This document shows positions 1 through 64,000 of a DNA stretch of 64,000 bases, piece after piece. The stretch comes from Acidovorax sp. 69. Lineage in GTDB: Bacteria; Pseudomonadota; Gammaproteobacteria; Burkholderiales; Burkholderiaceae_C. The DNA is taken from positions 2,604,501-2,668,500 of the forward strand of contig NZ_PGEP01000001.1 of assembly GCF_002797445.1 (NCBI RefSeq). Reading direction: 5' to 3'. Within the stretch, counting starts at the first letter, position 1; each line of letters starts with the position of its first letter. The position numbers were made by a program, and so were the translations under genes. The notes beneath the pieces were generated by a model that had not been told where the DNA came from, ran no database searches, and worked only from the letters and a program-made list of their open reading frames with translations.

Positions 1-308
1 TTGTGGCTGCCGGTGACCTGGATACCGCTGCGGCACAGCGTGCTGGCCGCAAAGTACAAGAGTGGTGTGGTGACCAGGCCCACGTCGATCACCTCGATGC
101 CCACCTCCATCAGCCCCTGGATCAGCGCCGCCGACATGGCCGGGCCCGAGAGTCGCCCATCGCGTCCCACGGCCACAGTGGTCTGCCCCTCGGCACGCGC
201 CGCCGTACCAAAAGCACGCCCGAGGCCCAAGGCCACTTCTTCGTTCAGGGTCGACGGCACGATGCCGCGAATGTCATAGGCTTTGAAAATAGCGGGCGTC
301 GGTTGCAC
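1..308 (-). CDS. Phosphomannomutase/phosphoglucomutase, N-terminal part, cut by the window edge
   Basis: This is the first ~102 residues of an alpha-D-phosphohexomutase, which interconverts hexose 6-phosphates and 1-phosphates for nucleotide-sugar and exopolysaccharide synthesis. The start is a GTG at 308 with an AAAGG ribosome binding site nine bases upstream; the protein then reads QPTPAIFKAYDIRGIVPSTL, the typical AlgC/ManB opening. The frame runs off the left edge inside GIQVTGSH, the loop that holds the phosphorylated catalytic serine, so the active site itself is only partly visible. It is divergent from the alkylation-repair gene to its right. The family is clear; which sugar it prefers cannot be judged from this fragment. 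Confidence 0.85.
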   Translation of the reverse strand, partial: MQPTPAIFKAYDIRGIVPSTLNEEVALGLGRAFGTAARAEGQTTVAVGRDGRLSGPAMSAALIQGLMEVGIEVIDVGLVTTPLLYFAASTLCRSGIQVTGSH

Positions 309-493
309 GTAGAAGGGCCTTTCGAGAAAGGTAAATGGGACGAAGAACCTGTTCCCCAAGGCGGTGAACAGTCGGCCGCATTGTAGGCGTCGGCCTTTCT
401 ACTGCCTGTCAGCCCGTGCCAGGGGCCGAGACGTGCGAGGCACATGTCCGAAAACGGCCAGTGCCAGCGTGGCGGCCTCCTATGATCGGGCCC

Positions 494-2131
494 ATGACTT
501 TGCCCCCAGCGCCCTCCTCCACAGCCACCCACGCAGCGCCCCCTGCGTCGGACGAGGGCCGTTACCTGGCGCTGCAGACGCGCGATGCGCGTTTTGACGG
601 GCATTTTTTCACTGGCGTGACCTCTACCGGTATCTACTGCCGCCCCGTGTGCGCCGTGCGTACCCCTCGGCGCGAAAACTGCCGTTTCTTTGCGCTGGCG
701 GCCCAGGCAGAGAGCGCGGGCTTTCGCCCTTGCCTGCGCTGCCGGCCTGAGCTGGCACCCCAGTCGCTGGTGTGGTCGGTGCAGGACGCCAGCGGCATCT
801 TGGTGCAGCAGGCTGTGCGTTTGCTGGATGCCCCCGACCTGTGGGCTGACAGGGCCCCCGCACCCGCAAGCTCTCCGCGCACCGAAGAAACCCAAGGCGC
901 TACCGTGGCCCGTTTGGCACAGCGCCTGGGCGTGAGCGACCGGCACCTGCGACGCATCTTTGAAGCCGCCCTGGGCGTCTCGCCCCTGCAATACCTGCAG
1001 ACCCGGCGGCTCCTGACGGCCAAGCAGCTGCTGACTGACACCACCATGCCGGTGACGCAGGTCGCCCTGGCCAGTGGGTTTGCCAGCGTGCGGCGCTTCA
1101 ATGCCGCTTTTTCGGGGCACTATGGCCTGAATCCGACACAACTGCGGCGCAGCGGCGGCGGCGACGTCACAACGCCAGGCACGGGCCGCCCCCCCCGCAA
1201 CAGTGCGTTGCGCCTGGCCTGGCGCCCGCCTTTTGACGTGGACGCCCTGCTGGCCTTCTTTGAAAAACGGCAGTTTCATGGGGTGGAATGGGTCATACAC
1301 AGCGATGACGGCCCCTGCTTGCGGCGCACGGTGCGCTTGCCGAGCGCCAGCACCGGGCTGGCGCAGGAAACCACCGGCTGGCTCAGTGCCTGTTTTGATG
1401 TGGCACGCCGCCAGGTGCTGCTGCAAACCAGCGACAGTCTGTACCCCGTGCTGCCGCTGGTGATCCGGCGCGTGCGCGCCATGCTGGACCTCGATGCGGA
1501 CCCCATTGCCATCAACGCCGTGCTGCACCCGCATTTCCCACAAGGCGATGGACTGCGTGTGCCCGGCGCTTTCGACGGCTTTGAGCTGGCGGTGCGCGCG
1601 GTGCTGGGCCAACAAATCACCGTGGCAGCCGCCCGCACGCTGGGTCAGCGTCTGGTGGAGCGGCTGGGTGAACCCATCAACACCCCCTGGCCTGAGTTGC
1701 ATCGTTTGTTTCCGACTCCGGCCTTGCTGGCCGCCACCGACGGCGATGTGCTGGGCCAACTCGGCATCGTGCGCCAACGCCAGGCTGCTATCGGGGCCCT
1801 GGCCCGCGCGGTGGACAGCGGCGCCCTGGCGCTGCATGCGGGCGCTGATGTCGAACAAACCACGGCCGCCCTGTGTGCCTTGCCCGGCATTGGGGACTGG
1901 ACGGCCCAGTACATCGCCATGCGGGTGCTGCGCTGGCCCGATGCCTTCCCGGCGGGTGACGTGGCGTTGCACAAGGCGCTGGGGGTTCAGCCGCTCAAGA
2001 ACCCGGCCCGCGCCGCCACGGCGGCCTCGCAGGCCTGGCGGCCCTGGCGCAGTTACGCGGTGCTGCGTGCCTGGGCTGCCGGCGGCAGCAGCGCCATGCC
2101 AGCCGCCAGTACAGACACAAAATCACTATAA
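494..2131 (+). CDS. alkA: Ada N-terminal domain / AraC HTH / AlkA DNA-3-methyladenine glycosylase II fusion
   Basis: This 545-residue fusion joins three modules. Residues ~20-90 form the Ada zinc domain with Cys49, Cys53, Cys80 and Cys83, which accepts methyl groups from phosphotriesters. Residues ~140-220 are an AraC-type helix-turn-helix (RHLRRIFEAALGVSP). Residues ~240-520 are AlkA, with the helix-hairpin-helix LPGIGDWTAQYIAMR followed by the FPAGDVALHK segment that holds the catalytic Asp. It should sense alkyl damage and excise 3-methyladenine-type bases. The start was set at the second of two close ATGs (482 and 494); an upstream in-frame start at 416 is unlikely. A run of eight C residues (1189-1196) encodes part of the linker between HTH and AlkA. 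It lies just upstream of ogt, so damage reversal and base excision are co-located. Confidence 0.9.
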   Translation: MTLPPAPSSTATHAAPPASDEGRYLALQTRDARFDGHFFTGVTSTGIYCRPVCAVRTPRRENCRFFALAAQAESAGFRPCLRCRPELAPQSLVWSVQDASGILVQQAVRLLDAPDLWADRAPAPASSPRTEETQGATVARLAQRLGVSDRHLRRIFEAALGVSPLQYLQTRRLLTAKQLLTDTTMPVTQVALASGFASVRRFNAAFSGHYGLNPTQLRRSGGGDVTTPGTGRPPRNSALRLAWRPPFDVDALLAFFEKRQFHGVEWVIHSDDGPCLRRTVRLPSASTGLAQETTGWLSACFDVARRQVLLQTSDSLYPVLPLVIRRVRAMLDLDADPIAINAVLHPHFPQGDGLRVPGAFDGFELAVRAVLGQQITVAAARTLGQRLVERLGEPINTPWPELHRLFPTPALLAATDGDVLGQLGIVRQRQAAIGALARAVDSGALALHAGADVEQTTAALCALPGIGDWTAQYIAMRVLRWPDAFPAGDVALHKALGVQPLKNPARAATAASQAWRPWRSYAVLRAWAAGGSSAMPAASTDTKSL

Positions 2132-2160
2132 AAATAATAGCTGCCAGCACAATACACAAA
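2129..2160 (-). repeat. Degenerate copy of the dispersed AGCGCT palindromic repeat
   Basis: The stretch holds AATAGCTGCCAGCAC, matching one arm of the repeat family seen at 7739, 11267, 26184, 32042, 36366, 41506, 44565 and 58400. It begins on the stop codon of alkA; the second arm has decayed, so no strong hairpin is expected. Confidence 0.55.
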
Positions 2161-2216
2161 AGCACAATAGCGTGATATTGATGATTTTTTCACCCCTCAG
2201 AGCGAAATCTCCCCGT

Positions 2217-2777
2217 ATGCGTTTCCACCCCCTTACCGTTCAGGCACATGCCCCAACACCCCTGGGCCGGGTGCGTCTCTCGGCGTCTCCAGCAGGTCTG
2301 TCGGGCATCTGGTTTGAAAGCCAGCGCCACGAGCCCAGCCATTGGCTGTACGGCCCCTCCGCCTGGGCCACAGCGCCGGACCACCCGCTGCTGCAGGCCG
2401 CAACCGCGCAGTTGCAGCAGTATCTGAGTGGCCAGCGCGATCATTTCGATCTGCCGCTGGATCTGTCGGGTGGCACCGCTTTCCAGCAAAGCGTGTGGCG
2501 GGCGCTGCTTTCTATCCTGCGCGGTCAGACCACAAGCTACGGGGCGTTGAGCCAGCAGCTGGGCAACCCCCGGGCCGTGCGGGCCGTGGGTGCAGCCATA
2601 GGCCGCAACCCCCTGAGCGTGGTGGTGCCCTGCCACCGGGTGGTGGGTGCCGATGGCCGCCTGACCGGCTACGCGGGCGGCCTCGATCGCAAGAGGGCCT
2701 TGCTGGTCCTGGAAAATGCCACGCTCGGCGGCTCAGGTCCCTACTCCCACTCCTCCCACTCCAAAGGACATGCATGA
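2217..2777 (+). CDS. ogt: Methylated-DNA-[protein]-cysteine S-methyltransferase (O6-alkylguanine repair)
   Basis: This 186-residue protein transfers the alkyl group from O6-methylguanine to its own cysteine. The active-site box PCHRVVG is present with Cys139, preceded by the conserved GAAIGRNPLSVVV and followed by LTGYAGGLDRKRALLVLE. The length is normal for a stand-alone Ogt. The start at 2217 gives the family-typical N-terminus; an in-frame ATG at 2181 would add 12 residues. It follows alkA by 85 bases and its stop overlaps the next start as ATGA, so the DMT transporter is probably translated with it. Confidence 0.92.
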   Translation: MRFHPLTVQAHAPTPLGRVRLSASPAGLSGIWFESQRHEPSHWLYGPSAWATAPDHPLLQAATAQLQQYLSGQRDHFDLPLDLSGGTAFQQSVWRALLSILRGQTTSYGALSQQLGNPRAVRAVGAAIGRNPLSVVVPCHRVVGADGRLTGYAGGLDRKRALLVLENATLGGSGPYSHSSHSKGHA

Positions 2778-3700
2778 ACAGCCAGGGCACCCAGCCTGTA
2801 TCGACCTGGATCGGTGAGTTTGTGCTGCTGGCAGCGCTGTGGGGCGCGTCCTTTTTGTTCATGCGGCTGGGCGCTGCCGAATTTGGCCCGCTGCCCATGG
2901 CCGGTTTGCGCGTTACGCTGGCCACGCTGTTTCTCTGGCCCATCATGCTGCGCCAGGGCCACTGGCCCGCATTGCGCAAGCACTGGCGGCCTATCCTGCT
3001 GGCAGGTGTCCTCAATTCGGCCATTCCGTTTGCACTGTTTGCCTGGGCGGTGATGCACATCACCACGGGCATGACCTCTATCCTCAATGCCACCGTGCCA
3101 CTGTTTGGTGCGCTGGTGGCCTGGATCTGGCTGGGTGACCGCATCAACCGCTTGCGCTGGTTGGGTTTGGCCCTGGGTTTTGTGGGCGTGGCATTGTTGA
3201 CATTGCGGGCCCCGGTCGGCAGCGGGCTCAAGACCGAACACACCGCTTGGGCCATTGCGGCCTGCCTGGTGGCGTCCAGCTTTTACGGTGTGTCGGCCAG
3301 CTTTGCGCGGCGCCACCTCACGGGCATTCCCCCGCTCGCGACAGCCACCGGCAGCCAGCTGGGTGCCGCATTGGCCCTGGCGTTGCCCACGCTGTGGCTG
3401 TGGCCGACACAAATGCCCGGCCCCAGCGCCTGGGCCGCGATTGTGGCAATCGCCGTGTTTTGCACCGGCATTGCATACATCCTGTACTTTCGCCTCATCG
3501 TGCACGCAGGCCCCAGCCGCGCGTTGGCGGTGACTTTCATCACCCCCGTGTTCGCGGTTCTCTATGGCGCGTTGTTTCTGGGCGAAACCGTCACGCCCTG
3601 GATGATTGGCTGCGCCCTGGTGATCGTGTGCGGCACCATGTTGTCAACCGGACTTATCAGGACGCGCCGCTCGCCCGCGACACCCCCAGAACGCGCCTAA
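2774..3700 (+). CDS. EamA/DMT-family membrane transporter
   Basis: This 308-residue inner-membrane protein has ten predicted hydrophobic helices arranged as two EamA repeats. The first starts at LAALWGASFLFMRLG, and the second ends with a typical PVFAVLYGALFLGE segment. The family exports small metabolites such as amino acids; the substrate is not evident. It overlaps ogt by four bases (ATGA), implying translational coupling with a DNA-repair gene, an odd pairing that may simply reflect operon growth. Confidence 0.85.
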   Translation: MNSQGTQPVSTWIGEFVLLAALWGASFLFMRLGAAEFGPLPMAGLRVTLATLFLWPIMLRQGHWPALRKHWRPILLAGVLNSAIPFALFAWAVMHITTGMTSILNATVPLFGALVAWIWLGDRINRLRWLGLALGFVGVALLTLRAPVGSGLKTEHTAWAIAACLVASSFYGVSASFARRHLTGIPPLATATGSQLGAALALALPTLWLWPTQMPGPSAWAAIVAIAVFCTGIAYILYFRLIVHAGPSRALAVTFITPVFAVLYGALFLGETVTPWMIGCALVIVCGTMLSTGLIRTRRSPATPPERA

Positions 3701-3887
3701 ACTCTGCACATGGTTGTTGTGCCGGGTTCTTGCTTATGCGCCACGAGTTCCTCGCGGCGAGTTACCGGCTTGGGGTCTTGTGTGCCCCCCAGTGCTGGCG
3801 CGTTGGGCACATTCGGCGCCTGGCGCCCTGAGCCTGCGTGCCCCCCTCTTTTCGCCCCTTCCGAGGCGTCTTCTCGGGCCCTTCACC

Positions 3888-6800
3888 ATGGCCCATAACG
3901 CGCTGCTGGCAGGCGGACTGCTGATCCTGCTGGTACTGGTGCTGGCGCATCTGAAGCCGGCCGAAATCCTGCGTCCCTCCCGTCACACGCAAGTGCTCAC
4001 CGGGGTGATGGGCGGTGTGGTGTCGGCATTGATTCTTGTGGTGCTGCGCATGAATGCGCCCGAATTGGGCGTGGTGGCCTACCCGACGGCCACGGCCTTC
4101 ATGGGCTTGTATTTCGGCCCCCTCTCGGCGGGAATCACCGCAGCCATGGCCCTGCTGGCGCTGGCCTGGAGTGAAGACGCGGCGTGGCTTGCCGCCCTGG
4201 CCGTACTGACAGGGGCTGGCGCACTGGCGGGGCTGTGGCGCCTGGCAGATTCTCGCCCCGGTGCCAATCCATGGCTTGGCATGACGGGCATGGCCGTGAC
4301 CTTGCCACCCGTGGTTGCGCTCTGCCTGGTCGCTGGCGGCGTTCAGCCCTTGCCGACCTCGGCGCTGGAATGGCTGCTGCAGTTGCCCTGGTACCACGGC
4401 GCTGGCATCCTGATTTTGGGCACTGGGCGGCAACTGCTGGTGGGCAAGGCGCAATCGGTGGCGGCGCTGGAGCATGCCCACCACACGCTGGAAGAACGCG
4501 AGCAGCAACTGCGTCTGGCGTTGGACTCCCTGGGCGGAGGGCGTTGGGAATGGGATGTCGGAACCCGCCGGTTCCATTGCAGTGGTGCCTTCTACGAGGC
4601 CTACGGCATCACCCGCGCCGATACCGATGCCCCCGACCTGTGGGAGCGTTGGTATGCACGGCGCCATCCGGTGGACGCCGAACGCAACGCCGCGCGGCTC
4701 GCTCGGGCCATGGACGGGCTGGAGGAAAGCTACGAGGCTGAGTTCCGCGTGATGGACACGGCGGGCCAATGGCACTGGCTGATGTCGCGTGGCTCGGTCG
4801 CCCGACGCGACGCCCAGGGACGCCCTGCCAGCCTGATCGGCATGGATGTGGACATCACGGCGCACCGCGAGGTCGAGGATGCGCTGCGCTCCTCCGAGGC
4901 CAAATACACCACCTTCTACCAGACGCTGCCCGACCCGGCGGGCATCTCGCGCATCTCGGACGGCCGCTATGTGGACATCAACCCGGCCTTCTGTGAGGTG
5001 CTGGGCCGACCGCGTGAGGAAGTGATCGGGCGCACGTCCACCGAGCTGCAGATCTGGGCCAGCGAACAAGAGCGTGCGCGGCTGGTCGACACCTTCCGTC
5101 GCGAAGGCAAGGTGGACCGCCTGCCCCTGGTAGCGCAAAGCAAGGGCGTGCGCATTCCGGGCCTGATGTCGGCACGCTCCGTGCTTGTGAATGGCGAAAA
5201 TTGTTTTGTTTTCGTATTCCACGACATGACCGAAGCCCAACGCACCAGCGACGAACTTCGGGCGCTCAATAACCAGTTGCAGCAAGCCGGCCGCCTGGCC
5301 CGCCTGGGCGCCTGGGAAGACGAGCGCGGCAAAGGCCTGGTGTACTGGTCTGAAATGTGTTTTGACATCCATGGCCTGGACTCCAGCCAGCCGCCACCCA
5401 GCGACTACATCAACCGCCATGTTGCACCGGCCTACCGTGAGCCACTGCGCGAGAAGTTCCGCCAAAGCATCCGTTCACGCACCGCTTGGAGCATGGAGAT
5501 GGAGGTCCGCCATGCCGATGGCCACCTGCTGTGGATGCGTGCACGCGGCGAACCCGTGATCGAGAACGGCCGCGTCGTCAAGGTGCGCGGCGTGATGCAG
5601 GACATCGACGAGGCCAAGCGTGCCGAACAGCGTCTGCGCCAGTCGGAGGAACGGTTCTCGCGCATCTTCCACCTCATGCCCTACCCGATGGGTCTGTCAC
5701 GCCGCAGCGACGGGCAGTATGTAGACATCAACCCCGCCTGGGTGGAGATGATCGGCATTCCCCGCGAAGAAGCCATTGGCCACACGGCGATCGAGCTGGG
5801 CATCTTCTCGGCCGAGGACCGTCGGCGGCTGATGCACGAAGTGGAACGCTCCGGCCAGCTCAGCGACTATGAAGTCACGTTGAACCTGCGCAGCGGCCCC
5901 CCACGGACCGTGCTGCAATCCATGCGGTCCACAGAGTTTGACGGCGAGCCCTGCTGGCTGTTTTCAGTGCACGACATCACCGACCGCAAACGCAACGAAG
6001 AACAAGTGCGCGAGCGGGAAGAACTGCTCTCCCTCACCATCTCTGCCGCGTCGCTGGGACTGTGGGACTGGAACCTGCAGACCGGTATCGTCACGGGCGA
6101 CAGTCGTTGGCACGCCATGCGCGGTGCGGAGGCATCGGGCGGCAATGCCCCCATGCCCACGCAGTGGACCCACGCCATCGCCCCCGAAGACATCGACCGT
6201 ATCACCGCCGAACTGGAGCGCCACACCACCCATCCCGGCACACCGTTTGATGCCACTTGGCGCGTGAGCCAGCCCACAGACGCCGCACGCTGGGTGCGCA
6301 ATCTGGGCAAGATCGTGGGTTTTGACAGCAATGGGCGCCCTGCCCGCATGCTGGGCGTGGCCATCGACGTGACACCCCAGCGCGAGCAAGAGGTCATGCT
6401 GCAGCGTTTGGCGCTGTACGACGCCCTCACCGGCCTGCCCAACCGTGTGCTGCTGGCCCGCAAGCTGCAGGAAAGCATGGCCCTGGCCCGCGAGAACGGG
6501 ACGCAACTGGGCGTTGCCTACCTGGACCTGGACGGTTTCAAACCCGTGAACGACCGCCTCGGACATGGCGCTGGCGACCGCCTGCTGGTGGTCGTGGCTG
6601 GCCGCCTCACCCGCGCCCTGCGGCCCCTCGACTGTGTGGCCCGTCTGGGTGGCGACGAATTTGTGATCCTCATGCCGGGGCTGTCATCGGTCAGTGACTG
6701 CGAGCACCTGCTTGAGAAAGTGATGGAAAGCGTCTCGGCTCCCTACACGCTCGACACCGAGCGCGTGGTGGTCACGGCCAGCATCGGCTACACCGTTTTC

Positions 6801-7727
6801 CCCCAGGACGATGCCGATGCCGACACCCTGCTGCGCCACGCCGACCAGGCCATGTATGCCGCCAAGCAGGCGGGGCGCAATCGTTTTCACCAGTTCGACG
6901 CGGCGCAGGAGCGTGCGGTACAACTGCTGCGAGCACAGGGGCGCCACCTGCGCGATGCGCTTGCCGACGCCCAATTCACGCTGTACCTGCAACCCAAGGT
7001 AGACATGCGCAGCGGCACCGTGGTGGGGGCCGAAGCACTCTCACGCTGGAACCACCCCGAGCGTGGACTGGTGTCACCGGCCGAATTCTTGCCGCTGCTG
7101 CAAGGCACTGAGCTGGAAATCGGTTTTGGCGAATGGGTGGCCGAAGCCGCGCTCACCGTCCTGGAGCAGTTGCAGGACCGAGGCTTGCCCATGCCCCTGA
7201 GCATCAACATTGCCGCCCAGCACCTGCAACACCCTGGCTTTGCGCGCTGGATGGCGCAATGCCTGGCACGCCACCCCAAGGTGCCAGCACACCTGGTGGA
7301 GATCGAGATCACCGAAAGCGCCGCCCTTTACGACCTGTCGGCCGTGGCGGCGACATTGACCGAATTGCGCGGCATGGGCGTGAGTGTGTCGCTGGACGAC
7401 TTTGGCACCGGTTATTCGTCGCTGACGTACCTGCGCCGCCTGCCCATGGACACGCTCAAGATCGACCAGAGCTTTGTGCACGGCATGATGGGCGACCCCG
7501 GCGACCTGGCCATCGTGCAGGGCGTGATCGGCCTGGCCCGCTCCTTCGGCTACCGCGTGATCGCCGAAGGGGTGGAAACCATCGAACAAGGCCAGATGCT
7601 GCTGCAACTGGGCTGCACCCAGGCCCAGGGTTACTGCATCGCGCGGCCCATGCCGCTGGAGGACTTCATCGGCTGGACGTCAGCGTGGCAGCCCCCGGCG
7701 GGGTGGCAGCGAAACAGGCCCGTGTGA
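3888..7727 (+). CDS. Membrane-anchored five-PAS GGDEF-EAL cyclic-di-GMP protein
   Basis: This 1279-residue sensor starts with about six hydrophobic helices (residues 1-180) resembling a 5TMR-type membrane sensor. Five PAS segments follow (starting near 205, 335, 457, 582 and 706), then a GGDEF domain and a C-terminal EAL domain. The cyclase motif GGDEF is intact at 921-925, and an inhibitory RxxD (Arg912-Asp915) sits five residues before it. The phosphodiesterase motif EALSRW (Glu1049) and DDFGTGYSSL are also intact, so it could both make and degrade c-di-GMP. The start was taken at 3888, where the membrane domain begins; the frame is open for 58 more codons upstream without membrane-like sequence. 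Confidence 0.9.
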   Translation: MAHNALLAGGLLILLVLVLAHLKPAEILRPSRHTQVLTGVMGGVVSALILVVLRMNAPELGVVAYPTATAFMGLYFGPLSAGITAAMALLALAWSEDAAWLAALAVLTGAGALAGLWRLADSRPGANPWLGMTGMAVTLPPVVALCLVAGGVQPLPTSALEWLLQLPWYHGAGILILGTGRQLLVGKAQSVAALEHAHHTLEEREQQLRLALDSLGGGRWEWDVGTRRFHCSGAFYEAYGITRADTDAPDLWERWYARRHPVDAERNAARLARAMDGLEESYEAEFRVMDTAGQWHWLMSRGSVARRDAQGRPASLIGMDVDITAHREVEDALRSSEAKYTTFYQTLPDPAGISRISDGRYVDINPAFCEVLGRPREEVIGRTSTELQIWASEQERARLVDTFRREGKVDRLPLVAQSKGVRIPGLMSARSVLVNGENCFVFVFHDMTEAQRTSDELRALNNQLQQAGRLARLGAWEDERGKGLVYWSEMCFDIHGLDSSQPPPSDYINRHVAPAYREPLREKFRQSIRSRTAWSMEMEVRHADGHLLWMRARGEPVIENGRVVKVRGVMQDIDEAKRAEQRLRQSEERFSRIFHLMPYPMGLSRRSDGQYVDINPAWVEMIGIPREEAIGHTAIELGIFSAEDRRRLMHEVERSGQLSDYEVTLNLRSGPPRTVLQSMRSTEFDGEPCWLFSVHDITDRKRNEEQVREREELLSLTISAASLGLWDWNLQTGIVTGDSRWHAMRGAEASGGNAPMPTQWTHAIAPEDIDRITAELERHTTHPGTPFDATWRVSQPTDAARWVRNLGKIVGFDSNGRPARMLGVAIDVTPQREQEVMLQRLALYDALTGLPNRVLLARKLQESMALARENGTQLGVAYLDLDGFKPVNDRLGHGAGDRLLVVVAGRLTRALRPLDCVARLGGDEFVILMPGLSSVSDCEHLLEKVMESVSAPYTLDTERVVVTASIGYTVFPQDDADADTLLRHADQAMYAAKQAGRNRFHQFDAAQERAVQLLRAQGRHLRDALADAQFTLYLQPKVDMRSGTVVGAEALSRWNHPERGLVSPAEFLPLLQGTELEIGFGEWVAEAALTVLEQLQDRGLPMPLSINIAAQHLQHPGFARWMAQCLARHPKVPAHLVEIEITESAALYDLSAVAATLTELRGMGVSVSLDDFGTGYSSLTYLRRLPMDTLKIDQSFVHGMMGDPGDLAIVQGVIGLARSFGYRVIAEGVETIEQGQMLLQLGCTQAQGYCIARPMPLEDFIGWTSAWQPPAGWQRNRPV

Positions 7728-7738
7728 ATTTTGAATAA

Positions 7739-7781
7739 AAATAGCTGCCAGCGCTTATTCAATAAGCGCTGGCAGCTATTT
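7739..7781. repeat. Perfect 41-bp palindrome, best copy of the dispersed AGCGCT repeat; probable bidirectional terminator
   Basis: The left arm AATAGCTGCCAGCGCTTATT (7740-7759) and its exact complement (7761-7780) flank a single C; one more A-T pair extends each side. It lies between two convergent genes, the GGDEF-EAL gene and prpE, and is followed by T-rich sequence, so it can act as a terminator in both directions. Confidence 0.8.
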
Positions 7782-7833
7782 ATTTAATAGCGTCTTGCAG
7801 GCGCTGACTTCGGCAGCGGGTCTGTCTCAGGCC

Positions 7834-9726
7834 TCAACCCACCAGATCCTTCACCTGCTGCAACGCTGCTGGGTCTTCCATCGTCGTCAAATCCCCCGGA
7901 TCGCGCCGTTCGGCCACGGCCTGCAGGGCGCGGCGCAGCAATTTGCCGCTGCGGGTCTTGGGCAGCACGGTCACAAAAAACACGCGTGACGGGCGGGCTA
8001 CGGCGCCCAGCTGGTTGTCCACCTGTTTCATGACCTCGCCTTCCAGCTTGAGCCGTGCGGCCTCAGAGTCGAGCCCTGACGCATCACGCGCTACCGCGAA
8101 CGCCATGGCCACCTGGCCTTTCAGGCTGTCGGCCACGCCCACCACGGCCACTTCGGCAATATTGGGGTGGGAGGAAATGCTCTCTTCGATCTCACGCGTG
8201 CCCAGGCGGTGGCCCGCCACGTTGATCACGTCGTCGGTGCGGCCCAGAATGAAGTGGTATCCGTCGGCGTCGCGGATGCCCCAATCAAAGGTGCTGTAGA
8301 TCAACCGGCCGGGGATGCTCTTCCAGTAGGTGTTCACGAACCGTGCGTCGTCGCGCCACACCGTCTGCATGCAGCCGGGCGGCAGCGGGCCTTCGATGGC
8401 CACCACACCCTTCTGGTTGGCACCGGTCAGTTCTTCGCCATTGCTTTCGTCGATCAGCTTCACGCCATAGCCATACATGGCCTTGCCCGGGCTGCCAAAG
8501 CGGGTGGTTTGCTGCTGCACACCATTGGCCAGGGTCAGAATGGGCCAGCCGGTTTCGGTCTGCCAGTAGTTGTCGATGATGGGCACCTGCAGCGCGTCAC
8601 TGATCCACTGTGCCGTGGGCTCATCGAGTGGCTCACCCGCCAGCCACAGGGCCTTGAGGCTCTTCACGTTGTATCGGGTTAGGTAAGCGGGGTCCTGCTT
8701 CTTGAGCACGCGCACCGCCGTGGGGGCCGAGAACATGTGGGTGACCTGGTACTTTTCCACGATGCTCCACCACACGCCCGCGTCGGGCCGCGTGGGCAGG
8801 CCCTCGTACATGATGGTCGTCATGCCCGCGATCAACGGGCCATAAACGATGTAGCTGTGGCCCACCACCCAGCCAATGTCGCTGGTGGCAAAGTAAACCT
8901 GCCCTGCCTTGGCATCAAAGATGTGCTTCATGCTGGCCGCCAGCGCCACGGTGTATCCGCCCGTGTCGCGCTGCACGCCCTTGGGTTTTCCGGTGGTGCC
9001 GCTGGTGTAGAGCGTGTAGCTGGGATGGGTGGATTCCACCCACTCGCAGGGCACCACGGTGTTGAGATGCTGTTCACGCAGCGGAGTCCAGTCGTGGTCG
9101 CGCCCCGGTTGCAGGTGCATGGGCGCCAGGCCCCGGTTCACCATCAGCACCGCAGCGGGCTTGTGTTGGGACAGTGCAATGGCCTCGTCCAGCAGCGGCT
9201 TGTAGGGCACCACCTTGCCACCGCGCGATCCGGCATCGGCGCTGACCACGGCCACGGGCTCGGCATCTTCAATGCGGGAGGCCAGCGAGCCCGAGGCAAA
9301 GCCGCCAAACACCACCGAATGCAGGGCCCCAATGCGCACACACGCCAGCATGGCAAAGGCGGCCTCGGCAATCATGGGCATGTAAATGAGCACGCGGTCG
9401 CCCTTTTTCACACCCAGCGACAACAACACGGCCGCCATGCGCTGCACCTCAGCATGCAGCTCGGCAAAGCTGTAACTGCGCTCGGTGTTGGTTTCGGTGG
9501 AGATGGCCACCAGCGCGGCCTGGCTGGCGCGCGTGGCCAGGTGCCGGTCGACTGCGTTGTGGCACAGGTTGGTGGTGCCGCCCACAAACCATTTGGCAAA
9601 CGGCGGGTTGCTGTAATCGCAGACCTGCTGGGGTGGCGTCTTCCATTCGATCAACTGGGCCTGTTCGCTCCAGAAAGCGTCGCGGTGGTCAATGGACTGG
9701 CGGTAGAAGTCAGCGTATGCGGTCAT
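7834..9726 (-). CDS. prpE: Propionyl-CoA synthetase (AMP-forming acyl-CoA ligase)
   Basis: This 630-residue adenylate-forming enzyme activates propionate (or similar short acids) with ATP and CoA, feeding the methylcitrate cycle. The AMP-binding signature YTSGTTGKPKGV is intact, followed by DIGWVVGHSYIVYGPL and the C-terminal RSGKLLRRALQAV with the catalytic Lys. The length and the opening TAYADFYRQSIDHRDAFW match PrpE better than acetyl-CoA synthetase. The start at 9726 is supported by GGAG ten bases upstream. It stands alone here, without prpBCD, and is divergent from chrA. Confidence 0.9.
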   Translation of the reverse strand: MTAYADFYRQSIDHRDAFWSEQAQLIEWKTPPQQVCDYSNPPFAKWFVGGTTNLCHNAVDRHLATRASQAALVAISTETNTERSYSFAELHAEVQRMAAVLLSLGVKKGDRVLIYMPMIAEAAFAMLACVRIGALHSVVFGGFASGSLASRIEDAEPVAVVSADAGSRGGKVVPYKPLLDEAIALSQHKPAAVLMVNRGLAPMHLQPGRDHDWTPLREQHLNTVVPCEWVESTHPSYTLYTSGTTGKPKGVQRDTGGYTVALAASMKHIFDAKAGQVYFATSDIGWVVGHSYIVYGPLIAGMTTIMYEGLPTRPDAGVWWSIVEKYQVTHMFSAPTAVRVLKKQDPAYLTRYNVKSLKALWLAGEPLDEPTAQWISDALQVPIIDNYWQTETGWPILTLANGVQQQTTRFGSPGKAMYGYGVKLIDESNGEELTGANQKGVVAIEGPLPPGCMQTVWRDDARFVNTYWKSIPGRLIYSTFDWGIRDADGYHFILGRTDDVINVAGHRLGTREIEESISSHPNIAEVAVVGVADSLKGQVAMAFAVARDASGLDSEAARLKLEGEVMKQVDNQLGAVARPSRVFFVTVLPKTRSGKLLRRALQAVAERRDPGDLTTMEDPAALQQVKDLVG

Positions 9727-9899
9727 TGTGGGAGTCTCCTCGGCATCTCTCGCCCTGCCAGGACAGCAGGTTTTGAATTCATAATTATTCATAACGGGCT
9801 TGCGGCAAACTGACGCAACGCCAGGAACAACGCGCCCAGCGGGGCATGGCATATCGATATTCCCACAGGCGTCATGTTCCGCTGTCACACTCCGGGGCC

Positions 9900-11246
9900 A
9901 TGAATTCAGCCCTGCCCCCTGCCCCGGTCACGTTTGGTGAGGCTTTTCGTTTCTGGCTCAAACTCGGATTCATCAGCTTTGGCGGGCCTGCCGGCCAGAT
10001 TGCGATCATGCACGCTGAGCTGGTAGAACGCCGCCGCTGGATCAGCGAAAACCGCTTTTTGCATGCGCTGAACTACTGCATGTTGCTGCCCGGGCCCGAG
10101 GCACAGCAACTGGCGACCTATATCGGCTGGCTCATGCACCGCACCTGGGGCGGCATTGTGGCGGGCACCCTGTTTGTGCTGCCTTCGCTGTTCATTCTGA
10201 TCGCTCTGTCGTGGGTGTACTTGCGGTTTGGCGATGTGCCAGTGGTGGCCGGTATTTTCTATGGCATCAAGCCGGCGGTCACGGCATTGGTGCTGCACGC
10301 TGCGCACCGTATTGGTACACGGGCACTCAAAAACGGCTGGATGTGGGGCATTGCAGCCGCATCGTTCGTGGCGATTTTCGCGTTCCGCACGCCCTTCCCT
10401 GCCATCGTGCTGGCAGCCGGGCTGGTTGGCTACTTTGGCGCACAACGATGGCCCGCAGTGTTTGCCTTGGGCGGCGGCCATGCGGCCGCACACAAGGGCT
10501 ATGGCCCTGCGCTGATTGACGACGACACCCCTACGCCAGAGCACGCCCGCTTCAAACGCAGCCACCTGGCCAGGGTGCTGGCGGCAGGCCTTGTGCTGTG
10601 GCTGGCGGCCATGGCGGTACTGGTGCTCACGCAGGGCTGGCAGGGCACGCTCACGCAGATGGGCTGGTTCTTCACCAAGGCCGCCCTGCTGACCTTTGGC
10701 GGCGCCTATGCCGTATTGCCCTATGTGTACCAGGGCGCCGTGGAGCACTACCAGTGGCTCAGCGGGGCGCAGATGATTGACGGCCTGGCGCTGGGCGAAA
10801 CCACGCCCGGCCCGCTCATCATGGTGGTGGCATTTGTGGGTTTTGTGGGCGGCTGGCTGCAGCAGGTGTGGGGGCCGGATGCGCTGTTTGCAGGCGCCGC
10901 TGCGGCGGCCACAGTGGTGACCTTTGTGACATTCCTGCCCTCGTTCATCTTCATCCTGGCGGGCGGCCCATTGGTGGAGGCCACCCACGGCAAGCTGGGG
11001 TTCACCGCACCCCTCTCAGCCATCACTGCCGCCGTGGTGGGCGTGATCCTGAATTTGGCGCTGTTTTTTGCCTACCACCTGCTGTGGCCGCAGGGTTTTG
11101 GAGGGCGGTTTGATGCAGCATCTGCCGTGATCGCTCTGGGGGCCGCTTTTGCACTGTTCCGCTTCAAGCTCGGCGTGTTTCCGTTGCTGAGTGCCTGTGC
11201 CCTGGTGGGCCTGGCGGTGAAGCTTGCAACGCCCCACTTTGCCTGA
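9900..11246 (+). CDS. chrA: Chromate efflux transporter
   Basis: This 448-residue long-chain ChrA of the CHR superfamily exports chromate at the inner membrane. It contains both homologous CHR halves: FGGPAGQIAIMH with LPGPEAQQLATYIGW in the first, and FGGAYAVLPYVYQGAV with GLALGETTPGPLIMV in the second. Around ten hydrophobic helices are visible. No chrB regulator lies nearby, so control is not obvious. The start at 9900 removes an 18-residue non-conserved extension. Confidence 0.9.
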   Translation: MNSALPPAPVTFGEAFRFWLKLGFISFGGPAGQIAIMHAELVERRRWISENRFLHALNYCMLLPGPEAQQLATYIGWLMHRTWGGIVAGTLFVLPSLFILIALSWVYLRFGDVPVVAGIFYGIKPAVTALVLHAAHRIGTRALKNGWMWGIAAASFVAIFAFRTPFPAIVLAAGLVGYFGAQRWPAVFALGGGHAAAHKGYGPALIDDDTPTPEHARFKRSHLARVLAAGLVLWLAAMAVLVLTQGWQGTLTQMGWFFTKAALLTFGGAYAVLPYVYQGAVEHYQWLSGAQMIDGLALGETTPGPLIMVVAFVGFVGGWLQQVWGPDALFAGAAAAATVVTFVTFLPSFIFILAGGPLVEATHGKLGFTAPLSAITAAVVGVILNLALFFAYHLLWPQGFGGRFDAASAVIALGAAFALFRFKLGVFPLLSACALVGLAVKLATPHFA

Positions 11247-11266
11247 GTCGATTTGCTCTGTTTTTT

Positions 11267-11308
11267 ATAGCTACCAGCGCTTTAATTACAAGCGCTTGAA
11301 GCCCATTT
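11267..11308 (-). repeat. Copy of the dispersed AGCGCT palindromic repeat, reverse orientation
   Basis: TATAGCTACCAGCGCTTTA is followed after a short spacer by the partly complementary CAAGCGCTTGAAGCC. It sits between the convergent chrA and isochorismatase genes, preceded by six T residues at 11261-11266. Confidence 0.7.
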
Positions 11309-11322
11309 GTCCCCGAACGGGC

Positions 11323-11928
11323 TTATTTGACCAACCCCAGCACATCCTTGAACACTGGGTGCTCGCAGGTGCCCAGCCATTCAAACGCCACCATCTCGGT
11401 GGTCACCAGTTCGGCGCCCGCGCCGGCCAGGCGATCAAATGCCGCGTCGCGGTTGCGTTCGGTGCGCGAGCCGCAGGCATCGGTCACCACCCACACTTCA
11501 AATTCGTCTTCCAGCAGGTCGAGCGCTGTCTGCAGCAGGCAGACATGGGCTTCGCAGCCAGCGATCACGATGGTGCCACGCTCGTCCCCCTGGCCCGCGG
11601 CGGGCTTTTGCAGGTGTTTGGGCAGGCTGCGTGCATTACCGCCCTGGGGCTTGGCCGGTGGGCGCAGCCATTCGCCCAGGCCTTCCTCGGCGGCGCTGAA
11701 GTGCATCTTGGCCAGGGTTTTCTCGCACAGGGCGCGCAGCGCGGCATCATTGGCGCCCAGGCGCGATGGGTTCTGCTCGGTGCCCCACACGGGCACCTCC
11801 AGCAAACGGGCGATCTCGGCCAGGCGGCGGGCGTTGGCCAGCACGGCGGGGCCTTCAAAGATGGCGGGCATCAGGCGCTCCTGGTAATCGACCAGGACGA
11901 GTTGGGATTCGGTGGCGTCAAGCAGCAT
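11323..11928 (-). CDS. Isochorismatase-family cysteine hydrolase
   Basis: This 201-residue cytosolic protein resembles the ISOC/YcaC branch of the family. The nucleophile-bearing segment IVIAGCEAHVCLLQTA is intact, Asp14 lies in LVLVDYQERLMPA, and a Lys lies in KTLAKMHFSA; these form the family's Asp-Lys-Cys triad. A TEQNPSRLG stretch also matches. The substrate is not known for this branch. The insert PPAKPQGGNARSLPKHLQKP is longer than in most relatives. The start at 11928 removes an unrelated N-terminal extension. Confidence 0.8.
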   Translation of the reverse strand: MLLDATESQLVLVDYQERLMPAIFEGPAVLANARRLAEIARLLEVPVWGTEQNPSRLGANDAALRALCEKTLAKMHFSAAEEGLGEWLRPPAKPQGGNARSLPKHLQKPAAGQGDERGTIVIAGCEAHVCLLQTALDLLEDEFEVWVVTDACGSRTERNRDAAFDRLAGAGAELVTTEMVAFEWLGTCEHPVFKDVLGLVK

Positions 11929-12016
11929 GGTGTGATCGTCGGTATGTTCTGGGATGCGACCGCCGGGACCGGGGGCGCTGGGCAATAGCGCATTGTCGCA
12001 GCCCTGCGGCGCCCTT

Positions 12017-12937
12017 TTATGCCGCCAGCACCGTCCGCAGTGCAACGGCCAGCGGCTTGGCCATCTCAACCGCATTGCTGGGGTGTGGGATGCAGTCCGT
12101 GCTCCACACCTCGCCAACCCCTGCGTCGTGCAAAGCCTGCAGTGCGTCGCCCGCAAACAGCGCGTGGGTCACGGCCACATCCACCGAGGCGGCGCCCGCC
12201 TGACGCAGCAGTTGGGCCGCCAGCGCCAGCGTGCGCCCGGTGCTGGCCATGTCGTCCAGCAGCACCACGGCCCGGCCTTGGGCGTTGAGGGTGGGCAACT
12301 CCATGGCGACATCGCGGTCGCCGTGGCGCACCTTGGTGCACACGGCGTGGTCAAAGCCGTGGCGCGCAGCGGCCTGGGCGATCCATTGGGCGGATTCGCC
12401 GTCAGGCCCCACCAACAGTGCGTTCGGGCGGCGCTCGGCGATCAGGTCGGCCAGCGGCTCGGCGCCGCTGAGCACCATCGCCTGCGGCACGGCCACGGCC
12501 TGCTCCAGACGGTCGATGCGGTGCAGGTGCGGGTCCACCGTGATGACCGCGTCAAACAGCCCGGCCAGGAACCCGCCCACCACCTGCTGGCTGACGACCT
12601 CGCCGGGGTGGAAGGCAATATCCTGCCGCATATAGGCCAGGTACGGTGCCACCAGCGTGAGGTGCTGCACGCCCAGGCCGCGTGCCGTGCGGGCGGCCAG
12701 CAGCAACTCCACCAGTTTTTCGTTGGGCTGGTGCAGGCTGCGCAGCAGCACGGCATGGGGTGGCAAGCGGCCAGAGGCATCGACGGGCAGGCGCAGCTTG
12801 AGTTCCCCATCGGGGAAACGGTGGCGCTCCATGGCCAAGGCTGTCAGGCCCGCGGCCGATGCCAAGCGTTGGGCAGCAGCTTCCTCGTCCGCGAAATACA
12901 GCAGGCAAGCCCGGTCGGATGAAAAGATCTGAGCCAT
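12017..12937 (-). CDS. Ribose-phosphate pyrophosphokinase homologue paired with a phosphorylase
   Basis: This 306-residue member of the PRPP synthetase family normally makes PRPP from ribose 5-phosphate and ATP. Visible features are the ATP-site region APYLAYMRQDIAF, the metal/ribose region VDPHLHRIDRL and the PRPP loop VLLDDMASTGRTL. The sequence diverges from housekeeping Prs (for example VDPHLHR in place of the usual DLHAGQIQ). It starts two bases after the stop of the upstream phosphorylase, with GGAG eight bases before the ATG. That tight coupling suggests it works on the phosphorylase's product or substrate rather than in general PRPP supply. The start at 12937 is preferred over an in-frame TTG at 12943. 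Confidence 0.8.
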   Translation of the reverse strand: MAQIFSSDRACLLYFADEEAAAQRLASAAGLTALAMERHRFPDGELKLRLPVDASGRLPPHAVLLRSLHQPNEKLVELLLAARTARGLGVQHLTLVAPYLAYMRQDIAFHPGEVVSQQVVGGFLAGLFDAVITVDPHLHRIDRLEQAVAVPQAMVLSGAEPLADLIAERRPNALLVGPDGESAQWIAQAAARHGFDHAVCTKVRHGDRDVAMELPTLNAQGRAVVLLDDMASTGRTLALAAQLLRQAGAASVDVAVTHALFAGDALQALHDAGVGEVWSTDCIPHPSNAVEMAKPLAVALRTVLAA

Positions 12938-12939
12938 CG

Positions 12940-14556
12940 TCAAAACTCCACGTAAACGCGCGGCACTTCGTCGGCGGTGCCCAGGCGGTACCCGCTGCCC
13001 TGCTCGCAGGCGTGGCGCGCAAACTCCAGGTCGGCGGGGTAGCTGGCATGCACCCGGTACAGCACCTCGCCCGCCGCCACGGTGTCGCCCAATTTGTGCA
13101 TCAGGTCCACCCCCGCACCCGACACCTTGGGAGCACCGGCCAGTCGGGCCACGCGGGCGATCTGGTAATTGTCAATGCTGGCCACCACGCCGCTGGCGGG
13201 GGCCACCACATCGAAGGTCAACAGGCCCAGCGCCGGATGGTTGTGGTCAAAACCCGTGCCGCCCTGGGCGGCAATGATGGCGTTCATGCGCGCAAGAGCC
13301 CGGCCGGAATCGAGGATGTCACGGGCAATCGCATAACCGTCGCCGCCGCGCACATCGGGGTCGCATTCAATAAGACGCCCGGCCAGGCGCAAGGATTTTT
13401 GCCGCAGGTCGTCAGGCGCACGCGGGTCGTTTTGCAACACACGCATCACATCGCGGGCCTCCAGCACCGGGCCCACACCTTTGCCCACAGGCTGGCGGCC
13501 ATCGGTGATCACCACGTCGAGTGACAGGCCCATGCGCCGCGCCACATATTCAAAGAGGCGCCGCAGGCGCTGCGCATCCGGCATGGACCGCACCTTGGCC
13601 GTGGGGCCAATGGGGATGTCCAGCACCAGATGCGTGGCACCCGCCGCCACCTTTTTGGACAGAATTGACGCCACCATCTGCCCGGCCGAGTCGATGGACA
13701 AGGGCCGCTCCACCGAGATCAGCACATCATCGGCAGGCGACAGGTTGGCCGTGCCGCCCCAGGCCAGGCAACCCCGGTAGTCGCGCACGATGTCGGCCAG
13801 TTGCTCAAAAGGAAGCTCCACCTTGGCCAACACCTCCATGGTGTCGGCAGTGCCTGCGGGCGAGGTGATGGCGCGCGAGGAGGTCTTGGGGCACAACATG
13901 CCATGCGCGGCCACAATCGGCACCACCAGCATGGTGGTGCGGTTGCCCGGAATGCCGCCGATGCAGTGCTTGTCGACCACCAGCGGCTCATGCCAGTCCA
14001 GCCGTCGGCCGGTGGCGACCATGGCGTCGGTCAAAAAGAACACTTCTTCGCGGTCCAGCTCGTTGCGGTGGCAGGCCACCACAAAGGCCGTGAGTTCGAT
14101 TTTGGAATAGCGGTGGTCGGCAATGTCGCGCACGATGGCGCCAAAGTCCTCGCGCGTGAGCCGCTCGCTGGCAATCTTGCGAAACAGCGCGCCCATGGAC
14201 TCGGGCGGCTCGGCCTGAGCGACCGACACGGTGTGGCCGTTGTCCACGCCCAGCTGGGCAAACGCGTCTTCCGACAGTCCCAGCTCGTGGCAGCCCACGA
14301 TGGCGGGATCGTCGACCACGTTCACGATGGCCAGAATGCGGCGGCCGTTGGCGCGCACCTCGACCTTGGACAGGGCCTGGAAGCCCTCGGCCCGGTATAC
14401 GGCGCAATCGCGGTGCAGATAGGCTACGTTTTCGCGCCAGGTGTCGATCGCCACGCGGCGCAGGGCCAGCTGGGACCGGGGAGCCGCGTCTGCCGTGGCG
14501 GCGGGCACAGGTGGAGCTGAGGCGGGTAAGGGAGAAGAGGATGGCTCGGTATGCAT
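12940..14556 (-). CDS. Long-form thymidine/AMP phosphorylase family protein
   Basis: This 538-residue protein belongs to the archaeal-type branch of pyrimidine-nucleoside phosphorylases, which includes archaeal AMP phosphorylase. An N-terminal extension (to ~110) precedes the two catalytic domains. Conserved segments are [20 protein letters not shown] (substrate and phosphate site), [20 protein letters not shown] and [14 protein letters not shown]. The C-terminal domain ends near [12 protein letters not shown]. It should phosphorolyse a nucleoside or nucleotide to base plus ribose 1-phosphate or ribose 1,5-bisphosphate. Which substrate it uses cannot be decided by eye. The PRPP-synthetase homologue begins two bases after its stop. 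Confidence 0.82.
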
Positions 14557-14704
14557 CACGCCAGCCTATACCGAAAGTGCACGCAATGACCCCGGGAACT
14601 CCCCGCGCGGCGGCGTTTGCCGCGCAGATCTTTCATGCGACATGACCCAAGTCAAGACCGACGCGCTGTCTGCCCGCCGACCCCAAGCTGCGTTGAGCGG
14701 CCTC

Positions 14705-15862
14705 TCAGTTCGGCTGGAGCCGTAGCAACCGACCTTGCGGGCTGTCGGTCAGCATGTAGAGCAAGCCATCCGGCCCCTGTCGCACGTCGCGGATTCGCTC
14801 GCCATTGCCTTGGAGCCATTTTTCCTCGCGCTGCACCTTGCCACCGGCCAATTCCAGCCGGTGCAGCGTGCCCAATTTGAGTGAGCCCACAAACAGGCTC
14901 CCTTGCCAGGCGGCGCCATAACGTGTGCTGGTCAGGAACGCCATGCCCGACGGCGCAATCGAAGGCACCCAGTAGTGCAGTGGCTGCTCCATGCCCGCCT
15001 TGGCAGTACCTTCGCCCATCTTGCCGCCGCCGTAGTTCTCGCCATAGGTGATCACCGGCCAGCCGTAGTTGCGTCCGGGCTGGGGCAGATTGATCTCGTC
15101 GCCGCCCTGGGGGCCGTGTTCGTGCATCCACAGCTTGCCGTCTGGCCCCAGGGTGGCGCCCTGGGGATTGCGGTGGCCGTAGCTCCAGATTTCTGGCAAG
15201 GCACCGGGTTGCTTGGCAAATGGGTTGTCGGCTGGCACAGCTCCGTCGGGGGTGATGCGCACGATCTTGCCATGGTGGTTGTCCAGCTTTTGCGCATCGT
15301 CCTTGCGCACGTAGCGTTCGCCCAAAGCCAAAAACAGATGGCCGTCACCCGACTGCACGATACGGCAGCCAAAATGCAACCCGCTTTCCACCTTGGGGCG
15401 CTGGCTGAAAATGACCTTCACGTCCTGCAGGCTGCGCGCGTCGGGCGCAAGGGTCGCGCGTGCCAGCGCCGTGCTGTTGCCCGCCCCACCCCCCGCAGCT
15501 GCCGGCTCGGAAAAGCAGAAATAGATGCGGCGACTGCGCGCGAAGTCGGTGTCGGTCATCACATCCAGCAGCCCCCCCTGGCCGCCAGCGGCCACGGTAG
15601 GCACACCCGCCAATGCAGGGCTCACCTGGCCACTGGCGCTGACAACCCGCATACGCCCAGGGCGCTCGGTCACCAGAAACTGCCCGTCCGGCAAAAAGGC
15701 CAGTGCCCATGGATGAACGAGCCCCGTGGCCACAGGCACGAGCGATACCGGAGATGCCGCATTCTGGGCAACGCCTGGGCCACTGTATGAAAGCACTATC
15801 AAAACAGTAGCCACATGTGCTTTTCCAATCGGCGCCAGCAGCAGTTTTTGCATCAAACCCAT
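14705..15862 (-). CDS. Exported PQQ-type sugar dehydrogenase (YliI/soluble aldose dehydrogenase family)
   Basis: This 385-residue six-bladed beta-propeller has a signal peptide cleaved near VAQNAASP, so it acts in the periplasm. Family landmarks include PWALAFLPDGQFLVTERPGR, GGQGGLLDV, ALGERYVRKDDAQKLDNHHGK, YGHRNPQGATL and HEHGPQGGDEIN. Together these provide the PQQ and calcium contacts. It oxidises aldose sugars and passes electrons to the respiratory chain; the exact sugar is unknown. It is divergent from the NlpC/P60 gene, with a ~190-base shared upstream region. Confidence 0.88.
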   Translation of the reverse strand: MGLMQKLLLAPIGKAHVATVLIVLSYSGPGVAQNAASPVSLVPVATGLVHPWALAFLPDGQFLVTERPGRMRVVSASGQVSPALAGVPTVAAGGQGGLLDVMTDTDFARSRRIYFCFSEPAAAGGGAGNSTALARATLAPDARSLQDVKVIFSQRPKVESGLHFGCRIVQSGDGHLFLALGERYVRKDDAQKLDNHHGKIVRITPDGAVPADNPFAKQPGALPEIWSYGHRNPQGATLGPDGKLWMHEHGPQGGDEINLPQPGRNYGWPVITYGENYGGGKMGEGTAKAGMEQPLHYWVPSIAPSGMAFLTSTRYGAAWQGSLFVGSLKLGTLHRLELAGGKVQREEKWLQGNGERIRDVRQGPDGLLYMLTDSPQGRLLRLQPN

Positions 15863-16056
15863 GGCTCAAGGCTCCTGGAAAAAATGGGCGGTGTGAATGG
15901 TGTGCCACCCCATGCGGGCGGGCAACTTTGAGGCACCACGCACGCCCAAAACTATAGAGCGGCGCAGGGCGGAAGCTGATTTATCTCAATCAAATCAATG
16001 GCTTGCAAAATCGCTTATTTTTGATAATTAACCATACCGTGTTACCCTTCGCCCCC

Positions 16057-16641
16057 ATGTCCAGATGGTTTTGTATCCTCCTCTTGGTCTGCGCCAGCTC
16101 CGCGCAGGCTGCGCCCCCAGCGGCAAATTCTGACGATATGGACCGTTTGCTCGCGGACAAAGGGCTTCTGAACCGGCTTGAGAACGTGAGCCACAAGATG
16201 GCCGACAAGGCCCAGACGGTGGCTGGCCGGGCCTCGGATCTCGTGGTCAATGCCATGGGTTTTCTGGGCGTCCCCTACAAACGGGGAGGCAACAGCGCAG
16301 AGACAGGCTTTGACTGCAGTGGCTTTGTTCGCGCCATGTACGAACAAACCGTAGGCCTGTTGCTGCCCCGTCGCGCTGACCAGCAAGCGGCAGCTACCCA
16401 GATCATCGACAAAAAAGAGCTTCAACCGGGCGATCTGGTGTTCTTCAACACCATGCGCCGCAATTTCAGCCATGTCGGGATTTACGTGGGTGACGGCAAG
16501 TTCATCCACTCTCCGCGCAGTGGCTCGGAAATCCGGGTGGAAGACATGGGCATCGCCTATTGGGCCCGTCGGTTCAATGGTGCACGCCGTGTCACCCCCA
16601 CCGATGGCGTCGAGAGCGCCCAAGCCTCTGCACAGAACTGA
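16057..16641 (+). CDS. Exported NlpC/P60 (C40) cell-wall peptidase
   Basis: This 194-residue protein has a signal peptide (FCILLLVCASSAQA) and a C-terminal NlpC/P60 domain. The catalytic Cys87 lies in FDCSGF, His139 in FSHVGIYVGDGKF, and a further polar residue (His151) in FIHSP. It should cleave stem peptides of peptidoglycan. A short helical stretch (residues 25-60) precedes the catalytic domain. The start at 16057 places the signal peptide at the N-terminus; an upstream ATG at 16003 would add non-signal sequence. Confidence 0.88.
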   Translation: MSRWFCILLLVCASSAQAAPPAANSDDMDRLLADKGLLNRLENVSHKMADKAQTVAGRASDLVVNAMGFLGVPYKRGGNSAETGFDCSGFVRAMYEQTVGLLLPRRADQQAAATQIIDKKELQPGDLVFFNTMRRNFSHVGIYVGDGKFIHSPRSGSEIRVEDMGIAYWARRFNGARRVTPTDGVESAQASAQN

Positions 16642-16693
16642 ATAGGCCGTTTGCTGACGGTAAGCGACCCCGGTTTGCGCGCAGCAGATCCGA

Positions 16694-17074
16694 TCAAGGC
16701 TTGACTTGGTACACCGTCTCGGTGCTCCGGATCGGCCCGCCCACGACATTGACAGGCCCTGCAGCAGGGTCCTTCAAGAGTGCTTTCGCCGCCGTCATAT
16801 CAGACTGGTAGCGGGCGCGGGCCTCTGATTCACATCCCTTGCGCTGCGCTGCAACCATGGCGCGACATTCTTCAAGACTGACCTTGAGCCCACCCCCCGC
16901 CTCGCGGATGGCGGACTGGTACCGCTGCTGAGGCGTGGTGTCAGGCATCGCCCCCCGCGCCAGCGAAGCGTCGTCGTTTTGCGCCATTGCGCTGGTGGGC
17001 AAGGCCAGCATGCTGCCCAAGGCCATTGCAACCGCCAGTTGCGCTCCAGAACGGGTCCATTGAATAGTGATCAT
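16694..17074 (-). CDS. Small exported protein of unknown function
   Basis: This 126-residue protein has a clear signal peptide with cleavage after TSAMAQ. The mature part is mostly polar and helical, with two cysteines (CRAM and GCESEARARYQSDM) that could form a disulfide in the periplasm. No domain is recognised. The start at 17074 is supported by AGAGAAAGG upstream. It is convergent with the NlpC/P60 gene, only 52 bases apart. Confidence 0.65.
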   Translation of the reverse strand: MITIQWTRSGAQLAVAMALGSMLALPTSAMAQNDDASLARGAMPDTTPQQRYQSAIREAGGGLKVSLEECRAMVAAQRKGCESEARARYQSDMTAAKALLKDPAAGPVNVVGGPIRSTETVYQVKP

Positions 17075-17248
17075 GAAAGTGCCTTTCTCTTTGAGTGGGG
17101 AAGATGGCAATACGCGCGCCGTGCGGTGTGTCTTGGCGCCGTGGGCATTGCCACGTTTGTGGACAGGCCACTGTAGGCCCGCCAAACGCCACTGTGCCGA
17201 CAGCAGGTGCCGCGCTACCATGTCAGACATTGCCCACAGGCTATCGCC

Positions 17249-17953
17249 ATGACCCCTCCTCCCGCGCTACCCGTAGAGGCCCACATCCCACACGACAAGG
17301 GCTATCTGCGCCGCCTGCTGTCGGAGCGCAACCAGACACCGGCCAACGCGCCAGCCATTGACACGGCCATTGAGCAAGCCTTTGTGCGCCATGTGGCCAT
17401 TCTGGTGCTGGACATGTGCGGCTTTTCACGCATCACCCAGCGGCACGGCATCATTCATTTTCTGGCAATGATTCATCAGATGGAACAGGCAGCCCGCCCT
17501 GCCATCCAGGGAAATGGCGGGGAAGTCATCAAACAGGAAGCCGACAACCTGTTCGCGGTATTCGCTTCACCGGAACAGGCCCTGGAGGCTGCGCTGGACA
17601 CGCTGCGCGCACTGGAGGCCATGAACACGGTGCTGCCGCCTGAACGTGCCCTTCATGTGAGCGCGGGCATTGGCTTCGGTCCGACGCTCGTCATTGCGAG
17701 CGAAGACCTCTTCGGCCCCGAAATGAACTGCGCCTGCAAATTGGGTGAGGACATCGCGGGTGCCAATGAGATTCTGCTCACGGAAGCGGCCTACACCCGC
17801 CTGCCAGAAGGTCGATATGTCTGCGCAAGAACAGACCACCAGATCTCAGGTCTGGACCTGCATGCGTACCAGTTCGAACAATGCCTTTTCGACCGTCCGT
17901 TGCACCCTTTGGGCCGCACTTCTTCTGGCACCCCTACCAGTTCAGTGCGCTGA
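17249..17953 (+). CDS. Class III nucleotidyl-cyclase-like domain protein
   Basis: This 234-residue soluble protein consists essentially of one class III cyclase homology domain. The two metal-binding Asp positions are kept (Asp55 in VLDMCGFS and Asp99 in KQEADNLFAVF). The transition-state pair usually written NxxxR appears as Asn160 and Lys164 (MNCACKLGED). This Arg-to-Lys change and the unusual KQEAD make cyclase activity uncertain; it may bind a nucleotide without cyclising it. No sensor domain is attached. The next gene, a small GlsB-type membrane protein, starts 81 bases downstream. Confidence 0.7.
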   Translation: MTPPPALPVEAHIPHDKGYLRRLLSERNQTPANAPAIDTAIEQAFVRHVAILVLDMCGFSRITQRHGIIHFLAMIHQMEQAARPAIQGNGGEVIKQEADNLFAVFASPEQALEAALDTLRALEAMNTVLPPERALHVSAGIGFGPTLVIASEDLFGPEMNCACKLGEDIAGANEILLTEAAYTRLPEGRYVCARTDHQISGLDLHAYQFEQCLFDRPLHPLGRTSSGTPTSSVR

Positions 17954-18034
17954 CGGGGGGCGTTGTCTGACACCGCTTTGACCGATCTGTCGGTAAAGTA
18001 CCTCCACCGTCTCAACCACACACCAAGGGAAAAA

Positions 18035-18286
18035 ATGCTGTCACTTCTGGGAACGTTATTGATCGGTTTGGTGGTTGGACTGATTGCCCGCGCCATCAAA
18101 CCCGGGGACGACAAACTGGGCTGGATCATGACCGCGCTGCTGGGTGTTGCGGGGTCGTTTCTGGCCAGCTATGTGGGCACGGCCATGGGCTGGTATGCAC
18201 AAGGAGATTCAGCCGGATGGATCGCATCGGTGTTGGGTGCCACGGTTTTGCTGGTTTTGTACAGTCTCATCAAGGGCAAGTCCTGA
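18035..18286 (+). CDS. GlsB/YeaQ/YmgE-family small membrane protein, copy 1
   Basis: This 83-residue protein has three hydrophobic helices and the family pattern LIARAIKPGDDKLGW, LGVAGSFLASYVG and LVLYSLIKGKS. Such transglycosylase-associated-type proteins are stress-induced inner-membrane proteins of unclear role. AAGGGA lies just upstream of the ATG. A close paralogue with the same layout is at 41837. Confidence 0.85.
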   Translation: MLSLLGTLLIGLVVGLIARAIKPGDDKLGWIMTALLGVAGSFLASYVGTAMGWYAQGDSAGWIASVLGATVLLVLYSLIKGKS

Positions 18287-18355
18287 GCCGCAAGCAGCCA
18301 TAGCGCGTTGTGCGCACCTTGGCACACCCAACCCTCTCATGTACTCACACACACC

Positions 18356-18871
18356 ATGCCCAGTTCTTTGCACATGGCCAATGGCGACCCGGACCTGACC
18401 GCAGCAGTGCAACGCGCACGCAAACTGCTGCATCGGCGTGCGCTGGTGGCGGCAGCGGCCAGCGTGGTGCCCGTGCCTGGCCTTGACTGGGCGGTGGATG
18501 CCGCCCTGCTCTCACGGCTGATTCCGCAGCTCAGTGCCGAGTTCGGCTTGTCTGCCGAGCAGATTGACCAGCTGGACCCGCAAAAACGCGAACAGGTACA
18601 AAAAGCAGCAGGGTTGGTCGGGTCGGTACTGATCGGCAAATTGATCACCCGCGAGCTGGTCATTCGTGCGACCCAGGCGGTGGGCCTGCGACTGACCACC
18701 CGCCAGATCGCCAAATATGTTCCGCTGGCGGGTCAGGCCGTTGCGGCCACCATGGGCTACGCCACGCTGCGCTACCTGGGCGAGCAGCATCTGCGCGACT
18801 GCATCCGGGTGGTGCAGGCGTCTCAGCTGAGGCTTCCGCACCCACCCACCCGTTCAGGGCCCCCGCGCTAA
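18356..18871 (+). CDS. Putative membrane-associated protein, DUF697-like
   Basis: This 171-residue protein has two hydrophobic stretches around VPVPGLDWAVDAALLSRLI and KYVPLAGQAVAATMGYATL. The proline-glycine-aspartate turn followed by a long helix resembles YcjF/DUF697 proteins, but no GTPase is attached. Function unknown. An in-frame ATG at 18374 is an equally possible start. It follows the GlsB gene closely on the same strand. Confidence 0.6.
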   Translation: MPSSLHMANGDPDLTAAVQRARKLLHRRALVAAAASVVPVPGLDWAVDAALLSRLIPQLSAEFGLSAEQIDQLDPQKREQVQKAAGLVGSVLIGKLITRELVIRATQAVGLRLTTRQIAKYVPLAGQAVAATMGYATLRYLGEQHLRDCIRVVQASQLRLPHPPTRSGPPR

Positions 18872-18915
18872 AGGGCCCGTGTGCGGCGGAGCACACTGAC
18901 CGTTCCAAAGAAAGA

Positions 18916-18954
18916 AATAAAGAAAGAAAGGGCCTCCAGGGCCCATTCTTTATT
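18916..18954. terminator. Bidirectional terminator between convergent genes
   Basis: An inner GGGCC-TCCAG-GGCCC stem is wrapped by AATAAAGAA and TTCTTTATT arms. Read leftward, the hairpin is followed by TTTCTTTCTTTATTT; read rightward, by ATTCTTTATT. It lies between the DUF697-like gene and the tannase gene. Confidence 0.7.
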
Positions 18955-18986
18955 GAGGATGTGACGACGCATCCATTCTGTTGTGA

Positions 18987-20684
18987 TCAGCCTGCTGTGC
19001 AAACGAAATTGCTGGCATCTTCCATGCTGCCTGTTCCCTTGTACTTGGCGAACTGCGGATAGGGGCACAAAGGGCGCGTGCGCAGGGGGAAGTCAGCGCT
19101 GGTTGGCAGTGCCTTGGCGGCAATGCTCTGAGGGGCAACGCCTTTTTCAACCCAGTCCACCATGGTTTGTATCGAGTCGAAGTTGTCTGTGGCAGGCCCG
19201 CCCGAACAGTGGTTCATGCCCGGCACCAGGAAGGTGCGCGCAAAGTTTTGCGTGGCCGCCATACCGCCGTTGTTGGCGGCCAGACGCTCGTAGTAGTCAA
19301 TGGTGTCAAACGCCGAGAAGATCGGGTCGGACATGCCGTGGATGAACAACAGCTTGCCGCCGCGCTGCCGGTAGGCCGCGAGTTTGTCGTCGGCATAGGT
19401 GTCGTAGATGGCCGAATACGCCGCCATGCGCGCTGGATCCGTGTCGAAATTGAAGGCCAACGGGTTGAACGAAAGGTCGGGGGGCGTAAAGAACTCGTTG
19501 ATGAGGGCATCGACCATCAACGTGATGTAGCGCGCATCGGGTGTGGCGGTGGTCGAGTTGCCCAGCGTCCAGGTACGCCAACCGGGTGCGGCCAGCCCGG
19601 CATCCCAGGGTTGACCTGCGTACAGCGCCTTGCCGGCAGAGTTGCGGGGCCCTGCGAATACGCTCTTGAGCGCACCCGCCTGGACCGATGACAGGCAACT
19701 ATCGGTTTTGCCGCCACTGCATTGCAGCGCCGCTGGGTCGAAGGCCTTGCAGGCGTTGATGTTCTGGGCCAGGCCATCCACCACGCCATCTGCGGCGTCA
19801 CAGGTGGCATTGACGGCATTGGCCACCAGTTTCAGATCTGTGTTGCTGAAGGCCCGCGACAGGATGCGGTTGCCACTGGCATCCTGCGGCGCAATGGCGT
19901 TGAACTGGATGGTGTTCCACATCGCAGCCACCGTCGCGCCACTCGACACCCGCATGGCTGGGGCCCCCGCCGTGATGCCGTCAAAGTAGTCGGGGAACCG
20001 CTGTGAAAACACCATGCCCTGGCGTCCCCCGCCAGAGCAGCCCGAGAAGTACGAATAGTCGGGCTTGCGGCCGTAACGTGTATTGATGAGTGACTTGGAG
20101 GCCACAGCCGTCTTGTCGTAAGCGTTGTAGGCGTGGTCAAGGCGGGCCTGTGGGTCCGCTCCAAAGCTGGCGCTGGTGCCACTGTGGCCTGCATCGGTAG
20201 ACACCACCGCAAAGCCTTGCGCCAGCGGCGAAGGGGTACCACCCGAGATGCTGGAGCTGAGCGAAGTATCGCGCAGGATGCCGTCATTGCCGCCACCCCC
20301 GATGAACAAGAAACGCCCGTTCCAACTGTCAGGCAGGCTCAACTGAAAGCCAATCGCGTAGTTTTTTCCATCCACACCCACGCGCGGATTGATGCTGCCA
20401 GCCACCACGCAGTGTCCCGGCAAAAATGTGCCGCTGGTGGCGCCGCCGGGGCGGCGGGTGTTGGCGGGAACGTAGTTCGTGGTCAACGTGGTGCCGTTCA
20501 GCGGGTTCTGGGTCGCCAGGTCCGTGCAGGCCGTCGACGGACTGGCGCTCTCTGTCACCAGCACGGCATTGCCGCCGCCGCAGGCACTGAGCGCCAAAGG
20601 TACCAGCAACGCGGCAGGCCACCATGCCCGACGATCAAGGTGTGGAAGGAGGGATGGTGATGCAATCGTGCGAACCATGGGCAT
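18987..20684 (-). CDS. Tannase/feruloyl esterase family lipoprotein
   Basis: This 565-residue exported hydrolase has a lipoprotein signal ending LSACGGG. The catalytic Ser217 sits in GCSGGGRQG. The paired Cys216 and Cys493 (GMNHCSGG, with catalytic His492) form the CS-D-HC arrangement of this family. Conserved FSQRFPDYFDGITAGAPA and FIHGMSDPIFS are also seen. It should release aromatic acids such as gallate, ferulate or phthalate half-esters outside the cytoplasm. It is the last gene of a three-gene run with a Bug-type receptor and DUF3237. Confidence 0.88.
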   Translation of the reverse strand: MPMVRTIASPSLLPHLDRRAWWPAALLVPLALSACGGGNAVLVTESASPSTACTDLATQNPLNGTTLTTNYVPANTRRPGGATSGTFLPGHCVVAGSINPRVGVDGKNYAIGFQLSLPDSWNGRFLFIGGGGNDGILRDTSLSSSISGGTPSPLAQGFAVVSTDAGHSGTSASFGADPQARLDHAYNAYDKTAVASKSLINTRYGRKPDYSYFSGCSGGGRQGMVFSQRFPDYFDGITAGAPAMRVSSGATVAAMWNTIQFNAIAPQDASGNRILSRAFSNTDLKLVANAVNATCDAADGVVDGLAQNINACKAFDPAALQCSGGKTDSCLSSVQAGALKSVFAGPRNSAGKALYAGQPWDAGLAAPGWRTWTLGNSTTATPDARYITLMVDALINEFFTPPDLSFNPLAFNFDTDPARMAAYSAIYDTYADDKLAAYRQRGGKLLFIHGMSDPIFSAFDTIDYYERLAANNGGMAATQNFARTFLVPGMNHCSGGPATDNFDSIQTMVDWVEKGVAPQSIAAKALPTSADFPLRTRPLCPYPQFAKYKGTGSMEDASNFVCTAG

Positions 20685-20731
20685 AGCGATCTTTCCTGTT
20701 GTTGTGGGCTGTGGGTGATCCGTGGCGCGGC

Positions 20732-21769
20732 TCAGTCGGCTTTGAAGCCGGTGGCTGCCACAGCCTTGCCCCAGGTCACCGTGTCGGCGGCAATGACGCG
20801 GGCAAACTCCTCACGGCTTGTGCCCGTCACACGAAAGCCTGCCTCTTCGAGCCTCGTCTTGCCTTCTGGGGATTGCACGGCCTTCACAATGTCTGCCTGC
20901 AGGCGCGCCACGATCTCAGGGGGGGTCTTGCTTGGCGCCACGATGCCAAACCACGAGTTGAATTCGAGACTCGGATAGCCCTGCTCCTTGATGGTGGGCA
21001 CATCGGGCAATGCATTCGATCGGGTTCCGCCCGTCGTGCCCAGCGCCACCAGCTTGCCCGCTTTCACGTTGGGCGCGGCCAGACCGACGCTGGCAAATAC
21101 CCCCTGCACGTCGCCACTGAACAAGCCGCCCAGCGCATCGGTGGTATTTTTGTAGTGCACGGGTTCGGGTTTGAGCTTGACGGCCTCTCCAAACATGAAG
21201 GCACCAAAATGCCCTGGTGTCCCCGCACCAAAGGTGGCCAGGAACAGGCCCTTTTGCTGCTGTGTCCAGGTCACAAAATCCTTGACGTTGCGCGCGGGCA
21301 CCTTTTGTGGGTTCACCAGCAGAGCAAAGTCGGCCGTCACCACCTGGCTGACGGGGGCGAAGTCTTTTTGTGGGTCATAGGGCAGCTTGTTGTAGCTGCT
21401 CGGTGCAATGCTGAGCTGACCCGTTTCGCCCAGCATCAGCGTATAGCCATCGGGAATGGCGCGCGCAGCCTCTGCGGCGGCAATCAGTCCGCCAGCGCCG
21501 GGCTTGTTGTCCACGATCACGCCCAGGTTGCCCCACCCTTCCGACAGCTTTTGGGCCAGCAGCCGCGCCACAATGTCTGGCCCTGTGCCCGCCGGGAAGC
21601 CGACGATGATGCGCACCGGCTTGTTCGGGTAGCCCGCAGTCTGCGCCAGTGCGCCAGACGCAGGCACAAGGCCTGCCACCACCGTGGCCGCAAGGCAGAC
21701 GCTGCGCAGGGCGTGGCGACGAGAGAATCTGCGGGACTGGGTGCGTGTGAACGTGGAAAAAGAGGTCAT
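20732..21769 (-). CDS. Bug-family (tripartite tricarboxylate-type) periplasmic solute receptor
   Basis: This 345-residue protein has a signal peptide ending near ASGALAQTAG. The mature part follows the Bug fold: YPNKPVRIIVGFPAGTGPDIVARLLA, VDNKPGAGGLIAAAEAARA and GYTLMLGETG. GGAG precedes the ATG at 21769. Such receptors bind carboxylates or aromatic acids and often act without dedicated permeases. Its place beside a tannase suggests the ligand is the aromatic acid that enzyme releases; this is inference from context. Confidence 0.88.
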   Translation of the reverse strand: MTSFSTFTRTQSRRFSRRHALRSVCLAATVVAGLVPASGALAQTAGYPNKPVRIIVGFPAGTGPDIVARLLAQKLSEGWGNLGVIVDNKPGAGGLIAAAEAARAIPDGYTLMLGETGQLSIAPSSYNKLPYDPQKDFAPVSQVVTADFALLVNPQKVPARNVKDFVTWTQQQKGLFLATFGAGTPGHFGAFMFGEAVKLKPEPVHYKNTTDALGGLFSGDVQGVFASVGLAAPNVKAGKLVALGTTGGTRSNALPDVPTIKEQGYPSLEFNSWFGIVAPSKTPPEIVARLQADIVKAVQSPEGKTRLEEAGFRVTGTSREEFARVIAADTVTWGKAVAATGFKAD

Positions 21770-21836
21770 GACAAGGTCTCCAGGGTGTTGTTGTGTGCTG
21801 TCGGTGATCAAAAAAAGCGGGAACAAGGTTGCGCGG

Positions 21837-22313
21837 CTACATCAGCTCCCAGAACCGCATGGCCACGGCGTCGGGAAACCGCGCCCCGGTGCCCGTGAAC
21901 ATGCGCTCGCCAATCCAGCGCAGGGCCGGCGACGCCGTCTCGAACTGCGGGCTGCAGCGAAAGTAAATCTGCGCCGGGTCGACCGGCTCGCCCCGCACCA
22001 GCCGGGCCATCAGCTCCGGCGGGCCAGAGCGCACCGCGCGGTTTTGCACATAGACGAGGTCACCACCGTCGGTCTCCAGCGTGTAGCGGGCGTCCAGCTC
22101 GGCGAGGGTTTCACTCACGATGAGCTGAAAATCGGCCCCACCCGGCAGCACTTTGGCCTGCCAGCCATCACCGGTGGCCTGGCCTCCGGTGATGGGAATC
22201 AGCCGGCGCAGGCCATGCGCCGTGCGGCCCACCTCCTGCGGTGCCCCCACTTCCACGCGCAGATCGGCAAAAAATCGCAAACGGGGTTCCGTCAGTGACA
22301 CAGGTTCATTCAT
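21837..22313 (-). CDS. DUF3237 protein
   Basis: This 158-residue cytosolic beta-barrel-type protein is recognised by GRTAHGLRRLIPITGG, YTLETDGGDLVYVQNRA and IYFRCSPQFETASPALRWI. The biochemical function of the family is not established. It is commonly found next to aromatic-acid degradation genes, and here it opens the operon with the Bug receptor and tannase. The start at 22313 is preferred over an upstream start that adds a basic, non-conserved leader. Confidence 0.8.
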   Translation of the reverse strand: MNEPVSLTEPRLRFFADLRVEVGAPQEVGRTAHGLRRLIPITGGQATGDGWQAKVLPGGADFQLIVSETLAELDARYTLETDGGDLVYVQNRAVRSGPPELMARLVRGEPVDPAQIYFRCSPQFETASPALRWIGERMFTGTGARFPDAVAMRFWELM

Positions 22314-22468
22314 GGGTTCTGGCTTTCCGGTGATTCGCGAGGTCCGGCGAGCGCAAGGGTTGCGCCCACCAGCTGGTTTTGCTTGCACCTAGCGTAAATC
22401 CCGTGGTGCCTGACCCATGTCATCCCTGAAGATGACAACATGACCCGACACACCCGGCACCACACCCC

Positions 22469-23329
22469 ATGAGGCACTGGCTCCCGGCAAGCACCTTGGG
22501 CCGTGGCGCAGCGCCCGCCCCCAACCTCACCGGCTCGGCCATGGGCGCCATGGTCCACCAGCTGGGTGACACCGGATTTGCCTGCGGCATGCTGCAAGAG
22601 CTGGCGCCCGTGCTGCCCGCCGCATCGTGGTCGGTGTATCGCACGGGGCGCCACTGCAAACCCACGCTGTTCATGTCGGCCAGCCACGGCATTCCCGACA
22701 CCACGCAGGACTGCTGGTGGGCGTACCTGTCGGGGCCCTACCGCACCGACCGCACCTGGGGCGATGCGGCCACCGTCGCGCCCAGCACACGGCTGTGCCA
22801 TCTCGCCGCCAGCGATGTGGGTGGCGAGCACCAAAGCCGCGTCTACGAGGCCCACGGCATGGCAGAGCGGGTGTCCATCGTGGAGCATGAAAACGATGGC
22901 TCGGTCTTTGCCGTCAACTTCTATCGCCACCAGCATCAAAGGCCGTTCCAGGATCGGCAGATCAGCGACTTCGAAGACATGGCGCCTGTGTTGCTGGCCC
23001 TGACGCGCAAGCACATTGCGTTGGCCCTGCGCCCTGGCGCGTTGCAGCCCACCCTGCCGGCAACGACGTTCGCAGAGCAACCACAGCGGTCCCACAGCCT
23101 GCCCGCCCTGCGTGAGCGACTGCTGCGCGCCCATCACGGCCTGACCGAGCGCGAGCTGGACGTGTGCGCCCGCCTTCTGCAGGGCATGACCCAGGAGGGC
23201 ATTGCCTGCGACCTGGGTTTGAGTCTGCCCACCGTCAAGACCTACCGCAACCGCGCCTTTGGCCGCCTGGGTATTCACTTTCGCAACGAACTGTTTGCAC
23301 TGGCGCTGGGCACGCAACGCAGCGCATAG
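22469..23329 (+). CDS. LuxR-type transcriptional regulator
   Basis: This 286-residue regulator ends in a LuxR helix-turn-helix (residues ~225-280: LTERELDVCARLLQGMTQ, then GLSLPTVKTYRNRAFGRLGI). The N-terminal ~200 residues resemble a GAF-like or unknown sensory domain with no autoinducer-binding signature. It is transcribed away from the DUF3237/Bug/tannase operon, with 155 bases between, so it probably controls that operon in response to an aromatic substrate. Confidence 0.82.
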   Translation: MRHWLPASTLGRGAAPAPNLTGSAMGAMVHQLGDTGFACGMLQELAPVLPAASWSVYRTGRHCKPTLFMSASHGIPDTTQDCWWAYLSGPYRTDRTWGDAATVAPSTRLCHLAASDVGGEHQSRVYEAHGMAERVSIVEHENDGSVFAVNFYRHQHQRPFQDRQISDFEDMAPVLLALTRKHIALALRPGALQPTLPATTFAEQPQRSHSLPALRERLLRAHHGLTERELDVCARLLQGMTQEGIACDLGLSLPTVKTYRNRAFGRLGIHFRNELFALALGTQRSA

Positions 23330-23356
23330 CCCAAATGCGCACTGCGCGTGGGCACA

Positions 23357-26182
23357 ATGCCAGCCCATGTCCAGCCCATCTTTGCCACCCGCCCCCCCAC
23401 GCCCTCGGCGGGCCGCGCCCGCGTGGTGGCGCAATGGGCACAGGCACTGCGCAACCAGGCGGGCAGCGCGGCCTTGCAGCAACTGCCTCCGCTGAGCGAC
23501 GCTGAGGCCGCACAGGTGATGGCCCAGTTGCGGGGCGAAAGCGGCGCCATGGGATTAACCACCCAAGACTCGGTGCCAGATCTGCCTGAGGGCATCACCT
23601 CTGCGCAGTTTCGCCCCCGCATCACCCTCATGACGCTGGGCCGGGGCGACGGCCTGCTGGGCCTGCAGCCGCAGGGCAAACTGGGACCGCGCGGCGACAG
23701 CGTGACGCTGGCACAAATCGACTGGACGTATCGCACCGACGATGGCGCCACCTGGCAGACGCCCGCCCCCACGTCCATCCTCAACGCCCGCCCTGCCCCG
23801 GTGCAAGACCTGTTTGACACCGGCGGCCCCGTGGTGCGCATGCAGCGCAACCTGGCGGCTGAATCCGACGCCATGGACCGCGTGTGGGACCTGGGCCTCA
23901 TTCCTGTGGATGCGAACAAGCTGCAATGGCGCCACCGCGCCGCTGCCACCCCGCTGGGGCCCGTGTGGACGCTGGCGCAGGAGGCGCATTTTGGCGACTT
24001 CTGGGCCGAGCAAATCCCTCGGTTGCGCGCCGAGGGCTGGAGCGTGGTGGTGCACCCCGGCTTTGCGCACGAAAGCGTACCCGTACAGCGCTGGAAGCTG
24101 CTGATCGCCCCCGACACCGGTGAGCTGCTGGGCAAGGAAGTAGACGGCCCACTGGCCCTGCGCGAACGCCCCGTGCAAAAGCTCATGCTGCCCGAGCGCG
24201 AAGGCGCCTGGTTGCTCAGCCTGGGCATCGAGATCGACGGTGAAACGCTGGATCTCGCCCCCATGCTGGCCGACCTGCTGCGCCGCGACGCGCGCTGGCT
24301 CAACGCCCGGCAGATGGCGGCCATTGACGACATCGCCATCATTTCGCTGCGCGCACCTGGGGGTAAACGCATCGACGCGCCCGCTGGCCCGCTCAAGGCC
24401 ATCGTGGGCGCCATGGTGGACCTGCTGACCGACCCGACAAGGAATCAGCGCAAGGATGGCGACCCCCTGCACCTGGGCGCCTGGGAAGCCCGCCGCATCG
24501 AGGCCCTGCGCGCCGGGCTGGTGCAGGCCCACCGCGTGGGCACGGTCAACGGCTGGAACAACGACTGGCAATTGCAAGGCGACATTGGCTTGGCCCAGCT
24601 GACCAAACGCCTCAAATCCATCGGCGCCCTGCAACCCGTGGCGGCGCCACAAGGACTGCAGGTGCAGCTGCGCACCTACCAGCTCGAAGGCCTGGCTTGG
24701 TTGCAATACCTGCGCGCCCAAGGCCTGGGCGGCATCCTGGCCGACGACATGGGCCTGGGCAAGACCGCGCAGGCGCTGGCCCATGTGCTGGTTGAAAAAG
24801 AAGCCGGGCGGCTGACGCGCCCCGCATTGGTCGTGCTGCCCACCTCGCTGCTGTTCAACTGGCAGGCCGAGGCCGCGCGCATGGCGCCCGACCTGCGCGT
24901 GCTGGCCTTGCACGGGCCTGACCGGGGCCAGCGCTACCTGCACATTGCCGACCATGACCTGGTGCTGACCACCTACCCCCTGCTGTGGCGCGACGTGGAA
25001 GCGCTGGCCGCACAGCCTTTTCACCTGCTGATCCTGGACGAAGCGCAGATGGTGAAAAACGCGGGCAGCCGCAGCGCCCGCGCCCTGCGCAAGCTGCAGG
25101 CGCCCCACCTGCTGTGCCTGACGGGCACGCCGCTAGAAAACCACCTGGGCGAGCTGTGGGCTCAGTTTGACTTTTTGATGCCCGGCTTTCTGGGCGATGT
25201 GCGCAGCTTCAACGCCCGCTGGCGCAAGCCCATCGAGGAAAACGGTGAAACCCTGCGCGCGCAGCTGCTGTCCCAGCGCGTGCGCCCCTTCATCCTGCGC
25301 CGCCGCAAGCAGGACGTGGCCACCGAGCTGCCGCCGCGCACCGAAGTCATTCAGCGCGTGCAGCTGCAAGGCAAACAGCGTGAGCTGTACGAGGCCGTGC
25401 GCACCACCGCCGACAAACAGGTGCGCCGCGCGCTGGAGCGTCAGAGCTTTGACGGCGCGCAGATCACCATTCTGGATGCACTGCTGAAGCTGCGCCAAGT
25501 GTGTTGTGACCCACGCTTGGTAAAGGGCACCACAAAGACCGCTCTGACGATGGAGCGCGCCAAGCTCGAACTGCTGGCCGACATGCTGCCCGCACTGGTC
25601 GATGAAGGCCGCCGCGTGCTGGTGTTCTCGCAGTTCACCGAAATGCTGGGCCTGGCGGCCGAGCTGCTCGACACCCTGGCCCTGCCCTACCTCACCCTCA
25701 CGGGCCAGACGCCTCCCCGCCAGCGCGGCGCGGTGGTGCGGCAGTTTCAGGCGAAGGACGAGGCCAGCGCGCCCATCCTGCTGGTGAGCCTCAAGGCCGG
25801 GGGCCTGGGCTTGAACCTCACCGCTGCCGACACCGTGATCCACCTCGACCCGTGGTGGAACCCCGCCGTGGAAGAGCAAGCCACCGCCCGCGCGCACCGC
25901 ATCGGGCAAGACCAGCCCGTGTTTGTCTACAAACTGGTGGTGGAAGGCAGCATCGAAGAACGCATGCTGGAGCTGCAGGCCCGCAAGGCGGCGCTGGCCC
26001 AGGGTGTGCTGGGCCACGACGCCGAGGGTGCGGTCAAATTCAGCGAGGCCGACCTGCACGCGCTGCTGGCGCCGCTGGCCGAACCGGCCAACAACCCGCT
26101 GGGCATTCCGGGCGAAGACGCGCTGCGCTGGGGCGGCACGGGCAAACGCAGGCCCCGCCCGTTGCAGCCACCAGAAATGTGA
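23357..26182 (+). CDS. SNF2-family DEAD/DEAH-box helicase
   Basis: This 941-residue Swi2/Snf2 ATPase has a long N-terminal region (1-430) without clear domains. The Walker A motif DDMGLGKTAQ is near 463-472, the DEAQ box LDEAQMVKN near 560 and TGTPLENHLGELW follows. The C-terminal helicase lobe has LVFSQFTEML, SLKAGGLGLNLT and HRIGQDQPVFVYKLV. It probably remodels protein-DNA complexes, possibly RNA polymerase. It is not adjacent to nuclease or methylase genes, so there is no sign of a defence role here. An upstream GTG at 23348 is an alternative start. Confidence 0.9.
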   Translation: MPAHVQPIFATRPPTPSAGRARVVAQWAQALRNQAGSAALQQLPPLSDAEAAQVMAQLRGESGAMGLTTQDSVPDLPEGITSAQFRPRITLMTLGRGDGLLGLQPQGKLGPRGDSVTLAQIDWTYRTDDGATWQTPAPTSILNARPAPVQDLFDTGGPVVRMQRNLAAESDAMDRVWDLGLIPVDANKLQWRHRAAATPLGPVWTLAQEAHFGDFWAEQIPRLRAEGWSVVVHPGFAHESVPVQRWKLLIAPDTGELLGKEVDGPLALRERPVQKLMLPEREGAWLLSLGIEIDGETLDLAPMLADLLRRDARWLNARQMAAIDDIAIISLRAPGGKRIDAPAGPLKAIVGAMVDLLTDPTRNQRKDGDPLHLGAWEARRIEALRAGLVQAHRVGTVNGWNNDWQLQGDIGLAQLTKRLKSIGALQPVAAPQGLQVQLRTYQLEGLAWLQYLRAQGLGGILADDMGLGKTAQALAHVLVEKEAGRLTRPALVVLPTSLLFNWQAEAARMAPDLRVLALHGPDRGQRYLHIADHDLVLTTYPLLWRDVEALAAQPFHLLILDEAQMVKNAGSRSARALRKLQAPHLLCLTGTPLENHLGELWAQFDFLMPGFLGDVRSFNARWRKPIEENGETLRAQLLSQRVRPFILRRRKQDVATELPPRTEVIQRVQLQGKQRELYEAVRTTADKQVRRALERQSFDGAQITILDALLKLRQVCCDPRLVKGTTKTALTMERAKLELLADMLPALVDEGRRVLVFSQFTEMLGLAAELLDTLALPYLTLTGQTPPRQRGAVVRQFQAKDEASAPILLVSLKAGGLGLNLTAADTVIHLDPWWNPAVEEQATARAHRIGQDQPVFVYKLVVEGSIEERMLELQARKAALAQGVLGHDAEGAVKFSEADLHALLAPLAEPANNPLGIPGEDALRWGGTGKRRPRPLQPPEM

Positions 26183-26183
26183 G

Positions 26184-26241
26184 TGTTTTTGGCCTCTGGT
26201 GCTTGTCTGTTAAGCACTAGTAGCTATGTTAATAGTAGCAA
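26184..26241 (+). repeat. Copy of the dispersed AGCGCT palindromic repeat
   Basis: It begins GTTTTTGGCCTCTGG and runs through TTAAGCACTAGTAGCTATG to AATAGTAGC. The first ~19 bases (from 26181) are identical to the copy at 32042. It lies between the convergent SNF2 and LysR genes. Confidence 0.75.
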
Positions 26242-26263
26242 AGGCCCGCGCAACCCAGGCCCT

Positions 26264-27172
26264 TCAAGCCGGCCGTCCATCGGTCGGGCGGTAGCGCAAC
26301 GCGTCGATGACGAGTTCCAGGGCCCTGGAACCGGGCCGAAGCTGGGAGTAATAGACGTGCAAGCCCGGAATCACCGGGGCCCAATGGCACAACACGGCGC
26401 AAAGTCGCCCGGCTTCCACGTGCTGCTGCACCAGGTCTTCGGGCAAAAAAGCCAACCCGCATCCGTCCAGCGCCGCCGCGAGGATTTGGTAAACCCCGTT
26501 GAACACCGCCTGCCCCTGCACCTGCACCCGGAGTTCGCGCTGCCCGTCATTCAGCTCCCACGCATGCATCTCGCCACTGGCCAGTCGCAACCCAATGCAG
26601 TTGTGGTGGACCAGGTCCTGGGGCGACGCAGGCGGATTGCGATGTGCGAAATAGGCGGGAGCACCCACGATGACGCTGCGCACATCGGGGCCCACACGCA
26701 CCGCAACCATGTCTTTGGCGACCTGGTCTCCCCACCGCACACCCAGGTCGTAGCGCTGCGCGACGATGTCGGTGAGCGCGTAATCCACGTGAATTTCAAT
26801 GTGGATGTCGGGATAACGGCGCAACAGCGGCGCAAGGCGTGGGCGAAGCACCTGGTCAGCCGCGTAGTCTGTGGCCGTGATGCGAAGGCTTCCACCTGGC
26901 TTGCCTTGCAGGTCACTCACTGCGGCAATTTCGGCCTCGATGGCCTCCAGTTCGGGGCCCACGGCCTGTAGCAACCGTTCACCCGCCTCCGTGGGCGACA
27001 CGCTGCGCGTGGTGCGAATGAGCAGCCGCACGCCCATTCGCGCTTCCAGCGTGCGAATGGTGTGGCTGAGGGCCGACTGAGAAACGCCCAGCTTGCCTGC
27101 TGCGCGCGTAAAGCTCTGCTCCCGCGCAACGGCCAGGAACGCCAGAATGTCATGCAAAGGGTTGCGGGCCAT
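26264..27172 (-). CDS. LysR-family regulator, tandem paralogue A
   Basis: This 302-residue LTTR has an N-terminal winged helix (FTRAAGKLGVSQSALSHTIR) and a substrate-binding domain with the CrgA-type pattern DIVAQRYDLGVRWGDQVAKD. It lies seven bases downstream of a close paralogue with the same MARNxxxDxLAFLAVA opening, pointing to a tandem duplication. The pair is divergent from the exported cupin cluster and probably regulates it. Confidence 0.88.
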   Translation of the reverse strand: MARNPLHDILAFLAVAREQSFTRAAGKLGVSQSALSHTIRTLEARMGVRLLIRTTRSVSPTEAGERLLQAVGPELEAIEAEIAAVSDLQGKPGGSLRITATDYAADQVLRPRLAPLLRRYPDIHIEIHVDYALTDIVAQRYDLGVRWGDQVAKDMVAVRVGPDVRSVIVGAPAYFAHRNPPASPQDLVHHNCIGLRLASGEMHAWELNDGQRELRVQVQGQAVFNGVYQILAAALDGCGLAFLPEDLVQQHVEAGRLCAVLCHWAPVIPGLHVYYSQLRPGSRALELVIDALRYRPTDGRPA

Positions 27173-27178
27173 CGGGTT

Positions 27179-28072
27179 TCAGCTGCGGTGGCGCAATGCG
27201 TCCAACACCAGCGCCTGCGCGCGTGATTGCTGGCGGTTGCTGGGGTAGTAAATGTAAAAACCCGCTGCCGTGGGATACCAGTCCTCCAGCACCATGCGCA
27301 GGCGCCCGGCAGCCACATGCGGCTGCGCTATGGGCTCGGGCGTAAATGCCAGGCCAGACCCCGACAACGCGGACCGAAGGATCTGGTACGTGTTGTTGAA
27401 GGTGAGCTGGCCCGACGCGCGGACCTCGCGCACCTGGGCGCCTTTCTTCAGCTCCCAGGGGAACAGCGCGCTGCGCGTTGCCAGCCGCATGGTGATGCAG
27501 TTGTGATCGGACAGATCATCAGGGTGCTGCGGCGTGCCGTGCTCTTGCAGGTAGCCGGGAGTGCCCACAATCACGCGCCGATAGTCGGGAGAGATGCGCA
27601 GCGCCACCATGTCTTTGGCAACCTGGGCGCCCGCACGCACCCCGAAGTCAAAGCGCTCTGCCGCAATGTCAATCATCTTGTAACTGGTGCTGATTTCGAT
27701 ACGCAGCCCAGGGTATTGCAGCAGCAACGGCGCCAGTTTGGGCCACAAGATGGTGTCTGCCACGACATCGATGGCGGTGATACGGACGGTGCCCGTTGGG
27801 GTGTCGGCCAACGCGCTCAGCGCTGACATCTCTGCCGCAATGTGGTCAAAGCGGGGCCCCACCCTGAGCAAAAGGCGCTCTCCCGCTTCGGTGGGCGTGA
27901 CGCTGCGGGTGGTGCGGTTCAGCAAGCGCACGCCCATGCGCTGTTCCAGGGCGCTCACGGTGTGGCTCACCGCCGACGGCGTCAGCCCCAGCTGGGCCGC
28001 TGCTTTCGTAAAGCTGCACTCTTGGGCCACGGCAAGAAACGCGAGTACGTCGGTGATGGTGTTGCGCGCCAT
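27179..28072 (-). CDS. LysR-family regulator, tandem paralogue B
   Basis: This 297-residue LTTR has the helix-turn-helix FTKAAAQLGLTPSAVSHTVS and a substrate domain with DIAAERFDFGVRAGAQVAKD. It is the promoter-proximal gene of the two and faces the cupin gene across 117 bases. That gap contains the palindromic TGCATGCA at 28093-28100 inside ATTCATAAG..CAAAT, a plausible LTTR site. Divergence between the two paralogues is concentrated in the effector domain, suggesting different inducers. Confidence 0.88.
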   Translation of the reverse strand: MARNTITDVLAFLAVAQECSFTKAAAQLGLTPSAVSHTVSALEQRMGVRLLNRTTRSVTPTEAGERLLLRVGPRFDHIAAEMSALSALADTPTGTVRITAIDVVADTILWPKLAPLLLQYPGLRIEISTSYKMIDIAAERFDFGVRAGAQVAKDMVALRISPDYRRVIVGTPGYLQEHGTPQHPDDLSDHNCITMRLATRSALFPWELKKGAQVREVRASGQLTFNNTYQILRSALSGSGLAFTPEPIAQPHVAAGRLRMVLEDWYPTAAGFYIYYPSNRQQSRAQALVLDALRHRS

Positions 28073-28189
28073 TGCTGAATGCCATTCATAAGTGCATGCA
28101 AATTGTGCCAGCTAGTCACCGCGCGCACCCCGCCCTAAAGTTCACAGCAGGCGGGTTTGACCGCTACCACACAGGAATCCATCACGGCC

Positions 28190-28696
28190 ATGACCCCATC
28201 CCATTCGAAAATCGCGTTGTGCCTCACAGCGGCCCTGGCCGCCACGATGAGCGAAGCACGGGCGCAGGTGCAGCCCGCCGCTGAAGCAGCAGCCGCCCAA
28301 CAAATCCAGCGAGCGGGCACACAAGCTTCTGTCCCCGGCCCCGCAGCGTTTTTCACCGGCCAGGCGCGCATCGATCCGGTCTGGCCCGCAGACGGTGACA
28401 TCCATGCATCTGGCGGCCTGGTGACCTTCGAGCCCGGCGCGCGTTCGGCCTGGCATACCCACCCCAAGGGCCAGCGATTGGTGGTCATGGCGGGGGTGGG
28501 CCTGACCCAGGAATGGGGCAAACCCATCCAGGAAATCCGGCCCGGTGACGTGGTCTGGTGCCCACCCGGCGTGAAACATTGGCATGGTGCCGCGCCCACC
28601 ACCGCCATGACCCACCTGGCCGTGACCGGCACGCTGGACGGAAAAAACGTGGAATGGATGGAGAAAGTCAGTGATGCGCAATACCACCACCGCTAA
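28190..28696 (+). CDS. Exported cupin-domain protein
   Basis: This 168-residue protein has a signal peptide ([17 protein letters not shown]) and a single cupin barrel. Metal-binding motif 1 is seen as [15 protein letters not shown] and motif 2 as PGVKHWHG, so the His ligands are present. It resembles the cupins annotated as hydroxynitrile-lyase-like or (R)-mandelonitrile lyase-like; its real substrate is unknown. The next gene starts 23 bases before its end, indicating tight co-translation. An in-frame TTG at 28157 could extend it. Confidence 0.82.
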
Positions 28697-29465
28697 ATTC
28701 CGCCGGGCTGTTCTGCAACCCGCCGTCCTGGGGCTTGCGGGGCTTTGCGTCTTCAGCGCACTTAATCCACCCTCCGTCCATGCTCAGCCTGCCAACACCA
28801 TGACCCAACCAGCGCCCTCGTCAGACACACTATCGGCCCCACAGCAAGCCATCATCCCTGTCGCAGCGCTTGCAGCGGCTGGAGACATTGCCAGGCTGAA
28901 CACGGCCCTGAATCACGGGTTGGACAGCGGCCTGAGCGTGAACGATCTGAAAGAGGTGTTGGTCCAGGTCTACGCCTACGCCGGGTTTCCGCGCAGCCTG
29001 AACGCGCTGGGCGAGCTGATGAAGGTGCTCGATGCGCGCAAGCAGCGCGGCATTCAAGACCCCCCTGGCCGCACGCCCGGCCGTGTGGTGCCCCAAGGTG
29101 ACGCGCTGCTGGCAGCGGGCACTGCCAACCAGACGCGCCTGAGTGGCGGGCCCGTGTCAGGGCCGTTGTTCGCGTTCGCGCCCGCCATCGACGAGTACCT
29201 TAAAACCCATCTGTTCGGCGACATCTTCGAGCGCGACAACCTGGACTGGCAAAGCCGCGAGCTGGCCACCGTCGGCATGTTGTCGGCACTGCCTGGCGCC
29301 GATTCGCAAATACAGGCCCACATGCGCATCAGCATGAACGTAGGCCTTACCGCCAGCCAGTTGGGCCAGCTGGCGCAGGTGCTGCATGACCGTGTGGGTG
29401 CTGACAACGCCGTGAGGGCGCGGGAGGCGCTGGCGCGGCACGTGGCCACCCTCGGCGGCGGGTAG
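28674..29465 (+). CDS. Exported carboxymuconolactone-decarboxylase-family protein
   Basis: This 263-residue protein has an N-terminal signal ([18 protein letters not shown]) and two CMD-like helical repeats: [20 protein letters not shown] with [13 protein letters not shown], and [17 protein letters not shown] with [10 protein letters not shown]. The CxxC of AhpD-type peroxidases is absent, so a peroxiredoxin role is unlikely. Most CMD proteins are cytosolic, which makes export notable. GGAGAAAG precedes the ATG. It overlaps the cupin gene by 23 bases. Confidence 0.82.
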
Positions 29466-29508
29466 GCAAAACCCAAGGGTGCCGGTTCTGCCGGTTGCCA
29501 CCTCTCTA

Positions 29509-30501
29509 TCAAGCGGGTAGCGCAGCGCCGCTTGGGTTGCGCTTGGGCAATGCCACGGGTGCCGCTGATAAAAGCAGCCGCTCCACATCCCGCCGAGGGG
29601 GCGCGCCGAACAGTCGGCTGTACTCGCGGCTGAACTGCGATGGGCTTTCATAGCCCACCGTGAACGCGGCAGTCGAGGCGTCTGCCTGTTCGGTGAACAT
29701 GAGCCGGCGCGCCTCGTTCAGGCGCAGGTGTTTTTGAAACTGCAGCGGGCTCATGGCGGTGAGCTGCCGAAAGTGGTGATGAAACCGCGATGGACTCATC
29801 TGCACCAGTGCGGCCAGCTCGTCCACCAGCAGCGGCTGCGCAAAGTGCGCCTTCAACCAGCCAATGGCACGGGCCACCCGGTTCCCCTGGCTGCCCGTAG
29901 AAACCAGCTGCCACAACAGCGCACCCTGCGGCCCCACCAGCAGGCGGTAAAAAATTTCCTTGTGTATCAGGGGTGCCAGCACGCCCATGGCTTCGGGCTC
30001 ATCCAGCAACTGCACCAGTCGGTCAAAGCGCTCCAGCATGCCTGCCGACGTGTCGCCGATGGCAATGCCGCGCGCGGCCGAGGCCTCTCGGGTGGGTGGG
30101 TGCATCTGGCCTTGCATCACCAGTTCAGCAATGGCCCGCTCGTCCAGTTTCAGAACCAGGCTCAGGTAGGGCGTGGCCTGGCTGGCTTCTACCGCCTGCA
30201 GAACAACTGGCAAATCCAGGGTCGTCAAAAGAAACCGGTGCGGGTTGTAGGCATAAACATCGTCGCCCAGCAAGGCCCGCTTGGCGCCCTGAACAGTGAG
30301 CGCGATGGCGGGCTCCACCATGCAGCTGGTGGCCTCGGTGGGCGCCTCGTGGCGGTACAAGGTCAGGCTGGTGTTCGCGGTGGGGAACTGCTCCACGCCC
30401 GCCGTCCATCGGTCAATGCGCGCCGCCAGGCGTGCGCGAACCACTTCAAAAGCATCGGACGGGCTGGGGGGCAAGGCATCGGGGCTGGGCATGGGCCGCA
30501 T
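29509..30501 (-). CDS. AraC-family transcriptional regulator
   Basis: This 330-residue regulator has an AraC-type N-terminal sensory domain (AraC_N; SLTLYRHEAPTEATSCMVEP) and two C-terminal helix-turn-helices (LVDELAALVQMSPSRFHHHF; FTVGYESPSQFSREYSRLFG). It sits inside the exported-protein cluster in the opposite orientation and is divergent from the ABM gene, so it likely controls that gene. TTG at 30531 and ATG at 30501 or 30492 are all possible starts. Confidence 0.87.
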   Translation of the reverse strand: MRPMPSPDALPPSPSDAFEVVRARLAARIDRWTAGVEQFPTANTSLTLYRHEAPTEATSCMVEPAIALTVQGAKRALLGDDVYAYNPHRFLLTTLDLPVVLQAVEASQATPYLSLVLKLDERAIAELVMQGQMHPPTREASAARGIAIGDTSAGMLERFDRLVQLLDEPEAMGVLAPLIHKEIFYRLLVGPQGALLWQLVSTGSQGNRVARAIGWLKAHFAQPLLVDELAALVQMSPSRFHHHFRQLTAMSPLQFQKHLRLNEARRLMFTEQADASTAAFTVGYESPSQFSREYSRLFGAPPRRDVERLLLSAAPVALPKRNPSGAALPA

Positions 30502-30636
30502 GGTACTGCGCCGCTCGATGGCATTGGCCAAAAATAGCCGGGTGTGGGAGCAATGGGCAAGAACTTGATGGAATCAGCCTACCGCTCCGGGCGGCTGCGC
30601 GCGAACAATGAAGCCAGCCCTTCAGGAGTCCATTCG

Positions 30637-31368
30637 ATGATGACAAAACGCGCCGCGGTGGCCACAGCCGCATCCTTGATCTTCAGCACGCTGCTGGTAA
30701 AAACAAATGCAAACGCAACCACAGCCGCGCAAGCACCCGCCGGGCCCTACGTGCGCTGGGCTGAGCTGGAGATCTCGCCCGCAAAATTAGCAGAGTTTCG
30801 TGAAGCCAGCCGCGATATCGCCGCCCCCACGCTGCAGGAGCCCGGGGTGGTGGCTTTTCACTCGGCAGCTGAAAAAGGCAATCCCACCCAAGTCCGCGTG
30901 CTGGAGGTTTACGCAGACGCTGCGGCATACGGCACTCACTTGCAGTCGCCGCACTTCCAGCGTTTTGCACAGGCGTCGCAGCCGGTGCTGGTAGCGCGCC
31001 GCGTGTACGACACCGTGCCCATTCTGCTGGGGGCCAAACCGGGCATCACCTCGCCAGCACCCCATGTGCGCGTGGCCGAGCTGGAGATCCATGCCAACCA
31101 GCTGGACGCCTACAAAGCGGCCGTGAGGCAAGAGATCGAGGATTCCATTGCCGTCGAGCCCGGTGTGCTGGCGATCTATTCCGTGGCGTTGAAAGACCAA
31201 CCCACGCACCTGAGATTTTTCGAAATTTATGCCGATGAAGCCGCGTACCGCGCGCACATCGTGTCCCCGCATTTCAAGAAATATGTGGAGACCACCCAAT
31301 CCATGATCGCCGCGCGAAAGTTGTTCGAAATGGACTCGCCCGTGCTTGGCATCAAAAACGCCCACTGA
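30637..31368 (+). CDS. Exported protein with two antibiotic-biosynthesis-monooxygenase (ABM) domains
   Basis: This 243-residue protein has a signal peptide (VATAASLIFSTLLVKTNANA) and two tandem ABM-type ferredoxin folds. Their opening strands are VRWAELEISPAKLAEFREA and VRVAELEIHANQLDAYKAAV. Each repeat ends with a FxxYAD..AYxxH..SPHF block, so the halves arose by duplication. ABM proteins oxidise quinol-like or aromatic rings without cofactors, but periplasmic tandem forms are uncharacterised. AGGAG lies before the ATG. Confidence 0.8.
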   Translation: MMTKRAAVATAASLIFSTLLVKTNANATTAAQAPAGPYVRWAELEISPAKLAEFREASRDIAAPTLQEPGVVAFHSAAEKGNPTQVRVLEVYADAAAYGTHLQSPHFQRFAQASQPVLVARRVYDTVPILLGAKPGITSPAPHVRVAELEIHANQLDAYKAAVRQEIEDSIAVEPGVLAIYSVALKDQPTHLRFFEIYADEAAYRAHIVSPHFKKYVETTQSMIAARKLFEMDSPVLGIKNAH

Positions 31369-31421
31369 TCACCTGTTGATCACCCCCGGATCGCCCACCC
31401 AAACCCCACCGAGGAACTGCC

Positions 31422-31823
31422 ATGAACCTGAAACTCACCCTGCTCCGCGCTGCACTCGCGGTGACCGCCGCAGCCACCTGCGCCCTGGCCAGCCACAGCG
31501 CGCAAGCGCAGACGACCGGCCCGGCGGCGAAGCCGCCCGCGTACTACCTCTCTGAATTTGAACTGACCGACCCCGAAGGCATTCGACCCTACAGCGCGGC
31601 CGTCGAGTCCACCTTCACCCCGTTTGGCGGCAAGTACGCCGTGCGCGGCGGCAAAGCGGTGTCGCTGGAGGGCGAGCCCAACAAGCGCGTGATCATGATC
31701 GTCTTCCCCAGCCTGGAGCAGGCACAGGCCTGGTACGACTCCCCGCGCTACCGGGAGATCATGCCAATCCGCCACCGATCGGCCCAATCGCGCGTTTTCA
31801 TCATGGAAGGCTTCGCCAACTAG
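31422..31823 (+). CDS. Exported DUF1330 protein
   Basis: This 133-residue protein has a signal peptide ending SHSAQAQ, then a DUF1330 dimeric alpha/beta fold. Markers are YYLSEFELTDPEGIRPYSAA, FGGKYAVRGGKAVSLEG and IMIVFPSLEQAQAWYDSPRY. The family's function is unknown. It ends the cupin/CMD/ABM/DUF1330 set of four exported small proteins. Confidence 0.85.
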   Translation: MNLKLTLLRAALAVTAAATCALASHSAQAQTTGPAAKPPAYYLSEFELTDPEGIRPYSAAVESTFTPFGGKYAVRGGKAVSLEGEPNKRVIMIVFPSLEQAQAWYDSPRYREIMPIRHRSAQSRVFIMEGFAN

Positions 31824-32219
31824 GCAGGTCACGGTGGGCCCGCAAGCGAACGAACGACGAGCAGGCGCAGCAACATTGCGCTGCGGGCTCTGCACTGGCG
31901 CAGCAGCTGACATGGGATGCTCGGTAACTTGCCGCAGCCTTGATGCGTTGCGCCCCAGAGCCTGGGGAATGGAGGCAGCGCGGCGGCGTGCACACTCTCA
32001 ACGAGCCGTAGGTGGCCGCTTGGCAACGAACGAATCAGAGTGTTTTTGGCCTCTGGCGCTTATGCGGTATGCACTGGTAGCTATCAAATAGAGAGTAATA
32101 CCCCCATTGCGCAGGCCTCTGCAACCAGGCGCAGAATTCAAAAGCAAGCTTCGGAGTGCGCGCGCCGCGCCCCGTCCCTAAAGTGCATGGCATCGCAACC
32201 GACTTGTGAGCCATCCACC
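31824..32219. other. 396-base gap with one repeat copy and no supported gene
   Basis: Apart from the palindromic repeat at 32042-32098, nothing convincing is seen. The short open frames on both strands lack ribosome binding sites and resemble no family. The promoter of ada should lie in the right part. Confidence 0.6.
32042..32098 (+). repeat. Copy of the dispersed AGCGCT palindromic repeat
   Basis: It opens with GTTTTTGGCCTCTGG, identical to the copy at 26184, and continues through CACTGGTAGCTATCAAATAG. It is 122 bases upstream of ada. Confidence 0.75.
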
Positions 32220-33425
32220 ATGAACGCTGCCGCCTTCGCCCTTGTTACATCGCATTGTTCGCAGACCACCCCGATGCCCCGCACCGCCCCAACGTCCAAC
32301 AAAGCCGCACAGGCCGCTGCCACCCAGGCCGACCCGCGCTGGGCGGCGGTGGTGGCGCGCAGCGCTGCGGCAGACGGAACCTTCTGGTATTCGGTGCAGA
32401 CCACCGGCGTGTACTGCCGCCCCAGCTGCGCGGCGCGCGCGCCCCGCCCCGAGAACGTGCGGTTTCATGCCAGTGGTGCAGAGGCGGAAGCCGCCGGGTT
32501 TCGGCCGTGCCAGCGCTGCAAACCCCGGCAGCCTACCGCGCTGTCGCACCACGCTGCGCTGGTCACCGAGGCCTGCCGCAGCATCGAAACGGCAGACAAC
32601 GACAAAGCCGCCACCCTGGAGGCACTGGCCGCACGGGCGGGCCTGAGCGCATCGCATTTCCACCGCATCTTCAAACAGGCCACGGGGCTCACGCCCAAAG
32701 CCTATGCCGCGGCCCACCGCGCGCAGCGCCTTCGCAATGCGCTCAATGAATCGCCCACCGCCTCGGTCACAGACGCCATTTACAGCGCGGGCTACCAGTC
32801 CAGCAGCCGGTTTTACGAACAATCGGCCCAGGTGCTGGGCATGACACCCAGCCGCTACCGTGCGGGCGGCAACGCGCTGAACATTCGTTTTGCCATTGGC
32901 CAGTGCGCGCTGGGCGCCATTCTGGTGGCGCAAAGCGACCAGGGCATCTGCGCGATCTTGCTGGGCGACGATGCCGACACCCTGGCGCGCGACCTGCAGG
33001 ACCGGTTTGTGCAGGCCCACCTGATCGGCGGCGACACCGCATTTGAAGCCCTGGTGGCACAGGTGGTGGCGTTTGTCGAGGCCCCTGGCCTGGGGTTGAA
33101 CCTGCCACTGGACGTGCGCGGCACGGCGTTTCAGCAACGCGTGTGGCGGGCGCTGCAGGCGATCCCCGCCGGGCAGACCGCCAGCTATGCCGAGGTGGCC
33201 GAGCGCATTGGCGCGCCCACCGCAGTGCGCGCCGTGGCGCAGGCCTGTGCGGCCAACGCGCTGGCGGTGGCCATTCCGTGCCACCGGGTGGTCAAAAGCG
33301 ATGGCGCCTTGTCGGGCTACCGCTGGGGCGTGGAGCGCAAACGCAAGCTGCTGGACCTTGAATCGTTGCCGTCGCCGCCATCGCACGCCCCGAGTGCATC
33401 CAGCACTGTGGAGAACGCGGCATGA
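32220..33425 (+). CDS. ada: Bifunctional adaptive-response regulator / O6-methylguanine methyltransferase
   Basis: This 401-residue full-length Ada has a zinc domain with Cys66, Cys70, Cys97 and Cys100 (YCRPSC..CQRC), an AraC helix-turn-helix (ASHFHRIFKQATGLTPKAY) and a C-terminal methyltransferase with IPCHRVVKSDG (Cys354). Methylation of the N-terminal cysteine turns Ada into an activator of alkylation-repair genes. It is followed, with an ATGA overlap, by a 2OG-Fe(II) oxygenase and then alkB. Together with the alkA fusion and ogt at the left end, the window carries two Ada zinc domains and two O6-methylguanine methyltransferases. Confidence 0.93.
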   Translation: MNAAAFALVTSHCSQTTPMPRTAPTSNKAAQAAATQADPRWAAVVARSAAADGTFWYSVQTTGVYCRPSCAARAPRPENVRFHASGAEAEAAGFRPCQRCKPRQPTALSHHAALVTEACRSIETADNDKAATLEALAARAGLSASHFHRIFKQATGLTPKAYAAAHRAQRLRNALNESPTASVTDAIYSAGYQSSSRFYEQSAQVLGMTPSRYRAGGNALNIRFAIGQCALGAILVAQSDQGICAILLGDDADTLARDLQDRFVQAHLIGGDTAFEALVAQVVAFVEAPGLGLNLPLDVRGTAFQQRVWRALQAIPAGQTASYAEVAERIGAPTAVRAVAQACAANALAVAIPCHRVVKSDGALSGYRWGVERKRKLLDLESLPSPPSHAPSASSTVENAA

Positions 33426-34174
33426 GCGCGCTCGCCAGAACCACCCTCTCCGCGCCACCGCCCGACTGGGCCCCCCGCGCCGCCGCCATCGACTGGCCCA
33501 CAGCCACTGAGGCCCTGCACCAGCAAGGCAGCGCCGTGCTGCCCCAACTGCTGAGCGCGCCGGAATGCAGCGCACTGGCCGGCCTGTACAGCGGTGCCAG
33601 CGAATCGACCTTTCGCAGCCGCGTGGTGATGCAGCGCCACGGTTTTGGCCAGGGTGAATACCGGTATTTCAGCTACCCCCTGCCCCGCGTGGTGGCAGGT
33701 TTGCGCGAGGCGCTGTACCCGCACCTGGCGCCCATTGCCAACCAGTGGAACACCGCCATGGGCATCGACGTGCGCTACCCCGCGCGGCACGCCGACTTCA
33801 TCGCGCGCTGCCATGCGGCGGGCCAGTTGCGCCCCACGCCGCTGCTGCTGCAATACGCACCGGGCGACTACAACTGCCTGCACCAGGACCTGTACGGCGA
33901 GCATGTGTTCCCGCTGCAAGTGGCCATCCTGCTGTCAGAGCCCGGCCACGACTTCACGGGCGGCGAATTTGTGCTGACCGAGCAGCGCCCTCGCATGCAG
34001 TCGCGGGCCGAGGTGGTGCCCCTTTTGCGCGGCGATGCCGTGGTGTTTGCCGTGCACCACCGCCCTGTGCAGGGCACGCGCGGGCCGTACCGCGTGCAGA
34101 TGCGCCATGGGGTGAGCCGCTTGCGCAGTGGGCAGCGGCACACGCTGGGCGTGATCTTTCACGACGCTGAATAG
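33422..34174 (+). CDS. 2OG-Fe(II) oxygenase (DUF2086 type) in the ada operon
   Basis: This 250-residue protein has a double-stranded beta-helix iron site: His154-x-Asp156 (CLHQDLYG) and probably His229 (MRHGVSRLRSG) with a following Arg to hold 2-oxoglutarate. It overlaps ada by four bases, so translation is coupled to the alkylation regulator. It differs from AlkB, which lies one gene downstream. A role in repairing alkylated DNA, RNA or protein is likely from context but the substrate is not known. Confidence 0.8.
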   Translation: MSALARTTLSAPPPDWAPRAAAIDWPTATEALHQQGSAVLPQLLSAPECSALAGLYSGASESTFRSRVVMQRHGFGQGEYRYFSYPLPRVVAGLREALYPHLAPIANQWNTAMGIDVRYPARHADFIARCHAAGQLRPTPLLLQYAPGDYNCLHQDLYGEHVFPLQVAILLSEPGHDFTGGEFVLTEQRPRMQSRAEVVPLLRGDAVVFAVHHRPVQGTRGPYRVQMRHGVSRLRSGQRHTLGVIFHDAE

Positions 34175-34329
34175 GACTGCACCCCTGTGTCGCGTTCGGC
34201 GCCTTCACCCCTTTCTCGCTGTGCGGGAGGGGGACGCATCCGGTGGCCTGGCGAAGCCAGTTCCACGGGTGCACTCGCTCAGATCGTGCCCGCTGCCACG
34301 GGCTGTAGCCACGTTAGATTCACACATCC

Positions 34330-34983
34330 ATGAACCTTGGTCTTTTTGATGACATGCCTGTCGCGCCTCAGCCACCCGAGGTGCTGGAGCCCGGCGCCCT
34401 TGTATTGCGCGGCTTTGCGGTGGCGCAGGCCGCTGATTTGCTGGCTGCCGTGCAGCAGATCACGGCGCAAGCGCCTTTCAGACACCTCATCACGCGCGGC
34501 GGCCTGCGCATGTCGGTGGCCATGACCAACTGCGGCGCGCTGGGCTGGGTGAGTGACCGCAGCGGCTACCGCTACGACCCCACCGACCCCGACAGCGGCC
34601 AGCCCTGGCCCGCCATGCCACCGCTGTTTCGCCAGTTGGCGCTCGACGCTGCGCAGGCAGCGGGCTTCCCCGGCTTTGCGCCCGATGCTTGCCTCATCAA
34701 CCGCTATGCCCCCGGCACGCGGCTGTCGTTGCACCAGGACCGGGACGAGGGCCACTACGCGCACCCCATCGTGTCGGTGTCGCTGGGCATACCGGCCGTT
34801 TTTTTGTGGGGTGGCGCCCAGCGGGCCGACAAGGCTCGGCGCCTGGGGCTGGTGCACGGCGATGTGGTGGTGTGGGGCGGGCCAGCGCGGCTGCGGTTTC
34901 ACGGGGTGCTGCCGTTGCCCGAGGGCGTGCACCCGCTGACGGGCGCGCACCGCATCAACCTCACGTTTCGCAAGGCGGGTTGA
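34330..34983 (+). CDS. alkB: AlkB alpha-ketoglutarate-dependent DNA repair dioxygenase
   Basis: This 217-residue AlkB has iron ligands His135 and Asp137 (LHQDRDE) and His191 (RFHGV), and 2-oxoglutarate-binding Arg208 and Arg214 (HRINLTFR). The nucleotide-recognition lid is seen as RYDPTDPDSGQPWPAMP. It removes methyl groups from 1-methyladenine and 3-methylcytosine by oxidation. It is 155 bases downstream of the DUF2086 gene, so it may have its own Ada-responsive promoter. Confidence 0.93.
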   Translation: MNLGLFDDMPVAPQPPEVLEPGALVLRGFAVAQAADLLAAVQQITAQAPFRHLITRGGLRMSVAMTNCGALGWVSDRSGYRYDPTDPDSGQPWPAMPPLFRQLALDAAQAAGFPGFAPDACLINRYAPGTRLSLHQDRDEGHYAHPIVSVSLGIPAVFLWGGAQRADKARRLGLVHGDVVVWGGPARLRFHGVLPLPEGVHPLTGAHRINLTFRKAG

Positions 34984-35047
34984 GGGCGGTGATCGGCCAG
35001 CAATCCGGCCAATGATCCGCTTGCAATGGGGTGGCGCGCAGCCCGCC

Positions 35048-36157
35048 TCAGCGTGTGGGGTAGCCCGTCCAGCCACCGATGGATGAGAGCATGCGATCGG
35101 CTTCTGCGCGCCCTTGCAGGTCTTGGGCGATGGTGATTTTTTTGCCGCTGCGCAGTGCGGCCTCGATGCGGAAATACACCTGGCGCTGGCCATTGGTTTC
35201 CACCGTGTAGCTCTCCACCACGTGAAGGCGGGCAATGTCGTGTGCGGGCACCTGGTGCCACTGCAGCATCAGGCCCAGCAGGCGCCGCTCGGTAAGCAGG
35301 CCGTCGTGGTCCAGCTGCACCCGCAGGCTGTTGGCCAGCGCATAAAAGCTGCTGATCAGCACTGCCCCGCCGATGCCTCCAAAAAGCAGGCGAAACAGCC
35401 AGGGCGCCACATCCACCCGGGCTTCCTGTTCCCAAGGCACCAGCAGGCCCACTGCCAAAAACACGCACCCGACCAACCCCAGGGCCAGCTTGAGGCCCCA
35501 CCACCGCCCCGCCGGAAAATACATCTGCACTCCCCCCGGAATGCGCTCCACCTTGCCGGGGGTGCCCGCTGCCACAGCGCGTTGCGGCGACGTTTGGCGC
35601 CCTGCCTGCGACGGTGTGCGCACCAGGTGCACCAGCATGCCCAGGCCAACGCCACCAAACACCACCACAAACACCATCTTGAGGGCCAGCAAGCCGGGCC
35701 GCAGGCTGCGGTCGATCACGGCCTCAGCGGGGTTGGTGGCACTCACCCAGATGGGCACCGGCTGTGCGCTTTGCAGCGCATGCTCCAGCCGCTCGCCCAG
35801 CGCTTCCTGAAAATCCCCCACGTTGTCCCCACCACTGCCGATGGCCACGCGGTCGCCCTCGTACTCGCGGCCCGCCACCTGATACCGGTAGCGCGCCGTG
35901 ACGTGGTACGTGGTGGACTTGCTGCTGCGGCTGGCGTTGAGCTGCGCAGACACCAGGGTGGCCTGCGCCGGTTGCCAGAACTGCATGCGCGACCAGTCGT
36001 ACAAGGTGGGCAACACGCCCAGCAGCAGCATGCCCACGCCCACGGCGGCAAAGGGCAGTGCAAACAGGGCGAGCAGCCAGCGCCCACCGCGCTTTTGGCC
36101 CGGCTTGGCGGCGCTGCGTGTGCCACGGTCTGCACGGTTGGAAAGGCGTTGGGGCAT
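35048..36157 (-). CDS. DUF3592 membrane protein
   Basis: This 369-residue protein has a basic N-terminus, a first hydrophobic helix (WLLALFALPFAAVGVGMLLL), an extracytoplasmic beta-rich DUF3592 region (YDWSRMQFWQPAQATLVSAQ..ARYRYQVAGREYEGDRV) and three more hydrophobic segments, near 210, 275 and 305. Function unknown. It is convergent with alkB. Upstream of its start lies the 11-bp tandem repeat array at 36203-36268. Confidence 0.78.
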   Translation of the reverse strand: MPQRLSNRADRGTRSAAKPGQKRGGRWLLALFALPFAAVGVGMLLLGVLPTLYDWSRMQFWQPAQATLVSAQLNASRSSKSTTYHVTARYRYQVAGREYEGDRVAIGSGGDNVGDFQEALGERLEHALQSAQPVPIWVSATNPAEAVIDRSLRPGLLALKMVFVVVFGGVGLGMLVHLVRTPSQAGRQTSPQRAVAAGTPGKVERIPGGVQMYFPAGRWWGLKLALGLVGCVFLAVGLLVPWEQEARVDVAPWLFRLLFGGIGGAVLISSFYALANSLRVQLDHDGLLTERRLLGLMLQWHQVPAHDIARLHVVESYTVETNGQRQVYFRIEAALRSGKKITIAQDLQGRAEADRMLSSIGGWTGYPTR

Positions 36158-36202
36158 TGTTGAGGTGGTGTTGAGCCCGAGACTGCGAGATTGCGGCACT
36201 GT

Positions 36203-36268
36203 GCCGGTGGCGCGCCGTTGGTGTGCCGTTAGGCTGCCGTTAATGTGCTGGTAGGGTGCCGTTAGTGC
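36203..36268. repeat. Six tandem 11-bp units
   Basis: Units start at 36203, 36214, 36225, 36236, 36247 and 36258, with the consensus GCCGTTAGTGT and one to four differences per unit. The exact 11-base period places each unit on about the same face of the helix. The array lies 46 bases upstream of the DUF3592 start codon. Confidence 0.7.
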
Positions 36269-36365
36269 GGGCAAATAAGCTCTGCGATTTTGCTGCGCGC
36301 CCGGTGGCTGCGCAATGCCACGGCAGAGACAGCGGCACGCTCGCAAGTGGTTTTGCAGGTCTTTC

Positions 36366-36418
36366 AGGCCGCTAGCGCTTGATTGGCAAGCACTGGCAGC
36401 TATACAAAATATAGCAAA
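36366..36418 (+). repeat. Copy of the dispersed AGCGCT palindromic repeat
   Basis: It reads GGCCGCTAGCGCTTG, then CAAGCACTGGCAGCTATAC and AAAATATAGC. It is about 70 bases upstream of the EVE gene start, in its likely promoter or 5' leader. Confidence 0.72.
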
Positions 36419-36485
36419 ACAACACGCCGGTTATTTTGTGCGGGCCCGGTGTCCGTCCGCCCCCCGTCTTTGCCAGAATATTGCC

Positions 36486-36983
<498 letters not shown>

Positions 36984-37031
36984 CCACCTACCCCCGGCCA
37001 ATGCCCATCCACGGGTGCCGCACCGCCGGCC

Positions 37032-39836
37032 TCACTGGCTGCGCTCTGCCGACACATGCCCCTTGTTGGCATACATCGCCTGGTCGGCCACGCGCAGCAG
37101 CTCGAATGCGGTAGCGCCGTCTTGCGGGTAGATCGCTGTGCCCACGGCGGCAGACACGCTCACCACGCGGCCAGCGCCCAGGTCGATGGGTTGTTCGATG
37201 GCCTTGCGCACGCGCTCCAGGGCTGTGGTGATTTCAGCGCGGTCGTTGACCGCGGTGAGCAACAGCACAAACTCGTCACCACCGATGCGGGCTGCAGTGT
37301 CGTTGCCGCGCACCTGCTCCAGCAGGCGGCGGCCAATGACCCGCAGCACCTGGTCGCCCATGTCGTGGCCATACTGGTCGTTGATGGGCTTGAAGCCATT
37401 GAGATCCATGTAGCACACCGCTGCCAGGGAGTGGGTGCGGTCGCACAGCGCAAACGCCTGGGTCAGGCGGTCGGCCAGCAGCAAGCGGTTGGGCAGGTGC
37501 GTGAGGCCGTCGTGAAAGGCGATGTGCTCCATTTGCTCCTGGTACTGCTTCATGGCCGTGATGTCCTGCATGAGCCACAGGGATTCGCCATCGGCACTCA
37601 GCGCCACGCCATTGACATCGATCCACACCGTTTCGCCCGTCGCTTTGCGCATCCGGCGCTGCTGCCGGTAGTGTCGGCCCGAGGCCAGGATGGCATAGGC
37701 ATCACGCCCAAACGCCAGGTAGTCCTCGCGGTCCATATACATCTCTTCGGTCAACCGGCCCTGCAGCATGCCCGGCGCATAGCCAAAAATGCGCTCCAAC
37801 GCCTGATTGCGCCACACGATGACGCGGTCCTTGATCTTGGCGATGCCGATCAGGTCGTTGTCCAGCATGGCCTGCTGCTCCCGGTTCAGCGTGTGCAACG
37901 CTTGCCGGGCCGCGTGCAGCTCGGTCACGTCGTACATGATGGAGCGGCTCATCGCAAACCCGCCCTTGGCGTCCAGGATGGCGGTGGACGATACGCTCAC
38001 CCGCCGGGGCGGCTGGCCCTGGCCCTGCAGGTTGAACTCGACGGGCCCGATCTTTCCGTTCGCCAGAAACACCGGAAAACTCTGGGCAAACAGCGCCTTG
38101 CCTTCCTCGTCAAAAAAGTCCGCAGGGCCCAGCTTGCCAATCACCTCCTCGCGCGGAAGGCCCAGCCATTGCTCGATGAGCAAATTGAGGTGCACATACC
38201 GCCCCTGCCAGTCCAGCGCGTAATACCCGCAGGGCGCATGGTCGTACAGGTCTTGAAACTGCTCGGAGGCCTGGGCCAGTTCGGCCTCCAGCCCTCGCTG
38301 GTCGGTGATGTCGCGCCCCACCGACTGCCATTCCACCAATTGCCCGGCGCCATCAAACAGCGCACGGTTGCTGAACTGGCACCAGCGGATGGCCCCATCA
38401 CCCGCCACCACGCGGTTTTCGATCACCACCACCGGGTTGCCGGGGTGGATGGCCGCGAGTTTTTGCGTGACCAGCGGCAGGTCGTCGGGATAGACGATGG
38501 GCGCCCACACCTGTCCCACCACGTCGTCACGGCGCAGATGGAACAGCCTGCAGAACGCATCGTTCACAAAGGTCATGCGGTTGCTGGCGTCAAAGCGGCA
38601 AATGATCTCGGTCTGGTCTTCCAGAATCGACAGATAGCGCTGCTCGCTTTGCTGCAAGGCCAGGGTGCGCTCAATCACCCGGTGCTCCAGCTCGGCGTTG
38701 GCTTTCTGCAGTGCGGCCCTGCCATCTATCAGGCCCTGGGTCATGTTCTGCAGCGCAGACCGCAGGTGCTGGAACTCCACTGTCTCCATCTTGAAGTCCA
38801 GGGCCGCCACCTGTCCGGTGGTTTCCACCTGCCGGGCCGCCTCGGCCAGGCGCTCCACCGGCTGGCTGAAGCGCCGCGCCGCCCAATAGGCAAGCCCCAC
38901 CAGCATGGCCGTCATCACCACCAGCAACAAGGCCACCACGCTGTGCAACCGGCTGATGGGCTGCAACGCCATGTCCAGCGGCTGCCGGGTCACCAGTTGC
39001 CACCCCAGATCGGTCACCGTTTGCGCCTTCACCGGCACCACGGCCGTGAGGTAGCGATCCTTGGGTGAATCACCCCAAGACATCACATGAAACGTGCCCA
39101 GCGGCGGAAGAATCGGCAGCGCAGACCGGGGCAGCTCCACCTTCCCTGCCGCATTGAGCACGCCATCCTTGTTGACCAGCAGGACGTCCAGCCCACTCGC
39201 CGCCGCCGAATCAGGGCTGGCGCGGCGAATGATGTCCTGCACCCAGGCCCAGTTCACATGGGCTGAAATCACCCCCCTGAGCGCCGAGTCCTGACCACGC
39301 ACCGGAGAGGCGTAGTCCATGAAGCGCAAAGGCACCTGGCTGCCCGGGTCACGCAGGTGCTTGTCCAGCAGCACAGCATCGTGTGCGTCGCCCACATAGG
39401 GGCCGGTCTTGCCGGCACCGAACCAGGGCCGTTGCGACACGTCTTGACCCAGCAGCAAATTGCCGGTGGCCACTTGCACCACACCCTGCGCGTCGGTCAC
39501 GCCGATCCAGGAGTAAAACGGGTAGGACTGCCGGATCTGCTCCAGGTGGGCCTGCAACTGGGGGGCATAACCGCTTTCGCTGGTCAGCATGGGCAGGTAG
39601 CTGAGCAGCGAAATTTCGCGCTCACGCTCTTGCATGCCTTGGGACAACGCCAGCGCAATGGGCTGGCTGGCATTCATCAGCGACTGGCCGCTGACCTCTG
39701 TGAGATGCCGGCTCAGCACTTCGTCGGCCACAAACCCAATGGCCAGACCCGTGAGCACCGCCGTGCCGCCAAAAAGCAAGGTCAGCCGCGAGCGCGTGGT
39801 CTGCAGCCATGAAGACACAGCGGGCATCAGAGGCAT
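37032..39836 (-). CDS. Membrane diguanylate cyclase with periplasmic sensor, HAMP, three PAS and GGDEF
   Basis: This 934-residue protein has a first membrane helix near 18-38, a large periplasmic region of dCache type (40-305; WIGVTDAQGVVQVATGN) and a second helix near 310-330. A HAMP-like linker, three PAS segments (near 405, 530 and 655) and a C-terminal GGDEF domain follow. The motif GGDEF at 852-856 is intact, with the inhibitory site Arg843-Asp846 (RGND) five residues before it. No EAL domain is present, so it should only synthesise c-di-GMP. It is divergent from a flavodoxin-like gene. Confidence 0.9.
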   Translation of the reverse strand: MPLMPAVSSWLQTTRSRLTLLFGGTAVLTGLAIGFVADEVLSRHLTEVSGQSLMNASQPIALALSQGMQEREREISLLSYLPMLTSESGYAPQLQAHLEQIRQSYPFYSWIGVTDAQGVVQVATGNLLLGQDVSQRPWFGAGKTGPYVGDAHDAVLLDKHLRDPGSQVPLRFMDYASPVRGQDSALRGVISAHVNWAWVQDIIRRASPDSAAASGLDVLLVNKDGVLNAAGKVELPRSALPILPPLGTFHVMSWGDSPKDRYLTAVVPVKAQTVTDLGWQLVTRQPLDMALQPISRLHSVVALLLVVMTAMLVGLAYWAARRFSQPVERLAEAARQVETTGQVAALDFKMETVEFQHLRSALQNMTQGLIDGRAALQKANAELEHRVIERTLALQQSEQRYLSILEDQTEIICRFDASNRMTFVNDAFCRLFHLRRDDVVGQVWAPIVYPDDLPLVTQKLAAIHPGNPVVVIENRVVAGDGAIRWCQFSNRALFDGAGQLVEWQSVGRDITDQRGLEAELAQASEQFQDLYDHAPCGYYALDWQGRYVHLNLLIEQWLGLPREEVIGKLGPADFFDEEGKALFAQSFPVFLANGKIGPVEFNLQGQGQPPRRVSVSSTAILDAKGGFAMSRSIMYDVTELHAARQALHTLNREQQAMLDNDLIGIAKIKDRVIVWRNQALERIFGYAPGMLQGRLTEEMYMDREDYLAFGRDAYAILASGRHYRQQRRMRKATGETVWIDVNGVALSADGESLWLMQDITAMKQYQEQMEHIAFHDGLTHLPNRLLLADRLTQAFALCDRTHSLAAVCYMDLNGFKPINDQYGHDMGDQVLRVIGRRLLEQVRGNDTAARIGGDEFVLLLTAVNDRAEITTALERVRKAIEQPIDLGAGRVVSVSAAVGTAIYPQDGATAFELLRVADQAMYANKGHVSAERSQ

Positions 39837-40001
39837 GGGGAGTCGGGTATTTCAGTGTTTGACAACGGCCAATTCTGTCATTGAAAGCTCGGTGCAAGTT
39901 ACGGCCTGGCCGCACAACGGGGTGGTAGAAACCCGTTCGTTCACGCCCCCTGCTTCGCCTACTTGCCTCGCCGCCCGTGCCGCCCGGTCTATGCTGCCCC
40001 C

Positions 40002-40505
40002 ATGACCTCTGCCAAAACCCTGCTGATCGTCTACCACTCCCACACCGGCGGAACCCGCCAGATGGTGGACGCCGCGTGCGCCGGGGCCGCAGCGGCCGAC
40101 AGCAGCGTGGCAGTGCGCTTGCTGCACGCAACGCAGGCCCAACCCGCCGATGTGCTGGGTGCCGACGGCTATCTGTTTGCCACCCCAGAAAACCTGGCGG
40201 CCGTCAGCGGCCTGCTCAAGGACTTTTTTGACCGCAGTTACTACGGCGTGCTCGACCAGATCAACGGCCGCCCCTATGCCACCTTGGTCTGCGCGGGCAG
40301 CGACGGAACCAACGCAGCCCGCCAGATCGCACGCATTGCCACCGGATGGCGCCTCAAAGCGGTGGCAGAACCCTTGATCGTGTGCACCCGCGCGCAAACC
40401 ACCGAAGCCATCCTGGCGCCCAAGCACATTGGCCCCGATGACCTGCTGCGCTGCAGGGCGCTGGGTGAGGCCATGGCAGCGGGGTTGGGGCTGGGGGTGT
40501 TTTAG
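40002..40505 (+). CDS. Flavodoxin/NAD(P)H-dependent FMN reductase-like protein
   Basis: This 167-residue flavodoxin-fold protein has the FMN phosphate loop as YHSHTGGTRQMVDA and a second FMN loop region as GYLFATPENLAAVSGLLKDF. It probably carries FMN and moves electrons, but the partner is unknown. An upstream in-frame ATG at 39963 adds 13 residues before the natural start. Its stop overlaps the end of the convergent methyltransferase gene. Confidence 0.8.
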   Translation: MTSAKTLLIVYHSHTGGTRQMVDAACAGAAAADSSVAVRLLHATQAQPADVLGADGYLFATPENLAAVSGLLKDFFDRSYYGVLDQINGRPYATLVCAGSDGTNAARQIARIATGWRLKAVAEPLIVCTRAQTTEAILAPKHIGPDDLLRCRALGEAMAAGLGLGVF

Positions 40506-41467
40506 CTCTGCGCTGCCAGCTCCGGCGCCCGATACACCAGCACCTTCAACGCCCGCTCCCCGTCCACATCGGCAAACACCGCCGGGTTGGCCACCCGCTC
40601 GACAAACTGCAGGTCGGGAGCCAGCTCACGCATCTGGTCCTGCAAAAACGCCAGGCCCAGCTCCGGCGCGTTCAGGCACAGCAGCGCGTGGCCGCCGGGC
40701 GCCAGCAGGTCGGGCAGGCGCCGCATCAGGCGGGCGTAATCCTTGGTGGCCACAAAGCTGCCCTTTTGGTAGCTGGGCGGGTCGACAATGACCAGGCCAT
40801 AGGGGCCGCTGCGATTGATCTTGCCCCAGCTGCTGAAAATGTCGTGCGGCAAAAATGCAGCGCCGGTGGTCAGGCCGTTGAGCTGGTGGTTTTGTTGGCC
40901 CACGGCGATGGCGCCGTGGCTCATGTCCACATTGACCACGTGCCGGGCACCCGCCTGCAGCGCCACCACCGAAAACGCGCAGGTGTAGGCAAACAGGTTC
41001 AGCACCTTGAGCCCATAGCGGTCATCGCTGCGCGCGGCGGCGTGGTCGCGCACCCAGCGGCGGCCTTCGGCCATGTCCAGAAACAACCCGTGGTTTTGCC
41101 CGCGCAGCACATGCACCCGGTAGCGCGCACCGGCCTCGGTGACCGTGTGCGGGTCGGGCACGGCGCCGGTCATCAGGCGCGTTTCGCTGCGGCCTTCCAT
41201 GCGCAGGGCCTCGCCGCGATGCTGGAACACCCAGTTCAGTGGTTCGCCACTGGGCGCGATCTGGGCCCAGCGCACGGCCAATGCAGCGCCAATGGCGGCC
41301 AGCGCTTCCTCGGTGGCGGGCGCGAAACTGGTCAGCACCCACACCGGCGGGTAGGCGTCGAGCGACCACTGCTCCGAACCCGGGTGCAGCCCGCCCCGGC
41401 CATGAAAGACGCGCTGCGCGTCTGTGGGCAGGGGCATGGTGGCGATGGCGTCGAGCAGGGCTTGCAT
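40502..41467 (-). CDS. Class I SAM-dependent methyltransferase, RlmI-like
   Basis: This 321-residue protein has a Rossmann methyltransferase domain in its C-terminal two thirds. The SAM-binding motif VLNLFAYTCAFSVVALQAGA and the catalytic-type motif VIVDPPSYQKGSF are intact, and a GLFLDMAEGRRWVRDH stretch resembles the RlmI/RlmL group of 23S rRNA methyltransferases. No PUA domain is visible. A longer frame upstream of 41467 covers repeat DNA and is unlikely to be coding. Confidence 0.8.
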   Translation of the reverse strand: MQALLDAIATMPLPTDAQRVFHGRGGLHPGSEQWSLDAYPPVWVLTSFAPATEEALAAIGAALAVRWAQIAPSGEPLNWVFQHRGEALRMEGRSETRLMTGAVPDPHTVTEAGARYRVHVLRGQNHGLFLDMAEGRRWVRDHAAARSDDRYGLKVLNLFAYTCAFSVVALQAGARHVVNVDMSHGAIAVGQQNHQLNGLTTGAAFLPHDIFSSWGKINRSGPYGLVIVDPPSYQKGSFVATKDYARLMRRLPDLLAPGGHALLCLNAPELGLAFLQDQMRELAPDLQFVERVANPAVFADVDGERALKVLVYRAPELAAQS

Positions 41468-41836
41468 GGAAGAACGAAAGTGGAGAGAACGAAAATAGGG
41501 GTAAAAACAGCCTCTGGTGCCGGAGGTAAAAGCGCCGACAGCTACCGAAACCATAGCAACAGCCATTATCGCGCCTGCGATGGGCGGGTGGCGGCCGCCG
41601 CGTCGCACCACATGGGGTATTGGAATGAGGCCTGCGGCCATTTGCCATCTGCACGCGAACCCTTGGGCGGGCGGGTGGTCGGCATGGTCAGCGAGCAATG
41701 CGATGGCGGCACGTCTGCCGGTGTGCGCACGCCCCCTGCACAGCCCGCCGTCTCCCGTTAACGACTGTGACTTCAAATGCAATTACAGTCGCTGCCAGGG
41801 CCACCTGACGGCCTGAACCTCATCACAAGGAATTCC
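41468..41836. other. 369-base divergent gap with one degenerate repeat copy
   Basis: It lies between the methyltransferase and GlsB genes. Besides the repeat at 41506-41560 and a doubled AGAACGAAA near 41470-41495, nothing coding or structured is evident. Confidence 0.55.
41506..41560 (+). repeat. Degenerate copy of the dispersed AGCGCT palindromic repeat
   Basis: The stretch reads ACAGCCTCTGGTGCCGG, then AAGCGCCGACAGCTACCG and CATAGCAACAG, matching the family order with several substitutions. Confidence 0.6.
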
Positions 41837-42088
41837 ATGTTCTCCATTCTCGGAACCATCGTTGTCGGCTTCATCGTCGGACTGCTTGCGCGCGCCCTGA
41901 AGCCGGGCGACGATAAATTGGGCCTGATCATGACCACCGTTCTCGGCGTTGCCGGGTCGCTGCTGGCGCGCTATGTGGGTGTGGCCATGGGCTGGTACGG
42001 GCCCGAAGCGCCAGTGGGCTGGATCGCATCGATCGTCGGCGCCATGGTGTTGCTGGTGATCTACGGGCTGATCAAGAAGAAGGCGTAA
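41837..42088 (+). CDS. GlsB/YeaQ/YmgE-family small membrane protein, copy 2
   Basis: This 83-residue paralogue of the protein at 18035 has the same length and motifs (LLARALKPGDDKLG, LGVAGSLLARYVG, LVIYGLIKKKA). AAGGAATTCC precedes the ATG. Three hydrophobic helices are expected in the inner membrane. Two copies within 24 kb suggest duplication and separate stress control. Confidence 0.87.
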   Translation: MFSILGTIVVGFIVGLLARALKPGDDKLGLIMTTVLGVAGSLLARYVGVAMGWYGPEAPVGWIASIVGAMVLLVIYGLIKKKA

Positions 42089-42324
42089 GCGCGGGCGCGC
42101 GGCCTTAGAGCCGCGCAAACAAAGGCGCCTGGGTGCAGGAAATCCCTGGGGACCCTCTGCACAAATCAGCGTGCCGTGTGCATCTGCGGCCCCGGGCGGT
42201 CTGCCGTGTTGCAAATACTCGCCATAGCTATGGCTACGGCTGCGTTTTGCGCCTTGCGTTCTGCGCCTTGCAGCCCATCCCGATCCGCAGCGCACCCTTG
42301 CCACTTGATTCGTGCAGACGATCT

Positions 42325-42945
42325 CTAGCCCGCCGCGCCCTGCAGCATCAGCGCCACATGCTGCAGCAGCATCACCGTCTTGCCGTCCTGAATCGCCCCG
42401 CTGCCAATGCCGGCCAGGGCTTGCGCCAACGGCATCTCGATCACTTCGATGTCTTCACCCTCATGCGCCAGCCCGCCACCGCTTTGGATGCGGTCGTGCG
42501 GTGCGTATTCGGCAACAAAGAAGTGGAGCTTTTCGGTGACCGAACCAGGGCTCATGTAGGCCTCGAACACCTTGCGCGGCTGGCGCACGCGGTAGCCGGT
42601 TTCCTCCTCGGCTTCGCGGCGGATGCAGGTCTCGGGGTCGTCGCCATCGAGCAAACCGGCGCAGGCCTCCACCAGCATGCCGCTAGCACTGCCGTTCAGG
42701 AACGCGGGCAACCGGAACTGGCGCGTCAGCACCACGGTGCGGCGCTGCGGGTCAAACAGCAGCAGCGCGGCGCCGTTGCCCCGGTCGTAGGCTTCGCGGC
42801 TCAGCGTTTGCCACTGGCCGTCGCGGCGGCGCAGTTCAAACGTCACCTTGCGCAAGGTGTACCAGTGGTCTGACAGCACATCCACGGCCAGCAGCTTGAC
42901 CTGCTCTGTGCTGGCTGGCAGGGGCGCGGGCACAGGGCGGCTCAT
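42325..42945 (-). CDS. nudK: NUDIX hydrolase of the NudK (GDP-mannose) type
   Basis: This 206-residue protein contains the NudK-like Nudix box GLLDGDDPETCIRREAEEET, with REAEEETG intact, and the downstream FEAYMSPGSVTEKLHFFVAEY typical of GDP-mannose and ADP-ribose type pyrophosphatases. The spacing before the box differs by one residue from the general consensus, as in E. coli NudK. Its start overlaps the stop of the DUF4406 gene by four bases. Confidence 0.83.
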   Translation of the reverse strand: MSRPVPAPLPASTEQVKLLAVDVLSDHWYTLRKVTFELRRRDGQWQTLSREAYDRGNGAALLLFDPQRRTVVLTRQFRLPAFLNGSASGMLVEACAGLLDGDDPETCIRREAEEETGYRVRQPRKVFEAYMSPGSVTEKLHFFVAEYAPHDRIQSGGGLAHEGEDIEVIEMPLAQALAGIGSGAIQDGKTVMLLQHVALMLQGAAG

Positions 42946-43379
42946 CGGGCGGGCTCCGGCGCAACCGGGGCCTGGGCCTGGGCCTGGGCCTGGGACAGCC
43001 GCAGCGGCAATTCGTCCACATGGTGCACCACTGGCAGGCCCCGAGCGCGGGCCCTTGCCACACCCATGTCTGCGCCGCGCGATTCGCCCGGCAGGCGCAG
43101 CACGGCGTCGCAGCGCGACAGCAAGCGCTCGGCCACGGGGTACTGGTACGCGTGAAAGATGTCATCGCTTGTCTCACGCCCACCCGCCGCGTGGATGATG
43201 GGCAGTGCCAGCCACTCGCCCAGAAGGGGCAGGTGGCCGCGCTCGTAAATGGGCAGCGCGGCGGCCTCCAGCCGTGCGCGGTTGGCGGCGATCTTTTCAG
43301 GATCTCCATCCGTGCCGGACAAATACGGGCCGGCGATCAGCACCAACATCGGAGGGTGGGAGTTGGGCGTGATGGGCAT
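42942..43379 (-). CDS. DUF4406 / nucleoside-deoxyribosyltransferase-like protein
   Basis: This 145-residue protein matches the deoxyribosyltransferase-like fold of DUF4406: LVLIAGPYLSGTDGDPEKIA, LPLLGEWLALPIIHAAGG and SRCDAVLRLPGESRGADMGV. It may hydrolyse nucleotide N-glycosidic bonds, which would fit its coupling to the NudK gene (ATGA overlap). The C-terminal tail QAQAQAQA is encoded by about four GCCTGG hexamers (42970-42993), a site where copy number could vary. Confidence 0.75.
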   Translation of the reverse strand: MPITPNSHPPMLVLIAGPYLSGTDGDPEKIAANRARLEAAALPIYERGHLPLLGEWLALPIIHAAGGRETSDDIFHAYQYPVAERLLSRCDAVLRLPGESRGADMGVARARARGLPVVHHVDELPLRLSQAQAQAQAPVAPEPAR

Positions 43380-43407
43380 GGTGTGCAAATGGTAATTCGT
43401 GCGATAT

Positions 43408-43438
43408 CATGCACAAACACGCAATTTCATGCAAACGC
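43408..43438. promoter_or_regulatory. Direct repeats upstream of the DeoR-family gene
   Basis: CATGCACAAAC (43408-43418) and CATGCAAACGC (43428-43438) are spaced exactly 20 bases apart, about two helix turns, and a further TGCAAA is at 43384. They lie between the divergent DUF4406 and DeoR genes and could be the regulator's own operator. Confidence 0.5.
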
Positions 43439-43486
43439 GTCGGCATCAACCGCGTCGGCCGCAACCGCTGCCCTGCTTTCGTCGCC

Positions 43487-44245
43487 ATGCTCACCACACA
43501 ACGCAAACAACTCATTCTTGACCGGCTTCGGCAAGACGGCCACCTTGTGGCCAAAGCCCTCAGCGAAGAACTGGCGATCTCGGAAGACACCATCCGGCGC
43601 GACCTGCGCGAGCTGGCTGCCGAAGGCCAGTTGCAGCGCGTGCACGGCGGCGCCCTGCCCGCATCCCACGCCGTAGGCAGCCTGCAGGTGCGCGAACACC
43701 TTGCCACCGACGACAAGCGCGCACTGGGCAAGGCCGGTGCGGCACTGGTGCAGCCGGGGCAAGTGGTCATCCTCGATGGCGGCACCACATCGCTGCAGGT
43801 GGTGCAGCACCTGCCCCTGCACCTGCGCGCCACCGTGGTCACGCACAGCCCCGCCGTGGCCGTGGCGTTGGCTGCGCACACACAGATCGAGGTGCTGATG
43901 CTGGGCGGCCGCCTGTTCCGGCATTCGATGGTGAACGTGGGCGCCAGCGTGGTCGAGGCCGCTTTGCAGCTGCGCGCAGACCTGTATTTGATGGGCGTGA
44001 CCGGCGTGCACGCCGACGCCGGCTTGACCACCGGCGATTTTGAAGAGGCCGCCGTCAAGCGCACGCTGCATGCGCGCGCCGCAGAAACCGTCGTGCTGGC
44101 CACCATCGACAAGCTCGGGGCGGCCTCCCCTTTCGGCATTGCGGCGCTCAACGAACTGACAGCGCTGGTGGTACCTGCGGCCACGCCCGCTGCGATGCGC
44201 AAGCAGCTTCAGGCGTCGGGGGTCCGGCTGATCAAGGCGGAATAA
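43487..44245 (+). CDS. DeoR/GlpR-family transcriptional regulator
   Basis: This 252-residue repressor has an N-terminal helix-turn-helix (LSEELAISEDTIRRDLREL followed by RVHGGALP) and a sugar-phosphate-sensing DeoRC domain (VILDGGTTSLQVVQHL; LMGVTGVHADAGLTTGDFEE). The inducer is probably a phosphorylated sugar. It is divergent from the DUF4406/nudK pair. No sugar operon follows; a broken epimerase gene does. The start at 43487 gives the canonical length. Confidence 0.88.
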   Translation: MLTTQRKQLILDRLRQDGHLVAKALSEELAISEDTIRRDLRELAAEGQLQRVHGGALPASHAVGSLQVREHLATDDKRALGKAGAALVQPGQVVILDGGTTSLQVVQHLPLHLRATVVTHSPAVAVALAAHTQIEVLMLGGRLFRHSMVNVGASVVEAALQLRADLYLMGVTGVHADAGLTTGDFEEAAVKRTLHARAAETVVLATIDKLGAASPFGIAALNELTALVVPAATPAAMRKQLQASGVRLIKAE

Positions 44246-44261
44246 CCGAGCGCACAGCTGC

Positions 44262-44567
44262 CTGCCCCAGCCCGCCACCCTGGTCACCGGCGCCACCGGA
44301 TTCGTGGGCAGCGCCCTGGTGGCCGACCTGGTGCGCGACGGCCAGCGGGTGATCGTGTTAACCCGCGACGCCCTGCAGGCCCGCGCCAGCTTTGGCCCCG
44401 GCGTGTGGGTTTCCACCCTGTTGCTGGCCGGACAAAACGTAGTGCCAATCGCCGCTGTGGCTCAGGGATGCGGGTTTGCGCGACCGCACCTGGATGGAGC
44501 TTTGGACAACTTGGCGCAGCATTCAACCCGGAACCTCCAAATCCACACCCTCACAAGATGTGAATAA
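44262..44567 (+). pseudogene. N-terminal remnant of an NAD-dependent epimerase/dehydratase
   Basis: The frame begins PATLVTGATGFVGSALVADL, the dinucleotide-binding Rossmann fold of an extended SDR, continues to VIVLTRDALQARASFGPG, then loses resemblance to the family and stops at 44567. Only ~46 residues of a ~300-residue protein are left. No proper start codon or ribosome binding site is present. It abuts the restriction-modification island, so the gene was probably cut when the island arrived or by a linked deletion. Confidence 0.65.
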
Positions 44568-44621
44568 AAACAGGCGCTAGAGCTCACTGGATAGGCGCTA
44601 GCCGCTATCAAAACCGTAGTC
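44565..44621 (+). repeat. Copy of the dispersed AGCGCT palindromic repeat
   Basis: It reads CAGGCGCTAGAGC, then ATAGGCGCTAGCCGCTATC and AAAACCGTAGTC. It lies between the epimerase remnant and the end of hsdM, marking the left edge of the restriction-modification island. Confidence 0.72.
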
Positions 44622-44686
44622 TTCCGTGGACACAGCACTGCTGTCGCTCATGTCCAGTCCAGACGTGCAACCCGCAAATCAAGCAC

Positions 44687-46297
44687 CTACGGCAACAGCT
44701 GCAAATCCAGTTCTTTCAAAAAGCTGTTGTGCTTGTCCTTGGCTGCCGCAATCGCCTTTTCAATTTCTACCAACTCGCCATGCGTGGCGGCCAGGTCAAT
44801 CTCTGCCTCGCCCACCGCCGTGCTGATGTAGCGCGAGATATTCAGGTTGAAATCGTTCTTCTGAATTTCTTCCATCCCCACCCTGCGTGAGTAACGCGCA
44901 TCTTCGGTGCGGAACTGGTAGGTGCTGATGATCTTGGCGATGTGTTCTTCGGTCAGCTGGTTCTGGCGTTTGCCTTTGACAAAGTGCTCGGCGGCGTTGA
45001 TGAACAACACGTCATCCGGCTTCTTGCACTTCTTCAGCACCAAAATGCACACCGGAATGCCGGTGGAATAGAACAGGTTGGACGGCAAGCCAATCACCGT
45101 GTCGATATGCCCGTCCCTGAGCAGCTTGGTGCGGATGCGCTCCTCCGCCCCGCCCCGAAACAGCACCCCGTGCGGCAGGATGATGGCCATTACGCCTTCA
45201 TCCTTCAAGAAGTGAAAGCCGTGCAGCAAAAAAGCAAAGTCGGCTGCTGACTTGGGCGCCAGCCCATGGTTCTTGAAGCGCACGTCATCGGCCAGCGCTT
45301 CAGTGACGTCCCACCGGTAACTGAAAGGCGGGTTGGCCACGATGGCGTCAAACGCCGGCTTCTTGGCTGGGTTCAGCTCACGCAGAATGTCCCAGTCGTT
45401 GGTCAGCGTGTCGCCGTGGTAGATCTCAAACTCGGTATCTTTCACCCCGTGCAGCAGCATGTTCATGCGCGCCAGGTTGTAAGTGGTGATGTTTTTCTCT
45501 TGGCCGTAGATCTTGCCAATGCCATGCGGCCCCATGCGCTTGCGCACATTGAGCAGCAGCGAACCCGAGCCACACGCAAAGTCCATCACGCTCTCCAGCC
45601 GCTGCTTTACGCCTGTCTTGGGCTCCTGGCTGTCAAGCGTCACGATGGTGGAGAGGATGTCCGAGATTTGCTGCGGCGTGTAAAACTCGCCCGCCTTCTT
45701 GCCCGAGCCAGCGGCAAACTGGCCAATCAAGTATTCATAGGCATTTCCTAGATCATCCGCATCCTTCGACAATTCGGCCGCTAGCCCTTCTGCGATCTTC
45801 TGAATGATGGTGCACAGCTTGGCATTACGTTCGGTGTAGGTTTTCCCCAGCTTAGGCGAGCCCAGGTCAATCTCGGAGAACAAACCGGCAAAGGTACTTT
45901 CAAACGACTCAGTCTCGATGTACTTGAAGCCCTCTTGCAGCGTGCGCAGCAATTCAGGGTCTTGCGTGCGCGCCATGCTGGCAATGCTGCTCCACAGGTG
46001 CTGCGGCTCAATCACGTAGTGCACCTTGCGGCGCATTTGCTTCTCAAACTCCGGCACGTCTTCTAGGTTGCCCTCGTACCAAAGCTGCAAGGGCGTAGAT
46101 ACAGAGCTATCGATATGCGCCGGGTAGTCCTTGCCCAGCTCCTTTTTCGCCGCCGTCTCGTAGTTGTCAGACAGATAACGAAGAAACAGGAAGGACAACA
46201 TGTAGTCGCGGAAATCATCCGCATCCATCGCCCCGCGCAGTTGGTCGGCAATGGCCCACAGGGTCTTGCCCAGTTGTTTTTGGTTTTGTTCGGTCAT
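44687..46297 (-). CDS. hsdM: Type I restriction-modification system methyltransferase subunit
   Basis: This 536-residue N6-adenine methyltransferase has an N-terminal HsdM helical domain (LRGAMDADDFRDYMLSFLFL), SAM motif I DFACGSGSLLLNV near 239 and catalytic motif NPPF near 320. With HsdS it methylates the recognition sequence; with HsdR it forms the restriction complex. It is the last gene of the operon, 128 bases after rhuM, an unusual position since hsdM usually precedes hsdS. A strong inverted repeat lies in that gap. Confidence 0.93.
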   Translation of the reverse strand: MTEQNQKQLGKTLWAIADQLRGAMDADDFRDYMLSFLFLRYLSDNYETAAKKELGKDYPAHIDSSVSTPLQLWYEGNLEDVPEFEKQMRRKVHYVIEPQHLWSSIASMARTQDPELLRTLQEGFKYIETESFESTFAGLFSEIDLGSPKLGKTYTERNAKLCTIIQKIAEGLAAELSKDADDLGNAYEYLIGQFAAGSGKKAGEFYTPQQISDILSTIVTLDSQEPKTGVKQRLESVMDFACGSGSLLLNVRKRMGPHGIGKIYGQEKNITTYNLARMNMLLHGVKDTEFEIYHGDTLTNDWDILRELNPAKKPAFDAIVANPPFSYRWDVTEALADDVRFKNHGLAPKSAADFAFLLHGFHFLKDEGVMAIILPHGVLFRGGAEERIRTKLLRDGHIDTVIGLPSNLFYSTGIPVCILVLKKCKKPDDVLFINAAEHFVKGKRQNQLTEEHIAKIISTYQFRTEDARYSRRVGMEEIQKNDFNLNISRYISTAVGEAEIDLAATHGELVEIEKAIAAAKDKHNSFLKELDLQLLP

Positions 46298-46342
46298 GCT
46301 GGGTTGGTTTTAGTGACTACTTGCAACGCCAGATCTGAGGCG

Positions 46343-46371
46343 GCAACTTGTCGGTATTTCCGACGAGTTGC
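46343..46371. promoter_or_regulatory. Inverted repeat between rhuM and hsdM
   Basis: GCAACTTGTCGG (46343-46354) and CCGACGAGTTGC (46360-46371) pair over 12 bases around TATTT, with one G-T wobble or mismatch. No T-run follows in either direction, so it is more likely an operator or mRNA structure 46 bases before hsdM than a terminator. Confidence 0.55.
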
Positions 46372-46425
46372 ACCCAATGAAGACGTTTTCTCTACACAAC
46401 GTGGTGAGAATTGAGAGCGGTTCGA

Positions 46426-47427
46426 TCATTTTTTCGGACGGCGTTTGATGCTGTTTTCCAGTGCCTTGAGTTCAGCCTCGTCCTGCCGGTCAGTTTGCAT
46501 GGCTTCTTGCTGTTTGCGGCGCTGGTCAAAGTCTTGGTACAGCGCCTCGGTTTTGGATTCCATCTGCGCGTGGCTGATGGCGCCCGCGTGCGCGAGCAGG
46601 GGGAAACCGTTGGTGCTGATGATCTGGTCCACGTTTTGCCGCCAAAATACCATGCGGATCTCCTGGCGGCTCTTGGTGCGCAGCTCTGCTGTTTCCAAAA
46701 AGATCACCACCAGTCGGTTCAAGGTGTCAATCTCGTCCTCGGACAGGTAATTTTTGGCCACCAGAATGTCCTGCTTGCGCACCTGCGCGCCCTTCCAATG
46801 CTGCAGGCCAAAGTTGGGATCGTTGCGGTCGGCCCGGGCGGTGACCAGTTCGGCTGCCGTCTTTTGCGTGACCGCGTAGAGCAGCTGGTTTTGCACGGTG
46901 GCAAAAAAGGTCTGCGTGGCCTGGTCGGTCTTGTCGTAGTCACTGGAGAGCGCAAACAGGTCGCGGACCTTTTGGTAAAAGCGCTTTTCCGAGGCCCGAA
47001 TGTCCCGGATGCGCGCCAGCATCTCGTCAAAGTAGTCCGGGCGGCCGTCGGGGTTCTTTAGCCGCTCATCGTCCATCACAAAACCCTTGACCAGATACTC
47101 CTTGAGCACAGTGGACGCCCAGCGGCGGAACTGCACCCCGCGCGGCGAGCGCACGCGGTAGCCCACGGACAGGATGGCGTCGAGGTTGTAGTGCGCCACG
47201 TGGTAGTTCTTGCCGTCTGCGGCAGTTATCAACCGTTGGTTGACAACTGAATCTTGGGCCAACTCTTGCTCAACGAAGATAGCTTTGAGGTGCTTGGCAA
47301 TGTTCTGCTTGCTGGTCTGGAACAACTCCGCCATCTCCAACTGACTGAGCCACACAGTGCCCAAATCAACTCGCAGCTGAATCTGGCTCTTACCATCGTC
47401 AGAGGTGTAAAGAATAAGGCCGCTCAT
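46426..47427 (-). CDS. rhuM: RhuM-family protein inside the type I operon
   Basis: This 333-residue protein matches the RhuM virulence-protein family: VWLSQLEMAELFQTSKQNIA (a helix-turn-helix-like start), YNLDAILSVGYRVRSPRGVQ and FRRWASTVLKEYLVKGFVMD. A C-terminal helical region contains EDEIDTLNRLVVIFLETAEL. The molecular function is unknown; the family is frequent in restriction-modification and defence islands. It starts with a four-base overlap of the PrrC-like gene. Confidence 0.88.
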   Translation of the reverse strand: MSGLILYTSDDGKSQIQLRVDLGTVWLSQLEMAELFQTSKQNIAKHLKAIFVEQELAQDSVVNQRLITAADGKNYHVAHYNLDAILSVGYRVRSPRGVQFRRWASTVLKEYLVKGFVMDDERLKNPDGRPDYFDEMLARIRDIRASEKRFYQKVRDLFALSSDYDKTDQATQTFFATVQNQLLYAVTQKTAAELVTARADRNDPNFGLQHWKGAQVRKQDILVAKNYLSEDEIDTLNRLVVIFLETAELRTKSRQEIRMVFWRQNVDQIISTNGFPLLAHAGAISHAQMESKTEALYQDFDQRRKQQEAMQTDRQDEAELKALENSIKRRPKK

Positions 47428-48641
47428 ACTGTTGCCGGTAATGGTGCGACAGTGGGTTTTTGCGAACCCGCAACTGCGGTAAGGCGGAATGCATAGCGGT
47501 TAAGGAAAACATGGAGAATTTCCCGAAACATTTTTTTATCAGTTGCTGTAATGGATTCCGACTCGAATACTGAATATTTCGCGTGACTTCGCACGTTCAG
47601 AAAACGCGCATAAAGTGCCTTCTTCGGAAGACCTTCAAAGCAAGTTGAAATGTGTTGGCGGCCAAAAAAAATAGCCGTCTTCTCAAGAATACTTCGCAGT
47701 GAATTGAAATGGTATTGCGAGATCTTTCCAGATTTCGCAACCGCACGCAGTTCCTCTAACGCTGCAACATGATGTAGAAATGGCGATTCGCTTGTATCTT
47801 CAAGCGTGTATGTCTGGGCTTCATTCAACCGGTGAAGAATGTATGCCTTCTTCTTTATGTCGACGTTGCTCTCAGGTGACCTTTTTCCTTTGAGTTCATT
47901 AAACATTACATTGAAAAATAGACCGTGGTGCGTAGATACAACGACCTTAAGTTTGTTGTCTTCACGCTTCAGTAAGCTACCGAGGCCAGCAGCAACAGCA
48001 ATGGTGTTTTGCTCGTCTAAGGAAGAGATGGGATCGTCAATATAGACATACTTCACCCAATCGTAGGGTTGCCCCTTATCCGCTTCAATGGCCAACTGCA
48101 GAATGGCCAAAAAGAAGCACCAAATAAAGATATTCTCTTCACCTCGTGAAATCTTGATGTCCTCAAGACGTCTGCGAATACCTGAAGTCGTCACGTTGCG
48201 AAAGAAGCGTATCTCTGCTGCGGCGTAATTGATTCTGAAATCAAAGTCTACATATTGATGCAGAAGAGGTCGGACCTGATCTTCAATACCCATACCATCC
48301 AGTCCATCGAAGAAATGAGACTCAGCCTTGAACTTAATCCTGCGATCCTTGTCTTCATCGAGATCATTGTCCCAATCGAAGAGATCTTCCGTAAAGGCAT
48401 TGAAGTAAAGCGTATCTCGTTTCTCTTCGTTCTTACCGAGATTCTTAAACTCCATCGACAATCGGGTTTTGCCCACACCGTTGTGTGCGAACACCAGAAC
48501 GAAGTCATTTTCAGCAACCGCAGTAGTACCTTTGCGCTGAAGTGTCTTCTTGCGCTTCTGAATTCCTTTTAAGTCTTTGCGGAACTTCCGTGCTAAAGAT
48601 TCCAAAGACCTGAATCTGGTGATGGTGGATGCCTTACTCAT
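47424..48641 (-). CDS. PrrC-like ABC-ATPase / putative anticodon nuclease
   Basis: This 405-residue protein has ABC ATPase motifs in order: Walker A AHNGVGKT (52-59), signature-like ISRGEEN (164-170), Walker B with D-loop YIDDPISSLDE (200-210) and H-loop STHH (236-239). The C-terminal part carries Arg316-x3-Glu320 and His353 (LRSILEK; NVRSHAKY). As known for PrrC and RloC, the tRNA-cleaving site is Arg-x3-Glu plus a His ~32 residues later, so the spacing fits. PrrC itself is ~396 residues and sits in a type I locus. It overlaps hsdS and rhuM by four bases each. Base composition is clearly more AT-rich than in flanking genes. Anticodon nuclease activity is inferred. Confidence 0.75.
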   Translation of the reverse strand: MSKASTITRFRSLESLARKFRKDLKGIQKRKKTLQRKGTTAVAENDFVLVFAHNGVGKTRLSMEFKNLGKNEEKRDTLYFNAFTEDLFDWDNDLDEDKDRRIKFKAESHFFDGLDGMGIEDQVRPLLHQYVDFDFRINYAAAEIRFFRNVTTSGIRRRLEDIKISRGEENIFIWCFFLAILQLAIEADKGQPYDWVKYVYIDDPISSLDEQNTIAVAAGLGSLLKREDNKLKVVVSTHHGLFFNVMFNELKGKRSPESNVDIKKKAYILHRLNEAQTYTLEDTSESPFLHHVAALEELRAVAKSGKISQYHFNSLRSILEKTAIFFGRQHISTCFEGLPKKALYARFLNVRSHAKYSVFESESITATDKKMFREILHVFLNRYAFRLTAVAGSQKPTVAPLPATV

Positions 48642-49864
48642 ACTTCGATGTCATCAATGGACGGGAAAAGTTGCTGCATCAGTCCTTTTTTGTGTTCGGC
48701 AAGAAATTCAAGTTTTCGAGCTTCACTACTGATCGAGATATCCAGATTCACTAGCCGCTCCGCAATCTTTCTTTGTTCCGCTACGTCCGGAAAAGCGCTT
48801 TCCCAGCTCTCGATCGCCCCCTTTGTGATGTGCATGATTCCAAGTCCGTTTGTGGTCTTGGCTTTCATTCTCTCGGTCTCATGCTCAAGCACGATGAAGA
48901 GAAACTGTTTATCGATACTCGGCTGCTCGACGACCTTCCAAATGTGGTAGTGATAAATAGTTTTCTCGCCACGCCAGACACGTGGCCCGAATGATGCAGA
49001 CCACGCATAAAGAAGGTCGCCATCTTCGCAATATTTCGTTTCATCCAGTTCAAGATTGGAGTGATACCAATTATTGTTAGTGAAAAAATTCCCAACACGC
49101 AGTACTTTATATTTTCCGGCTTCGAGAAGCTCTTCCTGTTTGTAAGCTCGCCCGTTGTAAAAATTCGCGGCAGAACCAAGGGTCATTTTTTTCCACTTCC
49201 CCGAATCCCGAAACTCAGGAAACCGCAGGCGGGGTTGGGTTTCGCCTTCGCGGGGGAAAAGCTGCTGCATCAGCCCTTTTTTGTGGGTCTTGAGCGCGTC
49301 CACTTTGCGGGCTTGCGCGGCGATCAGTTCGTCCAAGGAACGCAGGCAATCGGCGATTTTTTTCTGTTCGTCTGGCTTCGAAAGAGCAAGCGGTACTTCT
49401 GCCAAATCAGATGAATTGATTGCGGGGTAGCTTGAACCCGTGCATTTCGCTATTACGCGATCAACGAAACCATCAACATGAACGGCCTGATATAGAAAGT
49501 CTGCCGAATCTTTCGCCCTGAGTTGTGCGTATCCAGTAGAGGCAACGTATTCCAAGCCGTCGCTGGCTTTGAAATGAAAGTTGTTGCGTTGATATGGTCG
49601 AACAATCTGAAAAATCACATCATCGGGATGCAACAGTCTTTGCGCTCTGCTCGGCGCATCATCTATAGCAATAACCTTGCGCGCAGTCAATTTACCCGCT
49701 TCCACTGATTCAAGGTCGATATACACAAACATCGCGGGCAGCGCAGAACTCGAAGGATTTACTTCGCAGGCATCCTTCAGCCTCTTCCGAGACCACCCCT
49801 CCGCCCCCCGAAACTCCGGAAACCGCAGTTTAGGCACCAGCAGTGCTTTGTTCTTATTGCTCAT
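48638..49864 (-). CDS. hsdS: Type I restriction-modification system specificity subunit
   Basis: This 408-residue protein has two target recognition domains. Each is introduced by LRFPEFR and closed by a helical arm ending HKKGLMQQLFP, giving the pseudo-dimeric arrangement of HsdS. The two halves therefore each recognise one part of a bipartite site. Near-identical DNA repeats bracket both halves (see separate entries), allowing TRD exchange. The second TRD is AT-rich relative to hsdR. It overlaps hsdR by 11 bases and the PrrC-like gene by four. Confidence 0.93.
   Translation of the reverse strand: MSNKNKALLVPKLRFPEFRGAEGWSRKRLKDACEVNPSSSALPAMFVYIDLESVEAGKLTARKVIAIDDAPSRAQRLLHPDDVIFQIVRPYQRNNFHFKASDGLEYVASTGYAQLRAKDSADFLYQAVHVDGFVDRVIAKCTGSSYPAINSSDLAEVPLALSKPDEQKKIADCLRSLDELIAAQARKVDALKTHKKGLMQQLFPREGETQPRLRFPEFRDSGKWKKMTLGSAANFYNGRAYKQEELLEAGKYKVLRVGNFFTNNNWYHSNLELDETKYCEDGDLLYAWSASFGPRVWRGEKTIYHYHIWKVVEQPSIDKQFLFIVLEHETERMKAKTTNGLGIMHITKGAIESWESAFPDVAEQRKIAERLVNLDISISSEARKLEFLAEHKKGLMQQLFPSIDDIEV
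48663..48694 (-). repeat. hsdS internal direct repeat, distal copy
   Basis: This 32-base segment encodes the HKKGLMQQLFP arm at the C-terminus of HsdS. It matches the segment at 49254-49285 at 30 of 32 bases. Confidence 0.8.
49207..49228 (-). repeat. hsdS LRFPEFR-coding direct repeat, distal copy
   Basis: This 22-base segment before the second TRD matches 49807-49828 with a single difference, exactly 600 bases apart. Confidence 0.8.
49254..49285 (-). repeat. hsdS internal direct repeat, central copy
   Basis: This codes for the central HKKGLMQQLFP arm, 30 of 32 bases identical to 48663-48694. Recombination between the two copies would remove or swap the second TRD. Confidence 0.8.
49807..49828 (-). 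repeat. hsdS LRFPEFR-coding direct repeat, proximal copy
   Basis: This segment precedes the first TRD and matches 49207-49228 at 21 of 22 bases. Confidence 0.8.
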
Positions 49865-52800
49865 ACGCACTCAGCCCAGAAATATCCCGCCCCTGCGCGC
49901 GCTTGGTCAGCAGCGCCACCAGCTCTGTCATCAGCGCGGTTTCCGCCTGGGCACGGGCTTTCCAGCCCAGCTCCAGCGGGGCCATGAGGTCGCTCAAGGC
50001 CTCGCCATCAAAAATCATGCGCTGCAAGATGCCCTCCACAAAGGCTTGCAGAGCGGCGGGGATCAAGCCGTGCCGGGTGGCGATGCTGGCCAGCTCCGCG
50101 CTGTCTTTTTCCTTTTTAAACCGGGTGTAGCCGTCGCGGATGGTTTGTTCGCTCAGGCCTTCGCCGGCCTTCAGGGTGTTGATGTAGGCGGCAATGTCGT
50201 AGCGCTCGTTCATGAACTTGGCATCACTCTGGATGAGGCCAATGAGCTGCTCGCGGGTCATCTTCTGCTTGCCCGGCCCTTGGCTAGAGAAGCGGTGCAT
50301 CAGGCCCATGATGTAGTCGTAGTCGATCACCGCGCTGGCAAATAGCACAAATTCAAAGTCGAGCTGGTCTACCTCGGCGCTGGCTGCGCCGGTGTCGCCC
50401 TTGCCTTGCTGGGCCTGTTGCGCTTTGAGGCGCTGTGCTGTCTCCAAGTAGGCCCCGCGAAATGCTTGCAGGTTTTCTGCGGGCAATATCTGTTCGATGG
50501 CTGTAGTGTTGTCAGCCGTGAGGTCGGTGTATTGGTCTAGCTGGGTTTTCAGGCGCTGCACTTCTTTGAAGTGGCTGATAAACGCAGCGCGGGCATCGTC
50601 GCCCTTGAGGTTGTGCACGGCCTCGGGCGCGCAGTTGAGGCCCTGACTTTGCATGAAGTCAGCCAGCTTGGTGACCGCAGCGTCTAGCTTTTCAATCACC
50701 ACAGGGGCTTTGTCCACCAGCCAGATTTCGCGGGCCTGTTCGCTGGTCTTCTCGCCCGAGAACAGGGCAATGGCGGCATCTACGTTGTCTTGCTGGTTGC
50801 GGAAGTCGAGGATGTTGCCGTAGGGCTTGGTGCCGTTAAGCACGCGGTTGGTGCGCGAGAAGGCCTGTATCAAGCCATGGTGCTTGAGGTTTTTGTCTAC
50901 ATACAGGGTGTTGAGGTATTTGCTGTCAAAGCCGGTGAGCAGCATGTCCACCACGATGGTGATGTCGATCTTTTGGGCGGCGGGCAGGTCGGCATTGGGC
51001 CACTGCTGGTCTTTGATGCGTTTTTGCACGTCCTGGTAGTACAAGTCGAACTCGCTGATGCTGTGACTGGTGTTGTAGCGGGTGTTGTAGCTGGCCAGGA
51101 TGGCTTTGAGGGCGGCTTTTTTGCCCTCGGGGTCTTCTTCGTTGTCCTGCTTTTCTTGCGGCAGGTCTTGCTGCAGTTGCTTGACATCGGCATCGCCCTC
51201 GGCGGGGGGCGAGAACACGCAGGCGATGTTGAGCGGCACAAAGTCGGGGTCGGCTTCTTGTTTGGCTTTTTGCAGCTCGGCAAACAGGCTGTGGTACTCA
51301 ATAGCATCGTTAATGCTGGCGGTGGCCAGCACGGCATTGAAGCGGCGATTGGCAGTAGCCGTGTCGTGCTTGGCGAGGATTGCCTCTATGACGGCCCGCT
51401 TTGCCAGCGGCTCGCCGGGCTTGGGGGCCGTGGCCTTCTTGGTCTTAGCTTCTGCCTTGCCTTCTTCTTCCTTGGGCTTGAAGTAGTCCACATGGAAGCG
51501 CAGCACGTTGGCGTCTTCAATGGCGTGGGTGATGGTGTAGGCGTGCAGCTGCTTTTGGAAGATGTCTTCGGTGGTGCGCAGGCTGGCCTGTTCGTCCACG
51601 ATCTGAGTGCGGGTGGCGTTGGCCTCAAAGATGGGGGTGCCGGTAAAGCCAAAGAGCTGAGCCTTGGGGAAGAACTCTTTGATGGCGTCGTGGTTGGCAC
51701 CAAACTGGGAGCGGTGGCATTCGTCAAAGATGAAGACCACGCGCTTCTCGCGCAGCGGCTCCAACTGCTCTTTGTAGGTGGCGCGGCCATCCCTTTTTTG
51801 CTGCTGGTTGCGGTGGCTGGTTTCATCCAGCGCCAGGCCCAGCTTTTGGATGGTGGTGACGATGACCTTGTCGGCATAGTCGTCAGACAGCAGGCGGCGC
51901 ACCAGGCTGGCGGTGTTGGTGTTTTCCTCTACGCAGCCTTCTTGAAAGCGGTTGAACTCTTCGCGGGTCTGGCGGTCCAGGTCTTTGCGGTCCACCACAA
52001 ACAGGCATTTCTCCACGTCGGGGTTGTCCTTGAGCAGGGTGGATGCCTTGAAGGACGTGAGCGTTTTGCCGCTGCCGGTGGTGTGCCAGATGTAGCCGTT
52101 GCCGCTGTTGTGGTGGATACAGTCCACGATGTGTTTGACGGCGTACACCTGGTAGGGCCGCATCATCAGCAGCTTTTGCTCAGAGGCCACCAGCACCATG
52201 TAGCGGGCGAGCGTTTGGCCTAGCGTGCATTTGACGAGGAAGCTGTCGGCAAAGTCGTCCAGGTGGGTGATCTTTTTATTCGCCTCATCGGCAAACTGGT
52301 AGATGGGCAAAAAGCGCTCGTCGGCGTTGAACGCGAAGTGGCGCGCGTTGTTGTTGGCAAAGTAGTAGGTGCTGGCCCTGTTGCTGACGATAAACAGCTG
52401 CAAAAAGCACAGCAGCGTTTTGCTGTAGCCATTGCCGGGGTCGTTTTTATAGTCAACGATCTGCTCCATGGCCCTGCGAGGGTTGATGGTGAGCGTTTTC
52501 AGCTCTACCTGCACGCACGGCACGCCGTTAATGAGGATCAGAACGTCAAACCGATGGTGGCTGTTGTCGGTATTAATGCGCAGCTGGTTGACCACCTCAA
52601 AGGTGTTTTTGCACCAGTCTTTAATGTTGACCAGGGTGTAGTTCAGCGGCGTGCCGTCTTCGCGGGTGAACGAATTGATGCTGCGCAGGGTCTTGGCGGC
52701 GGTGAAAACGTCGGGGGTGACGATTTCGTCCAGCAGGCGGGCGAACTCGCCGTCTGACAGGTTGACTCGGTTCAGGGCTTCAAACTTCTCACGGAAATTT

Positions 52801-52952
52801 TTCTCAAGCGAGGCACGGTCGCGAATGTCGGCGCGGTATTCGTATTTCAGGCCCTGCAGCTTGCCGATGAAGCCGTATTCAATCTGCTGTTCCTTGACGG
52901 CATGAATCGGAGCGCCGGGCGCGGGGGCGTAGGTGGGCGTAGATGGAGGCAT
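49854..52952 (-). CDS. hsdR: Type I restriction enzyme motor and endonuclease subunit
   Basis: This 1032-residue protein begins with the PD-(D/E)xK nuclease region (Asp136, Glu150-x-Lys152 in RFDVLILINGVPCVQVELK). The helicase motor has Walker A TTGSGKT near 291-297, the DECHRSQFG box near 410 and later LLTGFDSKYLNTLYVDK. The C-terminal ~200 residues form the HsdM-contact region. It translocates DNA after HsdMS binds an unmethylated site and cuts far away. It is the first gene of the five-gene operon; the promoter should lie in 52953-53098, where no clear -35/-10 pair was recognised. Confidence 0.94.
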   Translation of the reverse strand: MPPSTPTYAPAPGAPIHAVKEQQIEYGFIGKLQGLKYEYRADIRDRASLEKNFREKFEALNRVNLSDGEFARLLDEIVTPDVFTAAKTLRSINSFTREDGTPLNYTLVNIKDWCKNTFEVVNQLRINTDNSHHRFDVLILINGVPCVQVELKTLTINPRRAMEQIVDYKNDPGNGYSKTLLCFLQLFIVSNRASTYYFANNNARHFAFNADERFLPIYQFADEANKKITHLDDFADSFLVKCTLGQTLARYMVLVASEQKLLMMRPYQVYAVKHIVDCIHHNSGNGYIWHTTGSGKTLTSFKASTLLKDNPDVEKCLFVVDRKDLDRQTREEFNRFQEGCVEENTNTASLVRRLLSDDYADKVIVTTIQKLGLALDETSHRNQQQKRDGRATYKEQLEPLREKRVVFIFDECHRSQFGANHDAIKEFFPKAQLFGFTGTPIFEANATRTQIVDEQASLRTTEDIFQKQLHAYTITHAIEDANVLRFHVDYFKPKEEEGKAEAKTKKATAPKPGEPLAKRAVIEAILAKHDTATANRRFNAVLATASINDAIEYHSLFAELQKAKQEADPDFVPLNIACVFSPPAEGDADVKQLQQDLPQEKQDNEEDPEGKKAALKAILASYNTRYNTSHSISEFDLYYQDVQKRIKDQQWPNADLPAAQKIDITIVVDMLLTGFDSKYLNTLYVDKNLKHHGLIQAFSRTNRVLNGTKPYGNILDFRNQQDNVDAAIALFSGEKTSEQAREIWLVDKAPVVIEKLDAAVTKLADFMQSQGLNCAPEAVHNLKGDDARAAFISHFKEVQRLKTQLDQYTDLTADNTTAIEQILPAENLQAFRGAYLETAQRLKAQQAQQGKGDTGAASAEVDQLDFEFVLFASAVIDYDYIMGLMHRFSSQGPGKQKMTREQLIGLIQSDAKFMNERYDIAAYINTLKAGEGLSEQTIRDGYTRFKKEKDSAELASIATRHGLIPAALQAFVEGILQRMIFDGEALSDLMAPLELGWKARAQAETALMTELVALLTKRAQGRDISGLSAYEQ

Positions 52953-53098
52953 GGTTTTGCGAAAGCGGTACCGACTAACTTTGGGCTATTCGATAGATGT
53001 AGAGCACCGGAGATTGTGACGCCTCGGGCGGCCTCCCTCGCGCCCTTGAAGGCGCCATCCGCGATGACGGCGGAGTCGCCGTTCTGCGGAACCCACCT

Positions 53099-54172
53099 CT
53101 AAGGCAAATTCTCCCGAAAAATCACCTGGCTCCGCGTCGTCTCCACCCCACTCGTCGGCTCCCGCCCATCCCGCACATTCGCAAAAATCCGCACGCAGTT
53201 CATCACCGCGCCCTGCGGGTTCTGGGTGATCACTGCATCCATCGTTCCGTCGATCAGCAGCGCCCGCGTATCCGGCGTGAGGCCGTGGCCGATGAACACG
53301 ATCTTGCGGTCTGCGCCCGCCTCTTTCAGCGCCCGGCCAATGCCTTCGGCCCCGCCGCCGATGTTGTAGATGCCTGCCAGGTCGTCGTGCTGCTCCAGCA
53401 GCGCGCGGGCTTGGCGGTAATTGCGTTCGGCGTCGTCCTGGCCTTCGCGCACGCCCACCACCTGCACCAGGGGGAACTGTTCTTCAAACAGGTGCAAAAA
53501 GCCCGCCTCGCGCTCCTCGTGGGCGCGGTAGCGCAATGAGCCAACAATCATCGCCACATGCGCCTTGCGGCTGTGGGCCAGCGGGCCCATGAAGCGGGCG
53601 ATCAGGTAGGCGGCGGTGCGGCCTGCGGCGCGGTTGTCCAGGCCCACGTAGGCCACGCGGCGCGAGTTGGATAGGTCTGAAATCAAAGTGACGGTGGGCA
53701 CGCCCTGCTCTGCCAGCTGGGCCACGGCCTCGCGCACCACGGGGTGCTCCAGCGCCATGAAGGCGATGCCGTCGCAGCGTTTGCCGTAGTGCAGCAGTGC
53801 TTTGGCCAAGGCGTCGGGGTTAAAGCTTTCGATGTACGCCGCCTGGCAGCGCACGTTGAACGGTGCCCAGTGGTCTTGCGCGTAGCCGATCACGTCGCCC
53901 AGCATTTGCAGAAAGCGGTTGCTGCCCTCGGGGATCAGCACCATCAGGCGCAGGGGCTGGGGTTGCAGCGCTGCGTGCACCTCAGCCTGCGGCAGGTAGC
54001 CCAGGGTGGCAGCGGCCTGCAGCACCCGCTGCGCGGTGGCGTTGCGCACGCCCGAGCGCTGGTTCAGCACCCGGTCGACCGTGGCTGTGGAGACGCCGGA
54101 CAGCTGGGCAATATCGGGGATGCGCGGGCTGCGAGGGGCCTGAACAGGTAATGAGGTGGGTGATTGGGCCAT
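53099..54172 (-). CDS. LacI-family transcriptional regulator of the RuBisCO-like cluster
   Basis: This 357-residue regulator has a LacI helix-turn-helix (IPDIAQLSGVSTATVDRVLN) with hinge region, then a periplasmic-binding-protein-like effector domain of the Peripla_BP_4 type (VLIPEGSNRFLQML; VAYVGLDNRAAGRTAAYLI). The effector is probably a sugar or sugar acid. It is divergent from the ABC transporter genes, and the shared 277-base gap holds paired CCATCA motifs that are likely operators. Confidence 0.9.
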   Translation of the reverse strand: MAQSPTSLPVQAPRSPRIPDIAQLSGVSTATVDRVLNQRSGVRNATAQRVLQAAATLGYLPQAEVHAALQPQPLRLMVLIPEGSNRFLQMLGDVIGYAQDHWAPFNVRCQAAYIESFNPDALAKALLHYGKRCDGIAFMALEHPVVREAVAQLAEQGVPTVTLISDLSNSRRVAYVGLDNRAAGRTAAYLIARFMGPLAHSRKAHVAMIVGSLRYRAHEEREAGFLHLFEEQFPLVQVVGVREGQDDAERNYRQARALLEQHDDLAGIYNIGGGAEGIGRALKEAGADRKIVFIGHGLTPDTRALLIDGTMDAVITQNPQGAVMNCVRIFANVRDGREPTSGVETTRSQVIFRENLP

Positions 54173-54181
54173 GATTCAATT

Positions 54182-54275
54182 CCATCAAAAACCATCATCT
54201 ATTTTGCTGGTATTTGATGGGTTCCGCGGATAGTATCACTGGGCGTTCGATGCTGAAAGGCATCAGAAACCATCA
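54182..54275. promoter_or_regulatory. Two copies of a 16-base operator-like element
   Basis: CCATCAAAAACCATCA (54182-54197) and GCATCAGAAACCATCA (54260-54275) agree at 14 of 16 bases. Each contains two CATCA boxes 10 bases apart, and an inverted TGATGG is at 54215-54220. They flank the likely promoters of lacI and of the transporter operon, a layout consistent with looping repression by the LacI-family protein. Confidence 0.6.
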
Positions 54276-54326
54276 GTAAAAACCCTAGGTTGCAACGGCC
54301 AAGACCGATTGCGCAGGAGACAAGAC

Positions 54327-54431
54327 ATGCCTGATACCCCCACCCTTGCCGCGTGCCGCGCCCCGGGCTTGCCCGTGCCGTTCGTGCCGTTTGTGCCGTT
54401 CGCGACCAGGCGCCCCGCCTGCGTGCGCTGA
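54327..54431 (+). CDS. Possible 34-residue leader peptide ahead of the transporter operon
   Basis: An ATG at 54327 with GGAG seven bases upstream, the best ribosome binding site in the region, opens a 34-codon frame that reads MPDTPTLAACRAPG and then a VPFVPFVPF repeat, ending at TGA 54431. The repeat is encoded by three 9-base GTGCCGTTC units (54375-54401). The first permease starts 18 bases later without its own ribosome binding site, so translation coupling is plausible. It could be a real leader peptide or the leftover start of a lost gene. Confidence 0.5.
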   Translation: MPDTPTLAACRAPGLPVPFVPFVPFATRRPACVR

Positions 54432-54449
54432 AGCATCGCCGCCGCGCCC

Positions 54450-55133
54450 ATGCAATACGAGTTTGACTTTGCCAGCGTGCTGGCCAACTGGCCCCAGTTT
54501 CTGGAAGGGGCGTGGATGACCATCTTGCTGTCCTTCCCGGCCACGGTGATTGGTTTTGTGGGTGGCACGCTGCTGGCCATTGGGCGGCGCGGCGACACGC
54601 GCTGGCTGGCCAAGGCCTGCGGTGTGTATGTGGAAGTGCTGCGCAACACGCCGCTGCTGGTGCAGGTTTTTTTGGTGTTCTTTGGCCTGGCCAGCCTGGG
54701 CTTCAAGGTGTCGGCGTTTGCTGCGGCGCTGCTGACGCTGGTGATCAACGTGGCGGCCTACACCTGCGAAATCATGCGGGCCGGTATGGATTCCATCCAC
54801 AAGGGGCAGATAGAAGCGGCCGAGTGCCTGGGGCTGACGCGCCGGCAGGTGTACTGGCATGTGGTGATTCGCCCGGCGATGGAGAAGGTGTACCCCGCGC
54901 TGACGAGCCAGTTTGTGCTGCTGATGCTGGCCTCGTCCATCACCTCGCAAATCTCGGTGGAAGAGCTGACCGCCGTGGCAGCGCGGGTGCAGTCAGAGAC
55001 CTTCCGCCCGTTTGAGGCTTACATCCTGGTGGCGGTGGCGTACCTAGCGTTGTCGCTGCTGATGCGGCTGGGGCTGTGGGTGTTCGGGCAGATCGTGTTC
55101 ACGCGCCAGCGCAAATTGGGGAGCGCCAAATGA
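54450..55133 (+). CDS. ABC transporter permease, polar amino acid family (first)
   Basis: This 227-residue inner-membrane permease of the HisMQ/GlnP type has about five hydrophobic helices. Its EAA loop reads IEAAECLGLTRRQVYWHVV, and the upstream VEVLRNTPLLVQVFLVFFGL is the family hallmark. With the second permease it forms the channel. The start codon has no recognisable ribosome binding site; it probably relies on the short frame ending at 54431. Such transporters move amino acids, opines or related small polar acids. Confidence 0.9.
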   Translation: MQYEFDFASVLANWPQFLEGAWMTILLSFPATVIGFVGGTLLAIGRRGDTRWLAKACGVYVEVLRNTPLLVQVFLVFFGLASLGFKVSAFAAALLTLVINVAAYTCEIMRAGMDSIHKGQIEAAECLGLTRRQVYWHVVIRPAMEKVYPALTSQFVLLMLASSITSQISVEELTAVAARVQSETFRPFEAYILVAVAYLALSLLMRLGLWVFGQIVFTRQRKLGSAK

Positions 55134-55816
55134 TCGACGGTGGACTGAACTCGTATCACCTGCAGTACCTGTTGTTTGGCGCGCTGTGGACGGTGGGGCT
55201 GTCGCTGATTGCGTTTGTAGGCGGCGGCCTGGCCGGGGGCGTGATTGCGCTGTGCCGCGTCAGCCCTATCAAGGCGGTGCGCTGGGCCACGATTGCGTGG
55301 ATTCAGATCATCCAGGGCACGCCGCTGCTGGTGGTGCTGTTCTTGTGCTACTTCGGCCTGAGCATTGCGGGGCTGGAGCTGCCCGCCATCGTGGCGGCCA
55401 GCATTGCGATGATTGTCTATGTCAGCGCCTATCTGGGCGAGATATGGCGCGGTTGCATTGAATCGGTGCCGCGCACGCAGTGGGAGGCGGCCGAGTGCTT
55501 GGCGCTGTCGCGCACCCAGCGCATGCGGCTGGTGGTGCTGCCGCAGGCGGTGCGCATTGCCACGCCGCCCACGGTGGGCTTCATGGTGCAGATCGTGAAG
55601 AACACCTCGCTGGCGTCCATCGTGGGGTTTATCGAGCTGGTGCGTGCGGGGCAGCTCATCAACAACTCCATTTTTCAGCCCTTTACCGTGTACCTGCTGA
55701 TCGCCATCGTCTACTTTGCGATGTGCTACCCGCTGTCGGTGTGGAGCCGCAAGCTGGAGCAGCGCCAGCAGTTTGGAAACCGTGGCCCAGCCACTGTGCC
55801 TGTGACCACCGCATGA
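55130..55816 (+). CDS. ABC transporter permease, polar amino acid family (second)
   Basis: This 228-residue partner permease has IQIIQGTPLLVVLFLCYFGL and the EAA loop WEAAECLALSRTQRMRLVVL. It overlaps the first permease by four bases (ATGA). Having two distinct permeases implies a heterodimeric channel as in HisQM. Confidence 0.9.
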   Translation: MIDGGLNSYHLQYLLFGALWTVGLSLIAFVGGGLAGGVIALCRVSPIKAVRWATIAWIQIIQGTPLLVVLFLCYFGLSIAGLELPAIVAASIAMIVYVSAYLGEIWRGCIESVPRTQWEAAECLALSRTQRMRLVVLPQAVRIATPPTVGFMVQIVKNTSLASIVGFIELVRAGQLINNSIFQPFTVYLLIAIVYFAMCYPLSVWSRKLEQRQQFGNRGPATVPVTTA

Positions 55817-55830
55817 AACGAGAAGACACC

Positions 55831-56640
55831 ATGAACCTCGCCCAAGACGCTGCTGTGCAATCTGTTGCGCACGCTGCTTTGTCTGCACAACAACCACAAC
55901 AACATCGACAGCAACAGCGCGTGGTCGAACTGAAAGACGTGCACAAAAGCTTTGGCAGCAACCAGGTGCTCAAGGGCGTGTCGTTTGCCATTCCCAAGGG
56001 GCAGGTGGTGGCCATCATCGGCAAGAGCGGGTCGGGCAAGAGCACGGCGCTGCGTTGTATTGACCGGCTGGAGATCATCGACAGCGGCACCATCAACGTC
56101 TGCGGCCACGCGGTGCACGACCCCGCCATCGACCTGCGCCAGCTGCGCCAGGACGTGGGCATTGTGTTCCAGAGCTACAACCTCTTCCCGCACCTGACGG
56201 TGGAGCAGAACGTGACCCTGGCGCCCAAGGCCGTCAAGAACATGCCCGCCGCCAAGGCGCGCGAGATTGCCGCGCGCACCCTGCAGCAGGTGGGCCTGGC
56301 CGACAAGGCGCAGGCATACCCCGAGCAACTGTCGGGCGGGCAGCAGCAGCGCGTGGCCATTGCCCGGTCGCTGGCGATGGAGCCGCAGGTGATGCTGTTT
56401 GACGAGGTGACCTCGGCGCTAGACCCGCAACTGACCGGCGAGGTGCTGCGCGTGATCGAAGCCCTGGCCCAGGGCGGCATGACCATGGTGCTGGTCACGC
56501 ACGAGATGGAGTTTGCCGCCCGCGTGGCCGACACCATCATCTACATGCACGAAGGCAAGGTGTGGGAGACGGGCCCGGGCGCGATGCTCAAAAACCCGCA
56601 AACCGCCGAGCTGCGCGATTTTCTGTCGCACGGGCTTTGA
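55831..56640 (+). CDS. ABC transporter ATP-binding protein, polar amino acid family
   Basis: This 269-residue ATPase has Walker A GKSGSGKST, Q-loop VFQSYNLFPHLTV, signature LSGGQQQRVAIARSLA, Walker B VMLFDEVTSALDP and switch His in VLVTHEMEFA. A Gln-rich N-terminal tail (AQQPQQHRQQQ) precedes the fold and is unusual. An ATG at 55813 overlapping the permease stop is an alternative start; 55831 has GAGAAG at better spacing. Confidence 0.92.
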   Translation: MNLAQDAAVQSVAHAALSAQQPQQHRQQQRVVELKDVHKSFGSNQVLKGVSFAIPKGQVVAIIGKSGSGKSTALRCIDRLEIIDSGTINVCGHAVHDPAIDLRQLRQDVGIVFQSYNLFPHLTVEQNVTLAPKAVKNMPAAKAREIAARTLQQVGLADKAQAYPEQLSGGQQQRVAIARSLAMEPQVMLFDEVTSALDPQLTGEVLRVIEALAQGGMTMVLVTHEMEFAARVADTIIYMHEGKVWETGPGAMLKNPQTAELRDFLSHGL

Positions 56641-56693
56641 CTGTTGATGCGCCGCTTATCGAGACGACATGAACCCACTAGAACCCACAAGAG

Positions 56694-56753
56694 CCGTTCA
56701 CGCTGAGCTTGTCGAAGCGCTGCGCGAGGCTTCGACAAGCTCAGCCCGAACGG
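56694..56753. repeat. REP-like inverted pair, copy 1
   Basis: GCTGAGCTTGTCGAAGC faces GCTTCGACAAGCTCAGC, with CCGTTC and GAACGG at the outer ends. It lies between the ATPase and binding-protein genes and should form a long hairpin in the mRNA. The same element recurs at 58299. Confidence 0.8.
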
Positions 56754-56833
56754 AATTTGAGATTTCTACGCGCCCGACCACCCGAGCCCTGCCCCTTTCG
56801 ATTCACTAGCAAAAACGACCAGGAGACAACACC

Positions 56834-57631
56834 ATGACCACTTCCCTCACCCTCCTCCGCCGCACCCTGTTGGCCGTCAGCGCCGCCGCCCTGTGCGTGC
56901 CCGCGATGGCCGAGCTGGCCGACATCAAGTCCGCTGGCAAGCTGCGCGTGGGCATTGACTTTGGCGCGCCGTTTTACGGCTATGTGGACGAAAAGATGAA
57001 GCCCGTGGGCTCGGACGTGGAAGCCGCCGAGCTGCTGGCCAAGGACCTGGGCCTGACGCTGGAGATCGTGAACACCACCAACTCGTCGCGCATCCCCAAC
57101 CTGCTGTCGAACAAGGTGGACCTGATCATCTCGTCGCTGTCGATCACGCCAGATCGCCAGAAGGCGGTGGATTTTTCTATCCCCTACGGCGCTATTCAGG
57201 CTGCGGTGGGCGCGCCCAAGAGCATGAAGCTCACCAGCATTGAAGACCTGGCGGGCAAGACCGTGGCCGTGACGCGCGGTGGCCCGCAAGACAAGATCGT
57301 GACCGAGCGCGCGCCGCAGGCCAAGGTGGTGCGGTTTGATGACGAATCGGCCTCCATCACCGCCGCCGCCACCGGCCAGGCCGACATCGTGGCGATCACG
57401 CCGCCCATCATCGCGGCCATCGCCAAGAAGAACCCGTCGCGCGACTTTGAGACCAAGTTCATTCTGCAGTCGTACCAGCTGGGCGTGGCCATGCGCAAAG
57501 GCCAGCCCGAGCTGATGGCCGCCGTGAACAGCTGGATCAAGACCAACCTGGCCAACGGCAAGCTGAACGACATCCATGTGAAGTACGCGGGCGTGCCCAT
57601 CCCCAAAGAAATCATCGACGGCGCGAAGTAA
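56834..57631 (+). CDS. Periplasmic substrate-binding protein of the ABC transporter (SBP_bac_3)
   Basis: This 265-residue protein has a signal peptide cleaved after VPAMA. The family-3 binding fold is seen as SAGKLRVGIDFGAPFYGYVD, PVGSDVEAAELLAKDLGLTL and DLIISSLSITPDRQKAVDFS. The Arg in SSLSITPDR that usually grips the amino acid alpha-carboxylate is present, so the ligand should carry a carboxylate. AGGAGA precedes the ATG. The REP-like hairpin upstream probably lets this gene be expressed at a different level from the rest. Confidence 0.9.
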   Translation: MTTSLTLLRRTLLAVSAAALCVPAMAELADIKSAGKLRVGIDFGAPFYGYVDEKMKPVGSDVEAAELLAKDLGLTLEIVNTTNSSRIPNLLSNKVDLIISSLSITPDRQKAVDFSIPYGAIQAAVGAPKSMKLTSIEDLAGKTVAVTRGGPQDKIVTERAPQAKVVRFDDESASITAAATGQADIVAITPPIIAAIAKKNPSRDFETKFILQSYQLGVAMRKGQPELMAAVNSWIKTNLANGKLNDIHVKYAGVPIPKEIIDGAK

Positions 57632-57725
57632 GCCAATAAGCAAACCAAGCCTGCAACCTGGGCGGCGCCTGTGGGCCCCGCCCGGCTGCGCCCTGCCCTC
57701 ACGCATCAATACCAAAGGAATTTTT

Positions 57726-58268
57726 ATGAGCCGTCATTTCGGCGCCATCCGCCAACTTGGCTACGTGGTCCACGACATCGAAGCCGCCATGGACTATTGG
57801 AGCAAGACCCTGGGCGTGGGACCGTGGTTTTACAACCCCAAGGTTCCGATCAAGAACTACGTGTACCAGGGCGAGTCGTACGAGCCGCACAACTCGGTGG
57901 CGCTGGCCAACTCGGGCTACGTGCAGGTCGAGCTGATCCAGACCCGCAACGATGTGCCGTCGATGTACCGCGATTTTTTGCAGGCCGGGCGCACCGGGCT
58001 GCAGCACGTGGCGTACTGGACCAGCGACTACGACGCCGACTTGGCACGGCTGACGGCCCAGGGCTTCAAGACGGTGATGAGCGGCGAGGTGGGCGAAAAA
58101 GGCCGGTTCGTCTATTTCGACACCGAGTACCACCCGGGCACGGTGATCGAGCTGTCGGAAGTGGCGGGCCCCAAGGGCCGCATGTTCGATTTGATCCGTG
58201 CGGAATCGGAAACCTGGGACGGGACGACCGACCCGGTGCGGCCTTTTCCTGATCTGTCGAAGATTTGA
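57726..58268 (+). CDS. VOC-family metalloprotein in the RuBisCO-like cluster
   Basis: This 180-residue vicinal-oxygen-chelate protein has two beta-alpha-beta modules. Likely metal ligands are Gln10 (RQLGYVV), Glu69 (VQVELIQ), His94 (GLQHVAYW) and Glu142 (GTVIELSE); the first position is usually His. VOC enzymes include glyoxalase I, epimerases and ring-cleaving dioxygenases, often acting through an enediolate. An isomerase or epimerase step on the imported acid is plausible in this operon. AAGGAATTTTT lies before the ATG. Confidence 0.85.
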   Translation: MSRHFGAIRQLGYVVHDIEAAMDYWSKTLGVGPWFYNPKVPIKNYVYQGESYEPHNSVALANSGYVQVELIQTRNDVPSMYRDFLQAGRTGLQHVAYWTSDYDADLARLTAQGFKTVMSGEVGEKGRFVYFDTEYHPGTVIELSEVAGPKGRMFDLIRAESETWDGTTDPVRPFPDLSKI

Positions 58269-58298
58269 TTTTTAGGTGCCGATCATCTCAACCCCCAA

Positions 58299-58368
58299 CC
58301 GTTCGGGCTGAGCTTGTCGAAGCCTGTTGGAGCTTCATCCGGCCTTTCGACAGGCTCAAGGCGAACGG
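58299..58368. repeat. REP-like inverted pair, copy 2
   Basis: CGGGCTGAGCTTGTCGAAGC faces the degenerate TTTCGACAGGCTCAAGGCG across a longer loop, with CCGTTC and GAACGG outer ends as in copy 1. It lies between the VOC and RuBisCO-like genes. Confidence 0.78.
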
Positions 58369-58399
58369 GGGGCCAGCCAGCCGAGCATTCACGATTTTT

Positions 58400-58460
58400 A
58401 AGCCAAATTGGCATCTAGCGCTTATCCTATAAGCGCTAGCAGCTATCAAAACAGTAGTAA
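58400..58460 (+). repeat. Copy of the dispersed AGCGCT palindromic repeat in the leader of the RuBisCO-like gene
   Basis: A perfect 11-base stem CTAGCGCTTAT / ATAAGCGCTAG (58415-58425 and 58429-58439) has a CCT loop, followed by CAGCTATCAAAACAGTAG. It ends about ten bases before the ATG at 58471, where no ribosome binding site is visible. Confidence 0.8.
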
Positions 58461-58470
58461 AGCCTTAACC

Positions 58471-59748
58471 ATGTCCCCCAACCGCTTTGAAGCCACCTAC
58501 CTGATCGAAACCCCGCTGGACCCTGCCCACGTGGCCGAAGTGCTGGCAGGCGAGCAATCGTGCGGCACCTTCACCCGGGTAGAGGGCGAGACCGACGCGC
58601 TGCGCGAACGCGCCCGCGCCACGGTGGAATCGGTGGAGCTGCTGGACGTGGCACCGGCCCCCTCGCTGCCCAACGGCTGGATGCAGCGGCGCGGCATGTT
58701 CGATACGCCGCAAACCTGGCAGCGCGCCCGGCTGCGCGTGAGTTTTCCGTGCGACAACATCGGCCCCAACCTGCCCACGCTGGCGGCCACGGTGTCAGGC
58801 AACCTGTACGACCTGGGCGAAGTCACCGGCCTGCGGCTGGAGTCTATGAAGCTGCCGGCCGAATACCGACGCCAGTTCGACATGCCCCGCCACGGCATCA
58901 CCGGCACGCGCGCGGTGACGGGTGTGCAGGGCCGCCCGCTCATCGGCACCATCATCAAACCCAATGTGGGCCTGTCGGCCGAAGAAACGGGCGACTTGGC
59001 GGGCCGCCTGTGCGCCGCCGGGGTGGATTTCATCAAGGACGACGAGGTGTGCGCGAACCCGGTGCACGCGCCGCTGGCCGACCGGGTGCGCTCGGTGATG
59101 CGCCGGGTGCGCGCCCACCAGGACAAAACCGGCAAGTTGGTGATGGTGGCCTTCAACATCACCGACGAAACCGACGCCATGCGCCGCCATGCGGACCTGA
59201 TTGCGGCCGAGGGCGGCAGCTGCATCATGGTCAGCCTGAACTGGGCTGGTTACTCCGCCGTGCAAACCCTGCGCCGCCACAGCCCGCTGGCGCTGCACGG
59301 CCACCGCAACGGCTACGGCGCGCTGTCGCGCCACCCGTTGCTGGGCTTTTCGTTCAACGCCTGGCAGACGCTGTGGCGACTGGCGGGTGTCGACCACATG
59401 CATGTGCACGGGCTGCAGGGCAAGTTCTCGCAGACCGACGAAGAAGTGATAGCGTCGGCCCACGACACCCTGGCGCCGCTGTGCGAAGGCCTGGACGACC
59501 GGGTGCTGCCCGCGTTCTCCAACGGCCAATGGGCGGGCACTGTGCCCGCCACATGGGACAGCATCCAGTCCAACGACCTGCTGTTCATGTCTGGCGGCGG
59601 CATTCTGGCCCACCCAGACGGTGCCGCTGCAGGCGTGGCCAGCCTGCAGCAGGCGTGGGACGCGGTGCAAAAGGGCGAGACGCTGGCAGAACGTGCCGTG
59701 CACGCGCCCGAGCTGCGCCGCGCCATCGACTTTTTCGGCAAGAAATAA
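58471..59748 (+). CDS. RuBisCO-like protein (form IV type), likely sugar-acid-phosphate decarboxylase or transcarboxylase
   Basis: This 425-residue protein has the RuBisCO large-subunit fold. It keeps the carbamylated Lys and metal ligands as Lys189, Asp191 and Glu192 (GVDFIKDDEV), the Lys175 equivalent as Lys163 (GTIIKPNVGLS), His276-x-His278-Arg279, His309 and His311, the loop-6 Lys as Lys318 (QGKFSQ) and Ser374-Gly-Gly. The Lys177 equivalent is Asn165, so true CO2 fixation is unlikely. RuBisCO-like proteins next to DUF1537 kinases are known to decarboxylate or hydrolyse 3-oxo-isoapionate 4-phosphate in D-apiose breakdown; that is the best guess here. The kinase gene follows after 31 bases. 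Confidence 0.88.
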   Translation: MSPNRFEATYLIETPLDPAHVAEVLAGEQSCGTFTRVEGETDALRERARATVESVELLDVAPAPSLPNGWMQRRGMFDTPQTWQRARLRVSFPCDNIGPNLPTLAATVSGNLYDLGEVTGLRLESMKLPAEYRRQFDMPRHGITGTRAVTGVQGRPLIGTIIKPNVGLSAEETGDLAGRLCAAGVDFIKDDEVCANPVHAPLADRVRSVMRRVRAHQDKTGKLVMVAFNITDETDAMRRHADLIAAEGGSCIMVSLNWAGYSAVQTLRRHSPLALHGHRNGYGALSRHPLLGFSFNAWQTLWRLAGVDHMHVHGLQGKFSQTDEEVIASAHDTLAPLCEGLDDRVLPAFSNGQWAGTVPATWDSIQSNDLLFMSGGGILAHPDGAAAGVASLQQAWDAVQKGETLAERAVHAPELRRAIDFFGKK

Positions 59749-59779
59749 ATAGACCACCACACACACAAACAGACCCACC

Positions 59780-61105
59780 ATGACCACAACGGCCCCTTTG
59801 TTTGGCTGGTACGGCGACGACTTTACGGGCGCTACCGACACGCTGGCGGTACTGGCGCAGGCCGGTTTGCGCGCCATGTTGTTCATGGGCGTGCCCAGCC
59901 CCGAAGCCCTGGCCGCTGCAGGCCCGCTGGATGCCGTTGGCATTGCAGGCGCAGCCCGAGCGATGGCGCCCGATGCCATGCGCACAGAGTTGTCAGGCGT
60001 GGGCCGTTTCTTTGAAAAAGTGGCGCCACCAGTGCTGCACTACAAGGTGTGCTCCACCTTCGACAGCGCGCCGCATGTCGGCAACATCGCCTGCGCCATC
60101 CAGGCGCTGCACCCCTCGGTGAGTAACCGATGGGTACCCATCATTGGCGGGCAACCGAGCCTGGGGCGTTACTGCGCCTTCAGCAACTTGTTCGCAGCCG
60201 CAGGCACAGGCGGGCTCGTGCACCGCATCGACCGCCACCCCACCATGCGCCAGCACCCGGTCACGCCGATGGGCGAGGCCGACCTGCGGCTGCACCTGGC
60301 GCATCAGGGGCTTGAGAACATCACCGCCCTGCACTACCCGCAATACGACACCGACGCCGACGCGCTGGACGACGCACTGCGCGCGTTGCTGAGCGCCGAT
60401 GCAGCCTTGATCCCAACCCTGCTGGACCTGACCACATCCTCCCAATTGGCCGTCGTCGGACGTTTGCTGTGGGACCAAGCCCAACACGCCCGCTTGCTGG
60501 CCGTGGGCTCCAGCGCGGTGGCCCAGGCGCTGGTCGCCCACTGGGGCAAGCCGACTTCCAAGGCCGCTGCACCGCTGGCGCCCGCCGACGGTCCGGTGTT
60601 TGCCTGGGCAGGCAGCTTGTCGCCCCTGACCGCGGCGCAGGTGCAGGCCGCTACCGCATACCACCGCATTGCCGTGGACGCCCAGCGGCTGTGCAGCGAC
60701 ACGGCCTACGCTCAGGATCTGCGAGACGCCATCTGCGAGGGGCTGCAGAGCCTGCAGAACGTACTGGCCTTCACCGGCCCCACGGACGGCGCGCCGCTGG
60801 CCGCTGCGGCCTCGTCCACCGACATCGCCCAGGCCAGCGCCCATCTGATCGCCCGCGTGGTGCAAGCCCGCGCAGAACGCGGTGCGCCACTGCGCCGCAT
60901 CGGCATCGCTGGCGGTGACACGTCAAGCCACGCAGTCCAGGCGCTGCAGTTGTGGGGGCTGTCGTACAAGACCACAGTCTGCGCGGGCGTCACGCTGAGC
61001 AGCGCGCACAGCGCAGACCCGTCACGCCACGGGCTGGAGTTGATGCTGAAGGGCGGGCAGATGGGCGGAACGGATTTGTTCCAAAAGCTGCTCGGCACCG
61101 CCTGA
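59780..61105 (+). CDS. DUF1537 four-carbon/branched acid sugar kinase
   Basis: This 441-residue kinase has an N-terminal substrate domain (WYGDDFTGATDTLAVLAQAG; HYKVCSTFDSAPHVGNI) and a C-terminal nucleotide-binding domain (IGIAGGDTSSHAVQALQLWG; LELMLKGGQMGGTDLF). Members phosphorylate threonate, erythronate, 2-oxo-tetronates or 3-oxo-isoapionate. Adjacency to the RuBisCO-like protein favours the 3-oxo-isoapionate type, since tetronate kinases usually travel with PdxA2 or aldolases, which are absent here. It is the last gene of the operon. Confidence 0.88.
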   Translation: MTTTAPLFGWYGDDFTGATDTLAVLAQAGLRAMLFMGVPSPEALAAAGPLDAVGIAGAARAMAPDAMRTELSGVGRFFEKVAPPVLHYKVCSTFDSAPHVGNIACAIQALHPSVSNRWVPIIGGQPSLGRYCAFSNLFAAAGTGGLVHRIDRHPTMRQHPVTPMGEADLRLHLAHQGLENITALHYPQYDTDADALDDALRALLSADAALIPTLLDLTTSSQLAVVGRLLWDQAQHARLLAVGSSAVAQALVAHWGKPTSKAAAPLAPADGPVFAWAGSLSPLTAAQVQAATAYHRIAVDAQRLCSDTAYAQDLRDAICEGLQSLQNVLAFTGPTDGAPLAAAASSTDIAQASAHLIARVVQARAERGAPLRRIGIAGGDTSSHAVQALQLWGLSYKTTVCAGVTLSSAHSADPSRHGLELMLKGGQMGGTDLFQKLLGTA

Positions 61106-61133
61106 CAGAGGCATCCAGTCCATTTCAAGCGAC

Positions 61134-61157
61134 AAAAAAGCCCGCACAGGGCGGGCT
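61134..61157 (-). terminator. Rho-independent terminator of the aspartokinase gene
   Basis: Read leftward, AGCCCGC-CCTGT-GCGGGCT forms a 7-base stem followed directly by six T residues. It lies 82 bases after the aspartokinase stop and 29 bases beyond the convergent kinase gene. Confidence 0.85.
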
Positions 61158-61238
61158 GGCCCTGCATCAAGGCAATGGGCAACGGGCAACGGGCAATTGG
61201 GGAGAGGCATTGCGGCAGGTGCACCCGCCGCAACCCCG

Positions 61239-62660
61239 TCACACGCATGGAACCGGCGTGCCGGAGTTCACGCACAGCGCCAGGTTCAGCGCCTTGACGG
61301 CGGTTTTGTAGTCCTCACGCTCGATCACAAACTGCATGTTCACCTGCCGCAACGTTTGGGACACGCAGTTCACATTGACCCGCGCATCGGCCAGCGCCTG
61401 CGCCGCCTTGGCCAGCACACCGGGAATGCCGATGTTGGAGCCAATGGTGCAAACGATGGCGCTGGGCTTGATCGTCACGATCTGGTAGCCCTCCTGCAAC
61501 TCGGCCACGAACTCGGGTGTGACCTGGTTGTCCCACACCAGGTGGGCAATGGAGTTGGCGTTGGTGGCCTTCAGGATGTAGCTCACACCGTGCTTGCAAA
61601 ACACGTTCATCAGGCCCGCATCAAAGCCCACGGTGCCCACCATGCTGGGGTCGTGGATCTCAATCAGCGTGACCTTGTCGGTGCCGGTAACGATCTCGAC
61701 GCGAGCGCGCTCGCCCACGAAGTCTTTGGTGATCAGCGTGCCGGGGTGGTCGGGCTCGAAGGTGTTCTTCAGGCGGATGGGGATGCCCGCCAGTTCCATG
61801 GGCTTGGCGGCTTTGGGGTGGATGGCTTCCATGCCCACGTCGGCCAGCTGGTCGGCCACGTCGTAGTTGGTGGCGCCCACCACGATGGCGTTTTCCAGGC
61901 CCACCAGGTTGGGGTCGGCGGAAGACAGGTGGAATTCCTTGTGGATCACGGCCTCGGCGGGCCGCACTTCCACCGCGATCTTGCTGAAGGTGACCTCGGA
62001 GTAGCCCCGGTCGAACTCGCGCATGATGCCTTCGGTGCCCTTGGTGTAGCCGGTGGCCACCACCACCTTGTCGCTCAGGTCCAGGCCCTTGAAGCTGTGG
62101 GCAATGCGCTCGTCAATCGTCCATGCCTCGTTGTCGTCAAAACCGGCCAGGTCCATCAGGATGGCGTTGACGCCATTGGCCTTGAGAATTTCGACGGAGT
62201 TGAAGGCGCTGTGCGATTCGCCAATCGAGGCCAGCACTTCGCGCGCGGCCAGCAATACGTCCTTGCGGCTCAGATAGCCGCTGGCCAGCACGTGCTGCAT
62301 GGCATTCAGGTATTCATGCGCCTGTCCAATGCGCTGGTCGATGAAAGCGTCTGCCACGGGCAGCGGCAGGCCAATGTCGGCATAGCCCGCGTTGAGCTTC
62401 TTCAGGCTGACGGCCAAATCCGTCAGGGCGTCCTGGTAGCCCTGGCCCTCTGCAAACAGCGCGTAAATCCCGCGCTCGCCCGTTTTCTTGTGCTCCAGCA
62501 ACTGGTTCGTCACGCCAGAGTAGGCAGACACCACATAGATACGGCCGTAAATGCGATTGGGATCGTGCAGCACGATGTGGCGCAGCACATCGCCAAAGGC
62601 GGTCATGGATGTGCCGCCGATTTTCTCGACAGAGATCTTGGAGTTTTGAACGTCTTGCAT
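61239..62660 (-). CDS. Aspartate kinase, ectoine-type (Ask_Ect-like) subfamily
   Basis: This 473-residue amino-acid kinase with C-terminal ACT domains catalyses the ATP-dependent phosphorylation of aspartate. The phosphate site reads VEKIGGTSMTAFGDV, not the usual KFGGTSV. The block YVVSAYSGVTNQLLEHKKTG matches the divergent aspartokinase usually encoded in ectoine clusters. The ACT region includes IGSNIGIPGVLAKAAQALAD. No ectABC genes are in view, so it may serve another aspartate-semialdehyde branch. The start at 62660 matches the family. Confidence 0.85.
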   Translation of the reverse strand: MQDVQNSKISVEKIGGTSMTAFGDVLRHIVLHDPNRIYGRIYVVSAYSGVTNQLLEHKKTGERGIYALFAEGQGYQDALTDLAVSLKKLNAGYADIGLPLPVADAFIDQRIGQAHEYLNAMQHVLASGYLSRKDVLLAAREVLASIGESHSAFNSVEILKANGVNAILMDLAGFDDNEAWTIDERIAHSFKGLDLSDKVVVATGYTKGTEGIMREFDRGYSEVTFSKIAVEVRPAEAVIHKEFHLSSADPNLVGLENAIVVGATNYDVADQLADVGMEAIHPKAAKPMELAGIPIRLKNTFEPDHPGTLITKDFVGERARVEIVTGTDKVTLIEIHDPSMVGTVGFDAGLMNVFCKHGVSYILKATNANSIAHLVWDNQVTPEFVAELQEGYQIVTIKPSAIVCTIGSNIGIPGVLAKAAQALADARVNVNCVSQTLRQVNMQFVIEREDYKTAVKALNLALCVNSGTPVPCV

Positions 62661-62875
62661 GGACAGGCTCAGGGGAGCAAAAAAGTTGGAAAGCCGGACG
62701 GGTGTTCTGCCAAGGGACTCAGCGGCAGCAAACCCTCTATTTTCCACGACTTTTGGCGGGGTGCTTGGACGCATACCTCGTGAATGGGGGCGCACTCCGT
62801 TGCGAGCTGGCGCGGCGTCTGTGCAGATGGGATGGGCTGGCGTGGTGTGCACAGGACCATGCATCCAGACCCGCA

Positions 62876-63085
62876 TCAAGATCCAGCAGCGGTTTTGACC
62901 GCAGCGGCTGCCTCTTCAGCCCCCAGGCCCCACTGCTCCCAGTCCTCGCCAAACAGCTCCGCAGGATGCTGGGTGCGGTCCGATCCGTTGCCACAGCGCA
63001 TGTCTTTGGCGGGGCAGTACAGGTCACAACCCCAGCACACCCGCTCGGGGTGGGCGGGGGCCTTGGGGAACTTCTTGACCGCCAT
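62876..63085 (-). CDS. DUF3079 small cysteine-rich protein
   Basis: This 69-residue protein has the family pattern ERVCWGCDLYCPAKDMRCGN followed by RTQHPAELFGEDWEQWG. The four cysteines (CxxCxxxC..C) suggest metal binding. Function unknown. It lies 58 bases downstream of the dihydrolipoamide dehydrogenase gene on the same strand. Confidence 0.85.
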   Translation of the reverse strand: MAVKKFPKAPAHPERVCWGCDLYCPAKDMRCGNGSDRTQHPAELFGEDWEQWGLGAEEAAAAVKTAAGS

Positions 63086-63143
63086 GGCTTGTCTTCAGAC
63101 TTTGGGTACCGGGCTCCCGCCAAACCTGCGCTGTACCGGCGCC

Positions 63144-64000
63144 TTACTTGCGTGCGGGCGGCACGTCTGTGCAACTGCCGTGCGCAATCTCCGCCGCCAT
63201 GCCGATGCTTTCGCCCAGCGTGGGGTGCGGGTGTATGGTCTTGCCGATGTCCACCGCATCCGCGCCCATCTCGATGGCAAGCGCGATCTCGCCGATCATG
63301 TCGCCTGCATGGGTGCCGACCATGCCGCCGCCCAGGATCTTGCCGTGGCCATGGGCTTCGGGCGAATCGTCGAACAGCAGCTTGGTCACGCCCTCGTCGC
63401 GGCCGTTGGCAATCGCGCGGCCGGAGGCCGTCCAGGGGAACAGGCCCTTCTTGACCTTGATGCCTTGCGCCTTGGCCTGGTCTTCGGTCAGGCCCACCCA
63501 TGCCACCTCGGGGTCTGTGTAGGCCACGGATGGGATCACGCGGGCGTTGAAGGCGGCCGCTGCCAGCTCTTTGTTGCCCTGCAGTTCACCGGCGATCACT
63601 TCGGCCGCCACGTGCGCTTCATGCACCGCCTTGTGCGCCAGCATGGGCTGGCCCACGATGTCGCCGATGGCGAAGATGTGGGGCACGTTGGTGCGCATCT
63701 GGATGTCGACGTTGATGAAGCCACGGTCGGTGACGGTCACGCCGGCCTTGTCGGCGGCGATCTTCTTGCCGTTGGGCGTGCGGCCCACAGCCTGCAGCAC
63801 CAGGTCATACACCTGCGGCGCGGGGGCGGTGCCGCCCTCTTCCGCAGGTGCAAACGTCACTTCAATGCCCTCGGGTGTGGCTTTGGCGCCCACCGTCTTG
63901 GTCTTGAGCATGATGTTGTCAAACCGCTTGGCGTTCATCTTCTGCCAGATCTTGACCAGGTCGCGGTCGGCGCCCTGCATCAGGCCGTCCATCATTTCGA
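63144..64000 (-). CDS. lpdA: Dihydrolipoamide dehydrogenase, C-terminal part, cut by the window edge
   Basis: This is about 285 residues of the E3 subunit of 2-oxoacid dehydrogenase complexes, from within the NAD domain to the end. It contains QAVGRTPNGKKI, IFAIGDIVGQPMLAHKAVHE (FAD-binding), PSVAYTDPEVAWVGLTE and the catalytic HPHPTLGESIG. The redox-active CxxxxC is outside the window. The reading frame continues past the right edge, so the ATG at 63995 is internal. Neighbouring dehydrogenase-complex genes are probably beyond the edge. Confidence 0.92.
   Translation of the reverse strand, partial: EMMDGLMQGADRDLVKIWQKMNAKRFDNIMLKTKTVGAKATPEGIEVTFAPAEEGGTAPAPQVYDLVLQAVGRTPNGKKIAADKAGVTVTDRGFINVDIQMRTNVPHIFAIGDIVGQPMLAHKAVHEAHVAAEVIAGELQGNKELAAAAFNARVIPSVAYTDPEVAWVGLTEDQAKAQGIKVKKGLFPWTASGRAIANGRDEGVTKLLFDDSPEAHGHGKILGGGMVGTHAGDMIGEIALAIEMGADAVDIGKTIHPHPTLGESIGMAAEIAHGSCTDVPPARK

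Follow-up and report, generated by a model that had tools for sequence, protein, structure and literature searches.

The 3-oxo-tetronate pathway consists of an isomerase (OtnI), a kinase (OtnK) and a decarboxylase (OtnC). The D-apionate / 3-oxo-isoapionate pathway, as we understand it partly from PMC6302742 (citing Carter et al. 2018), proceeds through the oxidoisomerase ApnO, OiaK and either OiaX or OiaT. Here we describe a block of genes (53099..61105) in a 64,000-nucleotide stretch of Acidovorax sp. 69 DNA (hereafter the window), which an earlier note had related to the 3-oxo-isoapionate end-pathway, in a variant that is entered by another route. Our data support this view. We read the block, with a probability of about 0.45, as a self-contained catabolic operon in which one organic acid would be isomerised by a VOC protein, phosphorylated by a DUF1537 kinase and broken down by a RuBisCO-like protein (RLP).

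All genes that the note had named (LacI regulator, ABC transporter of the polar-amino-acid type, VOC, RLP and DUF1537 kinase) are present, with clear family matches in Pfam/NCBIfam profile searches. Seven of them lie on the plus strand: two PAAT-type ABC permeases (54450..55133 and 55130..55816; both PF00528, and scoring 101.6 and 91.6 bits with TIGR01726 (HEQRo_perm_3TM), whose cut-off is 42.2), a GlnQ-like ABC ATPase (55831..56640; PF00005), a periplasmic binding protein of the SBP_bac_3 family (56834..57631; PF00497, 112 bits), the VOC enzyme (57726..58268; Glyoxalase_4, PF13669), which is our proposed isomerase, the RLP (58471..59748; PF00016) and an OiaK-related kinase (59780..61105; SBD_N + NBD_C). 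The permeases and the binding protein together identify the transporter as a PAAT-type ABC importer. The block was said to be co-directional, which holds for these seven genes; lacI (53099..54172, minus strand) diverges from them. The same gene order is found again in both Alpha- and Betaproteobacteria, where the identity of the RLPs goes down to 58%, a recurrence far beyond chance. The operon is compact and common to many relatives, and it appears to serve the import and breakdown of one acid.

For comparison we used 93 loci with an RLP of the N165/H313 type (VOC loci) and 27 loci of a related RLP type. Short duplicates of the window's own match or of L094 (L081, L092 and L093) were removed before counting, and L078, on a cut contig, was excluded from the 27; L026 and L096 are seemingly one contig counted twice (both 1385280 long), so that the count holds at least one such case. 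The VOC gene adjoins the RLP gene in 92/93 VOC loci, the remaining locus being cut upstream by the end of its contig, and in none of the 27 others. The 80 loci of one neighbourhood set had the highest scores among at least 429 and are hence close relatives, but in a less biased, even draw of 397 genomes all nine VOC genes of 69-100% identity likewise adjoin an RLP. This RLP type is therefore constantly accompanied by the VOC gene, which contradicts the suggestion that the gene had been inserted, and we reject a late insertion on these grounds. The note would also have been weakened by a failure of VOC and transporter genes to be conserved with the RLP: VOC is conserved, and so is the presence of an importer, which varies in type, being TRAP in 78 and amino-acid-type ABC in 15 of the 93 loci. 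The transporter is thus an exchangeable part of the operon.

The VOC-linked RLPs form one clade with its own active-site residues, N165 and H313. In the window's RLP and the 92 VOC-linked RLPs of this type, Asn165 stands where true RuBisCO has Lys (K177 of the K-P-K loop), and bulk identity to RuBisCO-range matches is at most 34%, which leaves the protein outside RuBisCO. The clade also scores far below the cut-off of 700 that defines OiaX in profile NF042437 (405 bits for the window's RLP), which two ApnO-linked RLPs (L117 and L119) pass with 778 and 782 bits. Because active-site positions differ between VOC-type and other RLPs, the substrate of the former may diverge further than our reading supposes. 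The kinase reaches 297 bits against the OiaK profile NF042436 and so stays below its cut-off of 700; this profile does not discriminate, however, as none of nine kinases tested attains 700, not even the two encoded next to true OiaX (456 and 475).

Within the locus stretches examined, ApnO is found in 0/93 VOC loci and in 17/27 other RLP loci. The remaining ten of the 27 likewise have no ApnO, and its absence is therefore not peculiar to VOC loci. No PGDH_C protein (PF16896, ApnO) was found in the genome of Acidovorax sp. 69 by a search that matched in 10/29 genomes, which sets this genome apart from the D-apionate pathway and is in line with the claimed absence of upstream apionate enzymes. 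In the genus g124, nine of ten VOC-operon genomes carry an S-type RLP and an OiaK-related kinase behind lacI-TRAP-VOC: here a pair of the ApnO-linked type has taken the position of the original RLP and kinase. The S-type RLPs would be of the OiaT (transcarboxylase) kind. One search found a PF16896 protein in 0/9 of the swapped genomes vs 8/11 non-VOC RLP genomes, which makes VOC the only visible feeder there, and the beta-keto acid supplied by VOC is probably of the same kind as that made by ApnO. The replaced pair could have changed its specificity, and in one of the nine swapped operons the VOC gene is interrupted by an in-frame stop. Two genomes carry ApnO as well as a VOC operon, one (G245) with an ApnO-linked RLP cluster, the other (G328) with ApnO elsewhere in the genome; two different substrates would fit this equally well.

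The in-place swap can also be read as a D-apionate pathway in which ApnO is split in two: a dehydrogenase would make the 2-oxo acid and VOC would shift it to 3-oxo-isoapionate, with the kinase and the RLP acting as OiaK and OiaT. The dehydrogenase would be a short-chain type (SDR) in some clusters and an unlinked enzyme elsewhere. An SDR gene indeed lies between lacI and TRAP in 10/93 VOC loci, which suggests an oxidation in some hosts. Yet the window's cluster contains no dehydrogenase, its own genome gave no orthologue of the cluster SDR, a search of 48 genomes gave none above 57% identity, the window's genome has no further exact operator site elsewhere, and one genome holds both kinds of cluster. 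We consider a split ApnO unlikely, and an SDR as an obligatory step is rejected for this genome since no orthologue was found.

Alternatively, VOC may be an epimerase that inverts the carbon beside the keto group of a keto acid, whether this is imported or made locally, in preparation for the kinase and the RLP. The AlphaFold model of the VOC protein (pLDDT 91.7) has the predicted fold of metal-dependent epimerases, and a structure search returned 3gm5 and methylmalonyl-CoA epimerases as nearest folds, in keeping with a weak match to TIGR03081 (methylmalonyl-CoA epimerase). This match amounts to only 27.8 bits against a cut-off of 114.95, however, and Gln10 sits where epimerases have the first metal-ligand His. 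In 3-oxo-isoapionate, moreover, the carbon in question is quaternary, so that epimerisation by proton transfer is impossible, and an epimerase seems as improbable to us as a split ApnO. Eleven regions with VOC paralogues (38-55% identity) that we examined contained no RLP or kinase match and gave no clue to the chemistry. The transporter bears on a further reading, in which the substrate is an opine or an amino-acid-like compound, as the note had considered. The SBP_bac_3 protein and PAAT permeases would suit such a ligand, but TRAP occupies the same place in 78/93 loci, for which reason we judge amino-acid or opine uptake unlikely, and the window's block has no amine-handling gene. The binding protein retains Arg108, and Thr189 replaces the Asp of two amino-acid binders; this last argument is weak, because the Asp is kept in only four and missing in eight of the 12 distinct SBP_bac_3 proteins of the genome (13 places, two of them the same frame). 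Overall, we regard an opine or amino-acid-like substrate as very improbable, whereas the claim of a carboxylate importer is upheld.

In the catabolic operon that we favour, one organic acid would enter by the exchangeable importer, an ABC system here and mostly TRAP in relatives. VOC, as a metalloenzyme with the fold of metal-dependent epimerases, would then turn the acid into a beta-keto acid like 3-oxo-isoapionate in a step free of redox chemistry, probably an enediol or ketol shift starting from the 2-oxo isomer, and would thereby occupy the place of ApnO in D-apionate breakdown. The DUF1537 kinase would phosphorylate the terminal hydroxyl, and the RLP would break down the 4-phosphate, either by decarboxylation or by transcarboxylation and hydrolysis. 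Action of VOC before kinase and RLP, as proposed in the note, is likely: in the VOC tree the window's protein groups with ABC-type loci, in the RLP tree with TRAP-type loci (SH-aLRT 96 and 100), the pattern expected of a VOC that acts first and moves together with the transporter.

The regulator has a LacI-type HTH (PF00356, 54 bits) and a Peripla_BP_4 domain (PF13407), and a divergent lacI is present in 91/93 VOC loci, the two exceptions (L051 and L053) being cut contigs. Two predicted operators, identified by motif conservation and sequence search, lie on the plus strand at 54183..54197 and, 78 bp from the first, at 54261..54275. Both are direct repeats, CATCA-N5-CATCA, a motif conserved in 82/91 upstream regions; inverted arrangements of the CATCA core occur in at most 9/91 loci. 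Some operator sites carry three repeats (tandem 10-bp steps, 13 cases). LacI-family operators are described in PMC4052901 as palindromic, usually with a central CG, a form from which the predicted operators depart. The consensus CATCARAAMYCATCA has no exact match in the genome beyond the two local sites; the looser CATCA-N5-CATCA was searched within the window. Four places in the genome have one mismatch to CATCARAAMYCATCA, and these received a rough check for open frames. The LacI protein is the presumed binder of the repeat and would control the operon through it.

In the literature searched, which left out most subscription journals, we came upon neither an account of a VOC-RLP-kinase pathway nor a function for PDB 3nwr, a member of the VOC-linked clade. 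This solved structure and its whole clade now gain a fixed genetic context of one importer, a VOC enzyme and a kinase. With so short a pathway, self-contained as it seems, the acid can be sought by a ligand screen of one binding protein. Going further, we tentatively propose that the VOC-fold metalloenzyme is a redox-free ketol-acid isomerase, does the isomerase part of the work of ApnO, and so opens another way into RLP catabolism for an acid that is not yet among the known growth substrates; the 3nwr clade would have a new function, and the LacI protein would be among the few that read a direct repeat. If VOC is the isomerase, a reaction is added to its superfamily, and bacteria possess a second route to the beta-keto acid consumed by such RLPs.

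Compared with known systems, the operon shares with the D-apionate pathway the adjoining DUF1537 kinase and RLP, and the window's RLP retains the conserved Lys, Asp, Glu and His residues. It differs in having VOC instead of ApnO and an RLP of another clade, and both RLP and kinase stay below the OiaX and OiaK cut-offs. With the 3-oxo-tetronate pathway it has in common the logic of a redox-free isomerase, a DUF1537 kinase and a decarboxylase, but VOC stands for OtnI and the RLP for OtnC, and the kinase scores 163 against an OtnK cut-off of 350. The VOC model has the fold of methylmalonyl-CoA epimerase and 3gm5, from which Gln10 and the low TIGR03081 score separate it. The listing of PDB 3nwr ('A rubisco-like protein') names no function; this protein matches the entire window RLP with 642 bits and shares every clade marker residue checked in the alignment.

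The block is a conserved operon for a putative acid substrate. It adds a new form to the sugar-acid pathways built on a kinase and an RLP, with a VOC-fold enzyme standing where those have ApnO (D-apionate oxidoisomerase, PF16896). Its architecture is well supported, and the chemistry of the VOC-RLP-kinase pathway is proposed here as a hypothesis. The regulator gene lacI (53099-54172) lies on the minus strand; the genes for two PAAT permeases, an ATPase, a binding protein, the VOC protein (57726-58268), the RuBisCO-like protein (RLP; 58471-59748) and a DUF1537 kinase (59780-61105) follow on the plus strand, and a minus-strand aspartate kinase gene comes next. The RLP is the single RuBisCO-family match in its genome (one contig, 4.97 Mb). 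GAGCTTGTCGAAGC occurs as an inverted pair at 56705-56742 before the binding-protein gene and as one copy at 58310-58323 before the RLP gene; with up to one mismatch it has four matches in the window versus 0.03 expected. A type I restriction-modification locus (HsdM, HsdS, HsdR; 44687-52952) adjoins the operon; its HsdM and HsdS genes are separated by one RhuM-family and one AAA_13 gene.

A total of 121 loci, window included, were compared by tblastn. A contig scan for the RLP matched at least 429 loci, of which the 80 with the highest scores (65-96% identity) were taken; among these, the closest RLPs outside the window's own genome belong to Acidovorax strains (95-96%). Plasmid records with a match numbered 365, and ten of their regions were inspected. 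Drawn evenly from the phylum, 397 genomes yielded 8 RLP matches at 60-100% (the window's included) and 23 at 40-53%, below which lie RuBisCO-range matches of at most 34%; the 30 regions from both tiers other than the window's were added. RLP residues 165/313 are Asn/His in 93 of the 121 loci (VOC-type), and a VOC gene adjoins the RLP in 92 of these, the contig of the remaining one (L078) being cut upstream. Ser/Asn or Ser/Ser (S-type) is found in 21 loci, one with a VOC gene (L101) and ten with ApnO, and Ala/Asn in seven, all with ApnO. Within the stretches compared, no VOC locus contains ApnO. Identity to the window RLP is 58-100% in the VOC loci other than L101 and 39-52% in the 27 remaining loci. 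The kinase lies downstream of the RLP in 92/93 VOC loci and a divergent lacI is present in 91/93, all exceptions being on cut contigs. In the same draw, VOC genes at 69-100% identity adjoin an RLP in nine of nine cases, and no RLP lies near VOC paralogues of 38-55% in the 11 regions inspected. Paralogues at 50-55% in unrelated surroundings (L137-L142, L145-L147) are common in one genus, g124; an unrelated VOC-family gene is annotated about 1 kb from the RLP of L088.

In the tree, VOC-type RLPs fall into a single clade (SH-aLRT 100; 42 of 63 rows), and the L101 RLP groups with those of S-type. We read the alignment by the roles of the RuBisCO residues: the K-P-K loop of type III RuBisCO is K-P-N (Asn165) in VOC-type RLPs, and His313, two residues past the conserved His311, is Gly in RuBisCO and Asn, once Ser, in other RLPs. 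VOC-type and S-type RLPs have His311 and Phe-Ser at 349-350 in common; in the OiaX type (3-oxo-isoapionate pathway) these positions hold Gln and either Ala-Gly or Ala-Cys. PMC6302742 describes RLPs of A. radiobacter K84 and X. autotrophicus as acting on 3-oxo-isoapionate-4-phosphate by decarboxylation, or by transcarboxylation and hydrolysis. We infer that the S-type RLPs are of the latter kind, a reading favoured by the presence, near five such loci (L086, L088, L089, L090, L106), of pyk or eno, which could use 3-phosphoglycerate; eno also lies near one VOC-type locus (L025).

The AlphaFold model of the VOC protein is confident (pLDDT 91.7), and its nearest folds are 3gm5 and methylmalonyl-CoA epimerases. 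Across 33 VOC sequences no variation is seen at Gln10, His55, Gln67, Glu69, His94 or Glu142; Gln10 and His94 align with epimerase metal ligands, the second ligand being uncertain (Glu69 or Gln67). Human glyoxalase I, an enediol-forming isomerase, has a Gln-Glu-His-Glu metal set, and by this analogy enediol or ketol isomerisation would be the first choice among readings of the VOC reaction. The window kinase scores 297 bits against the OiaK cut-off of 700 and 163 against the OtnK cut-off of 350. The OiaK cut-off does not discriminate here, since none of the nine kinases tested reaches it; VOC-type kinases score lowest on that model (186 and 297 versus 428-551). Arg108 of the binding protein recurs in each of the genome's 12 distinct SBP_bac_3 proteins. 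At position 189 the binding protein has Thr, kept in 15/15 orthologues, in contrast to the Asp of two amino-acid binders. This sequence difference suggests only mildly a ligand other than an amino acid, because just 4 of the 12 possess that Asp.

The importer is of TRAP type in 78 and of ABC type in 15 of the 93 VOC loci. In trees of 47 rows (quick search, SH-aLRT support), the window VOC groups with ABC-type VOCs of Pseudorhodoferax and Xenophilus (96), and the window RLP with TRAP-type Caenimonas, Ramlibacter and Acidovorax soli (100). Given this mismatch, the VOC gene seems to have moved together with the transporter, as would be expected of the first enzyme after uptake. Genus g124, perhaps Bradyrhizobium, has the VOC gene (76-79%) in 10 of 146 genomes searched. 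In nine of these operons (L101, L128-L135) lacI-TRAP-VOC is followed by an S-type RLP and a kinase related to OiaK, and in one (L136) by the usual pair; the RLP-kinase pair has been replaced in place by the ApnO-linked type with lacI-TRAP-VOC otherwise unchanged, a swap opposite in direction to the exchange in the window. A genome search found PF16896 in none of the nine swapped genomes, and in 2 of 18 VOC-operon genomes (G328, G245) versus 8 of 11 with other RLPs. G245 possesses both a VOC operon with VOC-type RLP and an ApnO-linked RLP cluster (L098 and L109), a natural setting for comparing the substrates of both kinds. The L135 VOC gene (G447 C2:501232-501768) contains one in-frame TAG, from a broken gene or a sequencing error.

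Ten of the 93 VOC loci (L007, L008, L044, L054, L056, L062, L068, L070, L073, L082) bear a short-chain dehydrogenase (SDR) gene between lacI and TRAP, and within a well-supported subclade of the VOC tree it is present in 6 of the 8 rows. No SDR orthologue was found in the window's genome; the top matches in 48 genomes (57 and 56%) both lie within S-type RLP clusters. The SDR appears to be an optional addition that broadens the set of acids.

A predicted operator pair at 54183-54275 consists of the direct repeat CATCA-N5-CATCA, its halves one helical turn apart, a motif kept across lacI intergenic regions: 77 of 91 have it strictly and 82 with the first base relaxed, versus 0.3 and 1.7 loci expected from first-order Markov shuffles. 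Among the alternative spacings of 0 to 15, in direct or inverted arrangement, none occurs in more than 16 of these loci. By next gene, the motif is found in 15/15 regions with ABC, 9/10 with SDR, 55/57 with TRAP and 3/9 with roseobacter-like TRAP. The only exact CATCARAAMYCATCA matches in the genome are the two local sites, with four more at one mismatch. Two copies per region is the usual arrangement across the 91 homologous regions. Neighbouring sites are mostly separated by 76-79 bp (34 cases), and further spacing peaks lie at 87-90 (14), 66 (6) and 10 bp (13). The candidate operator is a direct repeat, whereas the LacI family normally reads palindromes; its motifs are so described in PMC4052901, but the search there was for palindromes. 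For CytR, PMC3454398 reports direct repeats whose halves are 1 bp apart.
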